This document shows, piece by piece, positions 1 through 46,878 of a DNA stretch of 46,878 nt. Source of the stretch: a virus; the IMG/VR virus record IMGVR_UViG_3300033145_000493, positions 1-46,878 of that record; one strand, given 5' to 3'. The translations under genes and the position numbers were made by a program. The first letter of the stretch is position 1. The number at the start of each line of letters is the position of its first letter. The notes beneath the pieces were generated by a model that made no database searches, was not told where the DNA came from, and was given only the letters and a program-made list of their open reading frames with translations.

Positions 1-114
1 ATTGATCTATCCCAGTCATTTACACCCTGAGTGTTTCTATTAATTATCTCGATTTCTCTCATAGTTGCCATTATTAAGATGTTTGGATGCACTTCAGACC
101 AATAACTTTTATCA
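1..114. repeat. terminal direct repeat, left copy
   Basis: These 114 bases are identical to 46765-46878. The repeat lies inside a coding sequence that reads in frame across the junction, so the window is a circular or circularly permuted molecule cut at an arbitrary point. The overlap could be an assembly overlap or a real short terminal redundancy; sequence alone cannot separate these. Confidence 0.97.
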
Positions 115-653
115 TCATCTGCAGATAACTCACCTGTGTAAAACAACCCTTTGATTTCAACAAGGATTTTTTCATTTGTAGGTGGTGCAATTAGAATGCT
201 GTTGTAAGCGTAATGATTTGCACTTATTACATCTACATAACCTGAAAAAGCCTCAAATGCATCAGCTCCGGTTTCGGAAGTTTCTGGTACAGCTCTGGTT
301 ACTGTAGGTGCGTAGTAAAGAGAACTTCCACTGTCTATGCCAGAAGGTATGGTTGTAAAGTATCCTGCAAGAATGTCTTGCAAATTCTTCTTTTCAAGTT
401 GCCATCTTGCAGATGCTGTAGCTACCCAAACTTCCTTTATAGCACGACAGAAAGGGAACGATACAGACCAAAAGTTAGCCTCGCAAAATCTATATGCAAT
501 GCCGAAGGACTTTTGATTAGTATCAAGACGATCTAGATGACGTTGCCCTGCATTGATGTAGAAATTAGCACCATTGTCAGAACCATCTTCGTTTACAAGA
601 TCGAAACGCCCTGACATTGTTCTAAATTGCTGACGAAGTTGAAGTAAGTTCAT
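1..653 (-). CDS. head-tail adaptor-like virion protein (N-terminal 217 codons; continues at 46689-46878)
   Basis: The ATG at 653-651 has a GGAGG ribosome site just upstream. The protein begins MNLLQLRQQFRTMSGRFDLV and runs off the left edge. It resumes in frame at 46764 and stops at 46689, giving 729 nt and 242 residues. Its place just downstream of the major capsid gene, its length and its N-terminal helix pattern resemble the head-to-tail adaptor proteins of short-tailed phages, which join the portal to the tail. It overlaps the end of the preceding 78-residue gene by 32 nt, as in a tightly packed late operon. The adaptor role is inferred from order and general resemblance; no catalytic motif is expected. 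Confidence 0.75.
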   Translation of the reverse strand, partial: MNLLQLRQQFRTMSGRFDLVNEDGSDNGANFYINAGQRHLDRLDTNQKSFGIAYRFCEANFWSVSFPFCRAIKEVWVATASARWQLEKKNLQDILAGYFTTIPSGIDSGSSLYYAPTVTRAVPETSETGADAFEAFSGYVDVISANHYAYNSILIAPPTNEKILVEIKGLFYTGELSADDDKSYWSEVHPNILIMATMREIEIINRNTQGVNDWDRS

Positions 654-858
654 ATATAACCTCCTGTTCATCTGTTGCGATTGGATAAGGATTTCCTTTA
701 GAATCTATCGCAACAAAACCTTCCTCACAGTACAATCTACCTTCTCTAGTTTCTACAAAGAAAGGGCCATCTATCTTTAACATATGAGGTTCGAAGACCT
801 TCTTATATTTAGGCCACATTTTATAGTCACCAACATTGTCTTTTCTAAATTCTTTCAT
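622..858 (-). CDS. small late-operon protein, 78 residues, unknown
   Basis: A short, mixed-charge protein between the major capsid gene and the adaptor-like gene. Its start lies 7 nt downstream of a copy of the dispersed palindrome (866-890), whose last bases (AAAGGG on this strand) act as the ribosome binding site. Its 3' end overlaps the next gene by 32 nt. I do not recognise a domain. Position suggests a minor head or connector component or a capsid accessory factor, but nothing in the sequence proves it. Confidence 0.7.
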   Translation of the reverse strand: MKEFRKDNVGDYKMWPKYKKVFEPHMLKIDGPFFVETREGRLYCEEGFVAIDSKGNPYPIATDEQEVIYELTSTSSAI

Positions 859-865
859 TATAAAC

Positions 866-890
866 CCTTTGTTTACTTATAAAACGAAGG
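866..890 (-). promoter_or_regulatory. dispersed palindrome, copy 1
   Basis: One of 13 copies of a 23-24 bp imperfect palindrome built of two CTTYGTTTW half-sites around an A/T centre. Here the half-sites are CTTTGTTTA and CTTCGTTTT. It sits between the MCP gene and the 78-residue gene, ending 7 nt before that start codon, and its 3' end on the coding strand supplies the ribosome site. Confidence 0.85.
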
Positions 891-911
891 TGGGCAGTTT
901 ATTACCCACCT
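888..911 (-). terminator. hairpin after major capsid gene, possible attenuator
   Basis: On the minus strand, about 14 nt after the MCP stop, AGGTGGG (911-905) pairs with CCCACCT (894-888) around a 10-nt loop and is followed by TCGTTTTA. The stem is strong but the U tract is short and shared with palindrome copy 1. It probably reduces rather than abolishes read-through into downstream genes, a common arrangement after capsid genes. Confidence 0.5.
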
Positions 912-924
912 CCGAGGTTAAAGA

Positions 925-2220
925 TTAAAGGTTATTAGGAAGACCAACGCCGTTAAGAATACCGCACTTCAGTGGGAAGCCGAACTCAAGACCACATTCG
1001 GTAAGGTATTCCTCTTCAGTACCGTCGATTCTACGATGTCCGTAGCCTTCAGGATGTTGTTTGGATGAAGACTCACCATAGAATGTAGTGTCCTGGATGT
1101 ACTTGTACTCAAGTTCCTTAGGCTCCAGAATCACCATCATGTTACGGGTGGTAGCATCAAAAGAGAAGAGTGGATGTGTCTTCATATGGATAGTTCCGAA
1201 CGGAGTTATCCACGTTTTGATCTGCATACCGTAAGTTTTCTGTGCCGGAGCAAGATTGACCTGTCCAGAGGATTGTGCAAGTGCATCGATTCCAAGAAGT
1301 GCACCTGAACCACAAAGACAGAGTTTATCCTCAGCACCATAACGGAAGATGATTTCAAGCATAGCCTTCAGCCAAGTTTCACCTCCAGCTGTCCAGGCCT
1401 GACCAGCGTAAGTAGGATTAAGTGTATAATCATCTACATTACTTGGAGCATTGTTACGGATGAAGTTGATAACTCCCTGAGTTGTTCTCTCAGGCTTACC
1501 ATTATCACCTATACGCTCAGTCATGATTCCCCAAAGGAATGCAAGTTCCATCTCGATGGAGTTCATTTCTAAGCACTCTCGTTTGGCTTTTTGGTAATCA
1601 TCTCCAGTACGAAGGTTAGTGCTCCTTGCAGTACGAGTGATACTCAAAGGTGAACGAAAGATCTGAGTATAGTTATAATGCTTCACAGGGTTAAGTGCAA
1701 TAGCATTAGGCATCTCAGCACCTTCAGCATTGATATTACCTATTACTAAAAGATTGTCAGCATCTGAAAGATCATTATCCGGACTATTATCATCGTCTTC
1801 AAGCAGAATAATTGCAATGGTTGCAGTAGCACCTGAAGTATTTACAGAGCTAACTTTTCCAACAACATCTACACGGTAATCACTAGCATCACGAAGTAAG
1901 ATCTGATGTCCAGCACGAATGCGATTAGCGAGGGCTGCAGCTACTGAAGCATAGACTACATCTCCAGCAACCCCACCAGATACGTAAGGCACTGAAAGAT
2001 CTGGCACAGTAAAGATACCATTAACAGCACCAGAGACAGAACCTATCTGCTCTGTCCACCAGTGGAATTGTGGATCAGTTACCTTCTTACTTCCCATCAT
2101 GGAAAGGATTGCTGTTAAAGGCGTCATTCCATTAGGGTATAGGTAAAGTATATTTTGACGCCAGTTCATGGGTCTTTGATCTGCGACCCAGTCTCCGGTG
2201 CCTCTCATTCCTAAGAACAT
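925..2220 (-). CDS. major capsid protein
   Basis: A 431-residue protein with the size, composition and position of an HK97-fold major capsid protein. It follows the scaffold gene and a small decoration-type gene and precedes the adaptor-like gene. It contains a strand-rich, threonine- and glycine-rich insertion near residues 60-170 and long helical segments after it (KAKRECLEMNSIEMELAFLW, about 215-235). The start has an AGGAGG ribosome site. A palindrome copy lies 22 nt upstream of the start, and a hairpin follows the stop. Together these suggest separately tuned, high expression. I assign capsid identity from length, order and general resemblance to podovirus capsid proteins. Confidence 0.88.
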   Translation of the reverse strand: MFLGMRGTGDWVADQRPMNWRQNILYLYPNGMTPLTAILSMMGSKKVTDPQFHWWTEQIGSVSGAVNGIFTVPDLSVPYVSGGVAGDVVYASVAAALANRIRAGHQILLRDASDYRVDVVGKVSSVNTSGATATIAIILLEDDDNSPDNDLSDADNLLVIGNINAEGAEMPNAIALNPVKHYNYTQIFRSPLSITRTARSTNLRTGDDYQKAKRECLEMNSIEMELAFLWGIMTERIGDNGKPERTTQGVINFIRNNAPSNVDDYTLNPTYAGQAWTAGGETWLKAMLEIIFRYGAEDKLCLCGSGALLGIDALAQSSGQVNLAPAQKTYGMQIKTWITPFGTIHMKTHPLFSFDATTRNMMVILEPKELEYKYIQDTTFYGESSSKQHPEGYGHRRIDGTEEEYLTECGLEFGFPLKCGILNGVGLPNNL

Positions 2221-2242
2221 AATTGTTACCTCCTATAAATTG

Positions 2243-2265
2243 CTTCGTTTATTTATAAAACGAAG
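2243..2265 (-). promoter_or_regulatory. dispersed palindrome, copy 2
   Basis: This is the most symmetric copy: both arms read CTTCGTTT inward and are perfectly complementary around an A/T centre. It lies between the 131-residue gene and the major capsid gene, 22 nt upstream of the capsid start. Unlike most copies it is separated from the ribosome site, which is a separate AGGAGG. Confidence 0.85.
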
Positions 2266-2279
2266 GTTAATTGTTTATC

Positions 2280-2675
2280 CTATTGCGGTGCAGTTGTAGG
2301 TGCACTTGTCGTAGGTGGAACAGTTGTTCCAGAATATGTAGTTACTGCATTAAGTACATGCCAACATAAACCATCTGAATAGAGCAAGTACTTATCACAT
2401 TTACCATTTAGTGTAAAATCACCTTCCCAACATTCACTATCATTATTACTATCTTCAATAGTGACATCATTTACAGGATCTGCATTTCTACATACAATAG
2501 AATAGAATCTACCTCTGGCCTCAGATACAGGCGGGAGAGTTATAACTATAGGGCCTGATGTAGGATCTGCTGAAGGCCGTAAGACATAATCTCTAGTATT
2601 CATTACATAATCTGCATTGGGAGCATGATACTTACCTACAACAGTATCCTGTCCCCAAAATCTATCTTCACGCAT
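2280..2675 (-). CDS. decoration or fibre-type protein with T/A/P tail, 131 residues
   Basis: The N-terminal 110 residues resemble the small beta-rich domains of phage head and tail appendages (VITLPPVSEARGRFYSI near residues 44-60). The C-terminus is a low-complexity tract, TTVPPTTSAPTTAPQ. The same kind of TxAP repeat occurs in the scaffold protein encoded just upstream. The start has a strong AAAGGAGG site. It sits between scaffold and major capsid genes, where capsid decoration proteins often lie. The decoration role is inference; the repeat tail is directly visible. Confidence 0.7.
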   Translation of the reverse strand: MREDRFWGQDTVVGKYHAPNADYVMNTRDYVLRPSADPTSGPIVITLPPVSEARGRFYSIVCRNADPVNDVTIEDSNNDSECWEGDFTLNGKCDKYLLYSDGLCWHVLNAVTTYSGTTVPPTTSAPTTAPQ

Positions 2676-2687
2676 TTTATTCCTCCT

Positions 2688-3518
2688 TTAAATTACTTCA
2701 TTCATTTTGTCTATCTCCGAAAGAAGATGACTTGTATTAGGTTTTTGCCGTCTCCTGGAACTCTTAGTTTTGGGAAACCTAGGAGTATTTTTGGGCGCAT
2801 CAGTAGTCGGCGCTGAAGTCGCTCCAGCCTTCTTGTGAAGCTCAAGTCTCTTCCTAGTTTCCTTTTCAACCTCGTCAAAGATCTTGGTCACTTCCCAGTC
2901 AGGGTTTTCTGAAGCAAGTTCTTCATAAACAGCAGCTACTACTTTCTTAAAAGGTTTAAGGTCCTTGTTGTCCCCGTAGAATTTATCAACCTGCTTTTTC
3001 AAAGTTGCCTGTACAACTATATTTGATTTAACAATGTCAGGGATGTTTCTTAGGGTAGTTTCTTGGAACTTTCTTGATGCTTCAGAGCCCATTTTGTAGA
3101 CTTTATTAAGGATCTTATTGAACATATCTGGATCTCTTGTTAAATCATCAAGGTCAACATCTTTTCCGAGAAAATCTATTTCCTCAAAAGGAGCAGCAGT
3201 AGTTGGAGCCTTAGTTTCAGGAACCTTCTTTTCATGGACTTTATCCAGTTTGCTACGAAGTGCTTCATTTTCCTTTTTAATCCTTTCAAGCTCAAGTTCG
3301 AACTCACTTTTTGGGGCTTCCGTAGTAGGTGCTTCTGTACCAGGTGCACTTGTTCCTGGAGCATCTGTCGATGGGGATTTAGTTCCAGGTGCTTCAGTTC
3401 CTGGTACTTTTGTACTAGGTGGGTCAGTAGCAACACCCTCAGTAAATGGAGCATCAGTGACTGTCGGCACACCTATGTTTAACATAGCTTCTATCTGATC
3501 TTTAATTTCTCCTGGCAT
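2688..3518 (-). CDS. scaffolding protein with TxAP repeat linkers
   Basis: A 276-residue, highly charged, largely helical protein directly upstream of the capsid genes, as expected for a scaffold. Residues about 20-75 form a mucin-like tract of repeats such as GTEAP, STDAP and TTEAP. It is followed by a coiled-coil-like segment (ELELERIKKENEALRSKL), a second T/A/P linker, a helical core, and a third T/A/P tract near residue 235. The C-terminus is basic (KTKSSRRRQK), as in scaffolds that contact capsid protein. The role is inferred from composition and order. The three repeat tracts are unusual for a scaffold and could be flexible spacers. Confidence 0.72.
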   Translation of the reverse strand: MPGEIKDQIEAMLNIGVPTVTDAPFTEGVATDPPSTKVPGTEAPGTKSPSTDAPGTSAPGTEAPTTEAPKSEFELELERIKKENEALRSKLDKVHEKKVPETKAPTTAAPFEEIDFLGKDVDLDDLTRDPDMFNKILNKVYKMGSEASRKFQETTLRNIPDIVKSNIVVQATLKKQVDKFYGDNKDLKPFKKVVAAVYEELASENPDWEVTKIFDEVEKETRKRLELHKKAGATSAPTTDAPKNTPRFPKTKSSRRRQKPNTSHLLSEIDKMNEVI

Positions 3519-3539
3519 GAGTTAATTCCTCCTTGTTGA

Positions 3540-4004
3540 TTACTTTACACTTAGTTGTCTTGAAATCTCTTTCCAATAACCATATTCATCTGCGCCATCT
3601 CCACCTATGTTTATCAAAGTGATTACATCATCTTGCTGTGCACTGTAAGTGGAGAGTACAGGTAATTGATTTAGATAAAGTTGTCCAGTGAGTTTAGGCC
3701 CATCTAAGAATGATAAGTTATTACCTTGAAATATGAAGGTCTTTGTCTGTCCTTCAGTACCACCCCTTATCTGTCCAATTAATGCAGCACCTAAAGAGTC
3801 AATCTTAATATATTCTTTAGTAGCTGCACTGAGATCTGTGCCAATAACTAAAGCAGTAGTTCCAGCTGAGACAGTTAGTTCGGTGAAAACTACATCAACA
3901 ACTCCAGCCTCCAAGATGTTTATCTTACCTCTATTTTCTCTAATATAAGCAGGTAATTCACTTACCAATGTTTGATCAGTAGGTTTATTCGGATCCAGGG
4001 ACAT
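3540..4004 (-). CDS. head fibre/appendage-like protein, 154 residues
   Basis: It begins MSLDPNKPTDQTLVSELPAY, a start typical of small virion appendage proteins whose N-terminal helix precedes a beta-rich body (TVSAGTTALVIGTDL, about 45-60). The start lies within a GGAGGAGG context and overlaps the preceding 98-residue gene by 20 nt. It lies between portal and scaffold genes, so it is probably a head fibre, decoration or short tail appendage. The exact attachment point cannot be read from sequence. Confidence 0.68.
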   Translation of the reverse strand: MSLDPNKPTDQTLVSELPAYIRENRGKINILEAGVVDVVFTELTVSAGTTALVIGTDLSAATKEYIKIDSLGAALIGQIRGGTEGQTKTFIFQGNNLSFLDGPKLTGQLYLNQLPVLSTYSAQQDDVITLINIGGDGADEYGYWKEISRQLSVK

Positions 4005-4281
4005 CTTCCACCTCCTCCTTATCCTTCAATATCTGTAAAAAGACATCGGGGAGAGAAAGTAGATATTCTATAGTCCTCTCCCTTCCATGTATATCTCCAA
4101 GGTGTGTCAAGATGTTATCGCCAGAAGTTATGGAGTCTCCAACCACTTGTCCGTATTCATCTTGACACATCTTTTTCCACATCTTTAACTCACGCTTGAT
4201 ATCCTTCCATAAAAGTGACTTTTTGAACTCTTCAATTTGACCTTTAGTTGCATTAACAACTACTTCATTTGTATCTTTCAT
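3985..4281 (-). CDS. late protein, 98 residues, unknown
   Basis: A small, helical, strongly charged protein with an acidic C-terminus (KDKEEVEDVPGSE). It starts 1 nt after the portal stop region and overlaps the following gene by 20 nt, implying translational coupling. No recognisable domain. Position after the portal fits a minor head-assembly or portal-associated factor, which is inference only. Confidence 0.7.
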   Translation of the reverse strand: MKDTNEVVVNATKGQIEEFKKSLLWKDIKRELKMWKKMCQDEYGQVVGDSITSGDNILTHLGDIHGRERTIEYLLSLPDVFLQILKDKEEVEDVPGSE

Positions 4282-4282
4282 C

Positions 4283-6232
4283 TTAAGCTCCTACTGGTAC
4301 TAAGTTTCCACGCTCTGCTTCACGTGATAATTCTTCATCCCTCATTACTGTTGGTTGAACTCTATTAACGTCCCTCTTAAAATCCTCAATATTCTTAGCT
4401 CCAAGTTCAGTTGCTATGTAACTGAAAAGTCTAAAAACATCAAATTCTTGAGAAAGTTGTTCAGAATTACCTATTATTTGAAACAGTTGCACCCAAACAT
4501 CAGAGAAATTTCCTCCAGGTATGCTCCCATCTCTTACAATTACATCGTAGTCTATAGATAAATCATAAGGACTTATCGGAACCCTTTCTTGCTTTCCGAA
4601 TAATTCAGATAGTTTCTCTTGGTTTCTACCAATAACCCTCACGTAAGTATCTTGCGACATATACTGCTGCGTATGCACAGCGAACATATAGCCTATATCT
4701 TGCATAAATTGCATACCTATTATTGAAGCTACACGTTGAAGTCTAGAGATTGCACTTCCACGAGTACCTTGGAACTCAGACCGTGTTAGACGCTCAGGAC
4801 CACCTTGTCGTATAGCACCCATCATAGACTGATCAGCACCGGAGATCTTATCCATCCACTGAGTTATGTATGCAGAGTCAGCTATGTTATTTCTTGTGAT
4901 ATCAGCCACAGATAATTGCTGCACAACCTTATCAACTCCACGACCCCACGCAGGTCTTCTGAGTCTAATTAACTTACCAGGTTCAGGGTCTTTCATGTCA
5001 TTTATGTTGATTAGATAAGGATCAACTACAAACATATCATTTACGGACTTTCTGACGTTAGCAATATGAGAGTTAAAAAGAAAGTTTAATGTATGCTGCA
5101 AGCCATAAAGAATTTCTAGTCTACCAATAGGCGTAGGTGAAAAGCCATCAAATTCAGGGGCTGCAGTTGATACTGGAAACATTCCATGAGCGTGGTCTAC
5201 CTTACTTGCAGAGGTTATTACTTCATCTGAAGAAAGTGCAAACAGCCACTTTTCTGGATATTCACTAGGTCCAAGCTTCCATTCATTTGGAATAAGATTT
5301 ACATACATATAGATTGTATCTACATGATTTGTAGAGGATACAGTCGTATTCCTTGGGTCTTGACCTCCATATTTTATATTCCTGTCAGACTGGTCTGTTG
5401 AGAGAGATGACTTTTTATTCCTTATTGCTTTAAGATATTTTACATTAAAGATCTCTCCATCACTTGTAACTTCTTCAGAAAGCATACTCATTAGATTATC
5501 TCTAACTATCCACCCTACAAACTCTCCAGACTGTACATCGTGAGCAGAAACAGATGGATCTGGAAGGTACATGTAAGGATCAATCGCATCAAGTTTGTTT
5601 CCTTCAAATATCATTGAATTGATGTAGTTTATTTTTTTATCTTCAATCTCATTTCCTAGAGTATCTAATGTAATAATTTTAGATTGTATAGGTTTAAGAC
5701 CATAAGTCTTTTTCCACCCAGGAGCACCAGGTCCTATTCCGTAAGCAAGAGAGTTACGAAGAATAGTGTGAACAGCTAAAGGAACTTTAGTCTTAATACA
5801 ATGAAGACGGATGAGTAGTTCAAGTAACATAGTACCCTGTACATCCTCAGGTCCTACACCTTCGTATTGAAACATAGGGTCTTGAAAGAAAGCCATTGAG
5901 AGGTAAGTTAGAAGCCCTTCGAGCATAGCATAAGTGTAAGGGAATACGATTGATACAGGTTTTGTGGTGTCCTTCTTTTTCAATGCTTCTTCTTTATCTT
6001 TGAGGGGGATGTAGGTTGTTAGAACCTTATCTACCTCATTCCATGAAGAGAAACGTTTAGACATTTCATTACGAGATTCCCTAGCCCTTGTTAAAATCTT
6101 TCCTTTAAGCTCCTTATGGAAATCTGAATCTGGCTTTAAATCAAGATTGTTAGGATACTCATAGTCGTATGATTTTTTAGAAAAATCAGTTGTAGTCCCT
6201 TGTCCTGGTTCACCATTTACAGTGTAAGGCAT
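4283..6232 (-). CDS. portal protein
   Basis: A 649-residue protein of the size and character of podovirus portal proteins. The N-terminal region has the helix-rich wing (ILTRARESRNEMSKRFSSW near 46-65), followed by the conserved-type stretch FPYTYAMLEGLLTYLSMAFF (about 98-117) and a central stem/clip region. A later conserved-type segment, DQSMMGAIRQGGPERLTRSE, is followed by LQRVASIIGMQFMQDIGYMF. It would form the dodecameric DNA gate at one capsid vertex and dock the terminase. It starts after a GAGGAAAATT ribosome site. Confidence 0.87.
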   Translation of the reverse strand: MPYTVNGEPGQGTTTDFSKKSYDYEYPNNLDLKPDSDFHKELKGKILTRARESRNEMSKRFSSWNEVDKVLTTYIPLKDKEEALKKKDTTKPVSIVFPYTYAMLEGLLTYLSMAFFQDPMFQYEGVGPEDVQGTMLLELLIRLHCIKTKVPLAVHTILRNSLAYGIGPGAPGWKKTYGLKPIQSKIITLDTLGNEIEDKKINYINSMIFEGNKLDAIDPYMYLPDPSVSAHDVQSGEFVGWIVRDNLMSMLSEEVTSDGEIFNVKYLKAIRNKKSSLSTDQSDRNIKYGGQDPRNTTVSSTNHVDTIYMYVNLIPNEWKLGPSEYPEKWLFALSSDEVITSASKVDHAHGMFPVSTAAPEFDGFSPTPIGRLEILYGLQHTLNFLFNSHIANVRKSVNDMFVVDPYLININDMKDPEPGKLIRLRRPAWGRGVDKVVQQLSVADITRNNIADSAYITQWMDKISGADQSMMGAIRQGGPERLTRSEFQGTRGSAISRLQRVASIIGMQFMQDIGYMFAVHTQQYMSQDTYVRVIGRNQEKLSELFGKQERVPISPYDLSIDYDVIVRDGSIPGGNFSDVWVQLFQIIGNSEQLSQEFDVFRLFSYIATELGAKNIEDFKRDVNRVQPTVMRDEELSREAERGNLVPVGA

Positions 6233-6241
6233 AATTTTCCT

Positions 6242-6976
6242 CTAATGTACTACGCAGACTAAATCTGGGTCTGCTCCGTTTCTGTAGAGATCGTTTACTG
6301 CAAGCCCTCCTGCAACAGCTGCTGCATTATCTGCGTAGACTGTTAAAGCACCGACGGAGGTATCTGTTCCTTGTGAGTGTTTTTTAGATACAGCATCATC
6401 TATATCCTCCCCTGTAGATGCTATATCTGAATGGCTTGCAGCATCGTGAGACTGCGCATGATGAGCGTCAGCATCTGCTACATGTACAGATATATCAGTT
6501 CCATCTACAGTTCCTGTCAAGATTATATCACCAGAAATGTTTAGATCCTGTGCACCATATTTTCCAGTAATTGCTATCCAACGCTCATCTCCAGCACCAT
6601 CAGCATCCATTATGTAAGGTGCATTTACTGCAGGCCCTGAAGCGTCATGTGCGTAAATTGTATACTCATTTTGCCCAGTAGCACCAATAACTTCATAAGC
6701 AAGAATTAATGCACCCAAATCTCCGGTTATAGCATTTAGTTCAACAGGGTTATCTATATCTGCTACAGAAGCAGGTGGAAGAAGTCTAAAGCCAAGATCA
6801 ACAAGTCTAATGACTTCTTCATCTGCTGCAGGTGCTTCATCTACATGAAGTTGTCCATCCGTAGTCATTGCTTTATGATCTTCACCTGCAAAATCTCCAT
6901 CTGGGTCGTTTATAGGTAGAGCATCGTCATAGACGAAAGGCCCTATTGAACCAAAGTATACTTTTCTAAGTGCCAA
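6242..6976 (-). CDS. tail appendage/fibre-type protein with TTG start
   Basis: A protein of about 244 residues beginning ALRKVYFGSIGPFVYDD, followed by strand-rich segments and a His/Ser/Asp-rich repeat zone (VADADAHHAQSHDAASHSD). It ends in the module ADNAAAVAGGLAVNDLYRNG, which occurs at the end of many phage tail and fibre proteins. I place the start at TTG 6976, because AAAAGGA lies 7 nt upstream while more upstream starts run into the palindrome at 6986-7009. It is probably a tail or capsid fibre that contacts the host. The precise role is inferred. Confidence 0.7.
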   Translation of the reverse strand: MALRKVYFGSIGPFVYDDALPINDPDGDFAGEDHKAMTTDGQLHVDEAPAADEEVIRLVDLGFRLLPPASVADIDNPVELNAITGDLGALILAYEVIGATGQNEYTIYAHDASGPAVNAPYIMDADGAGDERWIAITGKYGAQDLNISGDIILTGTVDGTDISVHVADADAHHAQSHDAASHSDIASTGEDIDDAVSKKHSQGTDTSVGALTVYADNAAAVAGGLAVNDLYRNGADPDLVCVVH

Positions 6977-6985
6977 TGTTAAATC

Positions 6986-7009
6986 CTTTTGTTTAATTAA
7001 AATACGAAG
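6986..7009 (-). promoter_or_regulatory. dispersed palindrome, copy 3 (degenerate)
   Basis: Half-sites TTTTGTTTA and CTTCGTATT. It overlaps the ribosome site of the tail appendage gene and ends 9 nt before its TTG start. This is the most diverged of the 13 copies. Confidence 0.7.
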
Positions 7010-7012
7010 CAA

Positions 7013-7192
7013 TTAAGACATTCTAAGAAGTAAAAATATAACACCTAAGAAACTCAAAGTTGTTGATACAAGAGTTCCAATTAGTAGCTTTTGTACACTA
7101 TCCCACTTATTCCAGAGGCTTATCACATCACCCTCCAGTGCTTTAATTCTAGCACTCATTCCTGAATGTTTAAGACAAAGTTCATCTCTCAT
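7013..7192 (-). CDS. XhlA-like membrane protein, 59 residues
   Basis: Begins MRDELCLKHSGMSARIKALE, then a short amphipathic or coiled-coil segment, a KWDSVQKL linker and one C-terminal membrane helix of about 20 residues (IGTLVSTTLSFLGVIFLLL). This layout matches the haemolysin XhlA/holin-accessory family, small proteins that often accompany lysis genes. Its ATG overlaps the TGA of the large terminase gene in an ATGA, so it is translationally coupled. It could assist the holin. The lysis role is inferred from the family. Confidence 0.72.
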   Translation of the reverse strand: MRDELCLKHSGMSARIKALEGDVISLWNKWDSVQKLLIGTLVSTTLSFLGVIFLLLRMS

Positions 7193-8721
7193 ACATACCT
7201 CCAGTTGGACATAGGTTCTTCGTAATCAAGTTCTTTATACTCAGATTCTATATCCTGAGGATTTTCCTTAGGTGAGAAATAACGCTCACCTAACTCAAGC
7301 ATTTCAATTATATAAGCTTCAGCATCCATAATATCCCAGAGTCTAGAACGTGGAAACATAAGAAGTTGGGATTCAAGCTTCTTAATATTCGGACAGGAAG
7401 CATTGTGATAGATGTAGCCTTGACGATAGTAAGGCACAAGTTCCTTCACACGAAGTTCTTTCTTCATTCCCCCACGAGTTTTAAGCCAGATAAGTTCAAA
7501 AAACTTCCCTCGTTTAAACATTTCGTTTTTTATAGGTTGTTTGATAAACTCGTTGAGTGAAGTCTCTTCAACACCTAATACTTTCGCATCTAACCGTATC
7601 CCCATCTCAAACATAGCATCATAAAGTTCATCAGGGTAGAATTTCTCTGATACAATGTCTCGTATATAAAGCCGTGCATTGTTTAGGTCAATGCCAATAC
7701 CTATGATTGCACTCTCAGCTGAGTGAAGTTTGACAGTTTTAGCAGGGTCAACAATTACTACATTTTCAATATTTTTGTCATTTTGGATATCAGCATCTGT
7801 TTTCTTCAGGTCATTTTCTCTAACTTGGTCTTCCCTTGTATGCCCATAGTAGCGGAAGTAGTCTTTTTGAAATGCAGCATCTTTAGTTGAGATAGGTAAG
7901 TTTCTAAGCTCCCTAAAAAATACATCTGTCATACCTGCATCTGAATGGTCTTTCCATTCTTTAGCAATGTCTTCATTAGACATAAATCCAGGCGCTACTG
8001 ATCTGAAGTTGTCGTCACACGCTTCGAGACGTATACTTGCCCAGTCAGGTGCATCAAGGAGATTCTGGATTAGGGCATCTTCATGTTTTAAGGTGTCTAT
8101 ATACACTATTTTCCAATCCTTATGAAGCCTAGGAACTGCCTTAATTACATCTGCATAGAGCCAATTCTTACGTTTTGCCCTTATCACTTCACCTTCGATT
8201 GTCTCAGGGTCTTCAAGATCATCTATGACGATTAGGCCTGGACGAGAGTTTTTGAATAGAACTCCACGCACCTGTTGGCCAGAACCCCTTGGCAAAACAA
8301 ATGTATCGTAAGCTACCCAAGCTTTCTTGCTGAAGCTTTCATCAACCTCATCTCGCTTAACTCCTCGTGGACGTATAGGGCCGAAGAACTGCTTGATGGC
8401 TCTGTTGGTTGTAAGTTCACGTCTTAAGTTTTCAGTCTGTAAAGCAGCAGCATCATGAGACATGTTTATGTAAACTATAAACTCACACTTTCTAAACAGT
8501 ATATACCTCGCAATTAGGGCAAGAGCTACAATGGATGTCTTACCCCAACCACGAGGAGCTGCGATGGCTACTTTATTTGCTTTTCCGTCGATAAGATCAA
8601 ATATCTTATCATGGACGTTTTCAGCAAAGGGTACATAAAAGCGCTCAGGGAAGAATGTTAGAGCTGTAGCCTTAGTACTTATTGAGCAAGTTGAAAGTAT
8701 TTTGGTTAGTTGAGAGTTCAT
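7189..8721 (-). CDS. terL: terminase large subunit
   Basis: A 510-residue ATP-driven DNA-packaging motor with nuclease. Walker A is APRGWGKTS at 55-63, Walker B is LIVIDDLED near residue 165, and the C-terminal RNase-H-fold nuclease begins with VIVDPAKT near 325. Its start overlaps the stop of the tailspike gene (TAATG). It is separated from the small terminase by about 6.5 kb of glycan-modification and tailspike genes, which is an unusual order. Identification rests on the ATPase and nuclease motifs. Confidence 0.93.
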   Translation of the reverse strand: MNSQLTKILSTCSISTKATALTFFPERFYVPFAENVHDKIFDLIDGKANKVAIAAPRGWGKTSIVALALIARYILFRKCEFIVYINMSHDAAALQTENLRRELTTNRAIKQFFGPIRPRGVKRDEVDESFSKKAWVAYDTFVLPRGSGQQVRGVLFKNSRPGLIVIDDLEDPETIEGEVIRAKRKNWLYADVIKAVPRLHKDWKIVYIDTLKHEDALIQNLLDAPDWASIRLEACDDNFRSVAPGFMSNEDIAKEWKDHSDAGMTDVFFRELRNLPISTKDAAFQKDYFRYYGHTREDQVRENDLKKTDADIQNDKNIENVVIVDPAKTVKLHSAESAIIGIGIDLNNARLYIRDIVSEKFYPDELYDAMFEMGIRLDAKVLGVEETSLNEFIKQPIKNEMFKRGKFFELIWLKTRGGMKKELRVKELVPYYRQGYIYHNASCPNIKKLESQLLMFPRSRLWDIMDAEAYIIEMLELGERYFSPKENPQDIESEYKELDYEEPMSNWRYV

Positions 8722-11141
8722 TAGTTTGCGCTTCTTGAAAGTTCGTGCCAGTTTGTTCCATTACAGAATAATAATATAGTATCTCCGTCAGTAGCACTAA
8801 AATTTCCTGCCAATTTTAAATTATTACCATCTGTTACTGTTAAGGTATCATTAAATTTTAAAAGAATTTTTCTACCACTAAGAGAATCAGCGGCAGCGAT
8901 TGAAGTTATTCCCGTATTACCTGTTATATTGAAAATTTCCCCTTCATCAGGTAAATTCAGTTCTGCTGCTGAGGCTACATCAATATACGGCTTATAAACT
9001 GTTCCGCCATAATAATGTATTGCTTTTCCTGAATTATCAGTAATTGCACCAGATTGATTATATAAATCAATGTATGTTGAATTGGCATCTATAGTAAGTG
9101 GCACATTAGAATTTCTAATTTCAAGATGATCAGCTCTAATTGTCATTGACTCGGTATCATTACAACCCTCGGCATACACGCCATCCATCGTTAGATAGTC
9201 AGGGCCAATACTCGATGTTTTTATGAGGTCAGCGGCAGATATAACAGCATTCATATCTTGAGCATTTATATTTCTAAGCGTTACATTTCTAACTTCAGCA
9301 AGTTCTATCCACCCGCCAGTATGTGCACCTGTTGTCCCAACCGCTTGCACCTCAAAATTTTCTATATTGATACCCATGGAACTTAACTGTACTAAAATAG
9401 TGGCTTTACTTGAAGCTTCATCTCCACCTCTTGCAACATTCATTCCTCTTAGAGTAAAACTTCTGACAGGTAAGCCTGTATCGCCAACTGTTATTACATT
9501 TACGCTATGAGAATGCTCGCAATTATATTTGGATATTAAAATATTTCTCCCACCTTTGAAAGCAACTCCACCATTATTACCGTTTTGTATCTCAGAACTC
9601 ATGCTATTAATCAGTATACCCGAACATGAAATAAACTCCATGTCATCCCAAACTGTTCCACCATATACACCCAATTTGGTTATATTGAAGTTGTGAATTT
9701 CATTAAAATACCCATTTCGAGTATTATCTACTAATCGCACATTGTTTATAATAGCTGCTGTTGAATTTTTAAAATACAGGGCTGCGTCAGTATCGGTAGT
9801 CGCTACGCCACCATTATTTTGAACCCTTAAATTTCTAATCTCAACAATAGATGGAGTATCCAGATAAATAACAGCGCCAGTTTTAGAATTTCCATCTAAA
9901 GTCATATTTTCTATACGTTGACGAGTAAAATAAGAATCGACTTTAATTAAATCAATATTAGCATTCTTTTTTATAGTAGTGTTATCAATAGAACTACCAA
10001 TAAAGCATACCTTCCGACCATTATTAACAATTCCTGTAGTGCACAAATAAATACCAGGTTTGAAATAGATAATTCCTCCTCCACCCAACTCTTTTTGTAC
10101 TCCTGCTGCTGGGATAGAATTAATAGCAGCTTGGATGGCAGAAGAATCGTCGTGAGAATTATCTCCCAAAGCTCCCCACCACTGGGGATAAACTTTTTTC
10201 ATTACACCTTTGCCAAAAGCAACACTCCCATCTCCACTAAACACCTGATAAAGTCCAGCAGAGAAAGGGCCGTTGATGGTGAGAGAGGCAGTTGTATCTA
10301 TGTCAAAAACATTAGATGCAGCATCAACTGAACCAACTAAAGTTAGGTCAACTCCGGCAGGGAGAGTTAACTTTCCACCAGGAATGATTTTAATATTTTC
10401 GTTGGCAGCAGACGCAACCGTTGCTTGAACATTACTATCTTCATTAACAATGATAGTTACTTCTTCATTCTCAACCCAAGTGAGGACATCTGAAAGTTGA
10501 TTAAACCAGTTGAGTTTAAGTTCAGCTCCATCAAGGAAGTCAAGGTCTCCAGCGCCTGCGAAGATTTGGAAGTTCCCTGCTTCAATGTTCTTGAGGTTGC
10601 CTACAACAACTCCAGCATCGACTGTAAGGATATTGCCAGGATCTTCCCACTTAAGATGGACATCATTTCCAGGTGAATAGTTTGCAGTAATTGTCTGAGG
10701 TTTAGATACTACAAGTGTTATCTCATCATTTGTAGTTAAGGCAAAAGCTGTTTCGATATTGGAGAACCAACCTGTTTTGACAACTGACCCTGCAGCGAAA
10801 TCTATATTGCCTGTGCCTGTAAAGATTTGACGATTAGGTGCTCTGATGTTCTTTGTGTTGAGGGTTAGTTGCCCTGAATTTGTAATAGAACCATCTCTGT
10901 CAAATTCAAGTGTAATATTAGATGGGACTGTCAAGGTTGTTACAACTTGCGGTGAGACAATCTTGATGGTTCGCTCGTTAGCACCAACTGCATCTATTGC
11001 ATCATTGAGAGTTTCATAAGCACGAGAATCTGTCCAGATGGCGTTTGATGAAGTTACGATTATATCTGAGAAGAATTCTGCATTTGCAGGAGATGTAATG
11101 AGAGTGATTGTTAAGATTAATGAAAGTATGAATTTTTTCAT
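8721..11141 (-). CDS. tailspike, pectate-lyase-type depolymerase with signal peptide
   Basis: About 806 residues. I place the start at the ATG encoding MKKFILSLILTIT, because AAAGGAAAGG lies just upstream; an in-frame ATG 57 nt earlier has no ribosome site. The first 21 residues form a Sec signal peptide with an ANA cleavage site. Imperfect repeats follow (QIFTGTGNIDF, QIFAGAGDLDF, QVFSGDGSVAF). Next is a parallel beta-helix domain of the pectate-lyase-3 type, starting at QWWGALGDNSHDDSSAIQA and containing GGGGIIYFKPGIY. The C-terminus is a small beta domain. Such proteins bind and cleave host surface polysaccharide. A cleavable signal peptide on a virion protein is odd. Confidence 0.85.
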   Translation of the reverse strand: MKKFILSLILTITLITSPANAEFFSDIIVTSSNAIWTDSRAYETLNDAIDAVGANERTIKIVSPQVVTTLTVPSNITLEFDRDGSITNSGQLTLNTKNIRAPNRQIFTGTGNIDFAAGSVVKTGWFSNIETAFALTTNDEITLVVSKPQTITANYSPGNDVHLKWEDPGNILTVDAGVVVGNLKNIEAGNFQIFAGAGDLDFLDGAELKLNWFNQLSDVLTWVENEEVTIIVNEDSNVQATVASAANENIKIIPGGKLTLPAGVDLTLVGSVDAASNVFDIDTTASLTINGPFSAGLYQVFSGDGSVAFGKGVMKKVYPQWWGALGDNSHDDSSAIQAAINSIPAAGVQKELGGGGIIYFKPGIYLCTTGIVNNGRKVCFIGSSIDNTTIKKNANIDLIKVDSYFTRQRIENMTLDGNSKTGAVIYLDTPSIVEIRNLRVQNNGGVATTDTDAALYFKNSTAAIINNVRLVDNTRNGYFNEIHNFNITKLGVYGGTVWDDMEFISCSGILINSMSSEIQNGNNGGVAFKGGRNILISKYNCEHSHSVNVITVGDTGLPVRSFTLRGMNVARGGDEASSKATILVQLSSMGINIENFEVQAVGTTGAHTGGWIELAEVRNVTLRNINAQDMNAVISAADLIKTSSIGPDYLTMDGVYAEGCNDTESMTIRADHLEIRNSNVPLTIDANSTYIDLYNQSGAITDNSGKAIHYYGGTVYKPYIDVASAAELNLPDEGEIFNITGNTGITSIAAADSLSGRKILLKFNDTLTVTDGNNLKLAGNFSATDGDTILLFCNGTNWHELSRSAN

Positions 11142-11157
11142 TAGCTTATTTCCTTTC

Positions 11158-11180
11158 CTTTGTTTATTTATTAAACGAAG
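11158..11180 (-). promoter_or_regulatory. dispersed palindrome, copy 4
   Basis: Half-sites CTTTGTTTA and CTTCGTTTA. It lies 16 nt upstream of the tailspike start and overlaps the last codons of the upstream glycosyltransferase gene, so the element was kept even where it had to be coding sequence. Confidence 0.85.
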
Positions 11181-12792
11181 CAACACTTGCATTAGCAATT
11201 CTCGTTCGCCAGTTAGTACCTCGAATAAATTGTTTATTTACTCTTCCTTGTTTTAATTGTATTATTTTATTGTCCTGATTCTTTTGAGTCTCAATTGGTT
11301 CTATAAATTCATCATGTTCATATATAGTGTTACTCCTATTTCCACCATGAACTACCATATAAACATATGATGGAGGAATTGTAATGACATTTGAGAATAA
11401 AGATCCCATTCGTAAATGGAAGTTGGCATAAAGATTTATACGTGGTTCTTCTTTTTGAACTAATACTATAAATGGACTGGTCCTAGCTTTAACATGAGGT
11501 GCGTAGAATTTATACAGTCGTCCGTCGGGAGCTTGACCAATCACTTGGTAATTGATTAAAAAGTGGGATGTAGGAGTGTTATCTGCTAAATATTTCATAT
11601 GAGAAACCCATCCAGGAACAACCCAATCATCGTTATCAAGTCTAGCCATTATTGAAGTTTTAGGTAAGTCCAAATTTTTAACTATGTTTTCAGGACTACC
11701 AAGATCTGCTTCCCTTCCCCAACATTTAGATACAGAGACTGATTTCTCCCATTCAGAAGTATCTCCACTAGTATAGATAAATTCTACATTTAAATCTCCC
11801 CAATCTAAACTTTGTATCTTTTTAGTCGCTATATTACCTTCAGCACCTGTTACTACACAAACTTTAAAGTTTTGATCTATTTGATTCTTAAGACAGTTTA
11901 TGAAATTTCTTTGCATTAAAGATATACGTCCAAGATCTAACACTCCTATTTTGGGAAGAATCCCTAAATTATTGTATATAGCCCTAGTAATTATAGTGGT
12001 ATCAGGCCACCTATGTTTTGGAACTATTCTATTTCTAGGGAAATACATACAAGAAAATCCCCATTTGGATTCAAATAGTTCACGTCCTTGCTGAATGATA
12101 GGATTTTTTGTTTTATCTTTAATGTAGTTTTCTGTTCTGCTTGAATGATCATTATTAGCTATTAGGTCTTTATCAACTATAGTAGCAATCTTCCATCCAG
12201 CTTTCCTTACATTCATACTCATATCGAAGTCCCAAGAACCAATGCAGTAACGAGTATCAATGATTTTAGGGATTGAAGCGACCTTTGTGCGAATTAATAT
12301 AGACGTTCCTCCAGTGAGATCTATGTCTACTATATGAGGAGAGGTATTATAATTTACTGGGGTACAGATAACTTTAGTGCCTTTTACTCTTCGATGGTAA
12401 AGTAATTCATTAAAAACAACATCTACCATGCCATAAGTAGAGTTTTTAGGGTTAGTTAAAAATTCAAATTCTCGATCTATAGTATTCTTAGCATAATCCA
12501 TATCATTGTCAGAAATGAAGATGAAAGGAGTCTTATTTATCCGTCTAAATTGTTCAGCACGGGGAGGAGCTATTCCTATATTTCCTTCAGTGAAATAGAT
12601 GTCTTTTTCTATAAAATCAGAAGCAGCATTAATAATATCCTGTTTTACATTATCAGAGATTTGTTCCTCACCTTGTACATGGAGGCAGAGGTTTAGTGGT
12701 AGAGATGTAGTTTTAGGAATATCGATTAAAGTTTTTATTAATCTATCTTCCAATAACCAAGATACAATAGCAACTGTAATTTGAGGCATCAT
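11164..12792 (-). CDS. two-domain glycosyltransferase
   Basis: A 542-residue protein. The N-terminal half starts TVAIVSWLLEDRLIKTL and contains FISDNDMDY (about 94-102), a GT2/GT-A-type nucleotide-sugar site. The C-terminal half has LMQRNFINCLKNQI and IMARLDNDDWVVPGW, the DxDD pattern seen in putative rhamnosyl-transferase-like GT-A proteins. It would move sugars from a nucleotide donor to a glycan or protein. It follows the methyltransferase gene by 3 nt and precedes the tailspike, within a four-gene carbohydrate cassette. The acceptor is unknown. The palindrome before the tailspike overlaps its stop. Confidence 0.75.
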   Translation of the reverse strand: MMPQITVAIVSWLLEDRLIKTLIDIPKTTSLPLNLCLHVQGEEQISDNVKQDIINAASDFIEKDIYFTEGNIGIAPPRAEQFRRINKTPFIFISDNDMDYAKNTIDREFEFLTNPKNSTYGMVDVVFNELLYHRRVKGTKVICTPVNYNTSPHIVDIDLTGGTSILIRTKVASIPKIIDTRYCIGSWDFDMSMNVRKAGWKIATIVDKDLIANNDHSSRTENYIKDKTKNPIIQQGRELFESKWGFSCMYFPRNRIVPKHRWPDTTIITRAIYNNLGILPKIGVLDLGRISLMQRNFINCLKNQIDQNFKVCVVTGAEGNIATKKIQSLDWGDLNVEFIYTSGDTSEWEKSVSVSKCWGREADLGSPENIVKNLDLPKTSIMARLDNDDWVVPGWVSHMKYLADNTPTSHFLINYQVIGQAPDGRLYKFYAPHVKARTSPFIVLVQKEEPRINLYANFHLRMGSLFSNVITIPPSYVYMVVHGGNRSNTIYEHDEFIEPIETQKNQDNKIIQLKQGRVNKQFIRGTNWRTRIANASVASFNK

Positions 12793-12795
12793 TAA

Positions 12796-13299
12796 TCAAA
12801 AACTCCATACATAAATTAAACGGTTTTGGATAGGTATTACTTTAACTGGGGTAATATTAGATGTCCATCGACTTATATCATCTTTTGAAACATCGTGTGT
12901 TTTATCACCTTTCCATTTATAAGGAAATGATAAAATAGCATTGTGACTTATTCTTCTTACTTCTTTAAATGCTTCAATTTGATTAGTTAAATGCTCCCAT
13001 ACCTGAAGAGCTATAAACAAGTCAAATTGTTTATCTTTTATTGGATAAGGAACAATATTCAAATTGTGGATTATTTCCTTATGTCCTGAATTTTTGAATT
13101 CTAATTCTATAATAGTTGAATTATTAAGTAGATACATACCCTCTGACCCAGCCTCGCATACTGAAGAAGGCTGAAGAATTTTTATTTCGTTAGCTACTAG
13201 ACTCATATAGTCCCATCTACTCCAAGTCTTACGAGGGGCATAGTAAGGAAGGGATTTAGCCAATCTGTTATACTCTGATTCGGTTAGTAAATTTTTCAT
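12796..13299 (-). CDS. class I SAM-dependent methyltransferase-like protein
   Basis: About 167 residues from the ATG at 13299, one base after the stop of the preceding gene. An ATG at 13368 would overlap that gene and also lacks a ribosome site. Visible landmarks are VCEAGSEGMYLL (motif I-like), ELEF (end of strand 2) and FDLFIALQVWEHLTNQIEAF (motif IV with the VxEHL of small-molecule methyltransferases). Motif I is weak, with no GxGxG. It probably methylates a sugar or glycan, given its glycosyltransferase and sulfotransferase-like neighbours. The substrate is inferred only from context. Confidence 0.7.
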   Translation of the reverse strand: MKNLLTESEYNRLAKSLPYYAPRKTWSRWDYMSLVANEIKILQPSSVCEAGSEGMYLLNNSTIIELEFKNSGHKEIIHNLNIVPYPIKDKQFDLFIALQVWEHLTNQIEAFKEVRRISHNAILSFPYKWKGDKTHDVSKDDISRWTSNITPVKVIPIQNRLIYVWSF

Positions 13300-13300
13300 T

Positions 13301-13795
13301 CTATTTAGTCTGATTCCATCTAAAATCCTTACGGTCTTTGATGAATAAAGGATGTTCTTCCAAGTCATTGAAGTTAATTTCTTTAGCTCTTTTACCTAAA
13401 ATAGGTCTCTGTATATTACTCCAGAAGTTGTACTTTATCTCAGAAATTATTCCATCTGTATAACCATATTTTATGAGTTCTATTCTTTCTGAATCTTTAT
13501 CCCAAATTCGTTGTTCTGAAGCTATGATATCATCTATATTTCTACGAACTACTATTACTAAGGTATCCTCTCTTTCTATTCCATGTAGCATATGACAAAG
13601 CCCAGGACATTGAATTACTACTTGACCTTTTTGTAGATAATATTGGAGGAGTCTGAAATCATGAAAGTTTATATATTTTTCATCTATGTAACTCTTTCCT
13701 GTATCTTTAACCATAATCTTTGCAGCTATACGTGTACCGGAGCGTTGAGGGCCAGAGATTATTATGTTACTGGATTTTTTTAAGTGTTTGAACAT
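13301..13795 (-). CDS. sulfotransferase-like P-loop protein
   Basis: A 164-residue protein with a 5'-phosphosulfate-type loop, SGPQRSGTR at 14-22, and a 3'-phosphate-type helix, VVRRNIDDIIASEQRIW near 100-116. This is the arrangement of PAPS-dependent sulfotransferases, though the protein is short for the family. A generic P-loop kinase is an alternative. It begins directly after the GT2 stop and ends one base before the methyltransferase start. In context it may sulfate a sugar built by the neighbouring glycosyltransferases. Confidence 0.62.
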   Translation of the reverse strand: MFKHLKKSSNIIISGPQRSGTRIAAKIMVKDTGKSYIDEKYINFHDFRLLQYYLQKGQVVIQCPGLCHMLHGIEREDTLVIVVRRNIDDIIASEQRIWDKDSERIELIKYGYTDGIISEIKYNFWSNIQRPILGKRAKEINFNDLEEHPLFIKDRKDFRWNQTK

Positions 13796-14794
13796 TTAAT
13801 TATTCCAAGGTTGAGTTTTTAGAAGTTCTTCAAACGTCATTACTTTGTGTTTATCAAGCCAGAGTTTTTCCTTCTTACCATATTGTATAGCTTCAGTCCA
13901 CCACTTATAGACATTTATGAAGCGGCCAAAGCGTTCAGTGATTGCTTTTCTGTTACGAAGCATCATTGCTTTCCCACCGAGAATGTAACAGGAGACGAGG
14001 AAGCCTATGGCATGAGGGCCTTCGCCACTTCTACTCCAGAGGCGATATTTATCTTGGCCGACAGTTACTATGTTAGGGTTCTTTCCATTGACGTCAGATT
14101 TAGGAAAAGGGCCTATATGAATTGCAGGGGAGGTTGGCACAGCCCAGTTTTTAAATCCTAAGAGCCAGGGTTTGATTCCTATGTGCATGTCTCCTCCGCC
14201 CCAGGAGAGTCTGTGGTCACTTAAAGCACCATAACCTCCAAGGCCTTTTTCTTTATCTAAGAACCAATCACGGCGACAGATCCAGGGCATGCCTTTCCAA
14301 GTTATTGTTCGTGGGTGGTCGTAAGCAGTGCCCCAGTCTCCTAATTCATTAACTGACATATCACGATCATGGCGAGAACGTGAAGAATGCTGGTGTGCCC
14401 AGTTGATTGGAGCGTGGGCGAAGCCAAGGATTTTGTCATCTTCTTTAGAGTCCATGAAATTGACTAAGTCGAGGATCATGTCTCTTCCAATTATCATATG
14501 AGAGTCAACGCAGATGATGTAAGGAGCTTTAGCATGCTTTATTGCTGTTTCTCGTGCAGTGAAAAGGCAAGGGAAGTTCTGGCGATATACTCTTATTAGG
14601 CCATCTTCTATGTATTTAGCAGGAATTATTGAGCTTAAGCGCTTGTAGATTTCAACATCTGAATTGTCGCAGATGACTATTTCACCGTTTCCTTCACCAA
14701 GAGGTTTTAGTTCTTCAATGCAGGAACGGATAGTTACAGCAAGCATTGCTGTATCATTGCGATTGGAGATAATGATTGATACTTTTGGCTTCAT
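13796..14794 (-). CDS. GT2 family glycosyltransferase
   Basis: A 332-residue protein with a clear GT-A fold signature. It begins KPKVSIIISNRNDTAMLAVT, has CDNSD at about 47-51 and the metal/donor motif VDSHMI (DxH, as in GalNAc-type transferases) near residue 98. A late acceptor segment reads SWGGGDMHIGIKPWLLG. It transfers a sugar from a nucleotide donor. The gene starts 5 nt after palindrome copy 5, whose AAAGGG end is the ribosome site, and is the first of the four-gene glycan cassette. Confidence 0.82.
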   Translation of the reverse strand: MKPKVSIIISNRNDTAMLAVTIRSCIEELKPLGEGNGEIVICDNSDVEIYKRLSSIIPAKYIEDGLIRVYRQNFPCLFTARETAIKHAKAPYIICVDSHMIIGRDMILDLVNFMDSKEDDKILGFAHAPINWAHQHSSRSRHDRDMSVNELGDWGTAYDHPRTITWKGMPWICRRDWFLDKEKGLGGYGALSDHRLSWGGGDMHIGIKPWLLGFKNWAVPTSPAIHIGPFPKSDVNGKNPNIVTVGQDKYRLWSRSGEGPHAIGFLVSCYILGGKAMMLRNRKAITERFGRFINVYKWWTEAIQYGKKEKLWLDKHKVMTFEELLKTQPWNN

Positions 14795-14799
14795 AATCC

Positions 14800-14822
14800 C
14801 TTTGTTTAATTATAAAACATAG
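14800..14822 (-). promoter_or_regulatory. dispersed palindrome, copy 5
   Basis: Half-sites CTTTGTTTA and CTATGTTTT. It lies between the small membrane protein gene and the GT2 gene, 5 nt from the GT2 start. On the coding strand its 23 bases match copy 12 at 35726-35748 exactly. Confidence 0.85.
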
Positions 14823-14823
14823 A

Positions 14824-14985
14824 TTATTTAATCCCTTTACCTACAGCAACACCGAACAAGCCAGTTATTATGCTGTTGACAACACCAGCAGCATCTGTGC
14901 CTGAGAGTACAATCATAGCCATGATACCAAGAATTAAAACAGCGACTATTACAAGATCTTTATCATCATAATCGAATTTGTTCAT
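14824..14985 (-). CDS. small membrane protein, holin candidate, 53 residues
   Basis: Begins MNKFDYDDKDLVIVAVLILG. It has one clear membrane helix (VIVAVLILGIMAMIVL, about 12-27), a short glycine/alanine loop and a second, weaker hydrophobic helix (VVNSIITGLFGVAVG). A TAAGGAGTGTT ribosome site precedes the ATG. It lies directly after the 84-residue gene in the late operon, away from the endolysin. Two hydrophobic segments and small size suit a class II-type holin, but another membrane role is possible. Confidence 0.65.
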   Translation of the reverse strand: MNKFDYDDKDLVIVAVLILGIMAMIVLSGTDAAGVVNSIITGLFGVAVGKGIK

Positions 14986-14997
14986 TCTTAACACTCC

Positions 14998-15252
14998 TTA
15001 TTTATGAGGAAAGAAAAGGCCTGCGAGGACATCTATTAATCTCTTAATAGGTCCCATTACCTTGTTAATAGCATCCCAGGTTTCTTTTTGACCACCAGTA
15101 GATATACTTGGCATAGTTTTGATGATCTGCTCTACACCATCTACAACGAATGCTTTCTTCTTCGTACCAGTGCCAGGGCCTAAGAGCTCCTCGGCAATCT
15201 TGATTAAATTAGTAACTAACGGAATTAATTGTAGTGCGACTAACCAGTTCAT
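14998..15252 (-). CDS. late protein, 84 residues, membrane-associated?
   Basis: Begins NWLVALQLIPLVTNLIKIAE, an amphipathic or hydrophobic helix, then a GPGTGTKKK turn and further helices ending in LIDVLAGLFFPHK. Its ATG overlaps the TGA of the small terminase gene (ATGA). Similar short proteins lie next to terminase or lysis genes in other phages without a proven role. I do not assign a function. Membrane association is suggested by both hydrophobic ends. Confidence 0.65.
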   Translation of the reverse strand: MNWLVALQLIPLVTNLIKIAEELLGPGTGTKKKAFVVDGVEQIIKTMPSISTGGQKETWDAINKVMGPIKRLIDVLAGLFFPHK

Positions 15253-15815
15253 TTTTGTACCTCCTTAGTAACTTCTGCTTCAGGAATTTCCTCAACAAGC
15301 ATACCTGAAGCTTTAGCTGCTTCAATACCACGTTTTTTGAATTCTTCAATATCACTAGGTGTAAGAAACATATGAGCATTTTCACTCTGTACTTTTGCAG
15401 GGGCACGATGGCCACCTATATCCATTAATACAGTGTCTGCTGCTTCTTTTTGTAACTTGGATTTTTCTTCACCTTCAAGGATTTGTTCGTAAGTTTTTAT
15501 TGCAAGCGGGAATAGTTTAGCAACTTCCTCTGATACACTTACGAATTCTTCATCTCTTTTCTTTCTCATTTCAGAAAGTTTCTTTATACCTAATTCAGAG
15601 TTTATAGTATTAGAGACAGTTGCAGGAGTTATGTTTAGGGACTTTGCAATTTCTGGTGCTTTCATCCCTAAGAGCGCAAGACCTATGATTTCATGCGTGC
15701 GTTGCCAGAGCTGCTGGATGTTGTAAGTTTTCCTTTCACCAGGGAGCGCTCGTCTCTTGTCTCGTTCTCTAACTTCAAACCCATAAAGGGATGTCTGTGC
15801 CTGTGTATTGTTCAT
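15249..15815 (-). CDS. terS: terminase small subunit-like HTH protein, first gene of late operon
   Basis: A 188-residue protein. A helix-turn-helix spans about 44-68 (LALLGMKAPEIAKSLNITPA, then TVSNTINSELG), followed by a long helical oligomerisation region and an acidic tail (EEIPEAEVTKE). This matches DNA-recognising small terminase subunits; a transcription factor is the main alternative. A perfect-consensus sigma70 promoter ends 6 nt before the ATG, and there is no Shine-Dalgarno sequence, so the message is probably leaderless. Confidence 0.72.
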   Translation of the reverse strand: MNNTQAQTSLYGFEVRERDKRRALPGERKTYNIQQLWQRTHEIIGLALLGMKAPEIAKSLNITPATVSNTINSELGIKKLSEMRKKRDEEFVSVSEEVAKLFPLAIKTYEQILEGEEKSKLQKEAADTVLMDIGGHRAPAKVQSENAHMFLTPSDIEEFKKRGIEAAKASGMLVEEIPEAEVTKEVQK

Positions 15816-15821
15816 ATAATT

Positions 15822-15850
15822 ATTATATATGTTCTATAGCCCATTGTCAA
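15822..15850 (-). promoter_or_regulatory. late-operon sigma70 promoter, leaderless start
   Basis: On the minus strand TTGACA (15850-15845), a 17-nt spacer and TATAAT (15827-15822) form a perfect consensus promoter. The expected start point coincides with the A of the terS ATG at 15815, so the transcript would have no leader. This appears to be the head promoter of the whole minus-strand arm. Confidence 0.85.
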
Positions 15851-15905
15851 ATCATTTTTAGGCAAAAATGGTTGTAGATGTAACTATAAAGAATTATCTA
15901 ATTAC

Positions 15906-15928
15906 CTTCGTTTAATTAATAAACAGAG
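15906..15928. promoter_or_regulatory. dispersed palindrome, copy 6 (intergenic)
   Basis: Half-sites CTTCGTTTA and CTCTGTTTA. This is the only copy with no start codon next to it; it lies in the middle of the divergent control region. That placement fits a DNA-level role better than a role in translation of a neighbouring gene. Confidence 0.8.
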
Positions 15929-15954
15929 GGTTGTTTTGCACCCTATACAATGCA

Positions 15955-16011
15955 CACCTTACTCTCACTCTCATTCTCACTCCCACCCTTGTCTCATTCT
16001 CACCTTACTCT
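15955..16011. repeat. polypyrimidine tract with direct repeats
   Basis: A strongly strand-biased C/T tract. CACCTTACTCT occurs at 15955-15965 and 16001-16011, and CTCATTCTCAC at 15970-15980 and 15993-16003, with further CTCACT-like units between. The complementary strand is a purine run reading toward terS. It may be a terminase or replication protein binding site, or simple repeat expansion. Confidence 0.75.
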
Positions 16012-16142
16012 TAATTTTCCATTTGTCAACAATAGTTGTAGAATTTGCCAAAATGTGAGGGAGCTAACCCACCGGCTAATAGGGTAATATTCCCCCTTCG
16101 ACGCTTTTTTATAACGTACTGAAATCATTGAATAAAAAATAG

Positions 16143-16171
16143 TTGTTGACAAACAATATTGTTTATGTAAT
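16143..16171 (+). promoter_or_regulatory. early promoter with internal 14-bp palindrome
   Basis: TTGTTG (16143-16148), 17 nt, then TGTAAT (16166-16171) gives a plausible sigma70 promoter; an overlapping TTGACA is at 16146-16151. Between the boxes lies AAACAATATTGTTT (16151-16164), a perfect 14-bp palindrome placed where a repressor would block polymerase. The first early gene starts about 26 nt after the expected start point. Confidence 0.6.
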
Positions 16172-16203
16172 GATAAGGCATAATAATAAAAAGGGGGTGA
16201 AAT

Positions 16204-16509
16204 ATGGTAAATTTTTACACAGACGGACACAGTGACTTAATTGTCACTGACAGCCACGTCGGTATTCTTAACGGGTGCATGGCGACGGGTGGGGAGCAGG
16301 AAGGGACTTGCTCCCATGTCTCAATGTTTCAGGACAGTGAGTATAACTGTCCTGCAGAAGTTGACCTGTCAAAGGCAAGGCGGCAGTTAGAAGACCGCCT
16401 GCGGAAAGACGGTCAACTGTTAAAGAAGCTGCTGTTTACGGCAGCTTGGTTGACCGAGCACAAAGGGATTCGGGAGGGCTTCCTGGAAGCCCAGCTCGAA
16501 AAAATTTAA
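16204..16509 (+). CDS. first early protein, 101 residues, unknown
   Basis: It starts after AAAGGGGGTG, the first gene of the rightward arm. The protein has a Cys/His-containing N-terminal half (NGCMATGGEQEGTCSHVSMF) and a helical C-terminal half (SKARRQLEDRLRKDGQLLKK). No family was recognised. The DNA is richer in G+C than its surroundings and is filled with perfect local inverted repeats, so the segment may act at RNA level as well as, or instead of, encoding protein. An immediate-early host-takeover role is a guess from position. Confidence 0.55.
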   Translation: MVNFYTDGHSDLIVTDSHVGILNGCMATGGEQEGTCSHVSMFQDSEYNCPAEVDLSKARRQLEDRLRKDGQLLKKLLFTAAWLTEHKGIREGFLEAQLEKI

Positions 16510-16550
16510 CCCAGCCACAGAACCGTCCCGCTTCGGCGGGACAAATCAAA

Positions 16551-16584
16551 GGCGTATCTCTCAATAGAGAGGTACGCCTTTTTT
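16551..16584 (+). terminator. intrinsic terminator after first early gene
   Basis: A 12-bp stem (GGCGTATCTCTC 16551-16562 with GAGAGGTACGCC 16567-16578, one G-U pair), an AATA loop and six T residues. A GTCCCGC-TTCG-GCGGGAC tetraloop hairpin at 16525-16542 stands just before it. With the promoter at 16143-16171 this delimits a transcript of about 400 nt. Confidence 0.88.
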
Positions 16585-16613
16585 ATTCCGGCCAAGCCAA
16601 GAAGGAGGCAATT

Positions 16614-16784
16614 ATGAAAATCAACAGAATGACCTTACAAGAGACTGTAAGGGAGATAATCCGACTGGTCAAAGACGGCCAGTCTAATTCAAGGCACGTA
16701 GAGAAACTGCGTGCTCGGGCAACCAGACTCCGGGCAGAACAATGTCCGGAAATCGAGGTTATTGACCTCTTAGACCTGAAGTAA
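16614..16784 (+). CDS. small early protein, 56 residues, unknown
   Basis: It starts at MKINRMTLQETVREIIRLVK with AGGAGGCAATT upstream. It is helical and basic, with RARATRLRAEQ in the middle. The DNA contains at least five local inverted repeats. It lies between the terminator at 16551-16584 and the folded leader of the next gene, so it depends on read-through or on an unseen promoter. No family was recognised. Confidence 0.6.
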   Translation: MKINRMTLQETVREIIRLVKDGQSNSRHVEKLRARATRLRAEQCPEIEVIDLLDLK

Positions 16785-16816
16785 GTAAGTTAGGTCTTTG
16801 TTCTTTGACAATTTGC

Positions 16817-16881
16817 GACGTTTAGATCGTTCAGGTCTATACGTCAATGTTAGACCTTCCATGAGAAACTCAATGGAAAGG
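16817..16881 (+). promoter_or_regulatory. structured leader occluding a ribosome site
   Basis: Two adjacent stems lie here. GACGT-TAGATC (16817-16828) pairs with GGTCTA-ACGTC (16834-16845), a T-T mismatch separating the two blocks on each arm. CCTTCCATGAG (16855-16865) pairs, with two bulges, with CTCAATGGAAAGG (16869-16881). The second stem covers the AAAGGAG ribosome site of the gene starting at 16890, so its opening may control translation. Confidence 0.55.
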
Positions 16882-16889
16882 AGTTTATT

Positions 16890-17261
16890 ATGGAAAACAA
16901 TCTGGGTACGTTGATTGGTAAAGTGATCGATAATTTTTCGATCACGAACGACGCTGGGGATAAAGTCCAGTTGAGGTTGACGTTTGATTTCAGCACGTCA
17001 ACCGACAATGAGATCAAGTCATGGTTATGCGGAAACAGGCGCATAGCCCTTCAAAGGCCTGCAAGAGCCATGAGTAAGGATGAATTGAATGATCTTAACA
17101 ATACGACGATCATGGCCATTGATGCAGGTAAGAAGGTTAAAACCAGAGCAGAGAAAATCAAGGTTTACACCAGTATGGGATTGCCAGAAAACATGGCAAT
17201 CATGGCAGTTGATAATCCTGGAAAGTTTCAGGAAGCTATGAACAAGGTGAGCCATGAATAA
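16890..17261 (+). CDS. early protein, 123 residues, unknown
   Basis: It begins MENNLGTLIGKVIDNFSITN after AAAGGAGTTTATT. The first half is beta-rich (KVQLRLTFDFSTST), the second helical (KKVKTRAEKIKVYTSMG). No family was recognised. Its coding DNA carries several perfect inverted repeats of 7-9 bp (16923-16945, 16975-17003, 17180-17200), unlike most genes of the window. It overlaps the following small gene by 8 nt. Confidence 0.68.
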   Translation: MENNLGTLIGKVIDNFSITNDAGDKVQLRLTFDFSTSTDNEIKSWLCGNRRIALQRPARAMSKDELNDLNNTTIMAIDAGKKVKTRAEKIKVYTSMGLPENMAIMAVDNPGKFQEAMNKVSHE

Positions 17262-17421
17262 AACATTGAATGATATAGAATTACGTTTAATATGGGATCG
17301 CTGCTGCGCATACGTGAATAAAATGAGTGACGATAATCCAGAAGAGCATTTTTATAAAGATACTTTCGGAGAGCTATTAAACATTAAAGCGTGGCAACTA
17401 TTACAGGAAGATAATAAATAA
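17254..17421 (+). CDS. small early protein, 55 residues, unknown
   Basis: ATG at 17254 lies inside the end of the previous gene, after AAGGTGAGCC, giving coupled translation. The product begins MNKTLNDIELRLIWDRCCAY and is acidic and helical. It is the last gene before the terminator at 17447-17484. No family was recognised. Confidence 0.6.
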   Translation: MNKTLNDIELRLIWDRCCAYVNKMSDDNPEEHFYKDTFGELLNIKAWQLLQEDNK

Positions 17422-17446
17422 TAACATTTCATGGAAGGTCTAATCT

Positions 17447-17484
17447 AAAGCCCTTTGTTTTATTAATAAACATAGGGCTTTTTT
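17447..17484 (+). terminator. intrinsic terminator built around palindrome copy 7
   Basis: AAAGCCC (17447-17453) pairs with GGGCTTT (17475-17481) and is followed by a run of T. The loop region is a full copy of the dispersed palindrome (17453-17475, half-sites CTTTGTTTT and CTATGTTTA). This is the one copy clearly used as an RNA hairpin and the only one that ends a transcription unit. Confidence 0.85.
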
Positions 17485-17573
17485 ATTGCTGATTTTCAGT
17501 TAGAACTTAACCATTCTTGAGAAATAACAACTGCTATTGTTCACAACTTGTTGTATTTTTACCAATTAATACA

Positions 17574-17602
17574 TTGACAATGAGGTGTTCTATGTGTATA
17601 TT
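17574..17602 (+). promoter_or_regulatory. sigma70 promoter of second early unit
   Basis: TTGACA (17574-17579), a 17-nt spacer and TATATT (17597-17602) form a near-perfect promoter. Transcription would begin near 17609, inside the left arm of the large inverted repeat at 17605-17736. The -35 box lies in ACATTGACAAT, a string also present at 19258 and 20704. Confidence 0.85.
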
Positions 17603-17604
17603 AT

Positions 17605-17736
17605 GTAATTGTAATCGTAATTGTAATCGTAATTGTATCCGACTCCCCTGCCTCCCATATATGTAAAAAAAAAAAAAAAAAAAGGGGGGAATGGGGGGTC
17701 AGTTACAAATACAAATACAAATACAAATACAAATAC
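17605..17736 (+). repeat. 132-bp nested inverted repeat with A19 loop
   Basis: The left outer arm is a hexamer series alternating GTAATT and GTAATC (17605-17634). The right outer arm is a series of ACAAAT units to 17736. They pair in phase, with one or two mismatches per hexamer. The inner arm GACTCCCC (17641-17648) pairs with GGGGGGTC (17693-17700), then CTCCC with GGGGG. The loop contains 19 A residues (17664-17682). The structure fills most of the gene-free stretch 17422-17778 and forms the 5' leader of the next gene. Hexamer arrays also recall origin iterons. Confidence 0.8.
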
Positions 17737-17778
17737 AAATACACATACATTAAAGAGAGAAAACTAGGAGGGTCTTAA

Positions 17779-18687
17779 ATGATTATAGAAGATAGAGAAA
17801 AGGTTAGGAGGGAGGCGTCTGTACCTGTGCAGTCAAGAATTGACATTAGAACCTTAGCAGAGATTTGTCAGTACTTTGCAGATGGAGGTGCGATGGTAAC
17901 TACGGCAAGCCAGTTGGTCTCATGGTCTTTGGAAGTATTAGTTGAGACACTAAAAAGAAATGGTAAGGTTAGGCCTGAGAAGCCTTCGATTGAAGCTGCA
18001 TCTCAATTCTTGGAGAGTAATGGTCTTATGCAGAAGAGGATGAAGAAAAGAAAGTTAACAATGGCTGAAGGATTTGAAGAGTTGAGAATGGAAGGCGTAG
18101 ACCCAAGAATGTACGCAGGAGATGCTTATAAATCTATTCATAATAATCCTAACTGGACTGGTAAGATGCCAAGAATGAGCAATACTCAAGATACTCAAAC
18201 AAGTGCAGGAGATGTAATAGATAAATCTTTCTTAAATGAAGCTGTAAAGACATATAATGAGATAAGTGAAAAGGATATTAGAGAGAAGGCTAAAGAAGAA
18301 GTGAGGAGGGTTTTAGCTAATGCAGATGTAGATGAAAATGGAGTTGTTACTCCTCATGGTTTTGATAAGAATAATCCAAAAGGTATTGTTGATGAAGAGT
18401 TTATGGAGAAGATTGAGGAAGAAAGAAGGCTTAGGGATGAAGAAGAGAAGAGGAAGGAGAAAGAAGCTAAGGCTATTAAAAAGAGGAATAGAGAAAGAGA
18501 GAAACTTATGGAGAAGTTGAAAGAACTGGGTGAAAAAGAGGAGTTTGAGGACTTAGATGCAAGTTGTCAGGTTAGAAAGAGATCAGATGAAGAGATTTTA
18601 GAGGATAGAGTTAGAAAGGATAAAGAACAAGAAAGGTTGCTGAGTGAGTTGGATGAAGTGCCTAGTGATGGGGTTGAGGGAGATTAA
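17779..18687 (+). CDS. early coiled-coil protein, 302 residues, possible DNA-binding
   Basis: It starts after TAGGAGGGTCTTAA. Residues about 15-60 (VPVQSRIDIRTLAEICQYFA, then SQLVSWSLEVLVETLKRNGK) look like a small helical domain of the ribbon-helix-helix or plasmid/phage DNA-binding kind. Residues 190-270 are a long charged helix rich in Glu, Lys and Arg, probably a coiled coil. Placement directly after a repeat array suggests a protein that acts on that array, such as a replication initiator, but this is inference; no initiator motif was identified. Confidence 0.65.
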   Translation: MIIEDREKVRREASVPVQSRIDIRTLAEICQYFADGGAMVTTASQLVSWSLEVLVETLKRNGKVRPEKPSIEAASQFLESNGLMQKRMKKRKLTMAEGFEELRMEGVDPRMYAGDAYKSIHNNPNWTGKMPRMSNTQDTQTSAGDVIDKSFLNEAVKTYNEISEKDIREKAKEEVRRVLANADVDENGVVTPHGFDKNNPKGIVDEEFMEKIEEERRLRDEEEKRKEKEAKAIKKRNREREKLMEKLKELGEKEEFEDLDASCQVRKRSDEEILEDRVRKDKEQERLLSELDEVPSDGVEGD

Positions 18688-18693
18688 ATAACA

Positions 18694-18716
18694 CTTTGTT
18701 TAATTATAAAACATAG
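18694..18716 (+). promoter_or_regulatory. dispersed palindrome, copy 8
   Basis: Half-sites CTTTGTTTA and CTATGTTTT. It lies 7 nt after the previous stop and 10 nt before the HNH endonuclease start. Its last bases and the following AGAGAG are the only ribosome-site-like sequence for that gene. Confidence 0.85.
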
Positions 18717-18726
18717 AGAGATTGTT

Positions 18727-19203
18727 ATGGATAGGGATGTATTAGCAGAAAGCGTCCAGAAAATTTTGAGGCAAGACAAAAGAATTCTAGAGAGGTTCTG
18801 GAAATATGTAGACAGAAAGTCTAAAGATGAGTGTTGGAATTGGAAGGGTAAACTATATAACGGTTACGGACGATTCTCTATGCTTAAAGGGATGGGTGCG
18901 TATAGAGCGTCATGGATAATCAATATAGGTCCTATACCAGGTGGTCTATATGTACTCCATAAATGTAACAGCAGAGCATGTGTTAATCCTAATCATTTGT
19001 ATCTTGGTACTCAATCTGATAATATGAGAGACATGATAGTTCAAGGTGGGGGTGGTGTAGGACGTCCGTCTCGTTTGAATAGTGAGGACATAAGATATAT
19101 AAAGGAATTGTATTCGACTGGAGCCTTCACTCATGCCTTTTTAGCTGTTATGTTTGGTACGAAAAGGGTAAGAATCACCCAAATAATCAATTCAAAAGAC
19201 TGA
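18727..19203 (+). CDS. HNH homing endonuclease
   Basis: A 158-residue protein with the HNH-3 core: CWNWKGKLYNGYGRF (about 37-51), YRASWIINIGPIPGG, then LHKCNSRACVNPNHLYLG carrying the His, Asn and zinc/metal residues, and a C-terminal DNA-binding segment (VGRPSRLNSEDIRYIKELYS). Such enzymes cut at specific sites and spread their own gene between phages. It is free-standing: both neighbours are intact, so no intron is implied. Its ribosome site is weak. Confidence 0.88.
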   Translation: MDRDVLAESVQKILRQDKRILERFWKYVDRKSKDECWNWKGKLYNGYGRFSMLKGMGAYRASWIINIGPIPGGLYVLHKCNSRACVNPNHLYLGTQSDNMRDMIVQGGGGVGRPSRLNSEDIRYIKELYSTGAFTHAFLAVMFGTKRVRITQIINSKD

Positions 19204-19254
19204 CCCATAGTTGCAATTTATCGGCTGTAAATTTAAATAACGGTTCGCTGCTTG

Positions 19255-19283
19255 TTGACATTGACAATGGGACGTGGTATGGT
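19255..19283 (+). promoter_or_regulatory. early promoter with doubled -35 box
   Basis: TTGACA (19255-19260), 17 nt, TATGGT (19278-19283). A second TTGACA follows immediately at 19261-19266. The expected start point falls at or next to the ATG at 19290, which has no Shine-Dalgarno sequence, so the first gene may be translated from a leaderless end. Confidence 0.6.
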
Positions 19284-19289
19284 GGCGTT

Positions 19290-19502
19290 ATGAAGATAAA
19301 AAGTGAAAAACTTTACAAAGGTACTTTTAATTGGTATGGAGAATTGCATGTTCTCTATACACATGCAAAGTGTCAGAATGCAGCTTTTAACAACTTCTGC
19401 ACACAGCTTAGTAAAAAGTTAGATAAGAGCAGAAGATCTATCTACATTTACTTTGTAGATGGAAGTAAGGATAACTATAAAATAAAGATGGAAAGGAGGT
19501 GA
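19290..19502 (+). CDS. small early protein, 70 residues, unknown
   Basis: Begins MKIKSEKLYKGTFNWYGELH and is basic and aromatic, with alternating strand-like segments and an ending of DNYKIKMERR. It has no ribosome site, and the promoter at 19255 would start transcription at about the ATG. It is followed 4 nt later by another small gene with a perfect ribosome site. No family was recognised. Confidence 0.6.
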   Translation: MKIKSEKLYKGTFNWYGELHVLYTHAKCQNAAFNNFCTQLSKKLDKSRRSIYIYFVDGSKDNYKIKMERR

Positions 19503-19506
19503 AATA

Positions 19507-19725
19507 ATGCTTGGTTACTTTGAATGGGAGAGAATTGGAAAGCTTCGTACTGGAGAAAATGTTTATTATAGTTCGAAAATAGACGAATATGCCAAGGAGT
19601 TTGATAATATGTACTTAACGTCAATTACAGAAGAAGAATTAAAGGAGGTGATTAGAGATGGCAAACAAAGAGGCAAAGAAGCACTACATAGCCAAGCATC
19701 CTCTCGGAAGGTTGACAGTAGCTGA
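19507..19725 (+). CDS. small early protein, 72 residues, unknown
   Basis: It starts after AAAGGAGGTGAAATA, an excellent ribosome site. The product begins MLGYFEWERIGKLRTGENVY, is acidic in the middle (SITEEELKEV) and has a polar tail. It overlaps the next gene by 68 nt. The overlapping tail could be a late extension, since the next gene has its own strong site inside it. No family was recognised. Confidence 0.6.
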   Translation: MLGYFEWERIGKLRTGENVYYSSKIDEYAKEFDNMYLTSITEEELKEVIRDGKQRGKEALHSQASSRKVDSS

Positions 19726-19867
19726 ACTAAAGGCAAAAGCCCAAACCGAAGATATCCTTGTCTATGGAGACAAAGCGCAGATCCTTCAATGCTTTGACCT
19801 GAGAAAACAAATGACCGACTTATTTAGGATAAATAAAGGAGGAGGCCATGCACCTATCACAAAATAA
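19658..19867 (+). CDS. small early protein, 69 residues, unknown
   Basis: It starts after AAGGAGGTGATTAGAG within the end of the previous gene. The product begins MANKEAKKHYIAKHPLGRLT and is basic, with the segment LTVAELKAKAQTEDILVYGD. It overlaps the next gene by 20 nt, so three small genes are chained by overlaps. No family was recognised. Confidence 0.6.
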   Translation: MANKEAKKHYIAKHPLGRLTVAELKAKAQTEDILVYGDKAQILQCFDLRKQMTDLFRINKGGGHAPITK

Positions 19868-20066
19868 CTTTTTTGAAGGCAGGCAAACCTTCAAGACAAA
19901 AGAAGGCTCAACAATTACAGGGCAGGTCTACACATACGAGAGCAAGCTTGGACTGTTCGATGTCTTGCTTCTGAATGGTAGAAAGCTCTATCAAAAGAAT
20001 ATGAGAGGCTATAACTTAACACCGACGAAGATACACAAAGAGATCGAGAAGCACTACTCAATCTAA
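19848..20066 (+). CDS. small early protein, 72 residues, beta-rich, unknown
   Basis: It starts after AAAGGAGGCC. The product (MHLSQNNFFEGRQTFKTKEG and onward) has SH3-like short strands (TITGQVYTYESKLGLFDVLL) and a basic C-terminal helix. A perfect 7-bp hairpin, TTGAAGG/CCTTCAA, lies near its 5' end. It may bind nucleic acid or protein. No family was assigned. Confidence 0.6.
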   Translation: MHLSQNNFFEGRQTFKTKEGSTITGQVYTYESKLGLFDVLLLNGRKLYQKNMRGYNLTPTKIHKEIEKHYSI

Positions 20067-20075
20067 GGGGAAAGT

Positions 20076-20303
20076 ATGGAGGTTGAAGATAGACAAAGAA
20101 AAAGGGACATTAGAGAAATCTTTAAAGAAAGACCTAAGCTTTATAAATGTCCTTTGCCTAAGAAAAGACAGCGTGTAATTGCTAAGGCAGAAGAGCCTGG
20201 CGAAGTAAAGGTGTTTTCTGAAGAGGAAATTTTTCTATATAAAATTAAAGAGTTTGAAAAGGACAGACAAGAAAGGAGACTTTATGAAAACTACAAAATG
20301 TAA
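20076..20303 (+). CDS. small early protein, 75 residues, unknown
   Basis: It starts after AAGGGGAAAGT. The product is highly charged and helical (VEDRQRKRDIREIFKERPKL), with a conserved-looking CPLPKKRQRV turn. No family was recognised. A ten-residue open frame with its own ribosome site overlaps its 3' end. Confidence 0.6.
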   Translation: MEVEDRQRKRDIREIFKERPKLYKCPLPKKRQRVIAKAEEPGEVKVFSEEEIFLYKIKEFEKDRQERRLYENYKM

Positions 20304-20325
20304 GTGGTGGAAGTAAACAAAACAT

Positions 20326-20349
20326 CTTCGTTTTATTTAATAAACAAAG
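20326..20349 (+). promoter_or_regulatory. dispersed palindrome, copy 9
   Basis: Half-sites CTTCGTTTT and CTTTGTTTA. It ends 9 nt before the start of the 108-residue gene. Its AAAGG end with the following GG forms the ribosome site. Confidence 0.85.
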
Positions 20350-20358
20350 GGGAAACAA

Positions 20359-20685
20359 ATGCAACTAACGCAAGAAGAAAAAGCAAATCTAGAAGATGAA
20401 ATCTGGTGGTGTAGAGAGAATATAAAATCTATTAACGCTCGCTTGAGCGTTTTAACAGATGCAAAGAACAACCTCCACGGTGAACTTTCCATGTGGAAAG
20501 AAAGACATGCAAAGGCTGATATGAAGTATGCACTTGCTACTAAATTAACTATATATAGCAGTAATGAAAGCAAGGAGAAAAAGGTAGGAATTACAAAAGC
20601 TCTTGAAAGTATCCTTGAAAACAAAGATAAACTTAAGAAGTTTATCGAACTCTTGGAAATGGAAGGAGGTGATTTAAAAGGGTAA
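20359..20685 (+). CDS. coiled-coil early protein, 108 residues
   Basis: Almost wholly helical: residues 1-45 (LTQEEKANLEDEIWWCRENI and onward) and 75-105 (ESILENKDKLKKFIELLEME) have heptad-like hydrophobic spacing. No catalytic motif was seen. The start follows palindrome copy 9. Two perfect hairpins lie inside the gene (AACGCTC/GAGCGTT and CTTTCC/GGAAAG). Function unknown. Confidence 0.65.
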   Translation: MQLTQEEKANLEDEIWWCRENIKSINARLSVLTDAKNNLHGELSMWKERHAKADMKYALATKLTIYSSNESKEKKVGITKALESILENKDKLKKFIELLEMEGGDLKG

Positions 20686-20706
20686 GTAAATTTGCCAAAA
20701 AATACA

Positions 20707-20735
20707 TTGACAATATGATCGACTACACTTATAAT
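20707..20735 (+). promoter_or_regulatory. perfect-consensus sigma70 promoter
   Basis: TTGACA (20707-20712), a 17-nt spacer and TATAAT (20730-20735) match the consensus exactly. It drives the single gene at 20813-21169 and is probably among the strongest promoters of the phage. Confidence 0.92.
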
Positions 20736-20750
20736 GTATTTTATCAACCA

Positions 20751-20775
20751 TTGATTCATCATAAGAATGAATCAA
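20751..20775 (+). promoter_or_regulatory. 5' leader stem-loop
   Basis: TTGATTCAT (20751-20759) and ATGAATCAA (20767-20775) form a perfect 9-bp stem with a 7-nt loop, about 10 nt after the expected transcript start. A hairpin at this place often protects mRNA from 5'-end-dependent decay. Confidence 0.7.
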
Positions 20776-20812
20776 ATTTACTACTAACTTATTTTTTAAA
20801 AGGAGGTAAGAA

Positions 20813-21169
20813 ATGCCAGAAGTTAAAGAGATTAGTGCAAGAAGTCCGAAGTTGGAAAGAGAAACTGTTATCATGGTAAACGTAGGCTCAACTGTTGAGG
20901 AGTCCATCGAGATGTTTGGTGGAGATGCCGTAAACTCTAATGCCATTGCTAACTGGGCAGTAACACTCCAGGCCGGTATTAGACGTGCTCATGCTGCCGG
21001 TAAAACAGACGATGAGATCCAAGAACTCCTGGGCGATGCTAAGATGGGTAAGGCTGTATCTGGTGGTCGGGTAGATCCTATCCAGGCCTCCCTGGCCAAA
21101 TTCAAGACCATGAATGATGAGGAAAGAGAAGCATTCCTCGAAAAACTGCGAGCTGCCGCTGCAGAGTAA
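20813..21169 (+). CDS. probable highly expressed early protein, 118 residues, unknown
   Basis: A monocistronic gene with a perfect promoter, leader hairpin, AAAAGGAGGT ribosome site and its own terminator. The protein starts MPEVKEISARSPKLERETVI, with a strand-rich first third (TVIMVNVGSTVEESIEMF) and a helical remainder (ANWAVTLQAGIRRAHAAGKT), ending in an acidic Ala-rich helix. Pro/Cys are scarce. No family was recognised. Its expression set-up suggests an abundant protein, such as a stoichiometric host inhibitor or a DNA-coating or decoy protein. That is inference. Confidence 0.75.
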   Translation: MPEVKEISARSPKLERETVIMVNVGSTVEESIEMFGGDAVNSNAIANWAVTLQAGIRRAHAAGKTDDEIQELLGDAKMGKAVSGGRVDPIQASLAKFKTMNDEEREAFLEKLRAAAAE

Positions 21170-21227
21170 GGCTCTAATTGAGCCACTTGAAAGGTGGAGA
21201 ACATTGATTTGATCTCCACCTTTTTTA
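21170..21227 (+). terminator. intrinsic terminator after 118-residue gene
   Basis: A small GGCTC/GAGCC hairpin (21170-21184) directly follows the stop. It is followed by a perfect 10-bp stem, AAGGTGGAGA (21191-21200) with TCTCCACCTT (21213-21222), and a T run to 21226. Confidence 0.9.
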
Positions 21228-21276
21228 ACTTTACAATGTTGTCAAAAGCCAGCAAAACGAAAGGAGAATAAAGAAG

Positions 21277-21510
21277 ATGAAGAAAGTAAAAGACACTAAA
21301 TATCCTACCATTAAGCAAATGTCTCTAATGTCGGAGAACCTCCGAAGTAAATTCAAAACACACTCAGATATTCAGATATCAACTCCCACCTACGAACACG
21401 GCGGAAAAGTGGAATACTATATATATGTAGCCAACAGGGTATCTAAATATCTACACTCTTGGCAAGAGCTTCTTTCTTCTTATCATAAGCTGATGGAGGA
21501 TGAAGTTTAA
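21277..21510 (+). CDS. small protein before ligase, 77 residues, unknown
   Basis: It starts after GAAAGGAGAATAAAGAAG. The product is basic at the N-terminus (MKKVKDTKYPTIKQMSLMSE) with aromatic strand-like segments (VEYYIYVANRVSKYLHSW). It overlaps the ligase start by one base (TAATG), so the two are translated together. It may assist nucleic-acid processing. No family was recognised. Confidence 0.62.
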   Translation: MKKVKDTKYPTIKQMSLMSENLRSKFKTHSDIQISTPTYEHGGKVEYYIYVANRVSKYLHSWQELLSSYHKLMEDEV

Positions 21511-22385
21511 TGAGTAGACATGGTATCATGTTATGCTATCCTTTCGAGGAAAAACGCCTCCTTAAATGGAAACCTCCCTACATAGTTCAACCTAAATACG
21601 ATGGTGAACGCTGCAGAGCCATACCTATTGGAGACGGCAAGTACATGCTCCTCTCCAGCCAAGAAAATCCTTTCTTCAGCGTACCTCACATTGTCAAAGA
21701 TCTTTCATCCCTTGGAATAGATGTTGAATTAGATGGTGAACTATACTGTCATGGTATGAGTTTTGAAGACATACATTCTATTGTCTCAAGGACTGTAAAC
21801 ATCCATCCTGGGTTTAGAGACATAAATTATCACATCTTTGACTGTATAGATGAACAGTCACAATTATTAAGGCTTGGTAAACTTAATAACATAATTCCTT
21901 TTGGATGGGATAGATCATTGGTAAGAGCTCCTTACTACATCTGTAATTCACTTGAAGATATCATGCGAACCTATGAAAGATTAATAGAAGCAGGTTATGA
22001 AGGTATTATTGTTAGACATCTTGAAGCACCTTATGTAAGAAAGAGAAGCATTTACATGATGAAATTTAAGCCAAAAAAAGAAGATGTCTATGAGTTAAAA
22101 GGGTATAGTGAAGAACTATCTATCGACGGAACTTTCAAAGGTACACTCGGTAGATTAATCTGTGCGTCAGAGGATAAAGAAGTACCTTGGTTAGGGGATT
22201 ATCCTGCCCACTCAAAATTACCAGACGGATACTTTGGAGTAGGGAGTGGATTTACTCAAGAGCAAAGACAGGACTTTTGGAATGGTATAGATGCGCTACC
22301 TGACAAAAAAGTCAAAGTCCAATATCAACACTTAACTTCAGGAAAAGGTGTACCAAGGTTTCCTGTATTTCTGGAGGTGATTTAA
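21510..22385 (+). CDS. ATP-dependent DNA ligase
   Basis: A 291-residue minimal ligase. Motif I is KYDGER at 29-34, with Lys29 as the AMP-accepting residue. Motif III is the ELDGELY segment, motif IV YEGIIVRH and motif V MMKFKPKKED, followed by an OB-like C-terminal region. It seals nicks during phage replication and recombination. There is no N-terminal DNA-binding domain, as is usual for small phage ligases. It begins a long chain of closely spaced replication genes. Confidence 0.93.
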   Translation: MSRHGIMLCYPFEEKRLLKWKPPYIVQPKYDGERCRAIPIGDGKYMLLSSQENPFFSVPHIVKDLSSLGIDVELDGELYCHGMSFEDIHSIVSRTVNIHPGFRDINYHIFDCIDEQSQLLRLGKLNNIIPFGWDRSLVRAPYYICNSLEDIMRTYERLIEAGYEGIIVRHLEAPYVRKRSIYMMKFKPKKEDVYELKGYSEELSIDGTFKGTLGRLICASEDKEVPWLGDYPAHSKLPDGYFGVGSGFTQEQRQDFWNGIDALPDKKVKVQYQHLTSGKGVPRFPVFLEVI

Positions 22386-22658
22386 ATGGGATGTGAAGAA
22401 TGTGGTGGGGATCATAGTCAATATTGTAGTTCTTGTAGACCGCAAGTAGACATAGATAAAGTAAGAGAAGAAGGACTTTATAAAATTCTTGATCTTCATT
22501 CAAGAGCTCTAGCCTGCCATTGTGAATGTCTAGGAATGAATGCTGAGAATTCTTGGGCAGTGTGTGCTAATACAACTCCTCCATATAGCATGCAACACTA
22601 TCAAAATGCAATGCTAAAATGGGGACTTACAAATGAAAAAGGAGAGCCAATAATATGA
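22386..22658 (+). CDS. Cys-rich small protein, 90 residues
   Basis: It starts directly after the ligase stop with GGAGGTGATTTAA upstream. The N-terminus MGCEECGGDHSQYCSSC carries CxxC and CxxC pairs that could bind zinc, followed by ACHCECLGMNAE with more Cys/His. The C-terminal half (MQHYQNAMLKWGLTNEKGE) is helical. Probably a zinc-binding accessory protein; no family was recognised. Confidence 0.65.
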   Translation: MGCEECGGDHSQYCSSCRPQVDIDKVREEGLYKILDLHSRALACHCECLGMNAENSWAVCANTTPPYSMQHYQNAMLKWGLTNEKGEPII

Positions 22659-22951
22659 AATTCTACGTAGCAGGAGTCAGATTTCATAAGTTCCATACCA
22701 TCGTAAACAGTCTGAATGAAGGAGACTCTGTACAGTTAGTGCTGGAACCCTCTAACAAATATGATAAATTCGCAGTGAGGGTGGAAGTCCAGAATACTAT
22801 GCTTGGTTATGTACCTAAGATACTAAGTGAAACAATCAGTAATAAAATTAGTTCAGGAGTAACCCTAACTGCCAAAATTAATAAGCTCTCTCTTGAACTT
22901 GAACCCTGGAATATGTTAAAAGTTGAAATAAAGGAGGAACCAAATGTCTAA
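22655..22951 (+). CDS. stand-alone HIRAN domain protein
   Basis: A 98-residue protein that is essentially one HIRAN domain: FYVAGVRFHKFHTIVNSLNE at the start, QLVLEPSNKYDKFAVRVE in the middle and LGYVPKILSETI near the end. HIRAN domains bind single-stranded DNA 3' ends at stalled forks (known for HLTF/Rad5). A free-standing copy in a replication operon would suit fork or end recognition. It overlaps the previous gene by 4 nt and the next by 8. Confidence 0.85.
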   Translation: MKFYVAGVRFHKFHTIVNSLNEGDSVQLVLEPSNKYDKFAVRVEVQNTMLGYVPKILSETISNKISSGVTLTAKINKLSLELEPWNMLKVEIKEEPNV

Positions 22952-23348
22952 AAAATACCACTGCGCAAACTGTGGTATAGAACTCAAAGTTGTTCGGAAG
23001 GCTATTCCACACAAAAGAATGATAATGAACTTTGTAGAGCCTCACACTTGTGATATTGAAGAAGGTGTAAAGAAACTTGAGGAGTTTAAGAAAGCTGACA
23101 AGAAAACTAATGTAGACAAGTTCTTTGATGACTTTCTCTTCGTTTCAAAATTAAACAAAGCAACCGCCGAACATGAAGATGTTATTAAAGAAAGTGGCGA
23201 CAAAAGGGACAAGAAACACTTGAGAGAGGAATTAGTAACCTCTTCAGCTCCCTTAAATATTCTCGATAGAGTTGCTTCATCTATAAACACAACGCCTGCA
23301 CATGATACTATGGAGGAGCCTGAAGACGTTGAACACAGGGAGGACTAA
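22944..23348 (+). CDS. zinc-ribbon-type protein, 134 residues
   Basis: The N-terminus HCANCGIELKVVRKA has a CxxC pair, followed about 20 residues later by PHTCDIEEG, giving a possible C2HC zinc site. The rest is a charged helix and an acidic tail (TMEEPEDVEHRED). It starts after AAAGGAGGAACCAA. Possible DNA- or protein-binding factor; no family was assigned. Confidence 0.65.
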   Translation: MSKKYHCANCGIELKVVRKAIPHKRMIMNFVEPHTCDIEEGVKKLEEFKKADKKTNVDKFFDDFLFVSKLNKATAEHEDVIKESGDKRDKKHLREELVTSSAPLNILDRVASSINTTPAHDTMEEPEDVEHRED

Positions 23349-23349
23349 A

Positions 23350-23652
23350 ATGTCCAAAGTATATATCGTAAATAAATCAGCTCATGATTTCTCAGCTGCA
23401 GACAAGTACGGAGAGGTAATTTTCCTATCTGAAGGTCCTATGAATCGTTACAGTGTAAATCATATGATGAGACAGTTTACAGATAGAATGAAAGATTCTA
23501 ATGCTGAAGACTATTTAGTTCCATGTTCCTTAAATGTTATGAACTCGGTGGCGAGTTCTATTCTCTCATTCAAGCATGGTAGATTAAACCTGCTTCTTTT
23601 TAAAGAAGGAGACTACATCGAAAGGAACATTGTGTTTGAGAATATTAAGTGA
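23350..23652 (+). CDS. early protein, 100 residues, unknown
   Basis: I place the start at ATG 23350 (AGGGAGGACTAAA upstream, one base after the previous stop). An earlier in-frame ATG overlaps the previous gene and has no comparable site. The protein (SKVYIVNKSAHDFSAADKYG) has a strand-helix pattern and ends GDYIERNIVFENIK. Related-looking small proteins occur in phage genomes with no known function. Confidence 0.65.
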   Translation: MSKVYIVNKSAHDFSAADKYGEVIFLSEGPMNRYSVNHMMRQFTDRMKDSNAEDYLVPCSLNVMNSVASSILSFKHGRLNLLLFKEGDYIERNIVFENIK

Positions 23653-23664
23653 AAGGAGGTGAAA

Positions 23665-23964
23665 ATGTTAAGGTTCAAAACGACTACTCCGGAAGGAAAA
23701 GTATTTCTAAGTCCATTTGTGTATGATCTCGATACAGTACAAACTAACCGAAAACTGATGAGATTCAAAAAGTTAGTTAGGAAATCTAAAATAGAGCCCG
23801 TTGAAGTTTCCGAGTACCCAGTTGATGCTATTTATCACTGGGGATTGAAAACTCTCGACATTACCGAGTTTGTTAAAAAAGTTAAATTAACAGAATCTTT
23901 ATGGGAGGATTTAAACAATGATAACGGAGAGGACTTTGAAGAAATGGAGGAAGGAAGCGCTTGA
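23665..23964 (+). CDS. early protein, 99 residues, unknown
   Basis: It starts at ATG 23665, five bases after AAAGGAGG; a GTG two codons earlier is less well spaced. The product begins MLRFKTTTPEGKVFLSPFVY, is basic in the first half and acidic at the end (NNDNGEDFEEMEEGSA). It overlaps the next small gene by 47 nt. No family was recognised. Confidence 0.6.
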   Translation: MLRFKTTTPEGKVFLSPFVYDLDTVQTNRKLMRFKKLVRKSKIEPVEVSEYPVDAIYHWGLKTLDITEFVKKVKLTESLWEDLNNDNGEDFEEMEEGSA

Positions 23965-24094
23965 GGTAAAGGAAATTCATGATAGACACAGTAAAATAGA
24001 CGGAATGGGTGCTTTAAAGACCATGGAAATCTGCGGACGCATCCTCCGCATGACCCAAGAATTACTTGACACTTATCTAATACGAAAGAAGTAA
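23918..24094 (+). CDS. small early protein, 58 residues, unknown
   Basis: ATG 23918 follows GGGAGGATTTAAACA inside the previous gene. The product (MITERTLKKWRKEALEVKEI and onward) is helical and basic, with amphipathic spacing. It fills an otherwise empty gap before the next gene, and the reading frame is open throughout. No family was recognised. Confidence 0.6.
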   Translation: MITERTLKKWRKEALEVKEIHDRHSKIDGMGALKTMEICGRILRMTQELLDTYLIRKK

Positions 24095-24107
24095 AAAAGG
24101 AGGAAAT

Positions 24108-24305
24108 ATGGAAGAATTTTCTGAATACCTTGAATATCTTGGTGAAGGAGTCTATGTAAAATACGACGGGTATGGCTTCTGGATACTAGCAAATGATCAT
24201 ATGGATCCTACTGATAAAATATATCTTGAGCCACATAATTTAGCAGCACTCAACAGATTCGTTGATAATCTAAAAAGGAGGAAACTAAATGACCTTTCCA
24301 ATTAA
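24108..24305 (+). CDS. small acidic early protein, 65 residues, unknown
   Basis: It starts after AAAAAGGAGGAAAT. The product begins MEEFSEYLEYLGEGVYVKYD and is acidic and aromatic. It ends 17 nt inside the nuclease gene. It might regulate that nuclease, as overlapping partners often do, but no family was recognised. Confidence 0.62.
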   Translation: MEEFSEYLEYLGEGVYVKYDGYGFWILANDHMDPTDKIYLEPHNLAALNRFVDNLKRRKLNDLSN

Positions 24306-25275
24306 ACCACACCCTACCTGGGACATCAGAGATTCATCTAAACTTGATGACTACCTCGACTGTCCTCGTAAGTACTTCTTCAACCATATCTTAGGTTGGA
24401 GAGTTGATACACCTCAACATGATCTTTATTTCGGTCAGGCCTGGCACATAGCCCGTGAACACATGCTAATCAATGGCTACGAAGACATAGGAGGTGCTTA
24501 TGACACTTTCATAAATTACTATCGTGAAGAGTTTTCTGAGGATACTGATGAACTTTATCGACCGAAGAATCCGGATGCTGTACTTTTGGCCTTATCTAAG
24601 TTTGCTGAAAAGTACAGGAATGACCTAGAAGAAAATGGACTCTTATACACTGAAATCTCTGGCTCAGTCCCTGTTGATGAAAGAAGAATTCTCTACTTTC
24701 GAATGGACTCTGTTTTAAGAAACAAAAAAGAAGGCTACATATTCTCCTGGGACCATAAAACTACTAAACGCTTCTCACGTCAATGGGAGGAGAGGTTTTA
24801 TCTAAGTATCCAAAATGGAACTTATACACACTGCCTTTACTGTATGTATCCAGAGGAAATGAAAGCAGGACTAATTAAAGGTGTAGAATTCTGCGGTACT
24901 GAATTTAACTTCCTCAAGCGTGCAAGTAAACTCCGCCCTGCTGGCTACAACATAGGATTCCAACGTGTCCCTGCATGGAAAAACCCTAGAGCAATGGACG
25001 TATGGCTGTGGAATACTGTTGATCTCTTAGATGATCTTGATGAAGATATGGAAAGACTATCCCAATGCAAGGAAAGCGACTCAGTAATGATGGCTTTTAG
25101 GCAAAATCCTAACAGCTGTTCTAAATACTGGGGTTGTATGTTCCATGACTATTGTCTGACGTGGAGTAATCCTTTACAACACTGCTTTGAGCCACCTTTA
25201 GGGTTTCGTCAAGAGTTTTGGGATCCTATGGAGATGGAGACGACAAACAAGATGGAGTTAAAATGGAGGGGATAA
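24289..25275 (+). CDS. PD-(D/E)XK nuclease, Cas4/RecB-like, with Fe-S cysteines
   Basis: A 328-residue exonuclease. An N-terminal cysteine (YLDCPRKYFFNHILGW, about 22-37) and a C-terminal cluster (SCSKYWGCMFHDYC) form the four-cysteine Fe-S pattern of Cas4/AddB-type nucleases. The catalytic core has GQAWHIAREHM, FRMDSVL and WDHKTTKRF (the D..DxK motif). It probably resects DNA ends, supplying single strands to the Sak4-like recombinase encoded 240 nt downstream. No Cas1 or Cas2 is present, so this is not CRISPR adaptation. Confidence 0.87.
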   Translation: MTFPIKPHPTWDIRDSSKLDDYLDCPRKYFFNHILGWRVDTPQHDLYFGQAWHIAREHMLINGYEDIGGAYDTFINYYREEFSEDTDELYRPKNPDAVLLALSKFAEKYRNDLEENGLLYTEISGSVPVDERRILYFRMDSVLRNKKEGYIFSWDHKTTKRFSRQWEERFYLSIQNGTYTHCLYCMYPEEMKAGLIKGVEFCGTEFNFLKRASKLRPAGYNIGFQRVPAWKNPRAMDVWLWNTVDLLDDLDEDMERLSQCKESDSVMMAFRQNPNSCSKYWGCMFHDYCLTWSNPLQHCFEPPLGFRQEFWDPMEMETTNKMELKWRG

Positions 25276-25276
25276 T

Positions 25277-25525
25277 ATGAAAAATATTCGTCAAAAGTGG
25301 CAATGGGAAAGATGCTTCCATAGCAAAGGTACTATTGCAGGAATTACTGTTAGATTAAGACAAGTAGCTAACTATGCAAGCACCTTACCAGAAGAATCTG
25401 AAGAGCTAAAGGTAATGGCTGCGAAATTAGGAAATATGGTACAGATATGGAGTGATGAGAGAGTAAGAAAGAGATCTTGGGATAAGTACAAACACCTCAA
25501 AAAGGAGATAACTAAATGCCCTTAG
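25277..25525 (+). CDS. small basic protein between nuclease and recombinase, 82 residues
   Basis: It starts one base after the nuclease stop (AGGGGATAAT upstream) and overlaps the recombinase start by 10 nt. The product begins MKNIRQKWQWERCFHSKGTI and is basic and helical. Its place in the operon suggests an accessory factor of recombination. No family was recognised. Confidence 0.65.
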   Translation: MKNIRQKWQWERCFHSKGTIAGITVRLRQVANYASTLPEESEELKVMAAKLGNMVQIWSDERVRKRSWDKYKHLKKEITKCP

Positions 25526-26301
25526 ACATCAAAGCAGAAATAACTAAGGTAAAAGAATTCTACGAAAACGATGAGAAGCAGAAGACATTCAATCTTCTGC
25601 TGGTTGGTGAATCTGGGAGTGGCAAAACTTTCATGTCTCGTACTGCACGCAAACCTGTCCACATTGACTCTTTCGACGTTGGCGGAACCAAGTGCGTTCG
25701 TAAGTGGATAAATAAAGGAGAAATAATCGCCGACACAAGGTGGGAATCTGAAGATCCATTAAAACCTTCTGAGTTCAAAAGGTGGAAGAAAGAGTTTGAA
25801 TATAGACTTTCTTCCAACTATTTCAGTCACTTTGGCACTTACTGGCTATCCTCAGGAACATCATGGAGTGATGCTATTATGAACTATGTCCTTGCAAAAG
25901 CTGGCATTGCTGGAGAAGCCCCTCGTTTCACCAAGGACTACACGCCTCAGAAGACAACAATAAGAAACTATATCTCAAAGATGCTAAACCTACCCTGTGA
26001 CTTCATCTTTGAAGGCCATCTTAAACTTGTCGAAGATCCTGATAAAGGAACCGTCTTCCGCTTTATGACGACAGGTCAAGGGATGATAACTATTCCTCTT
26101 ATGTTCGATGAGATCTATGTAACCTCACCTAAAGAAACCTCCAGTGGGATTGAATATCGCTTGTTGACAAAATCAACTGGGACATTCCTTGCACGTTCAA
26201 GACTAAGTGCAGATGGATTATTAGATACTTATGAAAAAGCTGACATCAAGCACATTCTAAAGAAAGCAGGGATGCCTTTTAAAGACAAAGAGTTATTATA
26301 A
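25516..26301 (+). CDS. Sak4-like RecA-fold ATPase (single-strand annealing/recombinase)
   Basis: A 261-residue ATPase with Walker A GESGSGKT at 31-38 and a RecA-like core with no helicase domain. Length, Walker A context and placement next to a nuclease and an SSB-like gene match the phage Sak4/AAA-24 group, which pairs with phage SSB to anneal or exchange strands. A 9-bp perfect hairpin, AGCAGAAGA/TCTTCTGCT, lies in its 5' coding part. The family is inferred from layout; alternatives within RecA-fold ATPases remain. Confidence 0.75.
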   Translation: MPLDIKAEITKVKEFYENDEKQKTFNLLLVGESGSGKTFMSRTARKPVHIDSFDVGGTKCVRKWINKGEIIADTRWESEDPLKPSEFKRWKKEFEYRLSSNYFSHFGTYWLSSGTSWSDAIMNYVLAKAGIAGEAPRFTKDYTPQKTTIRNYISKMLNLPCDFIFEGHLKLVEDPDKGTVFRFMTTGQGMITIPLMFDEIYVTSPKETSSGIEYRLLTKSTGTFLARSRLSADGLLDTYEKADIKHILKKAGMPFKDKELL

Positions 26302-26303
26302 CA

Positions 26304-26326
26304 CTTTGTTTAATTTTAAAACGAAG
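26304..26326 (+). promoter_or_regulatory. dispersed palindrome, copy 10
   Basis: Half-sites CTTTGTTTA and CTTCGTTTT. It lies directly after the Sak4-like stop and 12 nt before the next start, merging with the GGGAGGTG ribosome site. Confidence 0.85.
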
Positions 26327-26338
26327 GGAGGTGATAAC

Positions 26339-26542
26339 ATGAACGATCCGTGGATTCATAGAAGTAAAGGTATGAGTTGCCATACTTGTATGTGGTATGT
26401 CCAAAAGGCTAAAGCAGAAGGCAGTAAAAACACGGCGCCAATAGGCCGATGCCGCAGACATGCACCAACTATGAATGGTTATCCAGTTGTTTTTGAAACT
26501 GATTGGTGTGGAGATCATAAGCTTGATGGAGAAAAAATATAA
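26339..26542 (+). CDS. small zinc-finger-type protein, 67 residues
   Basis: It begins MNDPWIHRSKGMSCHTCMWY. The Cys/His series (CHTC, RCRRH, WCGDH) fits a small zinc-binding fold, and similar short proteins with the RCRRHAPTMNGYP segment occur in other phages. The start follows GGGAGGTGATAAC and palindrome copy 10. It may bind nucleic acid. Function unknown. Confidence 0.7.
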   Translation: MNDPWIHRSKGMSCHTCMWYVQKAKAEGSKNTAPIGRCRRHAPTMNGYPVVFETDWCGDHKLDGEKI

Positions 26543-26570
26543 ACTAACTTAATTTTAAGGAGGAACAACT

Positions 26571-26984
26571 ATGAGTATGTTAGACTTAACAGATCAATTA
26601 GATGATATCGAAGGTGCAGAAGAACCTACAATCGCCGAGGCTGGTGAGGAATACAAGCTTCGCATTGTCAGCGTCAGAGAAGGAACCGACAAGAACAGTC
26701 TCGATTACTTCGCACCGCTCTTTGAGGTTGTTGGTGCGCCTATGGTAAAAGAGTTCAGCGGCTTCCTTCACATCCCTAATAAAGACAAGATGGAAGAAAA
26801 GCAGTACAGACGCTCACTTTATGCAATCAAGATCTTCGCAGAATGTTTTGGCCTTGATTTATCCCGCCCTGTGGATTACGAAGATGATCTTCCAGGCCTT
26901 GTAGGTTGGGCAATTCTCGGCGCAAAAACAGATGATACCTATGGAGAACAGAATACTATAAGGAAATATATAGCTCCAAGATAG
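26571..26984 (+). CDS. SSB-like protein, 137 residues
   Basis: The acidic N-terminus (LTDQLDDIEGAEEPTIAEAG) is followed by a beta-rich OB-like region (EEYKLRIVSVREGTD, then FAPLFEVVGAPMVKEFSGFL) and a helical segment. It resembles the phage single-strand-binding-like proteins often placed next to Sak4 ATPases. It would coat single-stranded DNA for replication and annealing. The assignment rests on layout and neighbours; no diagnostic motif exists. Confidence 0.6.
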   Translation: MSMLDLTDQLDDIEGAEEPTIAEAGEEYKLRIVSVREGTDKNSLDYFAPLFEVVGAPMVKEFSGFLHIPNKDKMEEKQYRRSLYAIKIFAECFGLDLSRPVDYEDDLPGLVGWAILGAKTDDTYGEQNTIRKYIAPR

Positions 26985-27077
26985 ACTGGAGTTAAACATT
27001 AACCCTATTACCAGAAAGGAGGCCTCAAAAAATAAAGTTTTACGGTTGAAAATAGTAACCAGTTGATGATGGTAGAA

Positions 27078-27109
27078 AGTGGTGTTTAGTGAAAGTGCTA
27101 AGCACCACT
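27078..27109 (+). promoter_or_regulatory. 12-bp stem-loop before 143-residue gene
   Basis: AGTGGTGTTTAG (27078-27089) pairs with CTAAGCACCACT (27098-27109), one G-U pair, around an 8-nt loop, 26 nt before the next start. There is no U tract, so it is not a standard terminator. It may be an mRNA processing or stability element. Confidence 0.65.
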
Positions 27110-27135
27110 TAACTAAACTAGAAAGGAGAAGAAAA

Positions 27136-27567
27136 ATGGAAGGTGCTCACGGCGTCTGCAAGGAATGTGGAGAAAATTTTTTTGTGGATAGTGAAAATTG
27201 TGGAACAGATGAATCTTTGTGCGAGGACTGCAATGCGCTTGTTTATGTGATGGATGGGGAGGTTAGGCAAACAAGCAACTTGGAAGATCATATTTGCAAG
27301 GTCGAGGAGGCAGAGGAAACTAAGAAGAAGGAGGAACCAAAGATGACTGATATTGTAAGAGTGCTTAGGATAATAGAATATGTAGGCAAAAGAAGATGGG
27401 TTGAAGAAACAGTATCTAATTCTATACACGGAACAAAGAAAATTACTTCCCGTGGAAGGATATTTGCAGCAACCATTGGAAGTTATCCAGAGATACTCAA
27501 ACAGGAAGAACATACACCTAAAAAGAAAGAAGCTAAAGATGACAGACGGAGAAACAGTAGCGGATAG
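27136..27567 (+). CDS. zinc-ribbon plus conserved phage C-terminal domain, 143 residues
   Basis: ATG 27136 follows AAAGGAGAAGAAAA. The N-terminal half has VCKECGENFFVDSENC and LCEDCNALVYV, two CxxC pairs of a zinc ribbon. The C-terminal half (MTDIVRVLRIIEYVGKRRWV, then SIHGTKKI) resembles small stand-alone phage proteins, and an internal AAGGAGGAACC before MTDIV could start a second, shorter product. Function unknown. Confidence 0.68.
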   Translation: MEGAHGVCKECGENFFVDSENCGTDESLCEDCNALVYVMDGEVRQTSNLEDHICKVEEAEETKKKEEPKMTDIVRVLRIIEYVGKRRWVEETVSNSIHGTKKITSRGRIFAATIGSYPEILKQEEHTPKKKEAKDDRRRNSSG

Positions 27568-27622
27568 AGTGGCCAGGGAATTAACAGACAAAGACTTTGA
27601 AGATATTAGGGGGATTCTATGA
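27539..27622 (+). CDS. possible micro-protein, 27 residues
   Basis: A short open frame (MTDGETVADRVARELTDKDF and onward) links two overlapping genes. It starts inside the previous gene and its TGA overlaps the ATG of the next. The coupling pattern supports translation, but the ribosome site is weak (AAAGAAGCTAAAG). Confidence 0.4.
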   Translation: MTDGETVADRVARELTDKDFEDIRGIL

Positions 27623-27795
27623 GAGATGTAACGGCTAGAGATATACAAAATGCGATTGCGGACATTCAGCTCTTTTCGCTATCAGAGCTTTGTCCTGAAT
27701 GGGCAATTAGTGTGGTAAGTGAGATTGGCTATTTGCTGGAGAGCATTCTATGCGCCAGGGAATTTCCTCGAACGCCCGACAAGGAGGAAATATGA
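27619..27795 (+). CDS. small acidic early protein, 58 residues, unknown
   Basis: ATG 27619 overlaps the preceding TGA and follows AGGGGGATTCT. The product begins MRDVTARDIQNAIADIQLFS and is helical and acidic. Its own TGA overlaps the next ATG. No family was recognised. Confidence 0.6.
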   Translation: MRDVTARDIQNAIADIQLFSLSELCPEWAISVVSEIGYLLESILCAREFPRTPDKEEI

Positions 27796-28073
27796 AATAT
27801 AGATTAACAATATGGGGAATAATGATACTATCATTTACTTCAGTTATGCTTGCTACATATGGTGGCGTTCAACTCCTTACCCGATCTGAGCGGTATGGTC
27901 TTATAGAATCAAAACAGACTAAGATAAAAGAGTTAGAAATGAAAGTGTACAAGCTAAAACAACTTAATGAAATGATTCCTATACTAGAACAAATATTCAC
28001 TCCACAGATGATAGATGAATTAGGGGTACTGGCTGAGAAGTTAAGACAGGAAAAAAGAAAGGCAACTAAATAA
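27792..28073 (+). CDS. membrane-anchored coiled-coil protein, 93 residues
   Basis: An N-terminal membrane helix (LTIWGIMILSFTSVMLATYG, about 5-24) is followed by a charged coiled-coil segment to the end (KIKELEMKVYKLKQLNEMIP). The form matches an i-spanin-like or other single-pass protein facing the periplasm. Its place among early genes rather than next to the endolysin argues against a simple spanin. It starts after AAGGAGGAAAT. Confidence 0.68.
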   Translation: MKYRLTIWGIMILSFTSVMLATYGGVQLLTRSERYGLIESKQTKIKELEMKVYKLKQLNEMIPILEQIFTPQMIDELGVLAEKLRQEKRKATK

Positions 28074-28094
28074 ACTAAAGAAAGGAGAAACATC

Positions 28095-28406
28095 ATGACT
28101 AATGAAGAATTCTTGATTGAAGTAGAAAATTCACACAACAGAAGTAAGAAAATCCTAATCAAAAAAGGCATAGAGTATTCAAGTGGGAGAGATAGATTAG
28201 GACAATTCTACAGAGCTGGGGCAGTGCAAGCAATTTCATCAACTGAGGCACTTATTGGTATGGCCACTAAACATTATACTTCGATTGCAGATATGGTAAA
28301 AGATCCATTCAAATACTCTATAAAAGAATGGAACGAAAAGATAACCGACCTTCGTAATTATACTTATCTTCTGGACGCACTTATTAGAGATATGGGAGTT
28401 AAATAA
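28095..28406 (+). CDS. nucleotide-modification-associated domain 1-like protein
   Basis: A 103-residue helical protein with the layout HNRSKKILIKKGIEYSS, then DRLGQFYRAGAVQAISSTEA, then KHYTSIADMV, and EKITDLRNYTYLLDALI at the end. This matches the DUF1599 group, called nucleotide-modification-associated domain 1 in surveys of phage base-modification systems, which resembles all-alpha NTP pyrophosphatases. It overlaps the dCMP deaminase start by one base. It may act on the nucleotide pool. Confidence 0.72.
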   Translation: MTNEEFLIEVENSHNRSKKILIKKGIEYSSGRDRLGQFYRAGAVQAISSTEALIGMATKHYTSIADMVKDPFKYSIKEWNEKITDLRNYTYLLDALIRDMGVK

Positions 28407-28870
28407 TGACTTGTCTTAACTCTAACAACATCAGATGGGACACTTATTTTCACTCTATATGTTGCGCAGTCGCTTCAAAATCCCCTTGCCTGAGCCGTCA
28501 GATTGGGGCAATACTTGTTAGAGACAAAAGTATTGTCTCAACCGGCTTCAATGGGCCTGCAAGGGGCTATGACCACTGTGAAATTCAGTGCCCTAGAAAA
28601 GTAATGGGATTTAAATCTGGTGAAGGTTTAGTTCATTGCCCAGCTGCTCATGCTGAAGGAAATTGTGTAGCAAATGCTGCCCGTATAGGTGCATCTACTA
28701 TTAATACTACATTATATATGAACTGTATTATACCTTGCAAAGATTGTATGATATTACTTGTCAACGCAGGCATTAAAGAAGTTGTCGTAGATGACATAGA
28801 AAATTACCACGAGATGTCTATTAACATAGCTAAAAAAGGCAACATAAAAATAAGGAAATTTGAACTATGA
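28406..28870 (+). CDS. dCMP deaminase
   Basis: A 154-residue cytidine-deaminase-fold protein. Zinc and catalytic residues are in AAHAEGN (His82, Glu84) and PCKDC (110-114). Residues around FNGPARGYDHC fit deoxycytidylate deaminases with a second zinc loop. It converts dCMP to dUMP, feeding dTTP or modified-pyrimidine synthesis. No thymidylate synthase gene was seen here, so dUMP must go to host enzymes. It overlaps the next gene by 4 nt. Confidence 0.9.
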   Translation: MTCLNSNNIRWDTYFHSICCAVASKSPCLSRQIGAILVRDKSIVSTGFNGPARGYDHCEIQCPRKVMGFKSGEGLVHCPAAHAEGNCVANAARIGASTINTTLYMNCIIPCKDCMILLVNAGIKEVVVDDIENYHEMSINIAKKGNIKIRKFEL

Positions 28871-30129
28871 GGATATTGATTTTAGGAAGTGACGGTTACA
28901 TTGGATGGCCTTTGTCCCTTCATCTACTGAAAAAAGGCCATGAAGTAGCTGGCCTTGATTCATTAGTTAGAAGAAAAAGGGTAGAAAAATGTGGGTCTAA
29001 TTCACTTACACCAATACACACTGCAACGAATAGAAGAATATACTCCAGAGAATATTCAAACTATATCAACGAGATTATGAATATTCCTTTAGGTATCTGG
29101 AAGCCATTTATTATAAGGAATGTTTTGAAAGAAATAAAACCTGACACTATAGTGCACCTGGCCGAACAGCCTTCAGCGCCCTGGAGTATGATAAATCCTG
29201 AGAAGGCATCTGAGACCCAACTTCAGAATGTCATAGGGACACTTCATCTTCTTTGGGCAATGAAAGAGATTTGTCCTGAAGCACATTTAGTTAAACTAGG
29301 GACGATGGGAGAGTATGGAACACCTAGTTGTGATATACCTGAGGGAGAAATCCCTCCTTTTCCATGTAAATATATCAGTAAAAGAGAGGATACATCTAAT
29401 ATGGAATATACTGAGGCCAAGAAGAATGTACTTGAAAATTATTCAGTTGAAAATGAGATGTATGAATTAGGTATGATCTGTCCTATGTCTGGCTTACCTT
29501 TTCCTAAATCTCCTGGAAGCTTCTATCACTTATCAAAAGTCCATGATACTAATAACATCATCTTCGCCTGCAAAACCTGGAACCTACGCTCAACTGATAT
29601 TATGCAGGGTATAGTGTTTGGAGTTAAAGTAACTGGTGAGGAGTCTGAAAGGGAACTAACTCGCTTTGACTATGATCAGTACTTTGGCACAGTTATCAAT
29701 CGCTTCTGCACCCAAGCTATCATTGAACATCCTTTGACAGTATATGGATCAGGTAAACAGACAAGAGGTTTTCTGCCTTTAAAAGACAGCATTCAATGTC
29801 TGACACTTACTATAGAAAATCCACCTAAGATTGGTGAGTATAGGGTCTTTAATCAGTTTGAAAATACTTACATGATAAAAGGTTTAGCAGAACTAGTAGC
29901 GAAAGCTGCTCAAGAATTAGGTCTGAACGTAGAAATATCTCATCTAGACAATCCCCGAGAAGAGAAGGAAGAACACTACTACTACCCAAGCCATCAGAAA
30001 CTATTTGATTTAGGTTATAAACCTACAGGAGATATCTATAGAGAAATCTTGAATCTCTTAGAAGACATAATTCCTTATAAAGACAGGGTGATTAAAAAAG
30101 TAATAATGCCAACTACAAAATGGAGGTGA
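28867..30129 (+). CDS. UDP-sulfoquinovose synthase homologue (SQD1/SqdB type)
   Basis: A 420-residue extended SDR enzyme. The NAD-binding loop GSDGYIGW is at 7-14. Diagnostic SQD1 blocks are LVKLGTMGEYGTP (141-153, Thr146), GSFYHLSKVHDTNNI (217-231, Tyr220 and Lys224), FDYDQYFGTVINRFC, HPLTVYGSGKQTRGFL, EYRVFNQFENTY and EEHYYYPSHQKL. The family makes UDP-sulfoquinovose from UDP-glucose and sulfite. The usual EQRSAPYSMI here reads EQPSAPWSMI, and residues about 160-216 hold a longer insert than I recall in plant SQD1. It overlaps dCMP deaminase by 4 nt, so it is an integral operon member. Confidence 0.9.
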   Translation: MRILILGSDGYIGWPLSLHLLKKGHEVAGLDSLVRRKRVEKCGSNSLTPIHTATNRRIYSREYSNYINEIMNIPLGIWKPFIIRNVLKEIKPDTIVHLAEQPSAPWSMINPEKASETQLQNVIGTLHLLWAMKEICPEAHLVKLGTMGEYGTPSCDIPEGEIPPFPCKYISKREDTSNMEYTEAKKNVLENYSVENEMYELGMICPMSGLPFPKSPGSFYHLSKVHDTNNIIFACKTWNLRSTDIMQGIVFGVKVTGEESERELTRFDYDQYFGTVINRFCTQAIIEHPLTVYGSGKQTRGFLPLKDSIQCLTLTIENPPKIGEYRVFNQFENTYMIKGLAELVAKAAQELGLNVEISHLDNPREEKEEHYYYPSHQKLFDLGYKPTGDIYREILNLLEDIIPYKDRVIKKVIMPTTKWR

Positions 30130-30132
30130 AGA

Positions 30133-30375
30133 ATGAACTTTGAGTACAGACCACGTTTTTCCTTTGATATTACTGAGGAACAACAAGTACGTTGCGACAA
30201 ACTAATCAACACTCACGGTATGCGAAAGGCTTTATTTCAACCTATCTTAGACGATCTCCTTGATTTACTTGAAGAGCACGGTCAGATCATTGCAGGGATT
30301 ATTATGGGAAGGAAGACAAGACCTAAGGAAATAATGCCTATTCTTAAAAACGCTGAGAGGAGGGCAGAAAGATGA
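30133..30375 (+). CDS. small early protein, 80 residues, unknown
   Basis: It starts after GGAGGTGAAGA. The product begins MNFEYRPRFSFDITEEQQVR and is helical (LIDDLLDLLEEHG-like centre), of a type common and unassigned in phage genomes. It overlaps the next small gene by 4 nt. No function is assigned. Confidence 0.65.
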   Translation: MNFEYRPRFSFDITEEQQVRCDKLINTHGMRKALFQPILDDLLDLLEEHGQIIAGIIMGRKTRPKEIMPILKNAERRAER

Positions 30376-30593
30376 GTACTATCGAAGACTTACCTCAAAA
30401 GTCTATATCGGAAATGTCTACTGATGAGGCTATAGAACTCCTCAGAACCATTCGTCTTTCAAGACGCATACAGAAGGCATCTTCCAAGAAGTATGCTAAG
30501 AAATACACCAAGAAAGCTACGGAAGGTAAGAAAGGTAAGAAGGATTTAACTAAAGCAGATGCGCAAAAATTACTTAAACTTCTAGGAGGATGA
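30372..30593 (+). CDS. Lys-rich small protein, 73 residues
   Basis: The N-terminal part (SISEMSTDEAIELLRTIRLS) is a short helix unit seen in other phage proteins placed before ParB-methyltransferase genes. The C-terminal half is very basic (SSKKYAKKYTKKATEGKKGK), suggesting nucleic-acid contact. It ends 4 nt before the methyltransferase gene. Confidence 0.65.
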   Translation: MSTIEDLPQKSISEMSTDEAIELLRTIRLSRRIQKASSKKYAKKYTKKATEGKKGKKDLTKADAQKLLKLLGG

Positions 30594-30597
30594 ATCA

Positions 30598-31905
30598 ATG
30601 AATGTAGGTAAAGTAGCAATGGTGGATATCTCTGCTATTGAAATAGGTGATAGAGCACGTCAAGAAATGGGCGACTTACAAGGGCTTGAAGAGAGCATGC
30701 ACAAGAGTGGTCTTATAGCACCTCTTGCTGTAAAAGAAACTGACAGTGGAAAGTATCTTCTTCTTGCAGGAGAACGTCGCATCTCCGTTTTATTAAAAAA
30801 TAAAGTGGAACAAGTACCTGTTCGTATTTATTCCTCAGATATATCAGAACTTGAAATAAAAACTATCGAACTTGCTGAGAATTTTTTTAGAAAGGATTTT
30901 GAATTCTGGGAACATGATAATCTTGTAAGAGAAACTCATGAACTTCAACAACAGATTCATGGAGAGAAGATTTCAACCCTAGCAGATGCCGAAGGCTGGG
31001 GGATGAAGGAAACAGCTGAAATGATAGGTAAATCAAAAGGTGCGGTGAGCATCGCTATCAAAAGGGCTGAAGCCAGAGATGTATTTCCTGGGTTGTTTGA
31101 GAAGTGCAAGACTCAGAAAGATGCAACTAAAATATTAGATAAACTAAACGAAGCTGTGGTTAAAGACGCACTTGCAAAGAAGATTGAACAAGAAAGCATC
31201 GCACCTAATAAGCAACAGCTTATGAACAACTACATTTTAAAAGATTTCTTTGAAGGTGTCAAGGACATCCCAGATGGTATAATGCACTTAGTCGAAATAG
31301 ACCCTCCATATGCTATTAACTTAAGCAGCGCAAAAAAAGCTGATGGGGAGTCTAAGTATCAACAAAATGAGTATAATGAAGTTGATCAAGATACATATAT
31401 AACATTTCTAAGTAATACATTTAAAGAATGTTACCGAGTAATGACTGACCACTCTTGGCTATTATGCTGGTTTGCCCCTGAGCCTTGGTTCGAAGATATT
31501 TTTCGTCAACTAACTATTGCCGGTTTTCAAACTACTCGAATGTGTGGCATATGGACTAAGTCATCTGGACAATCAAAGCGTCCTGAGATTCATCTTGCAA
31601 ATTCTTATGAAATGTTCTTTTATGCATGGAAAGGGCGTCCGGCCCTTGCTAAACCTGGAAGGGGTAATATATTCGACTTTTCTCCAGTCCCTGCACAATA
31701 CAAGACACATCCCACAGAACGTCCTGTTGAGTTAATGAAAGAGATTTATGAAACCTTTGCATTTCCAGGCTCTCGTGTACTGATTCCTTTTCTTGGAAGC
31801 GGTAATGGTTTAATAGCTGCACAGGAACTTGGTATGAATGGTACAGGGTTTGAGTTAAGTAAGGGATACAGAGACTCATTCTTAGTTAAAACCTATAAGA
31901 TGTAA
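30598..31905 (+). CDS. ParB-like N-terminal domain fused to DNA methyltransferase
   Basis: A 435-residue fusion. Residues about 8-120 form a ParB/Srx-type domain with the AGERR box at 57-61; 120-165 include a helix-turn-helix (LADAEGWGMKETAEMIGKSK). The C-terminal part is an N6-adenine/N4-cytosine methyltransferase of the beta order: DPPYAIN at 235-241 comes first and the SAM-binding FLGSGNG near 397-403 comes last. It would modify phage DNA at sites chosen by its target domain, perhaps to evade restriction. No cognate nuclease is nearby. Confidence 0.9.
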   Translation: MNVGKVAMVDISAIEIGDRARQEMGDLQGLEESMHKSGLIAPLAVKETDSGKYLLLAGERRISVLLKNKVEQVPVRIYSSDISELEIKTIELAENFFRKDFEFWEHDNLVRETHELQQQIHGEKISTLADAEGWGMKETAEMIGKSKGAVSIAIKRAEARDVFPGLFEKCKTQKDATKILDKLNEAVVKDALAKKIEQESIAPNKQQLMNNYILKDFFEGVKDIPDGIMHLVEIDPPYAINLSSAKKADGESKYQQNEYNEVDQDTYITFLSNTFKECYRVMTDHSWLLCWFAPEPWFEDIFRQLTIAGFQTTRMCGIWTKSSGQSKRPEIHLANSYEMFFYAWKGRPALAKPGRGNIFDFSPVPAQYKTHPTERPVELMKEIYETFAFPGSRVLIPFLGSGNGLIAAQELGMNGTGFELSKGYRDSFLVKTYKM

Positions 31906-31909
31906 ACAA

Positions 31910-31932
31910 CTACGTTTTAAAATTAAACAAAG
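31910..31932 (+). promoter_or_regulatory. dispersed palindrome, copy 11
   Basis: Half-sites CTACGTTTT and CTTTGTTTA. It lies right after the methyltransferase stop and 8 nt before the polymerase start. Its AAACAAAGGAG end contains the polymerase ribosome site. Confidence 0.85.
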
Positions 31933-31940
31933 GAGAATTA

Positions 31941-34445
31941 ATGAAGCATACATTCGTTCCACCTAGAGGCCTTCGAGAAGCTACCCTTGCTGTATGTGGA
32001 GAGCAACCAGGAGTTCAAGAAATAAAATGGAATCCACCTACTCCATTTGTAGGTCCTGCCGGTAAAGGCCAAGATTCTTGTATGCAAGTTGCTGGACTCG
32101 TCAGAAGGGAATGTTATCTAACAAATGTGGTAAAGGACTTAGACGCACCACTTGCTCATTATATAAATCTAGATTCTCGTGGAAAGTATACTATCTCCGA
32201 AGATGGTTGGACTTACATTAATGAATTAAGGGATGAACTTAAAGCATTACCAAACCTAAATGCAATCGTAGCTTACGGCAACATACCTCTAATCGCTCTA
32301 ACAAACCGTGTAGGTATTACTAAATGGAGGGGTTCTGTCTTGGAATCAACTCTCGTCCCTGGTCTCAAAGTAATACCTACCTTCCACCCTGCAACATTCA
32401 TCCCTCCAAAATTCAACTTCATGAATAAGCCTTTAATCTGCTTTGACCTGAAAAGAGCTAAATATGAGTCTCAGTTTAAAGAACTTAGACGTGAAGAACG
32501 AAATGTTAAAATTAAGCCTACATTTGAAGAGTCAGTTGCTTTACTAAAGAATGCTTATGAACAAGGTCTTAGAGGAACTACAATCGATCTCGACATCGAA
32601 ATTATTAATGAAGAGTTAGACTGTATAGCGATTGCAACGAGTCCTAACAATGCAATAAGCATTCCCTTCCGCTGGACGCAGGGTGATTATTTTACTATAG
32701 AACAAGAACATGAAATAATGCTACTAATAACTGCAATCATGCAGGAAGAAAGAATCTCCAAACGTGGTGCTAATTTTATCTTCGACTGTCAATACCTTCT
32801 CCACAAATATGGCATAAAGCCTATGGGAGAGATTCATTGTACTCAGATTGCTCAAAAGATTTCATTCCCAGATTTCAAAGCCGGCCTTGATTTTGTAACT
32901 ACAATGCATACTGATATTCCTTACTACAAAGAAGACGGTAAAAAGTGGATGAAGGTTGGTGGTACTTGGGATACTTGGTGGACTTATAATGGAATGGATG
33001 CTATATCAACGTCTGCTGCACACCCTAATCAGATCGAAGATCTAAAACGCCAAGGTAACATTGAAACCTACGACCGTCAGAGGAAATTAATCCCTCCACT
33101 CCTTTACATGATGGAGAGGGGGATCAGAGTTGATGTAAGTGGAATGTTAGAAGAACAGAAGAGAATGAATAGTTATATAGATGAAACTGCTGAGAAGTTA
33201 AATTCTAAGGTAGGTTTTGAACTAAACTATAATTCTCCAAAACAACTCCAAGAATATTTTTACAAAGAGCTTGGCATAAAACCATACAAAAAAAGGAATG
33301 CTAAAGGTCAGTGGGTTGAAACTGCTGATGAAGATGCAATGAAAAGGATCGCAAGAAAAGGGCACGAGGAAGCAAGAATTATCCTCGATCTAAGACGCAC
33401 TAGAAAGCGTCTATCAACTTACTTAAACATAGGAAAGGTGGATAAAGATGGGAGATATAGATCTTCATATAAGCCTGTCGGGGCTGAAACTGGACGACTC
33501 TCTTCAGGCGAAACTATCTTTGGGACAGGTGGAAATCAGCAAAACTGGCCTCATGACCTTCTGCGTTTTTTTCTCTTCGATGAAGGTTACATTGGGTATT
33601 CATTTGACCTCTCCCAAATTGAAAATAGAATTGTTGCCTATGTCGGAGGAATAATTCCTATGATTGAAGCTTTCGAGACAGGTAAAGATATGCATCGTCT
33701 TACTGCTTCAATGATATTTGGAAAGTCTTATGATGAAGTAACTTCTGAGGACGGGACTTGTCCACTAGGTGATGGTACACACTCTGAAAGATACTTTGGT
33801 AAGAAGTGCAACCACGCAGTTAATTATGATACTGGCTATAAAAAGTTCGCTCTTGTTAATGAGATAACTGAGAAGGAATCTAAACATATATTAGATAAAC
33901 TTCATCAAGCTTATCCACAAATTAGACAAGGCTATCAAGCATTAATTCAATCTATGCTTAAAAAGAATAGAACAGTAACAAATCTATTTGGCCGCAAAAG
34001 AGTCTTCATGGGACCTATCATTCCTAACCCTCCAAGTGTCCCTCTTGCTACATGTATGGCTACTTACCGTGAAGGTTATGCACACCTTCCTCAATCATCA
34101 ACTGCAGATAAGATCAATGAACAAGGGATTGAATATATCTATTATAACCAAAAGGATTTCAAACCTGTTGAACTCTTAACCCAGGTACATGATTCAATAG
34201 TATTTCAAATACCTACTTCAATTCCTTGGAAACAACACGCTGAAATATTGCTTAAGATTAAGAAGAGTCTAGAAACTCCTATGTATTGGAGAGATACAAA
34301 GATAGTTATTCCCGCTGACTTATGTATAGGGTTTAACATGTGTAAAGATGAAATGATTGAATTGAAGAGTAAGAAAATTCCTAATGATATTATAATACTA
34401 GCAGATAGGTTAGAGGAGATATATAGTGACCTTAATAGAAAGTGA
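31941..34445 (+). CDS. uracil-DNA-glycosylase-like/DNA polymerase A fusion
   Basis: An 834-residue replicative polymerase. Residues 1-190 resemble family 4 uracil-DNA glycosylases: GEQPG (20-24), PFVGPAG (35-41), NVV (62-64) and the HPATF box (149-153). A 3'-5' exonuclease follows with DLDIE near 215, NFIFDCQYL near 275 and YNGMDAIS. The polymerase core has RLSSGETIFGTGGNQQNWP, motif A DLSQIENR near 555, motif B CNHAVNYDTGYKKF near 623 and motif C VHDSIV near 748. There is no 5'-3' exonuclease. The fusion may read or repair uracil at the fork. Confidence 0.9.
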   Translation: MKHTFVPPRGLREATLAVCGEQPGVQEIKWNPPTPFVGPAGKGQDSCMQVAGLVRRECYLTNVVKDLDAPLAHYINLDSRGKYTISEDGWTYINELRDELKALPNLNAIVAYGNIPLIALTNRVGITKWRGSVLESTLVPGLKVIPTFHPATFIPPKFNFMNKPLICFDLKRAKYESQFKELRREERNVKIKPTFEESVALLKNAYEQGLRGTTIDLDIEIINEELDCIAIATSPNNAISIPFRWTQGDYFTIEQEHEIMLLITAIMQEERISKRGANFIFDCQYLLHKYGIKPMGEIHCTQIAQKISFPDFKAGLDFVTTMHTDIPYYKEDGKKWMKVGGTWDTWWTYNGMDAISTSAAHPNQIEDLKRQGNIETYDRQRKLIPPLLYMMERGIRVDVSGMLEEQKRMNSYIDETAEKLNSKVGFELNYNSPKQLQEYFYKELGIKPYKKRNAKGQWVETADEDAMKRIARKGHEEARIILDLRRTRKRLSTYLNIGKVDKDGRYRSSYKPVGAETGRLSSGETIFGTGGNQQNWPHDLLRFFLFDEGYIGYSFDLSQIENRIVAYVGGIIPMIEAFETGKDMHRLTASMIFGKSYDEVTSEDGTCPLGDGTHSERYFGKKCNHAVNYDTGYKKFALVNEITEKESKHILDKLHQAYPQIRQGYQALIQSMLKKNRTVTNLFGRKRVFMGPIIPNPPSVPLATCMATYREGYAHLPQSSTADKINEQGIEYIYYNQKDFKPVELLTQVHDSIVFQIPTSIPWKQHAEILLKIKKSLETPMYWRDTKIVIPADLCIGFNMCKDEMIELKSKKIPNDIIILADRLEEIYSDLNRK

Positions 34446-34512
34446 TTCCTTTATATAAAGAAACTAAATAATAGTATCTACCACTTTGATGATATAAAAT
34501 ACTAAGGAATCA
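34443..34512 (+). promoter_or_regulatory. inverted repeat hiding the helicase ribosome site
   Basis: TGATTCCTT (34443-34451), which begins with the polymerase stop codon, is complementary to AAGGAATCA (34504-34512), which contains the ribosome site 4 nt before the next start. A ribosome ending the polymerase gene would open the stem, coupling the two genes. Confidence 0.6.
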
Positions 34513-34516
34513 TATA

Positions 34517-35725
34517 ATGAAGCTTGACCGGAAATTAGACGACTGGATAACCTCGTTTATGCAGTTTACCGATAATACAGAACCTCCTAAACTCTTCCGC
34601 TTCTGGACAGCTGTCTCAGTGATTGCTTCTGCCTTACAACGAAAATGCTTCGTTCAGTGGGGTTCTTCATTGTTATTCTACCCCAACCTTTACATTGTTC
34701 TCGTAGGACCTTCAGGTGTACGTAAAGGTACTGCTATGAATCCTGGGCTTGATCTAATTGAGGATATAGGTAAGATTAAAGTGGCTGCACAAGCAACTTC
34801 ACTGCAAGCATTGATCAGAAGATTGAAGGAAACTAACTACCAAGACCCTGACTTAAACACTGGTAAGATGCAGTTTCATTCTTCAATGACCATATTCAGT
34901 AAAGAATTTACTGTATTCTTGGGATATCATAATAGAGAACTAATGTCTGCTCTATGTGACTGGTACGACTGTGATAGAAGATGGACTTATGAAACGATAT
35001 CAAGGAAGAAAGAGGAGATCGTAGGTGTATGGGTGAATCTTTTTGGTGCAACCACTCCGTCACTGATCCAAAGTTCTATGCCTTTGGATGCAATAGGTGG
35101 TGGGTTGACAAGTAGGATTATCTATATATATGAAGAGAAAATGGAAAAGATGGTTCTTCTTCCTATGGAGACTGAAGAGGAACGTGAGTTGCGTAAACTT
35201 CTACTTCATGATCTAGATAAGATAACTTTATTATCAGGCCAGTTCAAATACACAAATGGATTCTTAGACCTCTGGTCTGATTGGAGGGTTGAAGCTGAGA
35301 AACATCCACCTTTCTATGACGACAGATTCGAAGGTTATATATCTCGCAGACCTAATCATGTTATGAAACTTTCAATGATTATGTCTGTATCGAGAGGAAG
35401 TGATGAGCAGCGGATGGTACTTACATCTGCTGATTTAAAAAGGGCTATCTCAGTGTTGGAAGAGGCCGAACTTAAAATGCAAGGTGTGTTTAGTGGAGTT
35501 GGAAAGAGTGACACTGCAGACCTTCTTCATAGGGTTATGATATTCCTGAAAATGTCGAAGACTGAAGAAGTTCCTATCTGGCAACTAGCACAACATTTTA
35601 GAGGTGACATGGATAAGCTATCAATGGATAGAGTACTATCTACACTTGAGGCTATGAAAGTTGCTATGGTCGTTCATAGACCACAAGCAGATGATGTAAT
35701 TAAGATTTTAGGAGGGTTGAAATAA
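34517..35725 (+). CDS. DUF3987-like replicative helicase/ATPase
   Basis: A 402-residue protein with a degenerate P-loop, GPSGVRKGT (about 64-72), a DxY/metal-type region (ALCDWYDCDRRWTY) and LFGATTPSLIQSSMP, which recalls the arginine-finger strand region of DUF3987/primase-helicase-like proteins. These act as phage replication helicases or primase partners. No separate DnaB, DnaG or T7-type primase is present, so this is the best candidate for fork unwinding. The assignment is by resemblance. Confidence 0.68.
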   Translation: MKLDRKLDDWITSFMQFTDNTEPPKLFRFWTAVSVIASALQRKCFVQWGSSLLFYPNLYIVLVGPSGVRKGTAMNPGLDLIEDIGKIKVAAQATSLQALIRRLKETNYQDPDLNTGKMQFHSSMTIFSKEFTVFLGYHNRELMSALCDWYDCDRRWTYETISRKKEEIVGVWVNLFGATTPSLIQSSMPLDAIGGGLTSRIIYIYEEKMEKMVLLPMETEEERELRKLLLHDLDKITLLSGQFKYTNGFLDLWSDWRVEAEKHPPFYDDRFEGYISRRPNHVMKLSMIMSVSRGSDEQRMVLTSADLKRAISVLEEAELKMQGVFSGVGKSDTADLLHRVMIFLKMSKTEEVPIWQLAQHFRGDMDKLSMDRVLSTLEAMKVAMVVHRPQADDVIKILGGLK

Positions 35726-35748
35726 CTATGTTTTATAATTAAACAAAG
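35726..35748 (+). promoter_or_regulatory. dispersed palindrome, copy 12
   Basis: Half-sites CTATGTTTT and CTTTGTTTA. It begins directly after the helicase stop region and ends 8 nt before the next start, with AAAGGAG as the ribosome site. It is identical over 23 bases to the coding strand of copy 5, 21 kb away. Confidence 0.87.
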
Positions 35749-35756
35749 GAGATGTA

Positions 35757-35969
35757 ATGGAAAGAATAAATAAAAGTAAAGGTCTTGCATTTACCATAAA
35801 AGGAATAGAATTCTACAGGGGATTGTATAGTAAGGAAAGTTATATAGCAATATTTCAAGGAAAAGAAATTTATTTATCAAGTCCTTTATGTAGATCTTCT
35901 AAGCTTTGTCTTGAAGATATAGCCAGAAGAAAAATATGGGAAGTTACTGGTGTTTATATTAAGAAATAG
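35757..35969 (+). CDS. small early protein, 70 residues, unknown
   Basis: It begins MERINKSKGLAFTIKGIEFY and is basic, with alternating strands (SYIAIFQGKEIYLSSPLC) and a C-terminal helix. It starts 8 nt after palindrome copy 12. No family was recognised. Confidence 0.62.
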   Translation: MERINKSKGLAFTIKGIEFYRGLYSKESYIAIFQGKEIYLSSPLCRSSKLCLEDIARRKIWEVTGVYIKK

Positions 35970-35983
35970 ACAAAGGAGGCACA

Positions 35984-36364
35984 ATGGAAAGAGAGATACT
36001 GGAACAGTTGATAACCGAAGGGAAGATTTCAAAGGAAGATGTAGTGAGGATAGAGGATTCTATAATAACCCCTGAGAAGGAAAGAGTAATAGACCTCTTT
36101 CATAATATAATATGTGAGAAGAACCACGACAGCGAAGAATGTCTTTGGTATGTTGAATGTCAGGCTAAAGATACATGGAAGGAACTTCACCACGCTAAGT
36201 GGACTAGGCTTATATCGGATAAGTTAAGGTTTCTAAATATAGATTTTCTAGAGGCTGAAAAACTTGCACTCCAATTCCATCGTATGGTGTCACATACAGG
36301 AGAAAAAGCAGCTGTAAAAGAACTAATCCTATTCCTTCTCTCTTCTGATCTTTCTAAGCTCTGA
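35984..36364 (+). CDS. last early gene, 126 residues, unknown
   Basis: It starts after AAAGGAGGCACA. The protein is acidic and helical (EREILEQLITEGKISKEDVV), with a Cys/His-containing middle (CEKNHDSEECLWYVECQ). Its 3' end overlaps the convergent ejection-protein gene by 36 nt, and no terminator lies between the arms. No family was recognised. Confidence 0.65.
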   Translation: MEREILEQLITEGKISKEDVVRIEDSIITPEKERVIDLFHNIICEKNHDSEECLWYVECQAKDTWKELHHAKWTRLISDKLRFLNIDFLEAEKLALQFHRMVSHTGEKAAVKELILFLLSSDLSKL

Positions 36365-39300
36365 CCAGAAACTATCTGTGAAGAATCCTCCAGCTTTAGT
36401 TACGGTTCTTTTTTCTTTCATTAGTTGTTCATGCTCTTTAGGGCTAGCATTTTTTAATCTATCATAGTATCTGCTAGCCCTAATTTCAGGAGCTAGACCC
36501 CTGAGACGAAGCCAGAAAGAACGCTCAGGAAGATTTTTTATATCAACTTGGAAGTCAAATCTTTCTCTTAGACGCTTTCGAGTATCTGGGTCCTTAAATG
36601 ATTTGTAGTACTTAACTACATCTTCTCTTTTGTATGCTTTCTCAAACAAGTATCCATCGGTAAGTCTGTCTAATTCTCTGTTTTGAACCCACCTTTCTAA
36701 TACATGTACTTCCTCTTCTTCTTCTATCTTCTTAGCATGTTTTGAATAAGGATTAGTTACAAAAATAAACCTACCAATTATAGGTGCCTTCTTTAATGAT
36801 GTAATAATTTTACCCATTGCATTTATCTTCTGTTTCTTAGTAAAAGCTTCTGCCCATTGCTGTTCCACTTTTTCCTTAGGAACATCTGCAAATAACTTTT
36901 CATAACCCTTACCCATTAAATAAGCCCAGGTAGAATTACTGGTTACTAATTCCTCTGCAGCATGCTGTCCTCGCTCTGGAGAGATACCAGTATATTTTCC
37001 TACATCTATAAAGAACTCTGAAGTCTTTCCAGGGATAAGTTCTTCTTTTGACCTAGGATATGTAAATGGCTTAGTCTTTTTCCAAACATCTTCATTTCTC
37101 CAAAGATCTTTATTATAAAGATAACCAATAGCGGCTGATACTGTAGGAGGCATACTAGACACACCTACTGGAGAAAGCTCAAGCATGTTATTAGTTATTC
37201 TATCTATATCCACTTCATATCCCATAGACTTATCATAGGCAGCATCAAAGAATGCTTTGAAAAATTTCTGGCCTGGGTCTAAAGGAATTTTAAATCCCCA
37301 GTATCTTTTCTGGCCTCTCTCATCTTCAAAAGCAAAATTATCTCCTGCAGGAATGCATAGATTATTTTGTAGATCCATAGATCCTTGTAATGCTTTCGCT
37401 GTCTCCGGACATTGTTCTCTCATAGCTGAATAAACTAGTGTAGTAGCAAGTCCAATTTCAGCGGTCTTATACACAAACTCCTTAGGATTATCTTTCGCAG
37501 TCCTCCATAAACCCCTTGTTGCTTGAACAGCTGCATTTAAATAAGGGAGAGCATTATCAGCTGCCTTTGTCATCCCTCCACCCTGACCAAAGTCCATGTA
37601 GTCTCTAGCAACAAAGCTAGCCTCACGCTGAATGTCTTTATTTTTCCTGGCTTCTTCAACTGTCAAACCTTGCTCTTTTGCCCTTCTTCTGATCACCCTT
37701 TCTTTAAGAGCAACTCTTGTTGTAAGTTCAGAAGTCTCACCGAACCAGCTTAAAATCTTTAAATGTTTAGCTAGTCCAGGTTCTAAATGTTTTCCTTTTC
37801 TAAGCATCAGCCCTTGGTGGACTAGAAATTCCATACCTCCACCATAGTCGAAGTATTTCTGAGTTTTCTTCCCTCTAACGACAACATCTGGGAATACTCT
37901 TGCAATGTCCATCCCTATCTGAGGTAAAAATATTGGTAGATGAGGACTGTATGCACTCTTCCACTGTCCATCTTCCCATACTCTTGCAGCATAATAGATA
38001 TGCATTATATCTTTTGGGAGGTTAGCCAATGCAAATCCCCACTCAATTCCAGTAGCAAGGGTACGAAGTAGTGCTGTACCAGATAGCCATTGGATAATCC
38101 TTCCATATTTATAAGGTAATTCAGAACTACTAGCCAACCATTCTTTACTCATCTTCGGAGAAATATAAAGGGCTTTCCTTTTACCTTTATCAAACACAAA
38201 TATTCTCTGCCATCCAGAAGGGATACCAGTCTCACCTTCTACATACGATCTAACAAACGGATTCTTAGGATCACTTACAGACAGATCAAGTAATGCTTTA
38301 TTTGCTTCTTGTCTAGCAATACGACCATAGGAACGATTGAATACTTCCAATGCCATAATCTCTGAACTAGGTTCATATATGTCTGTCTTCCTTCCTCTGG
38401 CTAACTCTTGGACACCAGAGTCATAGACAGTAAGGGGCTTTCTGCCTACCTTTGATTCATACTCTTTATCGAAAATATCTACTAATTCAATTCTACGGTA
38501 TTTATGCTTAATCAAATCATCGTATTCAGTTTGAGATATTAACTCAGCTTCAAGCATATCTTTCAATGGCTTCTTCATCCATTCAAAGTAGCCGTCTACT
38601 CTATTACGAATAATCTCTGCACGTTTAGGTGATATACCTTCCATCTGAGGAAATGTTTCTATATAACTTATAGCGATAGATGGAGTTAACTGCTTACCGC
38701 TTTTCTTATGTATAGGCCAGTTGAACTCTTTAACTGTTTTAGCTTTAGCTATATCAAGTAGTCTTGTGTACATTACTAGATTATCTAATACATGCCTCTC
38801 ACTTGTTCTAAGTCCAGCATAAACTTCCTTCTGCATTTGCTTTAATTTATTTGCAGCTATGGTATTAGCACCTTTGGTAAGTACTAACTTTTGAACTGTT
38901 TCATACCCTTTAAAACCCATATAGTCAATAAAGTCCCATTTGATGTTCCCACTTTTATCGACGAACTCACGGATAAATTCTTCATAGTTTTCTTTAATAG
39001 TCTTAATTCTTTTCATCTTCCGAGCGTCGTCCATGTATTCTTTAGCAATCTTAGCACCTTCAATTATTGCTTTTGTTGCTTTATCAACAGGAATTCCTGT
39101 ATAGAGTTTAATCCCTGACTTAGTCTTACTAATTAATGACTTATCTAAAATAACAGTCCATTTACCGGCGGAGTCTATATTAACTGCGTCATACCCTTGC
39201 TCTTTCAATACATTAGTTAATTCAACAGCTATATCCCCTGGCCTCCAATCAGTGTCAGTTACCTTAGCCCTTTTAGTAGCTTCTTTATTTGCCCTGATCC

Positions 39301-41500
39301 ATACAGAGTCAGTACTTTTTATAGGCTCAAATAGTATATCAGACTCATGCATTATTGGAAGTTCTTCGTCTATTACGTTAAGAGGTTTTTTAGGTTTTTT
39401 ATATACTACCTTCTTTACTTCCCCAAAACCCTCTGCTAGTTTTATGTCCCTTGTAACATAGAGACCAACCCCTTCAGATGCAGCTTCATGGCCTATCTCA
39501 GGGTTCCATGGAGATACTTCTCCTCTAAAAGCTTCAATCTCCCCTCTTCGTTCAATTTTTAAACGGAGTGGTTCAATCTTCCTCGCCCATTCCGCTGCTT
39601 CACTAACTGTTTCTTTCCAAGCTCTGAAATCTGCAGGGTTATCAAAAGTAAAATTAAACTCATCTGCCCTTGTAGCGAACTCACTTAGGTCATTTCTAAC
39701 TTTATTAATATCTATACTCTTATCTCCGTGATAAGATCTATTGACATCATTGATTAGTTTTTGAGTAGCAACTTCGACATCTACAATATTCCTACCTTCA
39801 TAAACCTTAGCCATTGTTTCAGCCTTTTCTTTAGTCTGAAAGAAAGGACTTTTCTCACCTTCAAGCTCAGGGATTGAGACTCCTGTTTGACGATCTAATT
39901 CAGTGATAGGTTCTGGTTCAATCTTAGGGTGCTTAGCTTTTTTCTTAATTGTAGGAAATTTAATAATATCTCCGGATTCAATTTCTAGCCTACCCTCCCT
40001 TAGTAATCCTTTGCCTTTTACAAACTCTAAGGCAGACATTTCTCTGAGACCATTATCTAAACCTTCTACATTTTCAAGATAGTTATAACCTCTATTAAAT
40101 TCTCTAAGTGCTTCTTTCCCTCCAACACTTTCAACATAATCCTTTATACCCGATAGTATATCAGGCTTTCCCTTACCACTATGTATGATTCCTCCTGTCT
40201 TTCTATATAGATTATCATATAGTGTCAGGGTATTCTCTGTATAATGATTTACAGGAATTCCTTCTACATTTATAGTACCCTGCGTATCAATTAGTACATC
40301 CCCTTTTTTAAAAGGGACTTGTACTTTCTTAGGTTTAGTTATTTCAATAACTTTCTCTTCTTCAAAAACCTTCTCAATCTCAGCCTGTCTTTCCTCGGCT
40401 GTCCTCAATCCACTTTTAACATCTTCAACCTCCTTACCTTTTTCTCTAAGTTCCTCCTTAACTACTTTTTCTATATCAGCATTTTTCTTAATATCTTCAG
40501 CAATCTTCTTAGCCTCAAGTTCAAGTTGTTGCTTTTCCATTTCAAGAATCTTCTTCTGTGCAACTTTAACTGCACCTTCAAGGCTCTGATCAACTAACAT
40601 TTCTGTTTCAGCAATCTTCTCAGCTTTCTCAGCTACATCTTTAACATCTTTAATTACACTTCTTTCAACCCCCTTAACCTCACCAGGTTTACCTCTATAC
40701 ACTTTATGCAATCCAGCAAGCCCTGCGAAGAACCCAGCAAACTTGAGTGCGCCTCTAATGTTATCTTCAGTAACAAACACCTTGTCCAACCAGAGTTTCT
40801 TAGCTACCTTAGCAACTGTTTTTATTTTCTCGCTTTCAGCAGCTGCCATGAATGGAGCTTCAGCTACAGTCATAGGAACCATTGCTATCTCACCAACTAA
40901 CTCTGGATCTACATCCTCAGGACAGCCAAGAAGTAGTTCAGATAAAGTATCTCCAAACGCACCTTTAAACGCTTTCCTAGGAAGCTCTAGAAAACCTTCA
41001 ACCTTCTCTTTCCCAGGCTGCATATACTCACTGACCTTAACAAATCCTCTTTCTGCTGCATCTGCCATATCCAAAAGGTTCGAATGTCCAGCTATGAGTT
41101 GTGGGAGTTCTTTATTCATCTCACTAACTGCACCTCCTACCCCAAGTATAAATGTAGGAATTCCAGCCATTATGAAACTACCTGCACCTTTAGCTACGTC
41201 ATAAGGCTGACCAGCTAATGTAGCAACTTCCCCAACAGATTCCATAAATGAGTCTTTATTCTCTTGTGAGAACATTTCAGTTTCAAGAACATCAAACTCC
41301 TCTTTTGACATACCGAGAGATGCCTTCACACCTTTCATTTGAATATCGAGAATAGATTGAGGTTTAGGCTCAGGGGCAGGAGCTTCAGTTGCAGGCTTGA
41401 TCTCGCCCAAGACTTTTTCAAAGGGATCTTTTTCCTCTACCCCATCACCTAATAAGCTTTCAAACTTGGAGTCTCTATCTAATATAGCTTCAAAATCCAT
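36329..41500 (-). CDS. giant polyvalent ejection protein with ART-like and LPD38-like segments
   Basis: A 1723-residue protein, the last gene of the late arm, where T7-like phages place gp16-type internal proteins. Residues 80-260 contain hydrophobic or amphipathic stretches (GSFIMAGIPTFILGVGGAVS) and about 270-390 a long coiled coil. Residues about 655-790 look like an ADP-ribosyltransferase: EAFRGEVSP, then GVGLYVTRDIKLAEGFG, then EQGYDAVNIDSAGKW. Near 1150, ATGIEWGFALANLPKDIM matches large polyvalent protein domain 38. Such proteins enter the host with the DNA; the transferase may modify host targets on entry. Confidence 0.8.
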   Translation of the reverse strand: MDFEAILDRDSKFESLLGDGVEEKDPFEKVLGEIKPATEAPAPEPKPQSILDIQMKGVKASLGMSKEEFDVLETEMFSQENKDSFMESVGEVATLAGQPYDVAKGAGSFIMAGIPTFILGVGGAVSEMNKELPQLIAGHSNLLDMADAAERGFVKVSEYMQPGKEKVEGFLELPRKAFKGAFGDTLSELLLGCPEDVDPELVGEIAMVPMTVAEAPFMAAAESEKIKTVAKVAKKLWLDKVFVTEDNIRGALKFAGFFAGLAGLHKVYRGKPGEVKGVERSVIKDVKDVAEKAEKIAETEMLVDQSLEGAVKVAQKKILEMEKQQLELEAKKIAEDIKKNADIEKVVKEELREKGKEVEDVKSGLRTAEERQAEIEKVFEEEKVIEITKPKKVQVPFKKGDVLIDTQGTINVEGIPVNHYTENTLTLYDNLYRKTGGIIHSGKGKPDILSGIKDYVESVGGKEALREFNRGYNYLENVEGLDNGLREMSALEFVKGKGLLREGRLEIESGDIIKFPTIKKKAKHPKIEPEPITELDRQTGVSIPELEGEKSPFFQTKEKAETMAKVYEGRNIVDVEVATQKLINDVNRSYHGDKSIDINKVRNDLSEFATRADEFNFTFDNPADFRAWKETVSEAAEWARKIEPLRLKIERRGEIEAFRGEVSPWNPEIGHEAASEGVGLYVTRDIKLAEGFGEVKKVVYKKPKKPLNVIDEELPIMHESDILFEPIKSTDSVWIRANKEATKRAKVTDTDWRPGDIAVELTNVLKEQGYDAVNIDSAGKWTVILDKSLISKTKSGIKLYTGIPVDKATKAIIEGAKIAKEYMDDARKMKRIKTIKENYEEFIREFVDKSGNIKWDFIDYMGFKGYETVQKLVLTKGANTIAANKLKQMQKEVYAGLRTSERHVLDNLVMYTRLLDIAKAKTVKEFNWPIHKKSGKQLTPSIAISYIETFPQMEGISPKRAEIIRNRVDGYFEWMKKPLKDMLEAELISQTEYDDLIKHKYRRIELVDIFDKEYESKVGRKPLTVYDSGVQELARGRKTDIYEPSSEIMALEVFNRSYGRIARQEANKALLDLSVSDPKNPFVRSYVEGETGIPSGWQRIFVFDKGKRKALYISPKMSKEWLASSSELPYKYGRIIQWLSGTALLRTLATGIEWGFALANLPKDIMHIYYAARVWEDGQWKSAYSPHLPIFLPQIGMDIARVFPDVVVRGKKTQKYFDYGGGMEFLVHQGLMLRKGKHLEPGLAKHLKILSWFGETSELTTRVALKERVIRRRAKEQGLTVEEARKNKDIQREASFVARDYMDFGQGGGMTKAADNALPYLNAAVQATRGLWRTAKDNPKEFVYKTAEIGLATTLVYSAMREQCPETAKALQGSMDLQNNLCIPAGDNFAFEDERGQKRYWGFKIPLDPGQKFFKAFFDAAYDKSMGYEVDIDRITNNMLELSPVGVSSMPPTVSAAIGYLYNKDLWRNEDVWKKTKPFTYPRSKEELIPGKTSEFFIDVGKYTGISPERGQHAAEELVTSNSTWAYLMGKGYEKLFADVPKEKVEQQWAEAFTKKQKINAMGKIITSLKKAPIIGRFIFVTNPYSKHAKKIEEEEEVHVLERWVQNRELDRLTDGYLFEKAYKREDVVKYYKSFKDPDTRKRLRERFDFQVDIKNLPERSFWLRLRGLAPEIRASRYYDRLKNASPKEHEQLMKEKRTVTKAGGFFTDSFWSELRKIRREKE

Positions 41501-41501
41501 A

Positions 41502-42488
41502 TTAAGGATACCTCACCTTTAGTTCTCCATCTACATACCAACCATCAGATTCAGTTGTTACTTTCTTTCCTTTAAAAGCCTGTCGCACTTGTTTATCCAT
41601 CGCTTCGAGCACCATCCTCTTTTGGGCACGCTCTTCAGCTTCTGAATATGAAAGGCCTTTATCTGTGTACTTTTTGATGAGACTTTCACTTGGCCAGTTT
41701 GCTTTATCTTTTGCTAAACCCTCTCTAACATCTTGAGCAAAGTCAGGGCTCATGACCTTAGCCTGACCCTTACCAAGACCCTTTCCAATTTCACGTTCAG
41801 CAATCTCACCAAAGTTAATAGCCCCAGCCTTGGCCATCTCAAGCATCCAATCATTGAAGGTACCTTTATACCCGCTCTTTACAGCTTCATCATAGTCCTT
41901 CTTATGAGTAGTTTCCGCTATATTCTGGAAGTCTTCGAAACTACCTTTAAAGCCTTGCTGTCTAGCATACTCATAATTTTTAATGTCTGATGTTCGAGTA
42001 TCTTTGGCCCCAAGAACTTTCTGTTTATATGCTATATCTAATACATCAGAAAGTTTCTTCCTCTCTACCTCTTCACCTGCAAACTTAAGCTGTAGCGCCT
42101 GAGAAATATTTTCAGGGGTCAGCCCAACTAGATCGGCACTACTAACACCTAGTGGACTATCGGAAGGGTTTAAGAAACTTTGCTTCAGAAAGTTTTGTTG
42201 AGTACCTGTCTGACCGCCACCAGGGATGTTCATAGCTACATCAGGAACAGAGTCTTTAAATAATTCATCTCCAAGCAAAGCAGACGGTGCATCGAGTTTG
42301 AATTTGTCTTTATCCATGGTAAACTTTCCACCACCTGCAAGCATTGTTTTAATCATCTTCATGTAATTCTGAGTGGCTATTTGTTGCTTCGTAGCTTCCG
42401 CCACTCCCTGCATTGGATCATCTGGATTCATTAAACCTTGACCAAGTGTACTAGCATAGTATGCTAACATATTAGGATCTATAGGCAT
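41502..42488 (-). CDS. internal virion protein, 328 residues
   Basis: Lies between the gp14-like gene and the giant ejection protein gene. It has a Met/Gln-rich helical N-terminus, a glycine-rich turn and two related units, YEYARQQGFKGSFEDFQN and YDEAVKSGYKGTFNDWML, about 40 residues apart, of a kind repeated in phage ejection proteins. It starts after AAGGAGGAAAATAA. It probably belongs to the ejected internal core, equivalent in place to T7 gp15. A degenerate palindrome-like sequence precedes it. Confidence 0.7.
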   Translation of the reverse strand: MPIDPNMLAYYASTLGQGLMNPDDPMQGVAEATKQQIATQNYMKMIKTMLAGGGKFTMDKDKFKLDAPSALLGDELFKDSVPDVAMNIPGGGQTGTQQNFLKQSFLNPSDSPLGVSSADLVGLTPENISQALQLKFAGEEVERKKLSDVLDIAYKQKVLGAKDTRTSDIKNYEYARQQGFKGSFEDFQNIAETTHKKDYDEAVKSGYKGTFNDWMLEMAKAGAINFGEIAEREIGKGLGKGQAKVMSPDFAQDVREGLAKDKANWPSESLIKKYTDKGLSYSEAEERAQKRMVLEAMDKQVRQAFKGKKVTTESDGWYVDGELKVRYP

Positions 42489-42509
42489 TTATTTTCCTCC
42501 TTAAGTTAT

Positions 42510-43403
42510 TTATAAAAAACTAGATGCAGCACCAAGAACTCCACCGACAGCGGCTCCTGCAGGACCTCCTATCATAAAGCCTGCAGCCGCACCACTTAAT
42601 CCTCCACCCAGAGCGGAACTAAGAGCACTCTTTTTCTTTTCATTAGGTACAAAAGTACCACCACCAATACTTGCCAATAAATTAGCACCATGTTGAAAGA
42701 CATTTAGATCCCAAGTAGCTGCAGATTCATCTATGTCCAAGTTCATATCAGACTCTTCTTTCTTAGCAACTATTTTTATTCTGTTTGCTTCAACAGTTGC
42801 ATGAGTCAATGATTTTTGAAACTCTAACTTAAGTCCTATCAATCTCAAAGCATCATCACCGAATGCTTTTGCATGTAAATCTGCACTATACTTAGCAACT
42901 TGTCTTGTCTGACCATCTTCGATAATTCCTCTACCGATTGCAAAGGCTGAAGAAACTACCGCATTAATATCTCTCATCCCAGCTTCAAAGCGAGGAAGGA
43001 CTTCAACAGTTAATCTGTCTCCAAGATCAAGTGAATACTCATCTACAGCATTGTCTATTCTTGAGTCAGAAAGAACATCTGCAATTATAGCATCAAGACC
43101 TGTACCTGAACTTAATAGGGTAACTAATGTATCAAAGTCACTTATAGAAGCAAGCATTGAGGTAAGTTCTGTATCTGGATTGTAGGCAGTTTCACCTGTA
43201 TAAGGATCAGCACCAAGTGCTGCGTTCATTATATCTGTCATACTGGAAGTAAGTGTATCAACTCCGGAGCCGTCAAGTGCCATACTATGCCAGGTCTTCA
43301 TATGTGCAGGGTAGTCAACAACTCCAGCACCACCACCTCCACCTCCGCCTTTTTTATTTACTTTAAGTTCAAAGCTCTTCCAACTATTTATACCTAGCAA
43401 CAT
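42510..43403 (-). CDS. internal virion protein, T7 gp14-like position, 297 residues
   Basis: An N-terminal glycine run (seven in a row near residue 18-25), a mostly helical Ala-rich body, and a C-terminal Gly/Ala hydrophobic segment (GGGLSGAAAGFMIGGPAGAA) that could insert in a membrane. In T7-like phages the protein at this position forms the ejected outer-membrane channel. It starts 8 nt after palindrome copy 13, with GGAG within the element end. Confidence 0.72.
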   Translation of the reverse strand: MLLGINSWKSFELKVNKKGGGGGGGAGVVDYPAHMKTWHSMALDGSGVDTLTSSMTDIMNAALGADPYTGETAYNPDTELTSMLASISDFDTLVTLLSSGTGLDAIIADVLSDSRIDNAVDEYSLDLGDRLTVEVLPRFEAGMRDINAVVSSAFAIGRGIIEDGQTRQVAKYSADLHAKAFGDDALRLIGLKLEFQKSLTHATVEANRIKIVAKKEESDMNLDIDESAATWDLNVFQHGANLLASIGGGTFVPNEKKKSALSSALGGGLSGAAAGFMIGGPAGAAVGGVLGAASSFL

Positions 43404-43411
43404 AATTCAAT

Positions 43412-43434
43412 CTCCGTTTAATTATTAAACAAAG
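43412..43434 (-). promoter_or_regulatory. dispersed palindrome, copy 13
   Basis: Half-sites CTCCGTTTA and CTTTGTTTA. On the coding strand the CTCCG arm becomes CGGAG, the ribosome site of the internal virion protein gene, 8 nt before its start. It overlaps the last codons of the gp13-like gene. Confidence 0.83.
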
Positions 43435-43867
43435 GTATTTGTATAAAAGTGTATTTAGTGTCCCCGCCAAGACTGTTGACTAATTTAACTATCAATGATA
43501 CATCTGAATAACCTACAATCTGACTACATCCTTGACTAGCAGCAAACTTTATTAAAGTCTTCAGCCCACTTGACCAACTGGATTTATCTACATTTTCATA
43601 ACCGTAGAGACAGTAAATCAAAAGACTTCTTGTATCACTTGCGTCGTCATAAAGTATTTTCGTAACTACTATTGCTTCGAACCTACTCTCACCTTCTGAT
43701 TTAGTATAACTAGCCCAACATTGTACTTTGCCACAGAGAAGGGCGGAAAGAATATTGTTCATCTTATTAGGACTTTCACCAACAGTGGGTGGTAGGGATT
43801 CTTCTATAGCATATTTAATAATGTCCCAAAAAGTAGATATTTGATCTGGTAGTAATTTTGTAAGCAT
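43418..43867 (-). CDS. T7 gp13-like/GNAT-fold virion assembly protein, 149 residues
   Basis: The pattern of a long N-terminal helix (DQISTFWDIIKYAIEESLPP), a central beta meander (CWASYTKSEGESRFEAIVVT) and LKTLIKFAASQGCSQIVGYS near the end matches the acetyltransferase-like fold of phage gp13-type proteins, which help assemble the internal core. No acetyl-CoA loop is evident, so catalysis is doubtful. It starts 3 nt after the nozzle gene. Confidence 0.68.
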   Translation of the reverse strand: MLTKLLPDQISTFWDIIKYAIEESLPPTVGESPNKMNNILSALLCGKVQCWASYTKSEGESRFEAIVVTKILYDDASDTRSLLIYCLYGYENVDKSSWSSGLKTLIKFAASQGCSQIVGYSDVSLIVKLVNSLGGDTKYTFIQIPLFNN

Positions 43868-43870
43868 AAC

Positions 43871-45274
43871 CTATTGTCCCCTTGGAGGAGCTGCATAGAT
43901 TCCACGCAGGCCCCTTAAGTCAGTCATCTTCCATCTTGCAGTTATGTAATCTAAGTCCGCTGTACCCCTAGCAAAGTCTGAGGACTTCACACAGATTCTA
44001 AATTCTGTCCCTGCAGCAATGATTGATGCTATACCCTCTAAATTAACAGGAACGAAATTAGTACGTTGGAAACCAACTGAGGAATTCATTCTCCAGTCAA
44101 TAGCTACTTCAGCATCAGTCATTGATGAAGCACCTAACTCAACAGAGAAGATAGTTTTCTGTCCTCTATATCCCATATCTATTACATGTGAAACTAATAA
44201 AGTCTCTATCGATCCACTTGGAGTCTCAGGTAAACCGCATAGTCCATAGCTACCCTCATCATCGTACCAGATGGCATTTACTGAGTTTGGATAGTTAGTC
44301 ATTCCATTAGGTGATAAGAGAAGACTCCTTACACCATCTGAGATGTAAAAATCTCCTTTGTATGAATTGAAGTTGACTATATTATCTCCACTGTTCAACT
44401 CTTCCAAATACTCAATATAACCAAGTTCCTTCAAACCTTCTTCACTCAGATGCCAGGCAGTGTTTTCAAGATCCACAAATACATGCTGTCTATAATCTCC
44501 ATTCATAGCCCCTCGGTTTTTGAGGCCTACTTTATGAATCTCTTTAAACCCAAAAGTTGCAGCAGGTGAAGTTACAGGATTCATTAAGGTAATCCCACCT
44601 GAACTGTAAACAACTACATTATTACCTAACCTTCGCACATGGTAGACTTCGCCACCAAAAGGATCACGACGAAAACCTGCCTCGTTTTTTCTATAAGGTG
44701 TAAAGTCAGCTTCACCAATCTTTGACCATACAATGAATTTCTCGTCGCAACTATGCCAATCACTTAGAACACAACCACCTATCATCTGACCTTTGAAATT
44801 GCATACAGTTCTCATCATAGGAATGTTTGCATGAACTGTCACTTCCTGCCAATCATTAATCCCTACGTCCCAATAGATCATAATAGCTCCATTGGTCATA
44901 AATGCGTAAGAACCAAAATCAGCAAGTTCCATTAAAGTCCCTTTACCATAAGTTAGTTCATCTATTACAAATATCTGTGTGGCAGTATAAGATGCATCAA
45001 GGGAATAGACTACATCCTCCATATTGGTAACACTATCCCGAACAATAAGAATTTTATATCTTTCTTGTTTGAGAAACTGAGGAAAAGGCCAATCGTAGTA
45101 TACATCAAGGGCTGATGGTAAAGGGTTACGAAGAGTCTCTATTCCTTCAATAGCCTTCTTACCAATCCTAAAGCCACTACATTCTTGTAGATATGAAGAG
45201 TTTCTAGGAATCCTAGCTTCAGGTTTTAGACCTTTCAATAAGGCCTCATCAATTATAGTATAGAATTCTCTCAC
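43871..45274 (-). CDS. tail nozzle/tubular protein-type, 467 residues
   Basis: A strand-rich protein with repeating blade-like segments (GSYAFMTNGAIMIYWDVG, NNVVVYSSGGITLMNPV, KGDFYISDGVRSLLLSPNG), as in beta-propeller tail nozzle proteins of the P22 gp10/T7 gp12 kind. It would complete the tail tube below the adaptor. It overlaps the preceding gene by 4 nt. The role is inferred from fold pattern and order. Confidence 0.72.
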   Translation of the reverse strand: MREFYTIIDEALLKGLKPEARIPRNSSYLQECSGFRIGKKAIEGIETLRNPLPSALDVYYDWPFPQFLKQERYKILIVRDSVTNMEDVVYSLDASYTATQIFVIDELTYGKGTLMELADFGSYAFMTNGAIMIYWDVGINDWQEVTVHANIPMMRTVCNFKGQMIGGCVLSDWHSCDEKFIVWSKIGEADFTPYRKNEAGFRRDPFGGEVYHVRRLGNNVVVYSSGGITLMNPVTSPAATFGFKEIHKVGLKNRGAMNGDYRQHVFVDLENTAWHLSEEGLKELGYIEYLEELNSGDNIVNFNSYKGDFYISDGVRSLLLSPNGMTNYPNSVNAIWYDDEGSYGLCGLPETPSGSIETLLVSHVIDMGYRGQKTIFSVELGASSMTDAEVAIDWRMNSSVGFQRTNFVPVNLEGIASIIAAGTEFRICVKSSDFARGTADLDYITARWKMTDLRGLRGIYAAPPRGQ

Positions 45275-45648
45275 TTAGTAGCCTCATTCATTTTATTAAT
45301 CTGATCTTGCATAGACTTTATATCCCAGTACTGTTTGTAATTCTTAGAAAACCAATCAGCATCTTCAGGATTATCAAATCGTATCAATTCATCTGTTTTA
45401 ATAGCATAATCAATAGCCTCTTTTTGTCCCAATCTTTTTAATTTCTTAGTATTTGAATCAAAAACTATTTCTGGATAAACAAAAGCACCTAAACCATCTT
45501 CAGCCCAGCTCATTAAATGTGTCGAAATTATACCTTTTCCTAAATCTGGTCTTGGCATACTTGGATAATTCTCTTTATTTAATATTCTATCAACAAAGTT
45601 TTTATCTTTGTTAGATTCAAGAATTTGTGTTAATGCTTCAGTATCCAT
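45271..45648 (-). CDS. late virion-associated protein, 125 residues
   Basis: Contains the run LKRLGQKEAIDYAIKTDELI and DNPEDADWFSKNYKQYW, a signature I associate with small unassigned proteins in tail/internal-protein clusters of podoviruses. N-terminal residues mention a PSMPRPDLGKG turn. It starts six bases after the previous stop. Function unknown. Confidence 0.65.
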   Translation of the reverse strand: MDTEALTQILESNKDKNFVDRILNKENYPSMPRPDLGKGIISTHLMSWAEDGLGAFVYPEIVFDSNTKKLKRLGQKEAIDYAIKTDELIRFDNPEDADWFSKNYKQYWDIKSMQDQINKMNEATK

Positions 45649-45654
45649 GATTAC

Positions 45655-46137
45655 TTATACCTCAGTCTTTTCTAAAGCATTTATTAAAAATGGTCTAATT
45701 TCAGAATCTTTAACTGCAGGAGTCCAGAGGAAAGCAATCCAGATTCCTGAAACACTCTCTTCCTTATTTACAGGAATAACTTTTATCACCATCCTATCTC
45801 CAACTTCAACATCTGTATCAGGATTCATTATGACAGATTGCCTTTTAGAGAATGTTGTTTTACTAATCTCTGCATCCCCTCGATGAATGATAGTCTGAAT
45901 ATTTATTCCGTTCTTAGGCATGCTGTCAATGAACATTCCACCTATGGTTATCTTACCGTTTGCAGAGAACATATAACGTAGGACAACATCATCTATTGGA
46001 GTTTCAGAATAGTTAGATATAGGAAAAGGAGTTATTACTCCAGTTACTGTTTTATGGAGGCGCCGAGAATAGGACTTGAGTATCCTATCCACATGATTCA
46101 TTTGTTTTTCTATAGTATCACCCTTTATCATCTTCAT
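45655..46137 (-). CDS. late structural protein, 160 residues, unknown
   Basis: A helical N-terminus (IEKQMNHVDRILKSYSRRLH) is followed by a beta-sandwich-like body (ANGKITIGGMFIDSMPKNGI, then VEVGDRMVIKVIPVNKEES). The form suggests a small tail or appendage protein. It starts 2 nt after the lipoprotein stop. No family was assigned. Confidence 0.65.
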   Translation of the reverse strand: MKMIKGDTIEKQMNHVDRILKSYSRRLHKTVTGVITPFPISNYSETPIDDVVLRYMFSANGKITIGGMFIDSMPKNGINIQTIIHRGDAEISKTTFSKRQSVIMNPDTDVEVGDRMVIKVIPVNKEESVSGIWIAFLWTPAVKDSEIRPFLINALEKTEV

Positions 46138-46139
46138 AA

Positions 46140-46394
46140 TTAGTCTCTTCCCTCTTTATTACTTAGATTTATATCTGCCTTCATAATAAGCGCTCCGAAA
46201 ATACTTTCCACTATTCCCATCTTTCCTTGATTATTAACAGTTAATTCAAAGTCACCTCGTTTCAAAGTTACTAATGAATCTTTCTTTGACTTGACAATCC
46301 ATACTTCATTCTGAGGACTTATAATGGTAGTCTTAACAGCACAACCTGATAGGAATATGAAGGTAGACATCAGTATAATTAGATAAAATTTCAT
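46140..46394 (-). CDS. phage lipoprotein, 84 residues
   Basis: MKFYLIILMSTFIFLSGC is a lipoprotein signal peptide with lipobox LSGC and Cys18 as the lipid-modified residue. The mature part is short and beta-like (NEVWIVKSKKDSLVTLKRGD), with a hydrophobic segment near the end. It overlaps the endolysin gene by 4 nt, so an outer-membrane lysis factor such as an o-spanin is plausible. It lacks the Pro-rich tail usual for o-spanins. Superinfection exclusion is another option. Confidence 0.72.
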   Translation of the reverse strand: MKFYLIILMSTFIFLSGCAVKTTIISPQNEVWIVKSKKDSLVTLKRGDFELTVNNQGKMGIVESIFGALIMKADINLSNKEGRD

Positions 46395-46687
46395 CTACTC
46401 TCTCCTAAAGAATAGTGATTTCCGTCTCCCCATCTACCTCCCCAAGTGCCACCAATAGATTCCCAAAAGATACCTAAAGGTTCATGGGATTTAGTGCTTC
46501 TTAAATACCTTCCATTTTTAAATAAGTTAAGATCAGCAGCTAGTTTCTTGTAATGAAAACTTCCCCTACGATGTCCTGTGGTTACGTAAAAATCTCCAAA
46601 GGTAATTTCATACCCTAGTTCATAAGCGTATAAAATAAGTAAAGGAACCATCTTTGCAAATTTAGATTGTTTTTGTCTAAGAGTCAT
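46391..46687 (-). CDS. endolysin, M15-type peptidase
   Basis: A 98-residue peptidase of the D-Ala-D-Ala carboxypeptidase/L-Ala-D-Glu endopeptidase clan. It begins TLRQKQSKFAKMVPLLILYA. The zinc site is visible as SFHYKKLAADLNLF (His and Asp) and GNHYSLGE (second His), with PLGIFWESIGGTWGG between. It cuts peptidoglycan cross-links at the end of infection. It is short compared with many M15 lysins, but all three metal ligands are present. It starts 1 nt after the adaptor stop. Confidence 0.87.
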   Translation of the reverse strand: MTLRQKQSKFAKMVPLLILYAYELGYEITFGDFYVTTGHRRGSFHYKKLAADLNLFKNGRYLRSTKSHEPLGIFWESIGGTWGGRWGDGNHYSLGESR

Positions 46688-46688
46688 T

Positions 46689-46878
46689 TTAGTCCTCTAT
46701 TTGAGTAATCTCTGCAATTTCTTCTTCAACAAGATCCTTTCCGATACCAGAGACCTCACTCATTATTGATCTATCCCAGTCATTTACACCCTGAGTGTTT
46801 CTATTAATTATCTCGATTTCTCTCATAGTTGCCATTATTAAGATGTTTGGATGCACTTCAGACCAATAACTTTTATCA
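46689..46878 (-). CDS. head-tail adaptor-like virion protein (C-terminal part; starts at 653)
   Basis: The same gene as 1-653, seen across the circular junction. The segment ends MSEVSGIGKDLVEEEIAEIT, then QIED and a TAA at 46691-46689, one base before the endolysin ATG. The acidic C-terminal helix is typical of adaptor ends. The frame is continuous with that of the left end. Confidence 0.75.
   Translation of the reverse strand, partial: DKSYWSEVHPNILIMATMREIEIINRNTQGVNDWDRSIMSEVSGIGKDLVEEEIAEITQIED
46765..46878. repeat. terminal direct repeat, right copy
   Basis: Exact copy of 1-114. Removing one copy gives a circular unit of 46,764 bp with no broken gene. Confidence 0.97.

Follow-up and report, generated by a model that had tools for sequence, protein, structure and literature searches.

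The early mRNA of phage T7 carries double-stranded structures for processing by RNase III or for stabilisation, which are local hairpins sited between the cistrons. Folding that pervades the coding sequence is known from RNA viruses as genome-scale ordered RNA structure (GORS). In phage lambda, the first early transcript contains a boxA, a small gene and a terminator, in the order pL-nutL-N-tL1. The pre-16S rRNA of E. coli has boxA and an essential leader-trailer helix among its cis-elements; the antitermination complex is recruited by boxA, and boxA-bound NusB is thought to keep the leader strand ready for the trailer (PMC10250234).

The locus described here is part of a linear IMG/VR virus record of 46,878 bases, analysed over its full length and referred to below as the window. 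With the leaders of bacterial rrn operons, which have boxB, boxA and boxC, a leader-trailer helix, an RNase III stalk and an antitermination complex, it shares the sequence of boxA, the position of boxA 5' of the 5' arm and a long helix joining the ends of the product; in one relative (L071) two cistrons stand in series, each with its own helix, as do 16S and 23S in rrn. It differs in that an mRNA with an ORF is enclosed and not an rRNA (no Rfam match was obtained and the ORF belongs to a protein family), in its shorter helix (12–31 positions), in a boxB-like hairpin that is not general and in a variable spacing between boxA and the 5' arm (0–50 nt). By this analogy, the phage unit would work like an rrn operon without being one. 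The lambda system resembles it in the order of its elements, but the phage boxA is of the rrn type and not the nut type, no N-like protein is apparent, the unit has an enclosing helix and the next operon has its own promoter. Compared to T7, the arms are hundreds of nucleotides apart and enclose a cistron behind boxA, whereas compared to GORS the folding is confined to a single early operon, and the virus is a dsDNA phage. Searches of an open-access library gave no description of a phage mRNA framed by boxA and a leader-trailer helix, though one may exist elsewhere.

Genomic context and layout of the operon

The structural arm of the window genome runs leftward, with the large terminase (7189–8721, PHROG 38, E = 1e-60) and a small terminase-like gene (15249–15815) on the minus strand. 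The early and replication arm runs rightward and includes a PolA-type polymerase (31941–34445). With this polymerase, 53 IMG/VR loci were retrieved, and the nearest annotated phage in the polymerase comparison was Desulfofustis phage LS06-2018-MD01 (OP947158; 46.5% over 99%), a likeness which suggests a Desulfobacterota host, short of proof. In this Desulfofustis-phage-like clade, the segment at 16.2–17.2 kb corresponds to the operon that opens the rightward arm and is presumably expressed early. The contigs of the two closest relatives by polymerase (86%; L009 and L051) end before this region. Because no homologue of ORF101, the first cistron, was found, the site upstream of the small terminase was fetched instead, and was taken from 32 related records for comparison. 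Searching the segment DNA against phages gave no match and the search for tRNA and tmRNA found none. Rfam covariance models gave 0 matches at the gathering threshold over the whole window, which leaves room for undescribed classes.

All features of the operon are on the plus strand. A promoter-like site, recognised by consensus only (TTGACA, a spacer of about 17 and a weak −10 box AATGAT), is located at 16146–16174 and is the positional counterpart of the TTGACA-17-TATGAT/TTTAAT promoters that directly precede boxA in the relatives. It is followed by the hairpin-dense ORF101 (16204–16509, Shine-Dalgarno GGGGGTG), a TTCG-tetraloop hairpin (16525–16542), a strong intrinsic terminator evident from sequence and fold (16549–16586) and ORF56 (16614–16784, Shine-Dalgarno AAGGAGG), which is also hairpin-dense. 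At the boxB position of rrn leaders, just 5' of boxA, a hairpin is formed by AGACCT...AGGTCT (16771–16798). boxA itself, TGTTCTTTGACAATTTG, was identified by motif match at 16799–16815. The leader-trailer helix is formed by a 5' arm, GTTAGACCTTCCATGAGA (16849–16866), and a 3' arm, TTTCATGGAAGGTCTAAT (17427–17444); the former is overlapped by a local hairpin (16833–16857) that competes with the long-range helix. Between the arms are ORF123 (16890–17261), the conserved gene of the operon and a member of a small-protein family, and ORF55 (17254–17421), which overlaps ORF123 (ATGAATAA). The operon ends in an intrinsic terminator recognised by sequence (17447–17486), and the relatives have one at the same place.

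In the preliminary description, the first 400 nt had been likened to a phage ncRNA with its own promoter, TTCG hairpin and terminator. These three elements are all present, but the stretch is coding, with an ORF of 101 codons behind a good Shine-Dalgarno sequence. A stand-alone ncRNA has no support in the segment as a whole either: none of its four ORFs is interrupted, a Shine-Dalgarno sequence precedes each of the three main ones, and the family to which ORF123 belongs is a conserved one of proteins.

No homologue of ORF56 was found, nor of ORF101 in searches that included a peptide-pattern search of viral contigs and the comparison with the relatives; both appear to be extra cistrons specific to the window, with homologues not detected. 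The only good promoter of the window unit is thus separated from boxA by ORF101, the strong terminator and ORF56, in which it differs from most relatives. With this terminator lying upstream of it, boxA cannot help RNA polymerase past 16549–16586, and passage may be due to partial readthrough or to the ORF101 RNA, rich in hairpins, acting in a put-like manner. At the expected places, no enclosing helix specific to ORF101 or ORF56 was found. A stretch of 16 nt at the end of ORF101 (16446–16461) is complementary, across the terminator, to one halfway through ORF56 (16711–16726), a match reached by 3 of 500 shuffles.

Between the small-terminase gene and the early promoter, a conserved non-coding element, AAAATGTGAGGGAGCTAACCC...TTCCCCCTTCG (16049–16101), was observed, which many relatives have in the same place. 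It is possibly a cos or pac site.

Folding of the coding sequences

Perfect hairpins, defined by a stem of at least 7 and a loop of 3–11, numbered 51 in the 46,878 nt, with 11 of them within 16230–17201. The density at 16.2–17.2 kb is about ten times the genome mean (10–11 against about 1 per kb elsewhere), and the cluster noted earlier is far beyond chance. The higher G+C content reported for the segment was also found (0.44 against about 0.38). The genome was scanned as 312 non-overlapping stretches of 150 nt against dinucleotide shuffles, with a mean z of −0.34 (sd 1.3). Six of the seven lowest stretches fall in 16201–17100, with z values of −4.0, −4.7, −5.8, −5.6, −4.5 and −3.6. On the plus strand the folding is stronger than on the minus strand, with sums of −357 and −304 kcal/mol, and an excess over shuffles of −120 and −88, respectively.

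Since most of the hairpin cluster is coding, the coding parts were retested with shuffles preserving both the protein and the codon counts. The z values remained at −5.4 for ORF101, −3.0 for ORF56 and −5.0 for ORF123, compared to −1.2 to +2.1 for ten other genes of the window (ORF55 and nine downstream genes). ORF55, despite its position inside the helix, is not over-folded (+1.7). ORF101 contains 6 hairpins of at least 6 bp where 0.86 are expected, a number reached by none of 200 codon shuffles. ORF101, ORF56 and ORF123 are over-folded beyond the requirements of protein and codon usage.

Among the relatives, 8 of 23 ORF123 homologues have a codon-shuffle z below −2.9; the same holds for 3 out of 50 control genes (p = 0.003 by Fisher's test). 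The homologues range from −6.2 to +1.4 with a mean of −1.9 (controls −1.0), some being without over-folding. In the early region of OP947158, over-folding at 42.0–42.9 and 43.9–44.2 kb ranks among the strongest of that genome. Dense folding is a recurrent, non-obligatory trait of the operon, of which the helix and boxA are the regular part.

The leader of the next early operon in the window (17588–17757) forms one giant imperfect hairpin of degenerate TTGTAATCG / ACAAATAC repeats, whose core is C-rich/G-rich and whose loop is an A-tract of about 20 nt (z of −4.9 and −8.1). Leaders of the next operon in the relatives are comparably over-folded with a different sequence (mean z −3.3 over 17).

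boxA, leader-trailer helix and enclosed gene in related phages

Both boxA and the long-range helix (16799–17444) had escaped the preliminary description, and they reach beyond the region then considered (16222–17232). In the relatives the layout recurs: a TTGACA promoter, boxA, a Shine-Dalgarno sequence, a cistron of the ORF123 family enclosed by a helix and an intrinsic terminator. An iterated HMM search found 27 members of this family in the relatives, proteins of 100–150 amino acids, and as a rule the homologue is the first rightward gene upstream of the small terminase. They were recovered only via this equivalent site; a peptide-pattern search of viral contigs found none. ORF123 itself had no Pfam match, and what the members of the family matched in Pfam and PHROGs was weak and scattered. 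Structure models are mixed alpha/beta and of modest confidence (pTM about 0.5), so that the absence of matches at E ≤ 0.001 for the ORF123 model in Foldseek searches of PDB and BFVD is no evidence of a new fold. The VIA comparison of a group-2 model gave one match, with Z 2.5.

Two further observations concern this family. ORF118 of the window (20813–21169) weakly resembles the group-2 proteins (E = 0.03 in a small search) and may be a paralogue of ORF123; it has its own promoter and terminator, and no boxA was seen. In the units of L062, L063 and L067, CTAG tetranucleotides occur every 20–35 nt, a theme absent from the window.

The boxA-like motif of the relatives, TGTTCTTTGACAATT, is positioned after the TTGACA promoter and before the Shine-Dalgarno sequence and the gene. 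GNTCWYTGAHA is present in the near-upstream stretch of 19 out of 23 non-redundant units, a few being without a recognisable boxA; elsewhere in the same loci it occurs about once per 18 kb, by which about 0.4 of the 23 units would be expected to carry it. In 257 Gb of bacterial genomes, where chance would give about 0.5 occurrences, the 20-mer form was found in 104 stretches. The 81 matches read comprise 14 with SSU or LSU rRNA at most 306 nt downstream, 14 that point off contig ends within 230 nt, like collapsed rRNA operons, and 53 with no rRNA motif within reach. Most of the exact matches (L095–L174) are thus of the last kind, for example several from Streptococcus and Deltaproteobacteria. 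The hairpin at the boxB position is clear in the window (z −3.0 for a 52-nt stretch) and in some other units, with a mean z of −0.7 over 24 units. No sequence is shared by the hairpins that lie downstream of boxA.

In most relatives, the interval from boxA to the gene contains a stretch that pairs with one in the interval from the gene to the terminator. Such long-range stems were scored by ungapped complementarity; duplexfold, dominated by gapped pairings, was set aside. The score of the window helix was reached by none of 500 shuffles, and the helix is also present in the global MFE fold. Own leaders scored against own trailers with a mean of 14.3, compared to 8.0 (sd 1.3) for swapped pairs, and none of 20,000 permutations reached the observed mean (p < 5e-5). 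The window's own pair outscores all swaps. The failure of L063 in this comparison stems solely from a start codon placed too far upstream, its helix of 17 perfect bp being present; in L082 the helix spans 31 positions. The enclosing helix was matched by at most 2% of shuffles in 19 of the 23 non-redundant units, the outliers being L081, L089, L079 (9%) and L076, of which the first cistron has a 31-position helix of its own.

The sequence of the arms differs in nearly every phage and their place between boxA and terminator is constant. The helices contain 23 G-U pairs against 2 A-C mismatches, near-duplicate pairs of relatives being counted twice, so that pairing most likely takes place in the rightward transcript rather than in DNA.

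In the Desulfofustis phage OP947158, a helix of 15 positions (42301/42835; 0 of 500 shuffles) encloses an ORF at 42344–42814, the best, though weak, match of that genome to the ORF123 profile (E = 0.056). This ORF is rightward and unannotated, the record having leftward ORFs there, and it is probably a distant counterpart of ORF123.

Possible function and alternative explanations

On balance, the phage probably has in this segment its first early unit transcribed rightward, with an RNA organised like pre-rRNA. From the anatomy, the complementarity of the arms, the strand preference and boxA, all features of the sequence, we infer Nus binding, a part for RNase III, stability and early timing as follows. 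NusB/S10 of the host, with NusA, NusG and SuhB, would recognise boxA and install an rrn-like antitermination complex, with which RNA polymerase would stay fast and resist Rho along a message that is densely folded and poorly covered by ribosomes. The complex would also hold the 5' arm until the trailer emerges and the arms close into the helix. RNase III, or simple protection of the ends, might then turn this helix into a stable, end-sealed early mRNA, in which the dense local hairpins would leave little single-stranded RNA for RNase E, Rho and defences targeting ssRNA. The enclosed ORF123-family protein would in this way be made early and in quantity. Helices of 12–18 bp are near the lower limit for RNase III, which counts against this explanation, as do the uneven folding of the coding sequence among homologues, the variable distance from boxA to the 5' arm, a boxB-like hairpin limited to some units, the terminator upstream of boxA in the window and the 53 genomic 20-mer matches with no rRNA motif nearby. 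More tentatively, the first early gene of the clade could be expressed from a mimic of an rRNA operon, with a boxA-recruited host antitermination complex, an end-to-end helix, RNase III processing and rRNA-like inner folding, possibly at the cost of host rRNA synthesis, from which Nus factors and RNase III would be diverted.

Another explanation, which we consider doubtful, is that helix and hairpins are only structures for mRNA stability or intercistronic processing in the style of T7 early mRNA, boxA being incidental or serving processivity only. Stabilisation needs no more than a helix, hairpins and terminators, boxB-like hairpins are not general and a few units do without a recognisable boxA. 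It leaves aside, however, that boxA stands between promoter and 5' arm in most units at a frequency far above expectation, and the long-range enclosure of single cistrons is unlike local hairpins between cistrons. The succession of promoter, boxA, small gene and terminator could also point to a lambda-nut-like switch, in which the ORF123-family protein, as an antitermination factor, binds the leader RNA and lets the polymerase read through the terminator into the next operon. This is unlikely: that operon has its own TTGACA promoter, the hairpins 3' of boxA share no sequence, and the proteins do not appear to be short, arginine-rich and N-like, with no arginine-rich N-terminus seen in the family alignment and a mixed alpha/beta model of modest confidence.

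That the hairpins are mutational by-products, with template switching perfecting quasi-palindromes in early genes without selection on the RNA, would agree with strong over-folding of the gene in only part of the relatives. We hold it very unlikely, as boxA and leader-trailer helices with G-U pairs are left unexplained and such a process need not respect the borders of the unit. Action as DNA, in the form of a single-stranded origin, protein-binding cruciforms or inverted repeats bounding a cassette that moves or inverts, is extremely unlikely. One gene is indeed flanked by inverted repeats and the window has extra genes upstream of boxA, but the G-U excess, the stronger folding of the plus strand and repeats that change sequence from phage to phage while keeping their place all argue against it. 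The preliminary description had offered a new structured RNA, an mRNA controlled by its folding and a region functioning as single-stranded DNA; the folded mRNA was supported, by z values that survive codon-preserving controls and a helix that co-varies across relatives, while the ncRNA found no support and the single-stranded DNA was disfavoured.

If the pre-rRNA-like organisation is true, phages reuse the rRNA synthesis pathway for an mRNA, in about 20 related phages with arms that change yet stay complementary. Their units would be natural and compact, and what boxA, the helix and the enclosed RNA each contribute could be told apart in them outside ribosome assembly. The operon is also one of a dsDNA phage whose coding sequence seems to be strongly selected for the folding of its RNA.

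Follow-up and report, generated by a model that had tools for sequence, protein, structure and literature searches.

A phage genome record of 46,878 bp encodes an SQD1-type nucleotide-sugar enzyme, a putative UDP-sulfoquinovose synthase (28867..30129, + strand), whose presence among related phages is matched by that of a glycosyltransferase encoded elsewhere in the genome (13796..14794, - strand). By computation the enzyme belongs to the SQD1 family in sequence and fold, and its active site is intact apart from Arg101, a position that holds proline. We lean, with modest confidence, towards the view that the phage produces a UDP-6-sulfo-sugar, which is most likely UDP-sulfoquinovose, and that its own glycosyltransferase attaches this sugar, probably to a protein.

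Family, fold, and genomic setting of the SQD1-type protein

The open reading frame at 28867-30129 (+) is intact, with an ATG start and zero internal stops, and encodes a 420-aa protein. Among curated families, the top match is NF041015, UDP-sulfoquinovose synthase (1.3e-146, 488.5 bits), whereas all remaining families score at most 43 bits. The match lies below the NF041015 curated cut-off of 575 bits; of the Synechococcus and Sulfolobus control genomes, a single one passed this cut-off, and since Sulfolobales-type matches score 625-690 bits, the cyanobacterial enzyme appears to fall short of it too. Sequence searches of the PDB returned SQD1 (1qrr, 1i24, and 1i2b; E 1e-107 to 1e-108) with the runner-up at 2e-12, and a Foldseek search with the AlphaFold2 model (pLDDT 91.7) returned SQD1 at E 2e-49 and TM 0.93, with GalE-type folds at 5e-21. 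These results bear out the SQD1/SqdB signature described in an earlier note on this DNA, as well as the match to plant SQD1 that it had proposed to check by structure prediction. Identity as a dTDP-glucose 4,6-dehydratase, GalE, or GDP-mannose dehydratase was not supported (at most 43 bits, and 16-20% identity in the fold matches), and HMM, structure, and tree agree in grouping the protein with SQD1, SqdB, and Agl3, apart from GalE, RmlB, and the enzymes acting on GDP-mannose.

The catalytic residues named in the earlier note, Thr146, Tyr220, and Lys224, are all in place as counterparts of Thr145, Tyr182, and Lys186, and His97, Met147, Glu149, and Tyr150 are likewise found. Equivalents of His95, Met145, Tyr182, and Lys186, which are essential in Agl3 (PMC4388408), are conserved. 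The long insert reported earlier exists, at about residues 163-208, and is mostly private to this copy; its interpretation as a specialisation is not supported, as the nearest relatives are without most of it and part of it is predicted to be disordered.

The whole stretch of DNA analysed, hereafter the window, is an IMG/VR virus record and not a cellular contig, in agreement with the original description of the gene as phage-encoded. It encodes an SU10-type capsid, portal, terminase, Sak4 annealing protein, UDG-polymerase, and primase. ORF pieces at its two ends (3-671 and 46689-46877, both on the - strand) match a single 244-aa protein of the related record L013, which points to a probable circular permutation of a near-complete genome. 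Conserved throughout the lineage is a core protein of 1,723 aa (36329-41500, - strand), for which no family assignment is convincing.

Searches of an annotated phage collection found 0 SQD1 relatives among 50,697 records, and searches of annotated phages with GT2, the partner glycosyltransferase, and with the window DNA gave zero matches. A BFVD search returned, among the matches listed, only other epimerases at no more than 19% identity and no UDP-sulfoquinovose synthase. IMG/VR yielded 77 loci with SQD1 relatives, most of them in the window's own caudovirus lineage. The gene lies in the replication module, as first reported, in the lineage order Sak4 - (deaminase) - SQD1 - ParB/methyltransferase - polymerase - primase, while in L013 and L014 it is found in the head module instead. 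A polymerase-based sample indicates that it is an accessory gene carried by about half of the lineage. More distant copies occur in other phages, including records of 107-302 kb.

Three phage records of 107-150 kb (L156, L157, and L158) encode an SQD1-type ORF of about 719 aa (about 9119-11278), a length due to intein sequence inside it (TIGR01445 and TIGR01443 matches); the SQD1 alignment breaks right after KLG of the active-site KLGTMGEYG, where an intein-like CYDDKTEVL start is found, and more than one intein is possible. Polymerase gene matches span ~3.4 kb and not 2.5 kb in L106 (5867-9271), L247 (10001-13405), and L252 (4529-7960), suggesting that in some relatives the polymerase gene holds an intein or intron. 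In another phage group, a second SDR epimerase-like gene directly follows the SQD1-type gene (L132 11197-12108; L133 11194-12084).

The neighbouring dCMP deaminase gene (28406..28870, + strand; PF00383, 9e-19) overlaps the SQD1 start codon with its stop codon by 4 bp. The earlier note had described the two genes as tightly coupled; taken as a functional link, this coupling is not supported by the comparison of relatives: the deaminase occurs in 12 of 18 SQD1-positive and 8 of 10 SQD1-negative records, thus without co-variation, and among relatives its order varies or the gene is absent. In L012 (9857-11200), a Cys-rich zinc-ribbon-like N-terminus in frame with SQD1 resembles the deaminase ORF starts of L002 and L011, and could be what is left of a deaminase gene since lost.

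The Arg101 position and sulfite-producing neighbours

The arginine of the EQRSAP motif (Arg101 in SQD1 and Agl3) is Pro102 in the window protein, giving EQPSAP. Agl3 with the R101A replacement is inactive (PMC4388408), and Arg101 is carried by AtSQD1, SqdB-type, and Agl3-type proteins and is invariant in the Arg-type groups that hold proven enzymes. Because a residue essential in a proven enzyme is missing, we describe the protein as SQD1-type and not as a proven synthase; its membership among proven UDP-sulfoquinovose synthases is not secure.

The change from EQRSAP to EQPSAP was correctly recognised in the earlier note, but it is not a private specialisation. Proline occupies the Arg101 position in 165 retrieved relatives of viral, bacterial, and archaeal origin (one of the two patterns used to retrieve cellular loci contains Pro, so the Pro:Arg ratio is not a census), and its presence in cellular relatives rules out a virus-specific change. 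In a midpoint-rooted FastTree phylogeny, Arg-type AtSQD1, alphaproteobacterial SqdB-type, and Sulfolobales Agl3-type sequences form separate branches among the Pro-types. AtSQD1 has the Pro-branch residue at essentially all other columns that separate Pro- from Arg-types, so only the one site, Arg101/Pro, differs consistently. No convincing basic residue compensating for Arg101 was found, the candidate columns being basic in AtSQD1 too. Some archaeal Pro-types (in G006, G008, G009, L208, and L209) score above the NF041015 cut-off. The N-glycan literature on Nitrososphaerota, searched for a function of the Pro branch, yielded no sulfoquinovose data.

Members of the Pro branch adjoin sulfite-producing genes in four independent places, comprising two unrelated phage groups and two cellular genomes. 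In phage L149, a CysH gene scoring above the NF002537 and TIGR00434 cut-offs lies directly upstream of SQD1, and phage L148 shares these SQD1 and CysH matches. Phage L150 encodes an APS-kinase-like gene (below its own cut-off), SQD1, and then CysH, which overlaps SQD1 by 10 bp; the ECGIH motif is retained in both phage CysH proteins. The cellular genomes show the orders CysH-CysD-CysN-SQD1 (L065) and CysH-ATP-sulfurylase-SQD1 (L095). CysH-like genes are common in phages, and adjacency to CysH is therefore suggestive only. Together these neighbourhoods support sulfite as the second substrate, indirectly so for the window, which contains no sulfite-producing gene and whose host would thus have to supply sulfite.

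SQD1-type genes are also enclosed by NeuB/NeuC/NeuA-like cassettes, in phages L127 (6544-11375) and L015 (92-3871) and in several bacteria, represented by the cellular loci L065, L075, L078, L079, L085, L088, L090, and L093, hinting at a sulfonated nonulosonic-acid-like sugar.

A glycosyltransferase that co-varies with the SQD1-type gene

Thirty-one records of the lineage were read, the window included, of which 21 carry SQD1 and 10 do not; G381, an eleventh SQD1-negative record identified by search, lies outside this set. Co-variation was evaluated in 28 records for 57 gene families, each present in at least four records, after leaving out three SQD1-positive records in which the terminase region is absent or the record ends there. 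The glycosyltransferase gene GT2 (13796-14794) is present in all 18 SQD1-positive records covering the terminase region, compared with one of 10 SQD1-negative records (p=1.4e-6). It is the only one of the 57 families to track SQD1, the next family (p=0.037) being at about chance level for 57 tests. The association was recovered from polymerase-sampled records alone (p=7.6e-6) and with near-duplicates removed (2e-5).

On a six-gene phage tree built with FastTree, SQD1 shows 9 changes against a shuffled-label mean of 8.6, and GT2 shows 8. The two genes disagree at a single tip, G380, which is SQD1-negative and has kept a divergent GT2. Since SQD1 is scattered on the tree and GT2 matches it but for this tip, shared ancestry does not explain the match, and hitch-hiking is unlikely given that they belong to separate modules, lie some 14 kb from each other, and are encoded on opposite strands. 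Functional dependence of the two genes is the simplest account. None of 21 further phage records with SQD1 has a member of the partner GT2 family; the pairing of SQD1 with this glycosyltransferase is thus specific to the lineage. Gene-tree congruence (SQD1-core genome r 0.76, SQD1-GT2 r 0.46, and GT2-core r 0.36) suggests, without being decisive, that SQD1 was mostly inherited vertically with parallel losses and did not move by joint transfer.

The partner contains a GT2 Pfam domain (PF00535, 3e-12) and its curated match is generic GT2; the domain is present in 19/19 aligned members, with invariant DSH and WGGGD motifs. The best 31 Foldseek matches of the GT2 model are polypeptide GalNAc-transferases (including GalNAc-T2/T10), although at a TMq of only 0.52-0.66, and the surface-polymer transferase TarP is also a near fold match. 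A crude hydropathy scan gave no evident membrane helix, as would be expected of a soluble enzyme.

The GT2 gene is encoded between the terminase genes (the terS-terL interval), beside other sugar genes and a tail spike. In the same interval, a sugar island that varies among records (11164..13795, - strand) separates GT2 from the spike and encodes, by weak Pfam matches, a P-loop protein, a methyltransferase, and a weak GT-like 542-aa protein, all possible accessory decoration genes. The adjoining tail-spike-like protein (8721..11198, - strand) has a pectate-lyase fold (PF12708, 4.8e-10; phrog tail fibre). In records with a more divergent GT2 (G351 44492-45917, equivalent to L323 4492-5914, and G360, G361, and G364), a NAD-dependent epimerase and a methyltransferase gene adjoin GT2, an arrangement suggesting further modification of the sugar in these phages.

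Candidate products and acceptors, and relation to known systems

An active SQD1-type enzyme would oxidise UDP-glucose with bound NAD, eliminate the 6-OH, and add sulfite to the resulting 5,6-ene, releasing a UDP-6-sulfo-sugar, most likely UDP-sulfoquinovose. We infer this sulfite chemistry for the window enzyme from the gene neighbours of its relatives and the known SQD1/Agl3 mechanism. The soluble, GalNAc-transferase-like GT2 would then move the sulfonated sugar from the donor to a cytosolic acceptor. As no other accessory family tracks the pair, this acceptor would be a core phage product or a host molecule; our guess is a core virion protein, with a host protein or DNA less likely.

Two alternatives concern the product. 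That the Pro branch adds no sulfite, and instead makes UDP-4-keto-6-deoxy-glucose, the 5,6-ene, or another deoxysugar for transfer by GT2, is in our judgement fairly unlikely: an Agl3-essential arginine is indeed proline throughout the branch and the fold is common to 4,6-dehydratases, but sulfite-producing genes lie beside four independent branch members, the SQD1 active site is otherwise preserved, and R101A Agl3 lost activity with no switch to another enzyme (PMC4388408). We find it unlikely that the Pro branch forms an enzyme class of its own, whose product is a different 6-sulfo-sugar nucleotide (made, for instance, from UDP-GlcNAc) destined in this phage lineage for a virion protein, and that in relatives (L065, L078, L079, L127, and L015) the product passes through NeuC-NeuB-NeuA-like steps to give a sulfonated nonulosonic acid; were this so, the virus particle would bear a sulfonated glycan and the sugar would be of a new class.

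For the acceptor, the earlier note had listed several possible uses (virion proteins, host surface glycans, host lipids, or phage DNA bases), and the partner gene narrows this list; we favour a virion protein. Transfer onto a host surface glycan, for receptor masking or superinfection exclusion in concert with the sugar island and tail spike, also seems unlikely. GT2 adjoins the sugar genes and spike, some relatives in cells and in phages L015 and L127 sit with NeuA/B/C-like surface-glycan genes, and TarP is a near fold match of GT2; however, by crude hydropathy GT2 has no evident membrane anchor, nor is it accompanied by an evident lipid-carrier transferase or flippase, and its best fold matches are protein-modifying enzymes. 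We give still less credence to decoration of phage DNA bases, for which one could cite the SQD1 gene in a replication module beside a dCMP deaminase, a polymerase with a UDG-like domain, and the apparently cytosolic GT2. Against this reading, the larger window ORFs include no recognisable thymidylate-synthase-like or hydroxymethylase gene, the deaminase shows no co-variation with SQD1, and GT2 is similar to GalNAc-transferases that act on proteins and is located among structural genes. Because the donor for sulfolipid canonically comes from SQD1, the phage might be thought to boost host sulfolipid (SQDG), altering membranes during infection or replacing phospholipid. This is the least likely target and a very improbable one: we recognised no GT4 of the SqdX/SQD2 type among the window genes, and a phage-encoded soluble partner, GalNAc-transferase-like and located between terminase genes, disfavours a host lipid.

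Attachment of a sulfonated sugar to a virion protein remains our preferred reading. A two-gene phage module, comprising a sugar-nucleotide synthase and a dedicated transferase gained or lost together, predicts a sulfonated sugar on a phage component and suggests that these viruses equip some target with their own sulfonated sugar. If true, this would link phages to the organosulfur pool and add a new way of decorating proteins or surfaces, one that might serve host recognition or defence evasion. The module would also reveal whether sugars are still sulfonated by SQD1 enzymes that lack Arg101.

The nearest named phage, the complete Desulfofustis phage LS06-2018-MD01 (OP947158), shares the replication-module order of the window and 47%, 44%, and 52% identity in polymerase, portal, and capsid, respectively, but searches of it found neither SQD1 nor GT2. 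MD01 is linked by CRISPR to Desulfofustis PB-SRB1, which belongs to a sulfate-reducing group in pink-berry consortia (PMC10370329). Sulfite would presumably be plentiful in sulfate-reducing hosts of this kind, and the window's host may differ. As far as we found, the only earlier viral homologue in the open literature is a putative UDP-sulfoquinovose synthase in a Mu-like virus from the Cariaco Basin (PMC7785012), a single gene observation for which the available text describes no partner transferase; a survey of AMGs across the global ocean is silent on the gene in its main text.

Polypeptide GalNAc-transferases (GT27) are comparable to the partner in predicted GT-A fold, at modest similarity, and in DxH and WGGx motifs, but share only about 15% identity with it; the partner is a generic GT2 Pfam match. 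Arabidopsis SQD1 and the cyanobacterial and alphaproteobacterial SqdB resemble the window protein in fold (TM 0.93), NAD motif, Thr-Tyr-Lys, and substrate-domain motifs. Unlike them, the window protein has Pro for Arg101 and a mostly private insert at about 163-208, and its gene is a phage accessory gene paired with GT2, with no sulfolipid synthase seen. Agl3 of Sulfolobus acidocaldarius, of the same family, makes UDP-sulfoquinovose for the S-layer N-glycan (PMC4388408). It differs in having and needing Arg101 and in serving lipid-linked N-glycosylation in archaea, but it offers the parallel that we propose for the phage enzyme, in which the product would be used for a glycan and not for a lipid.
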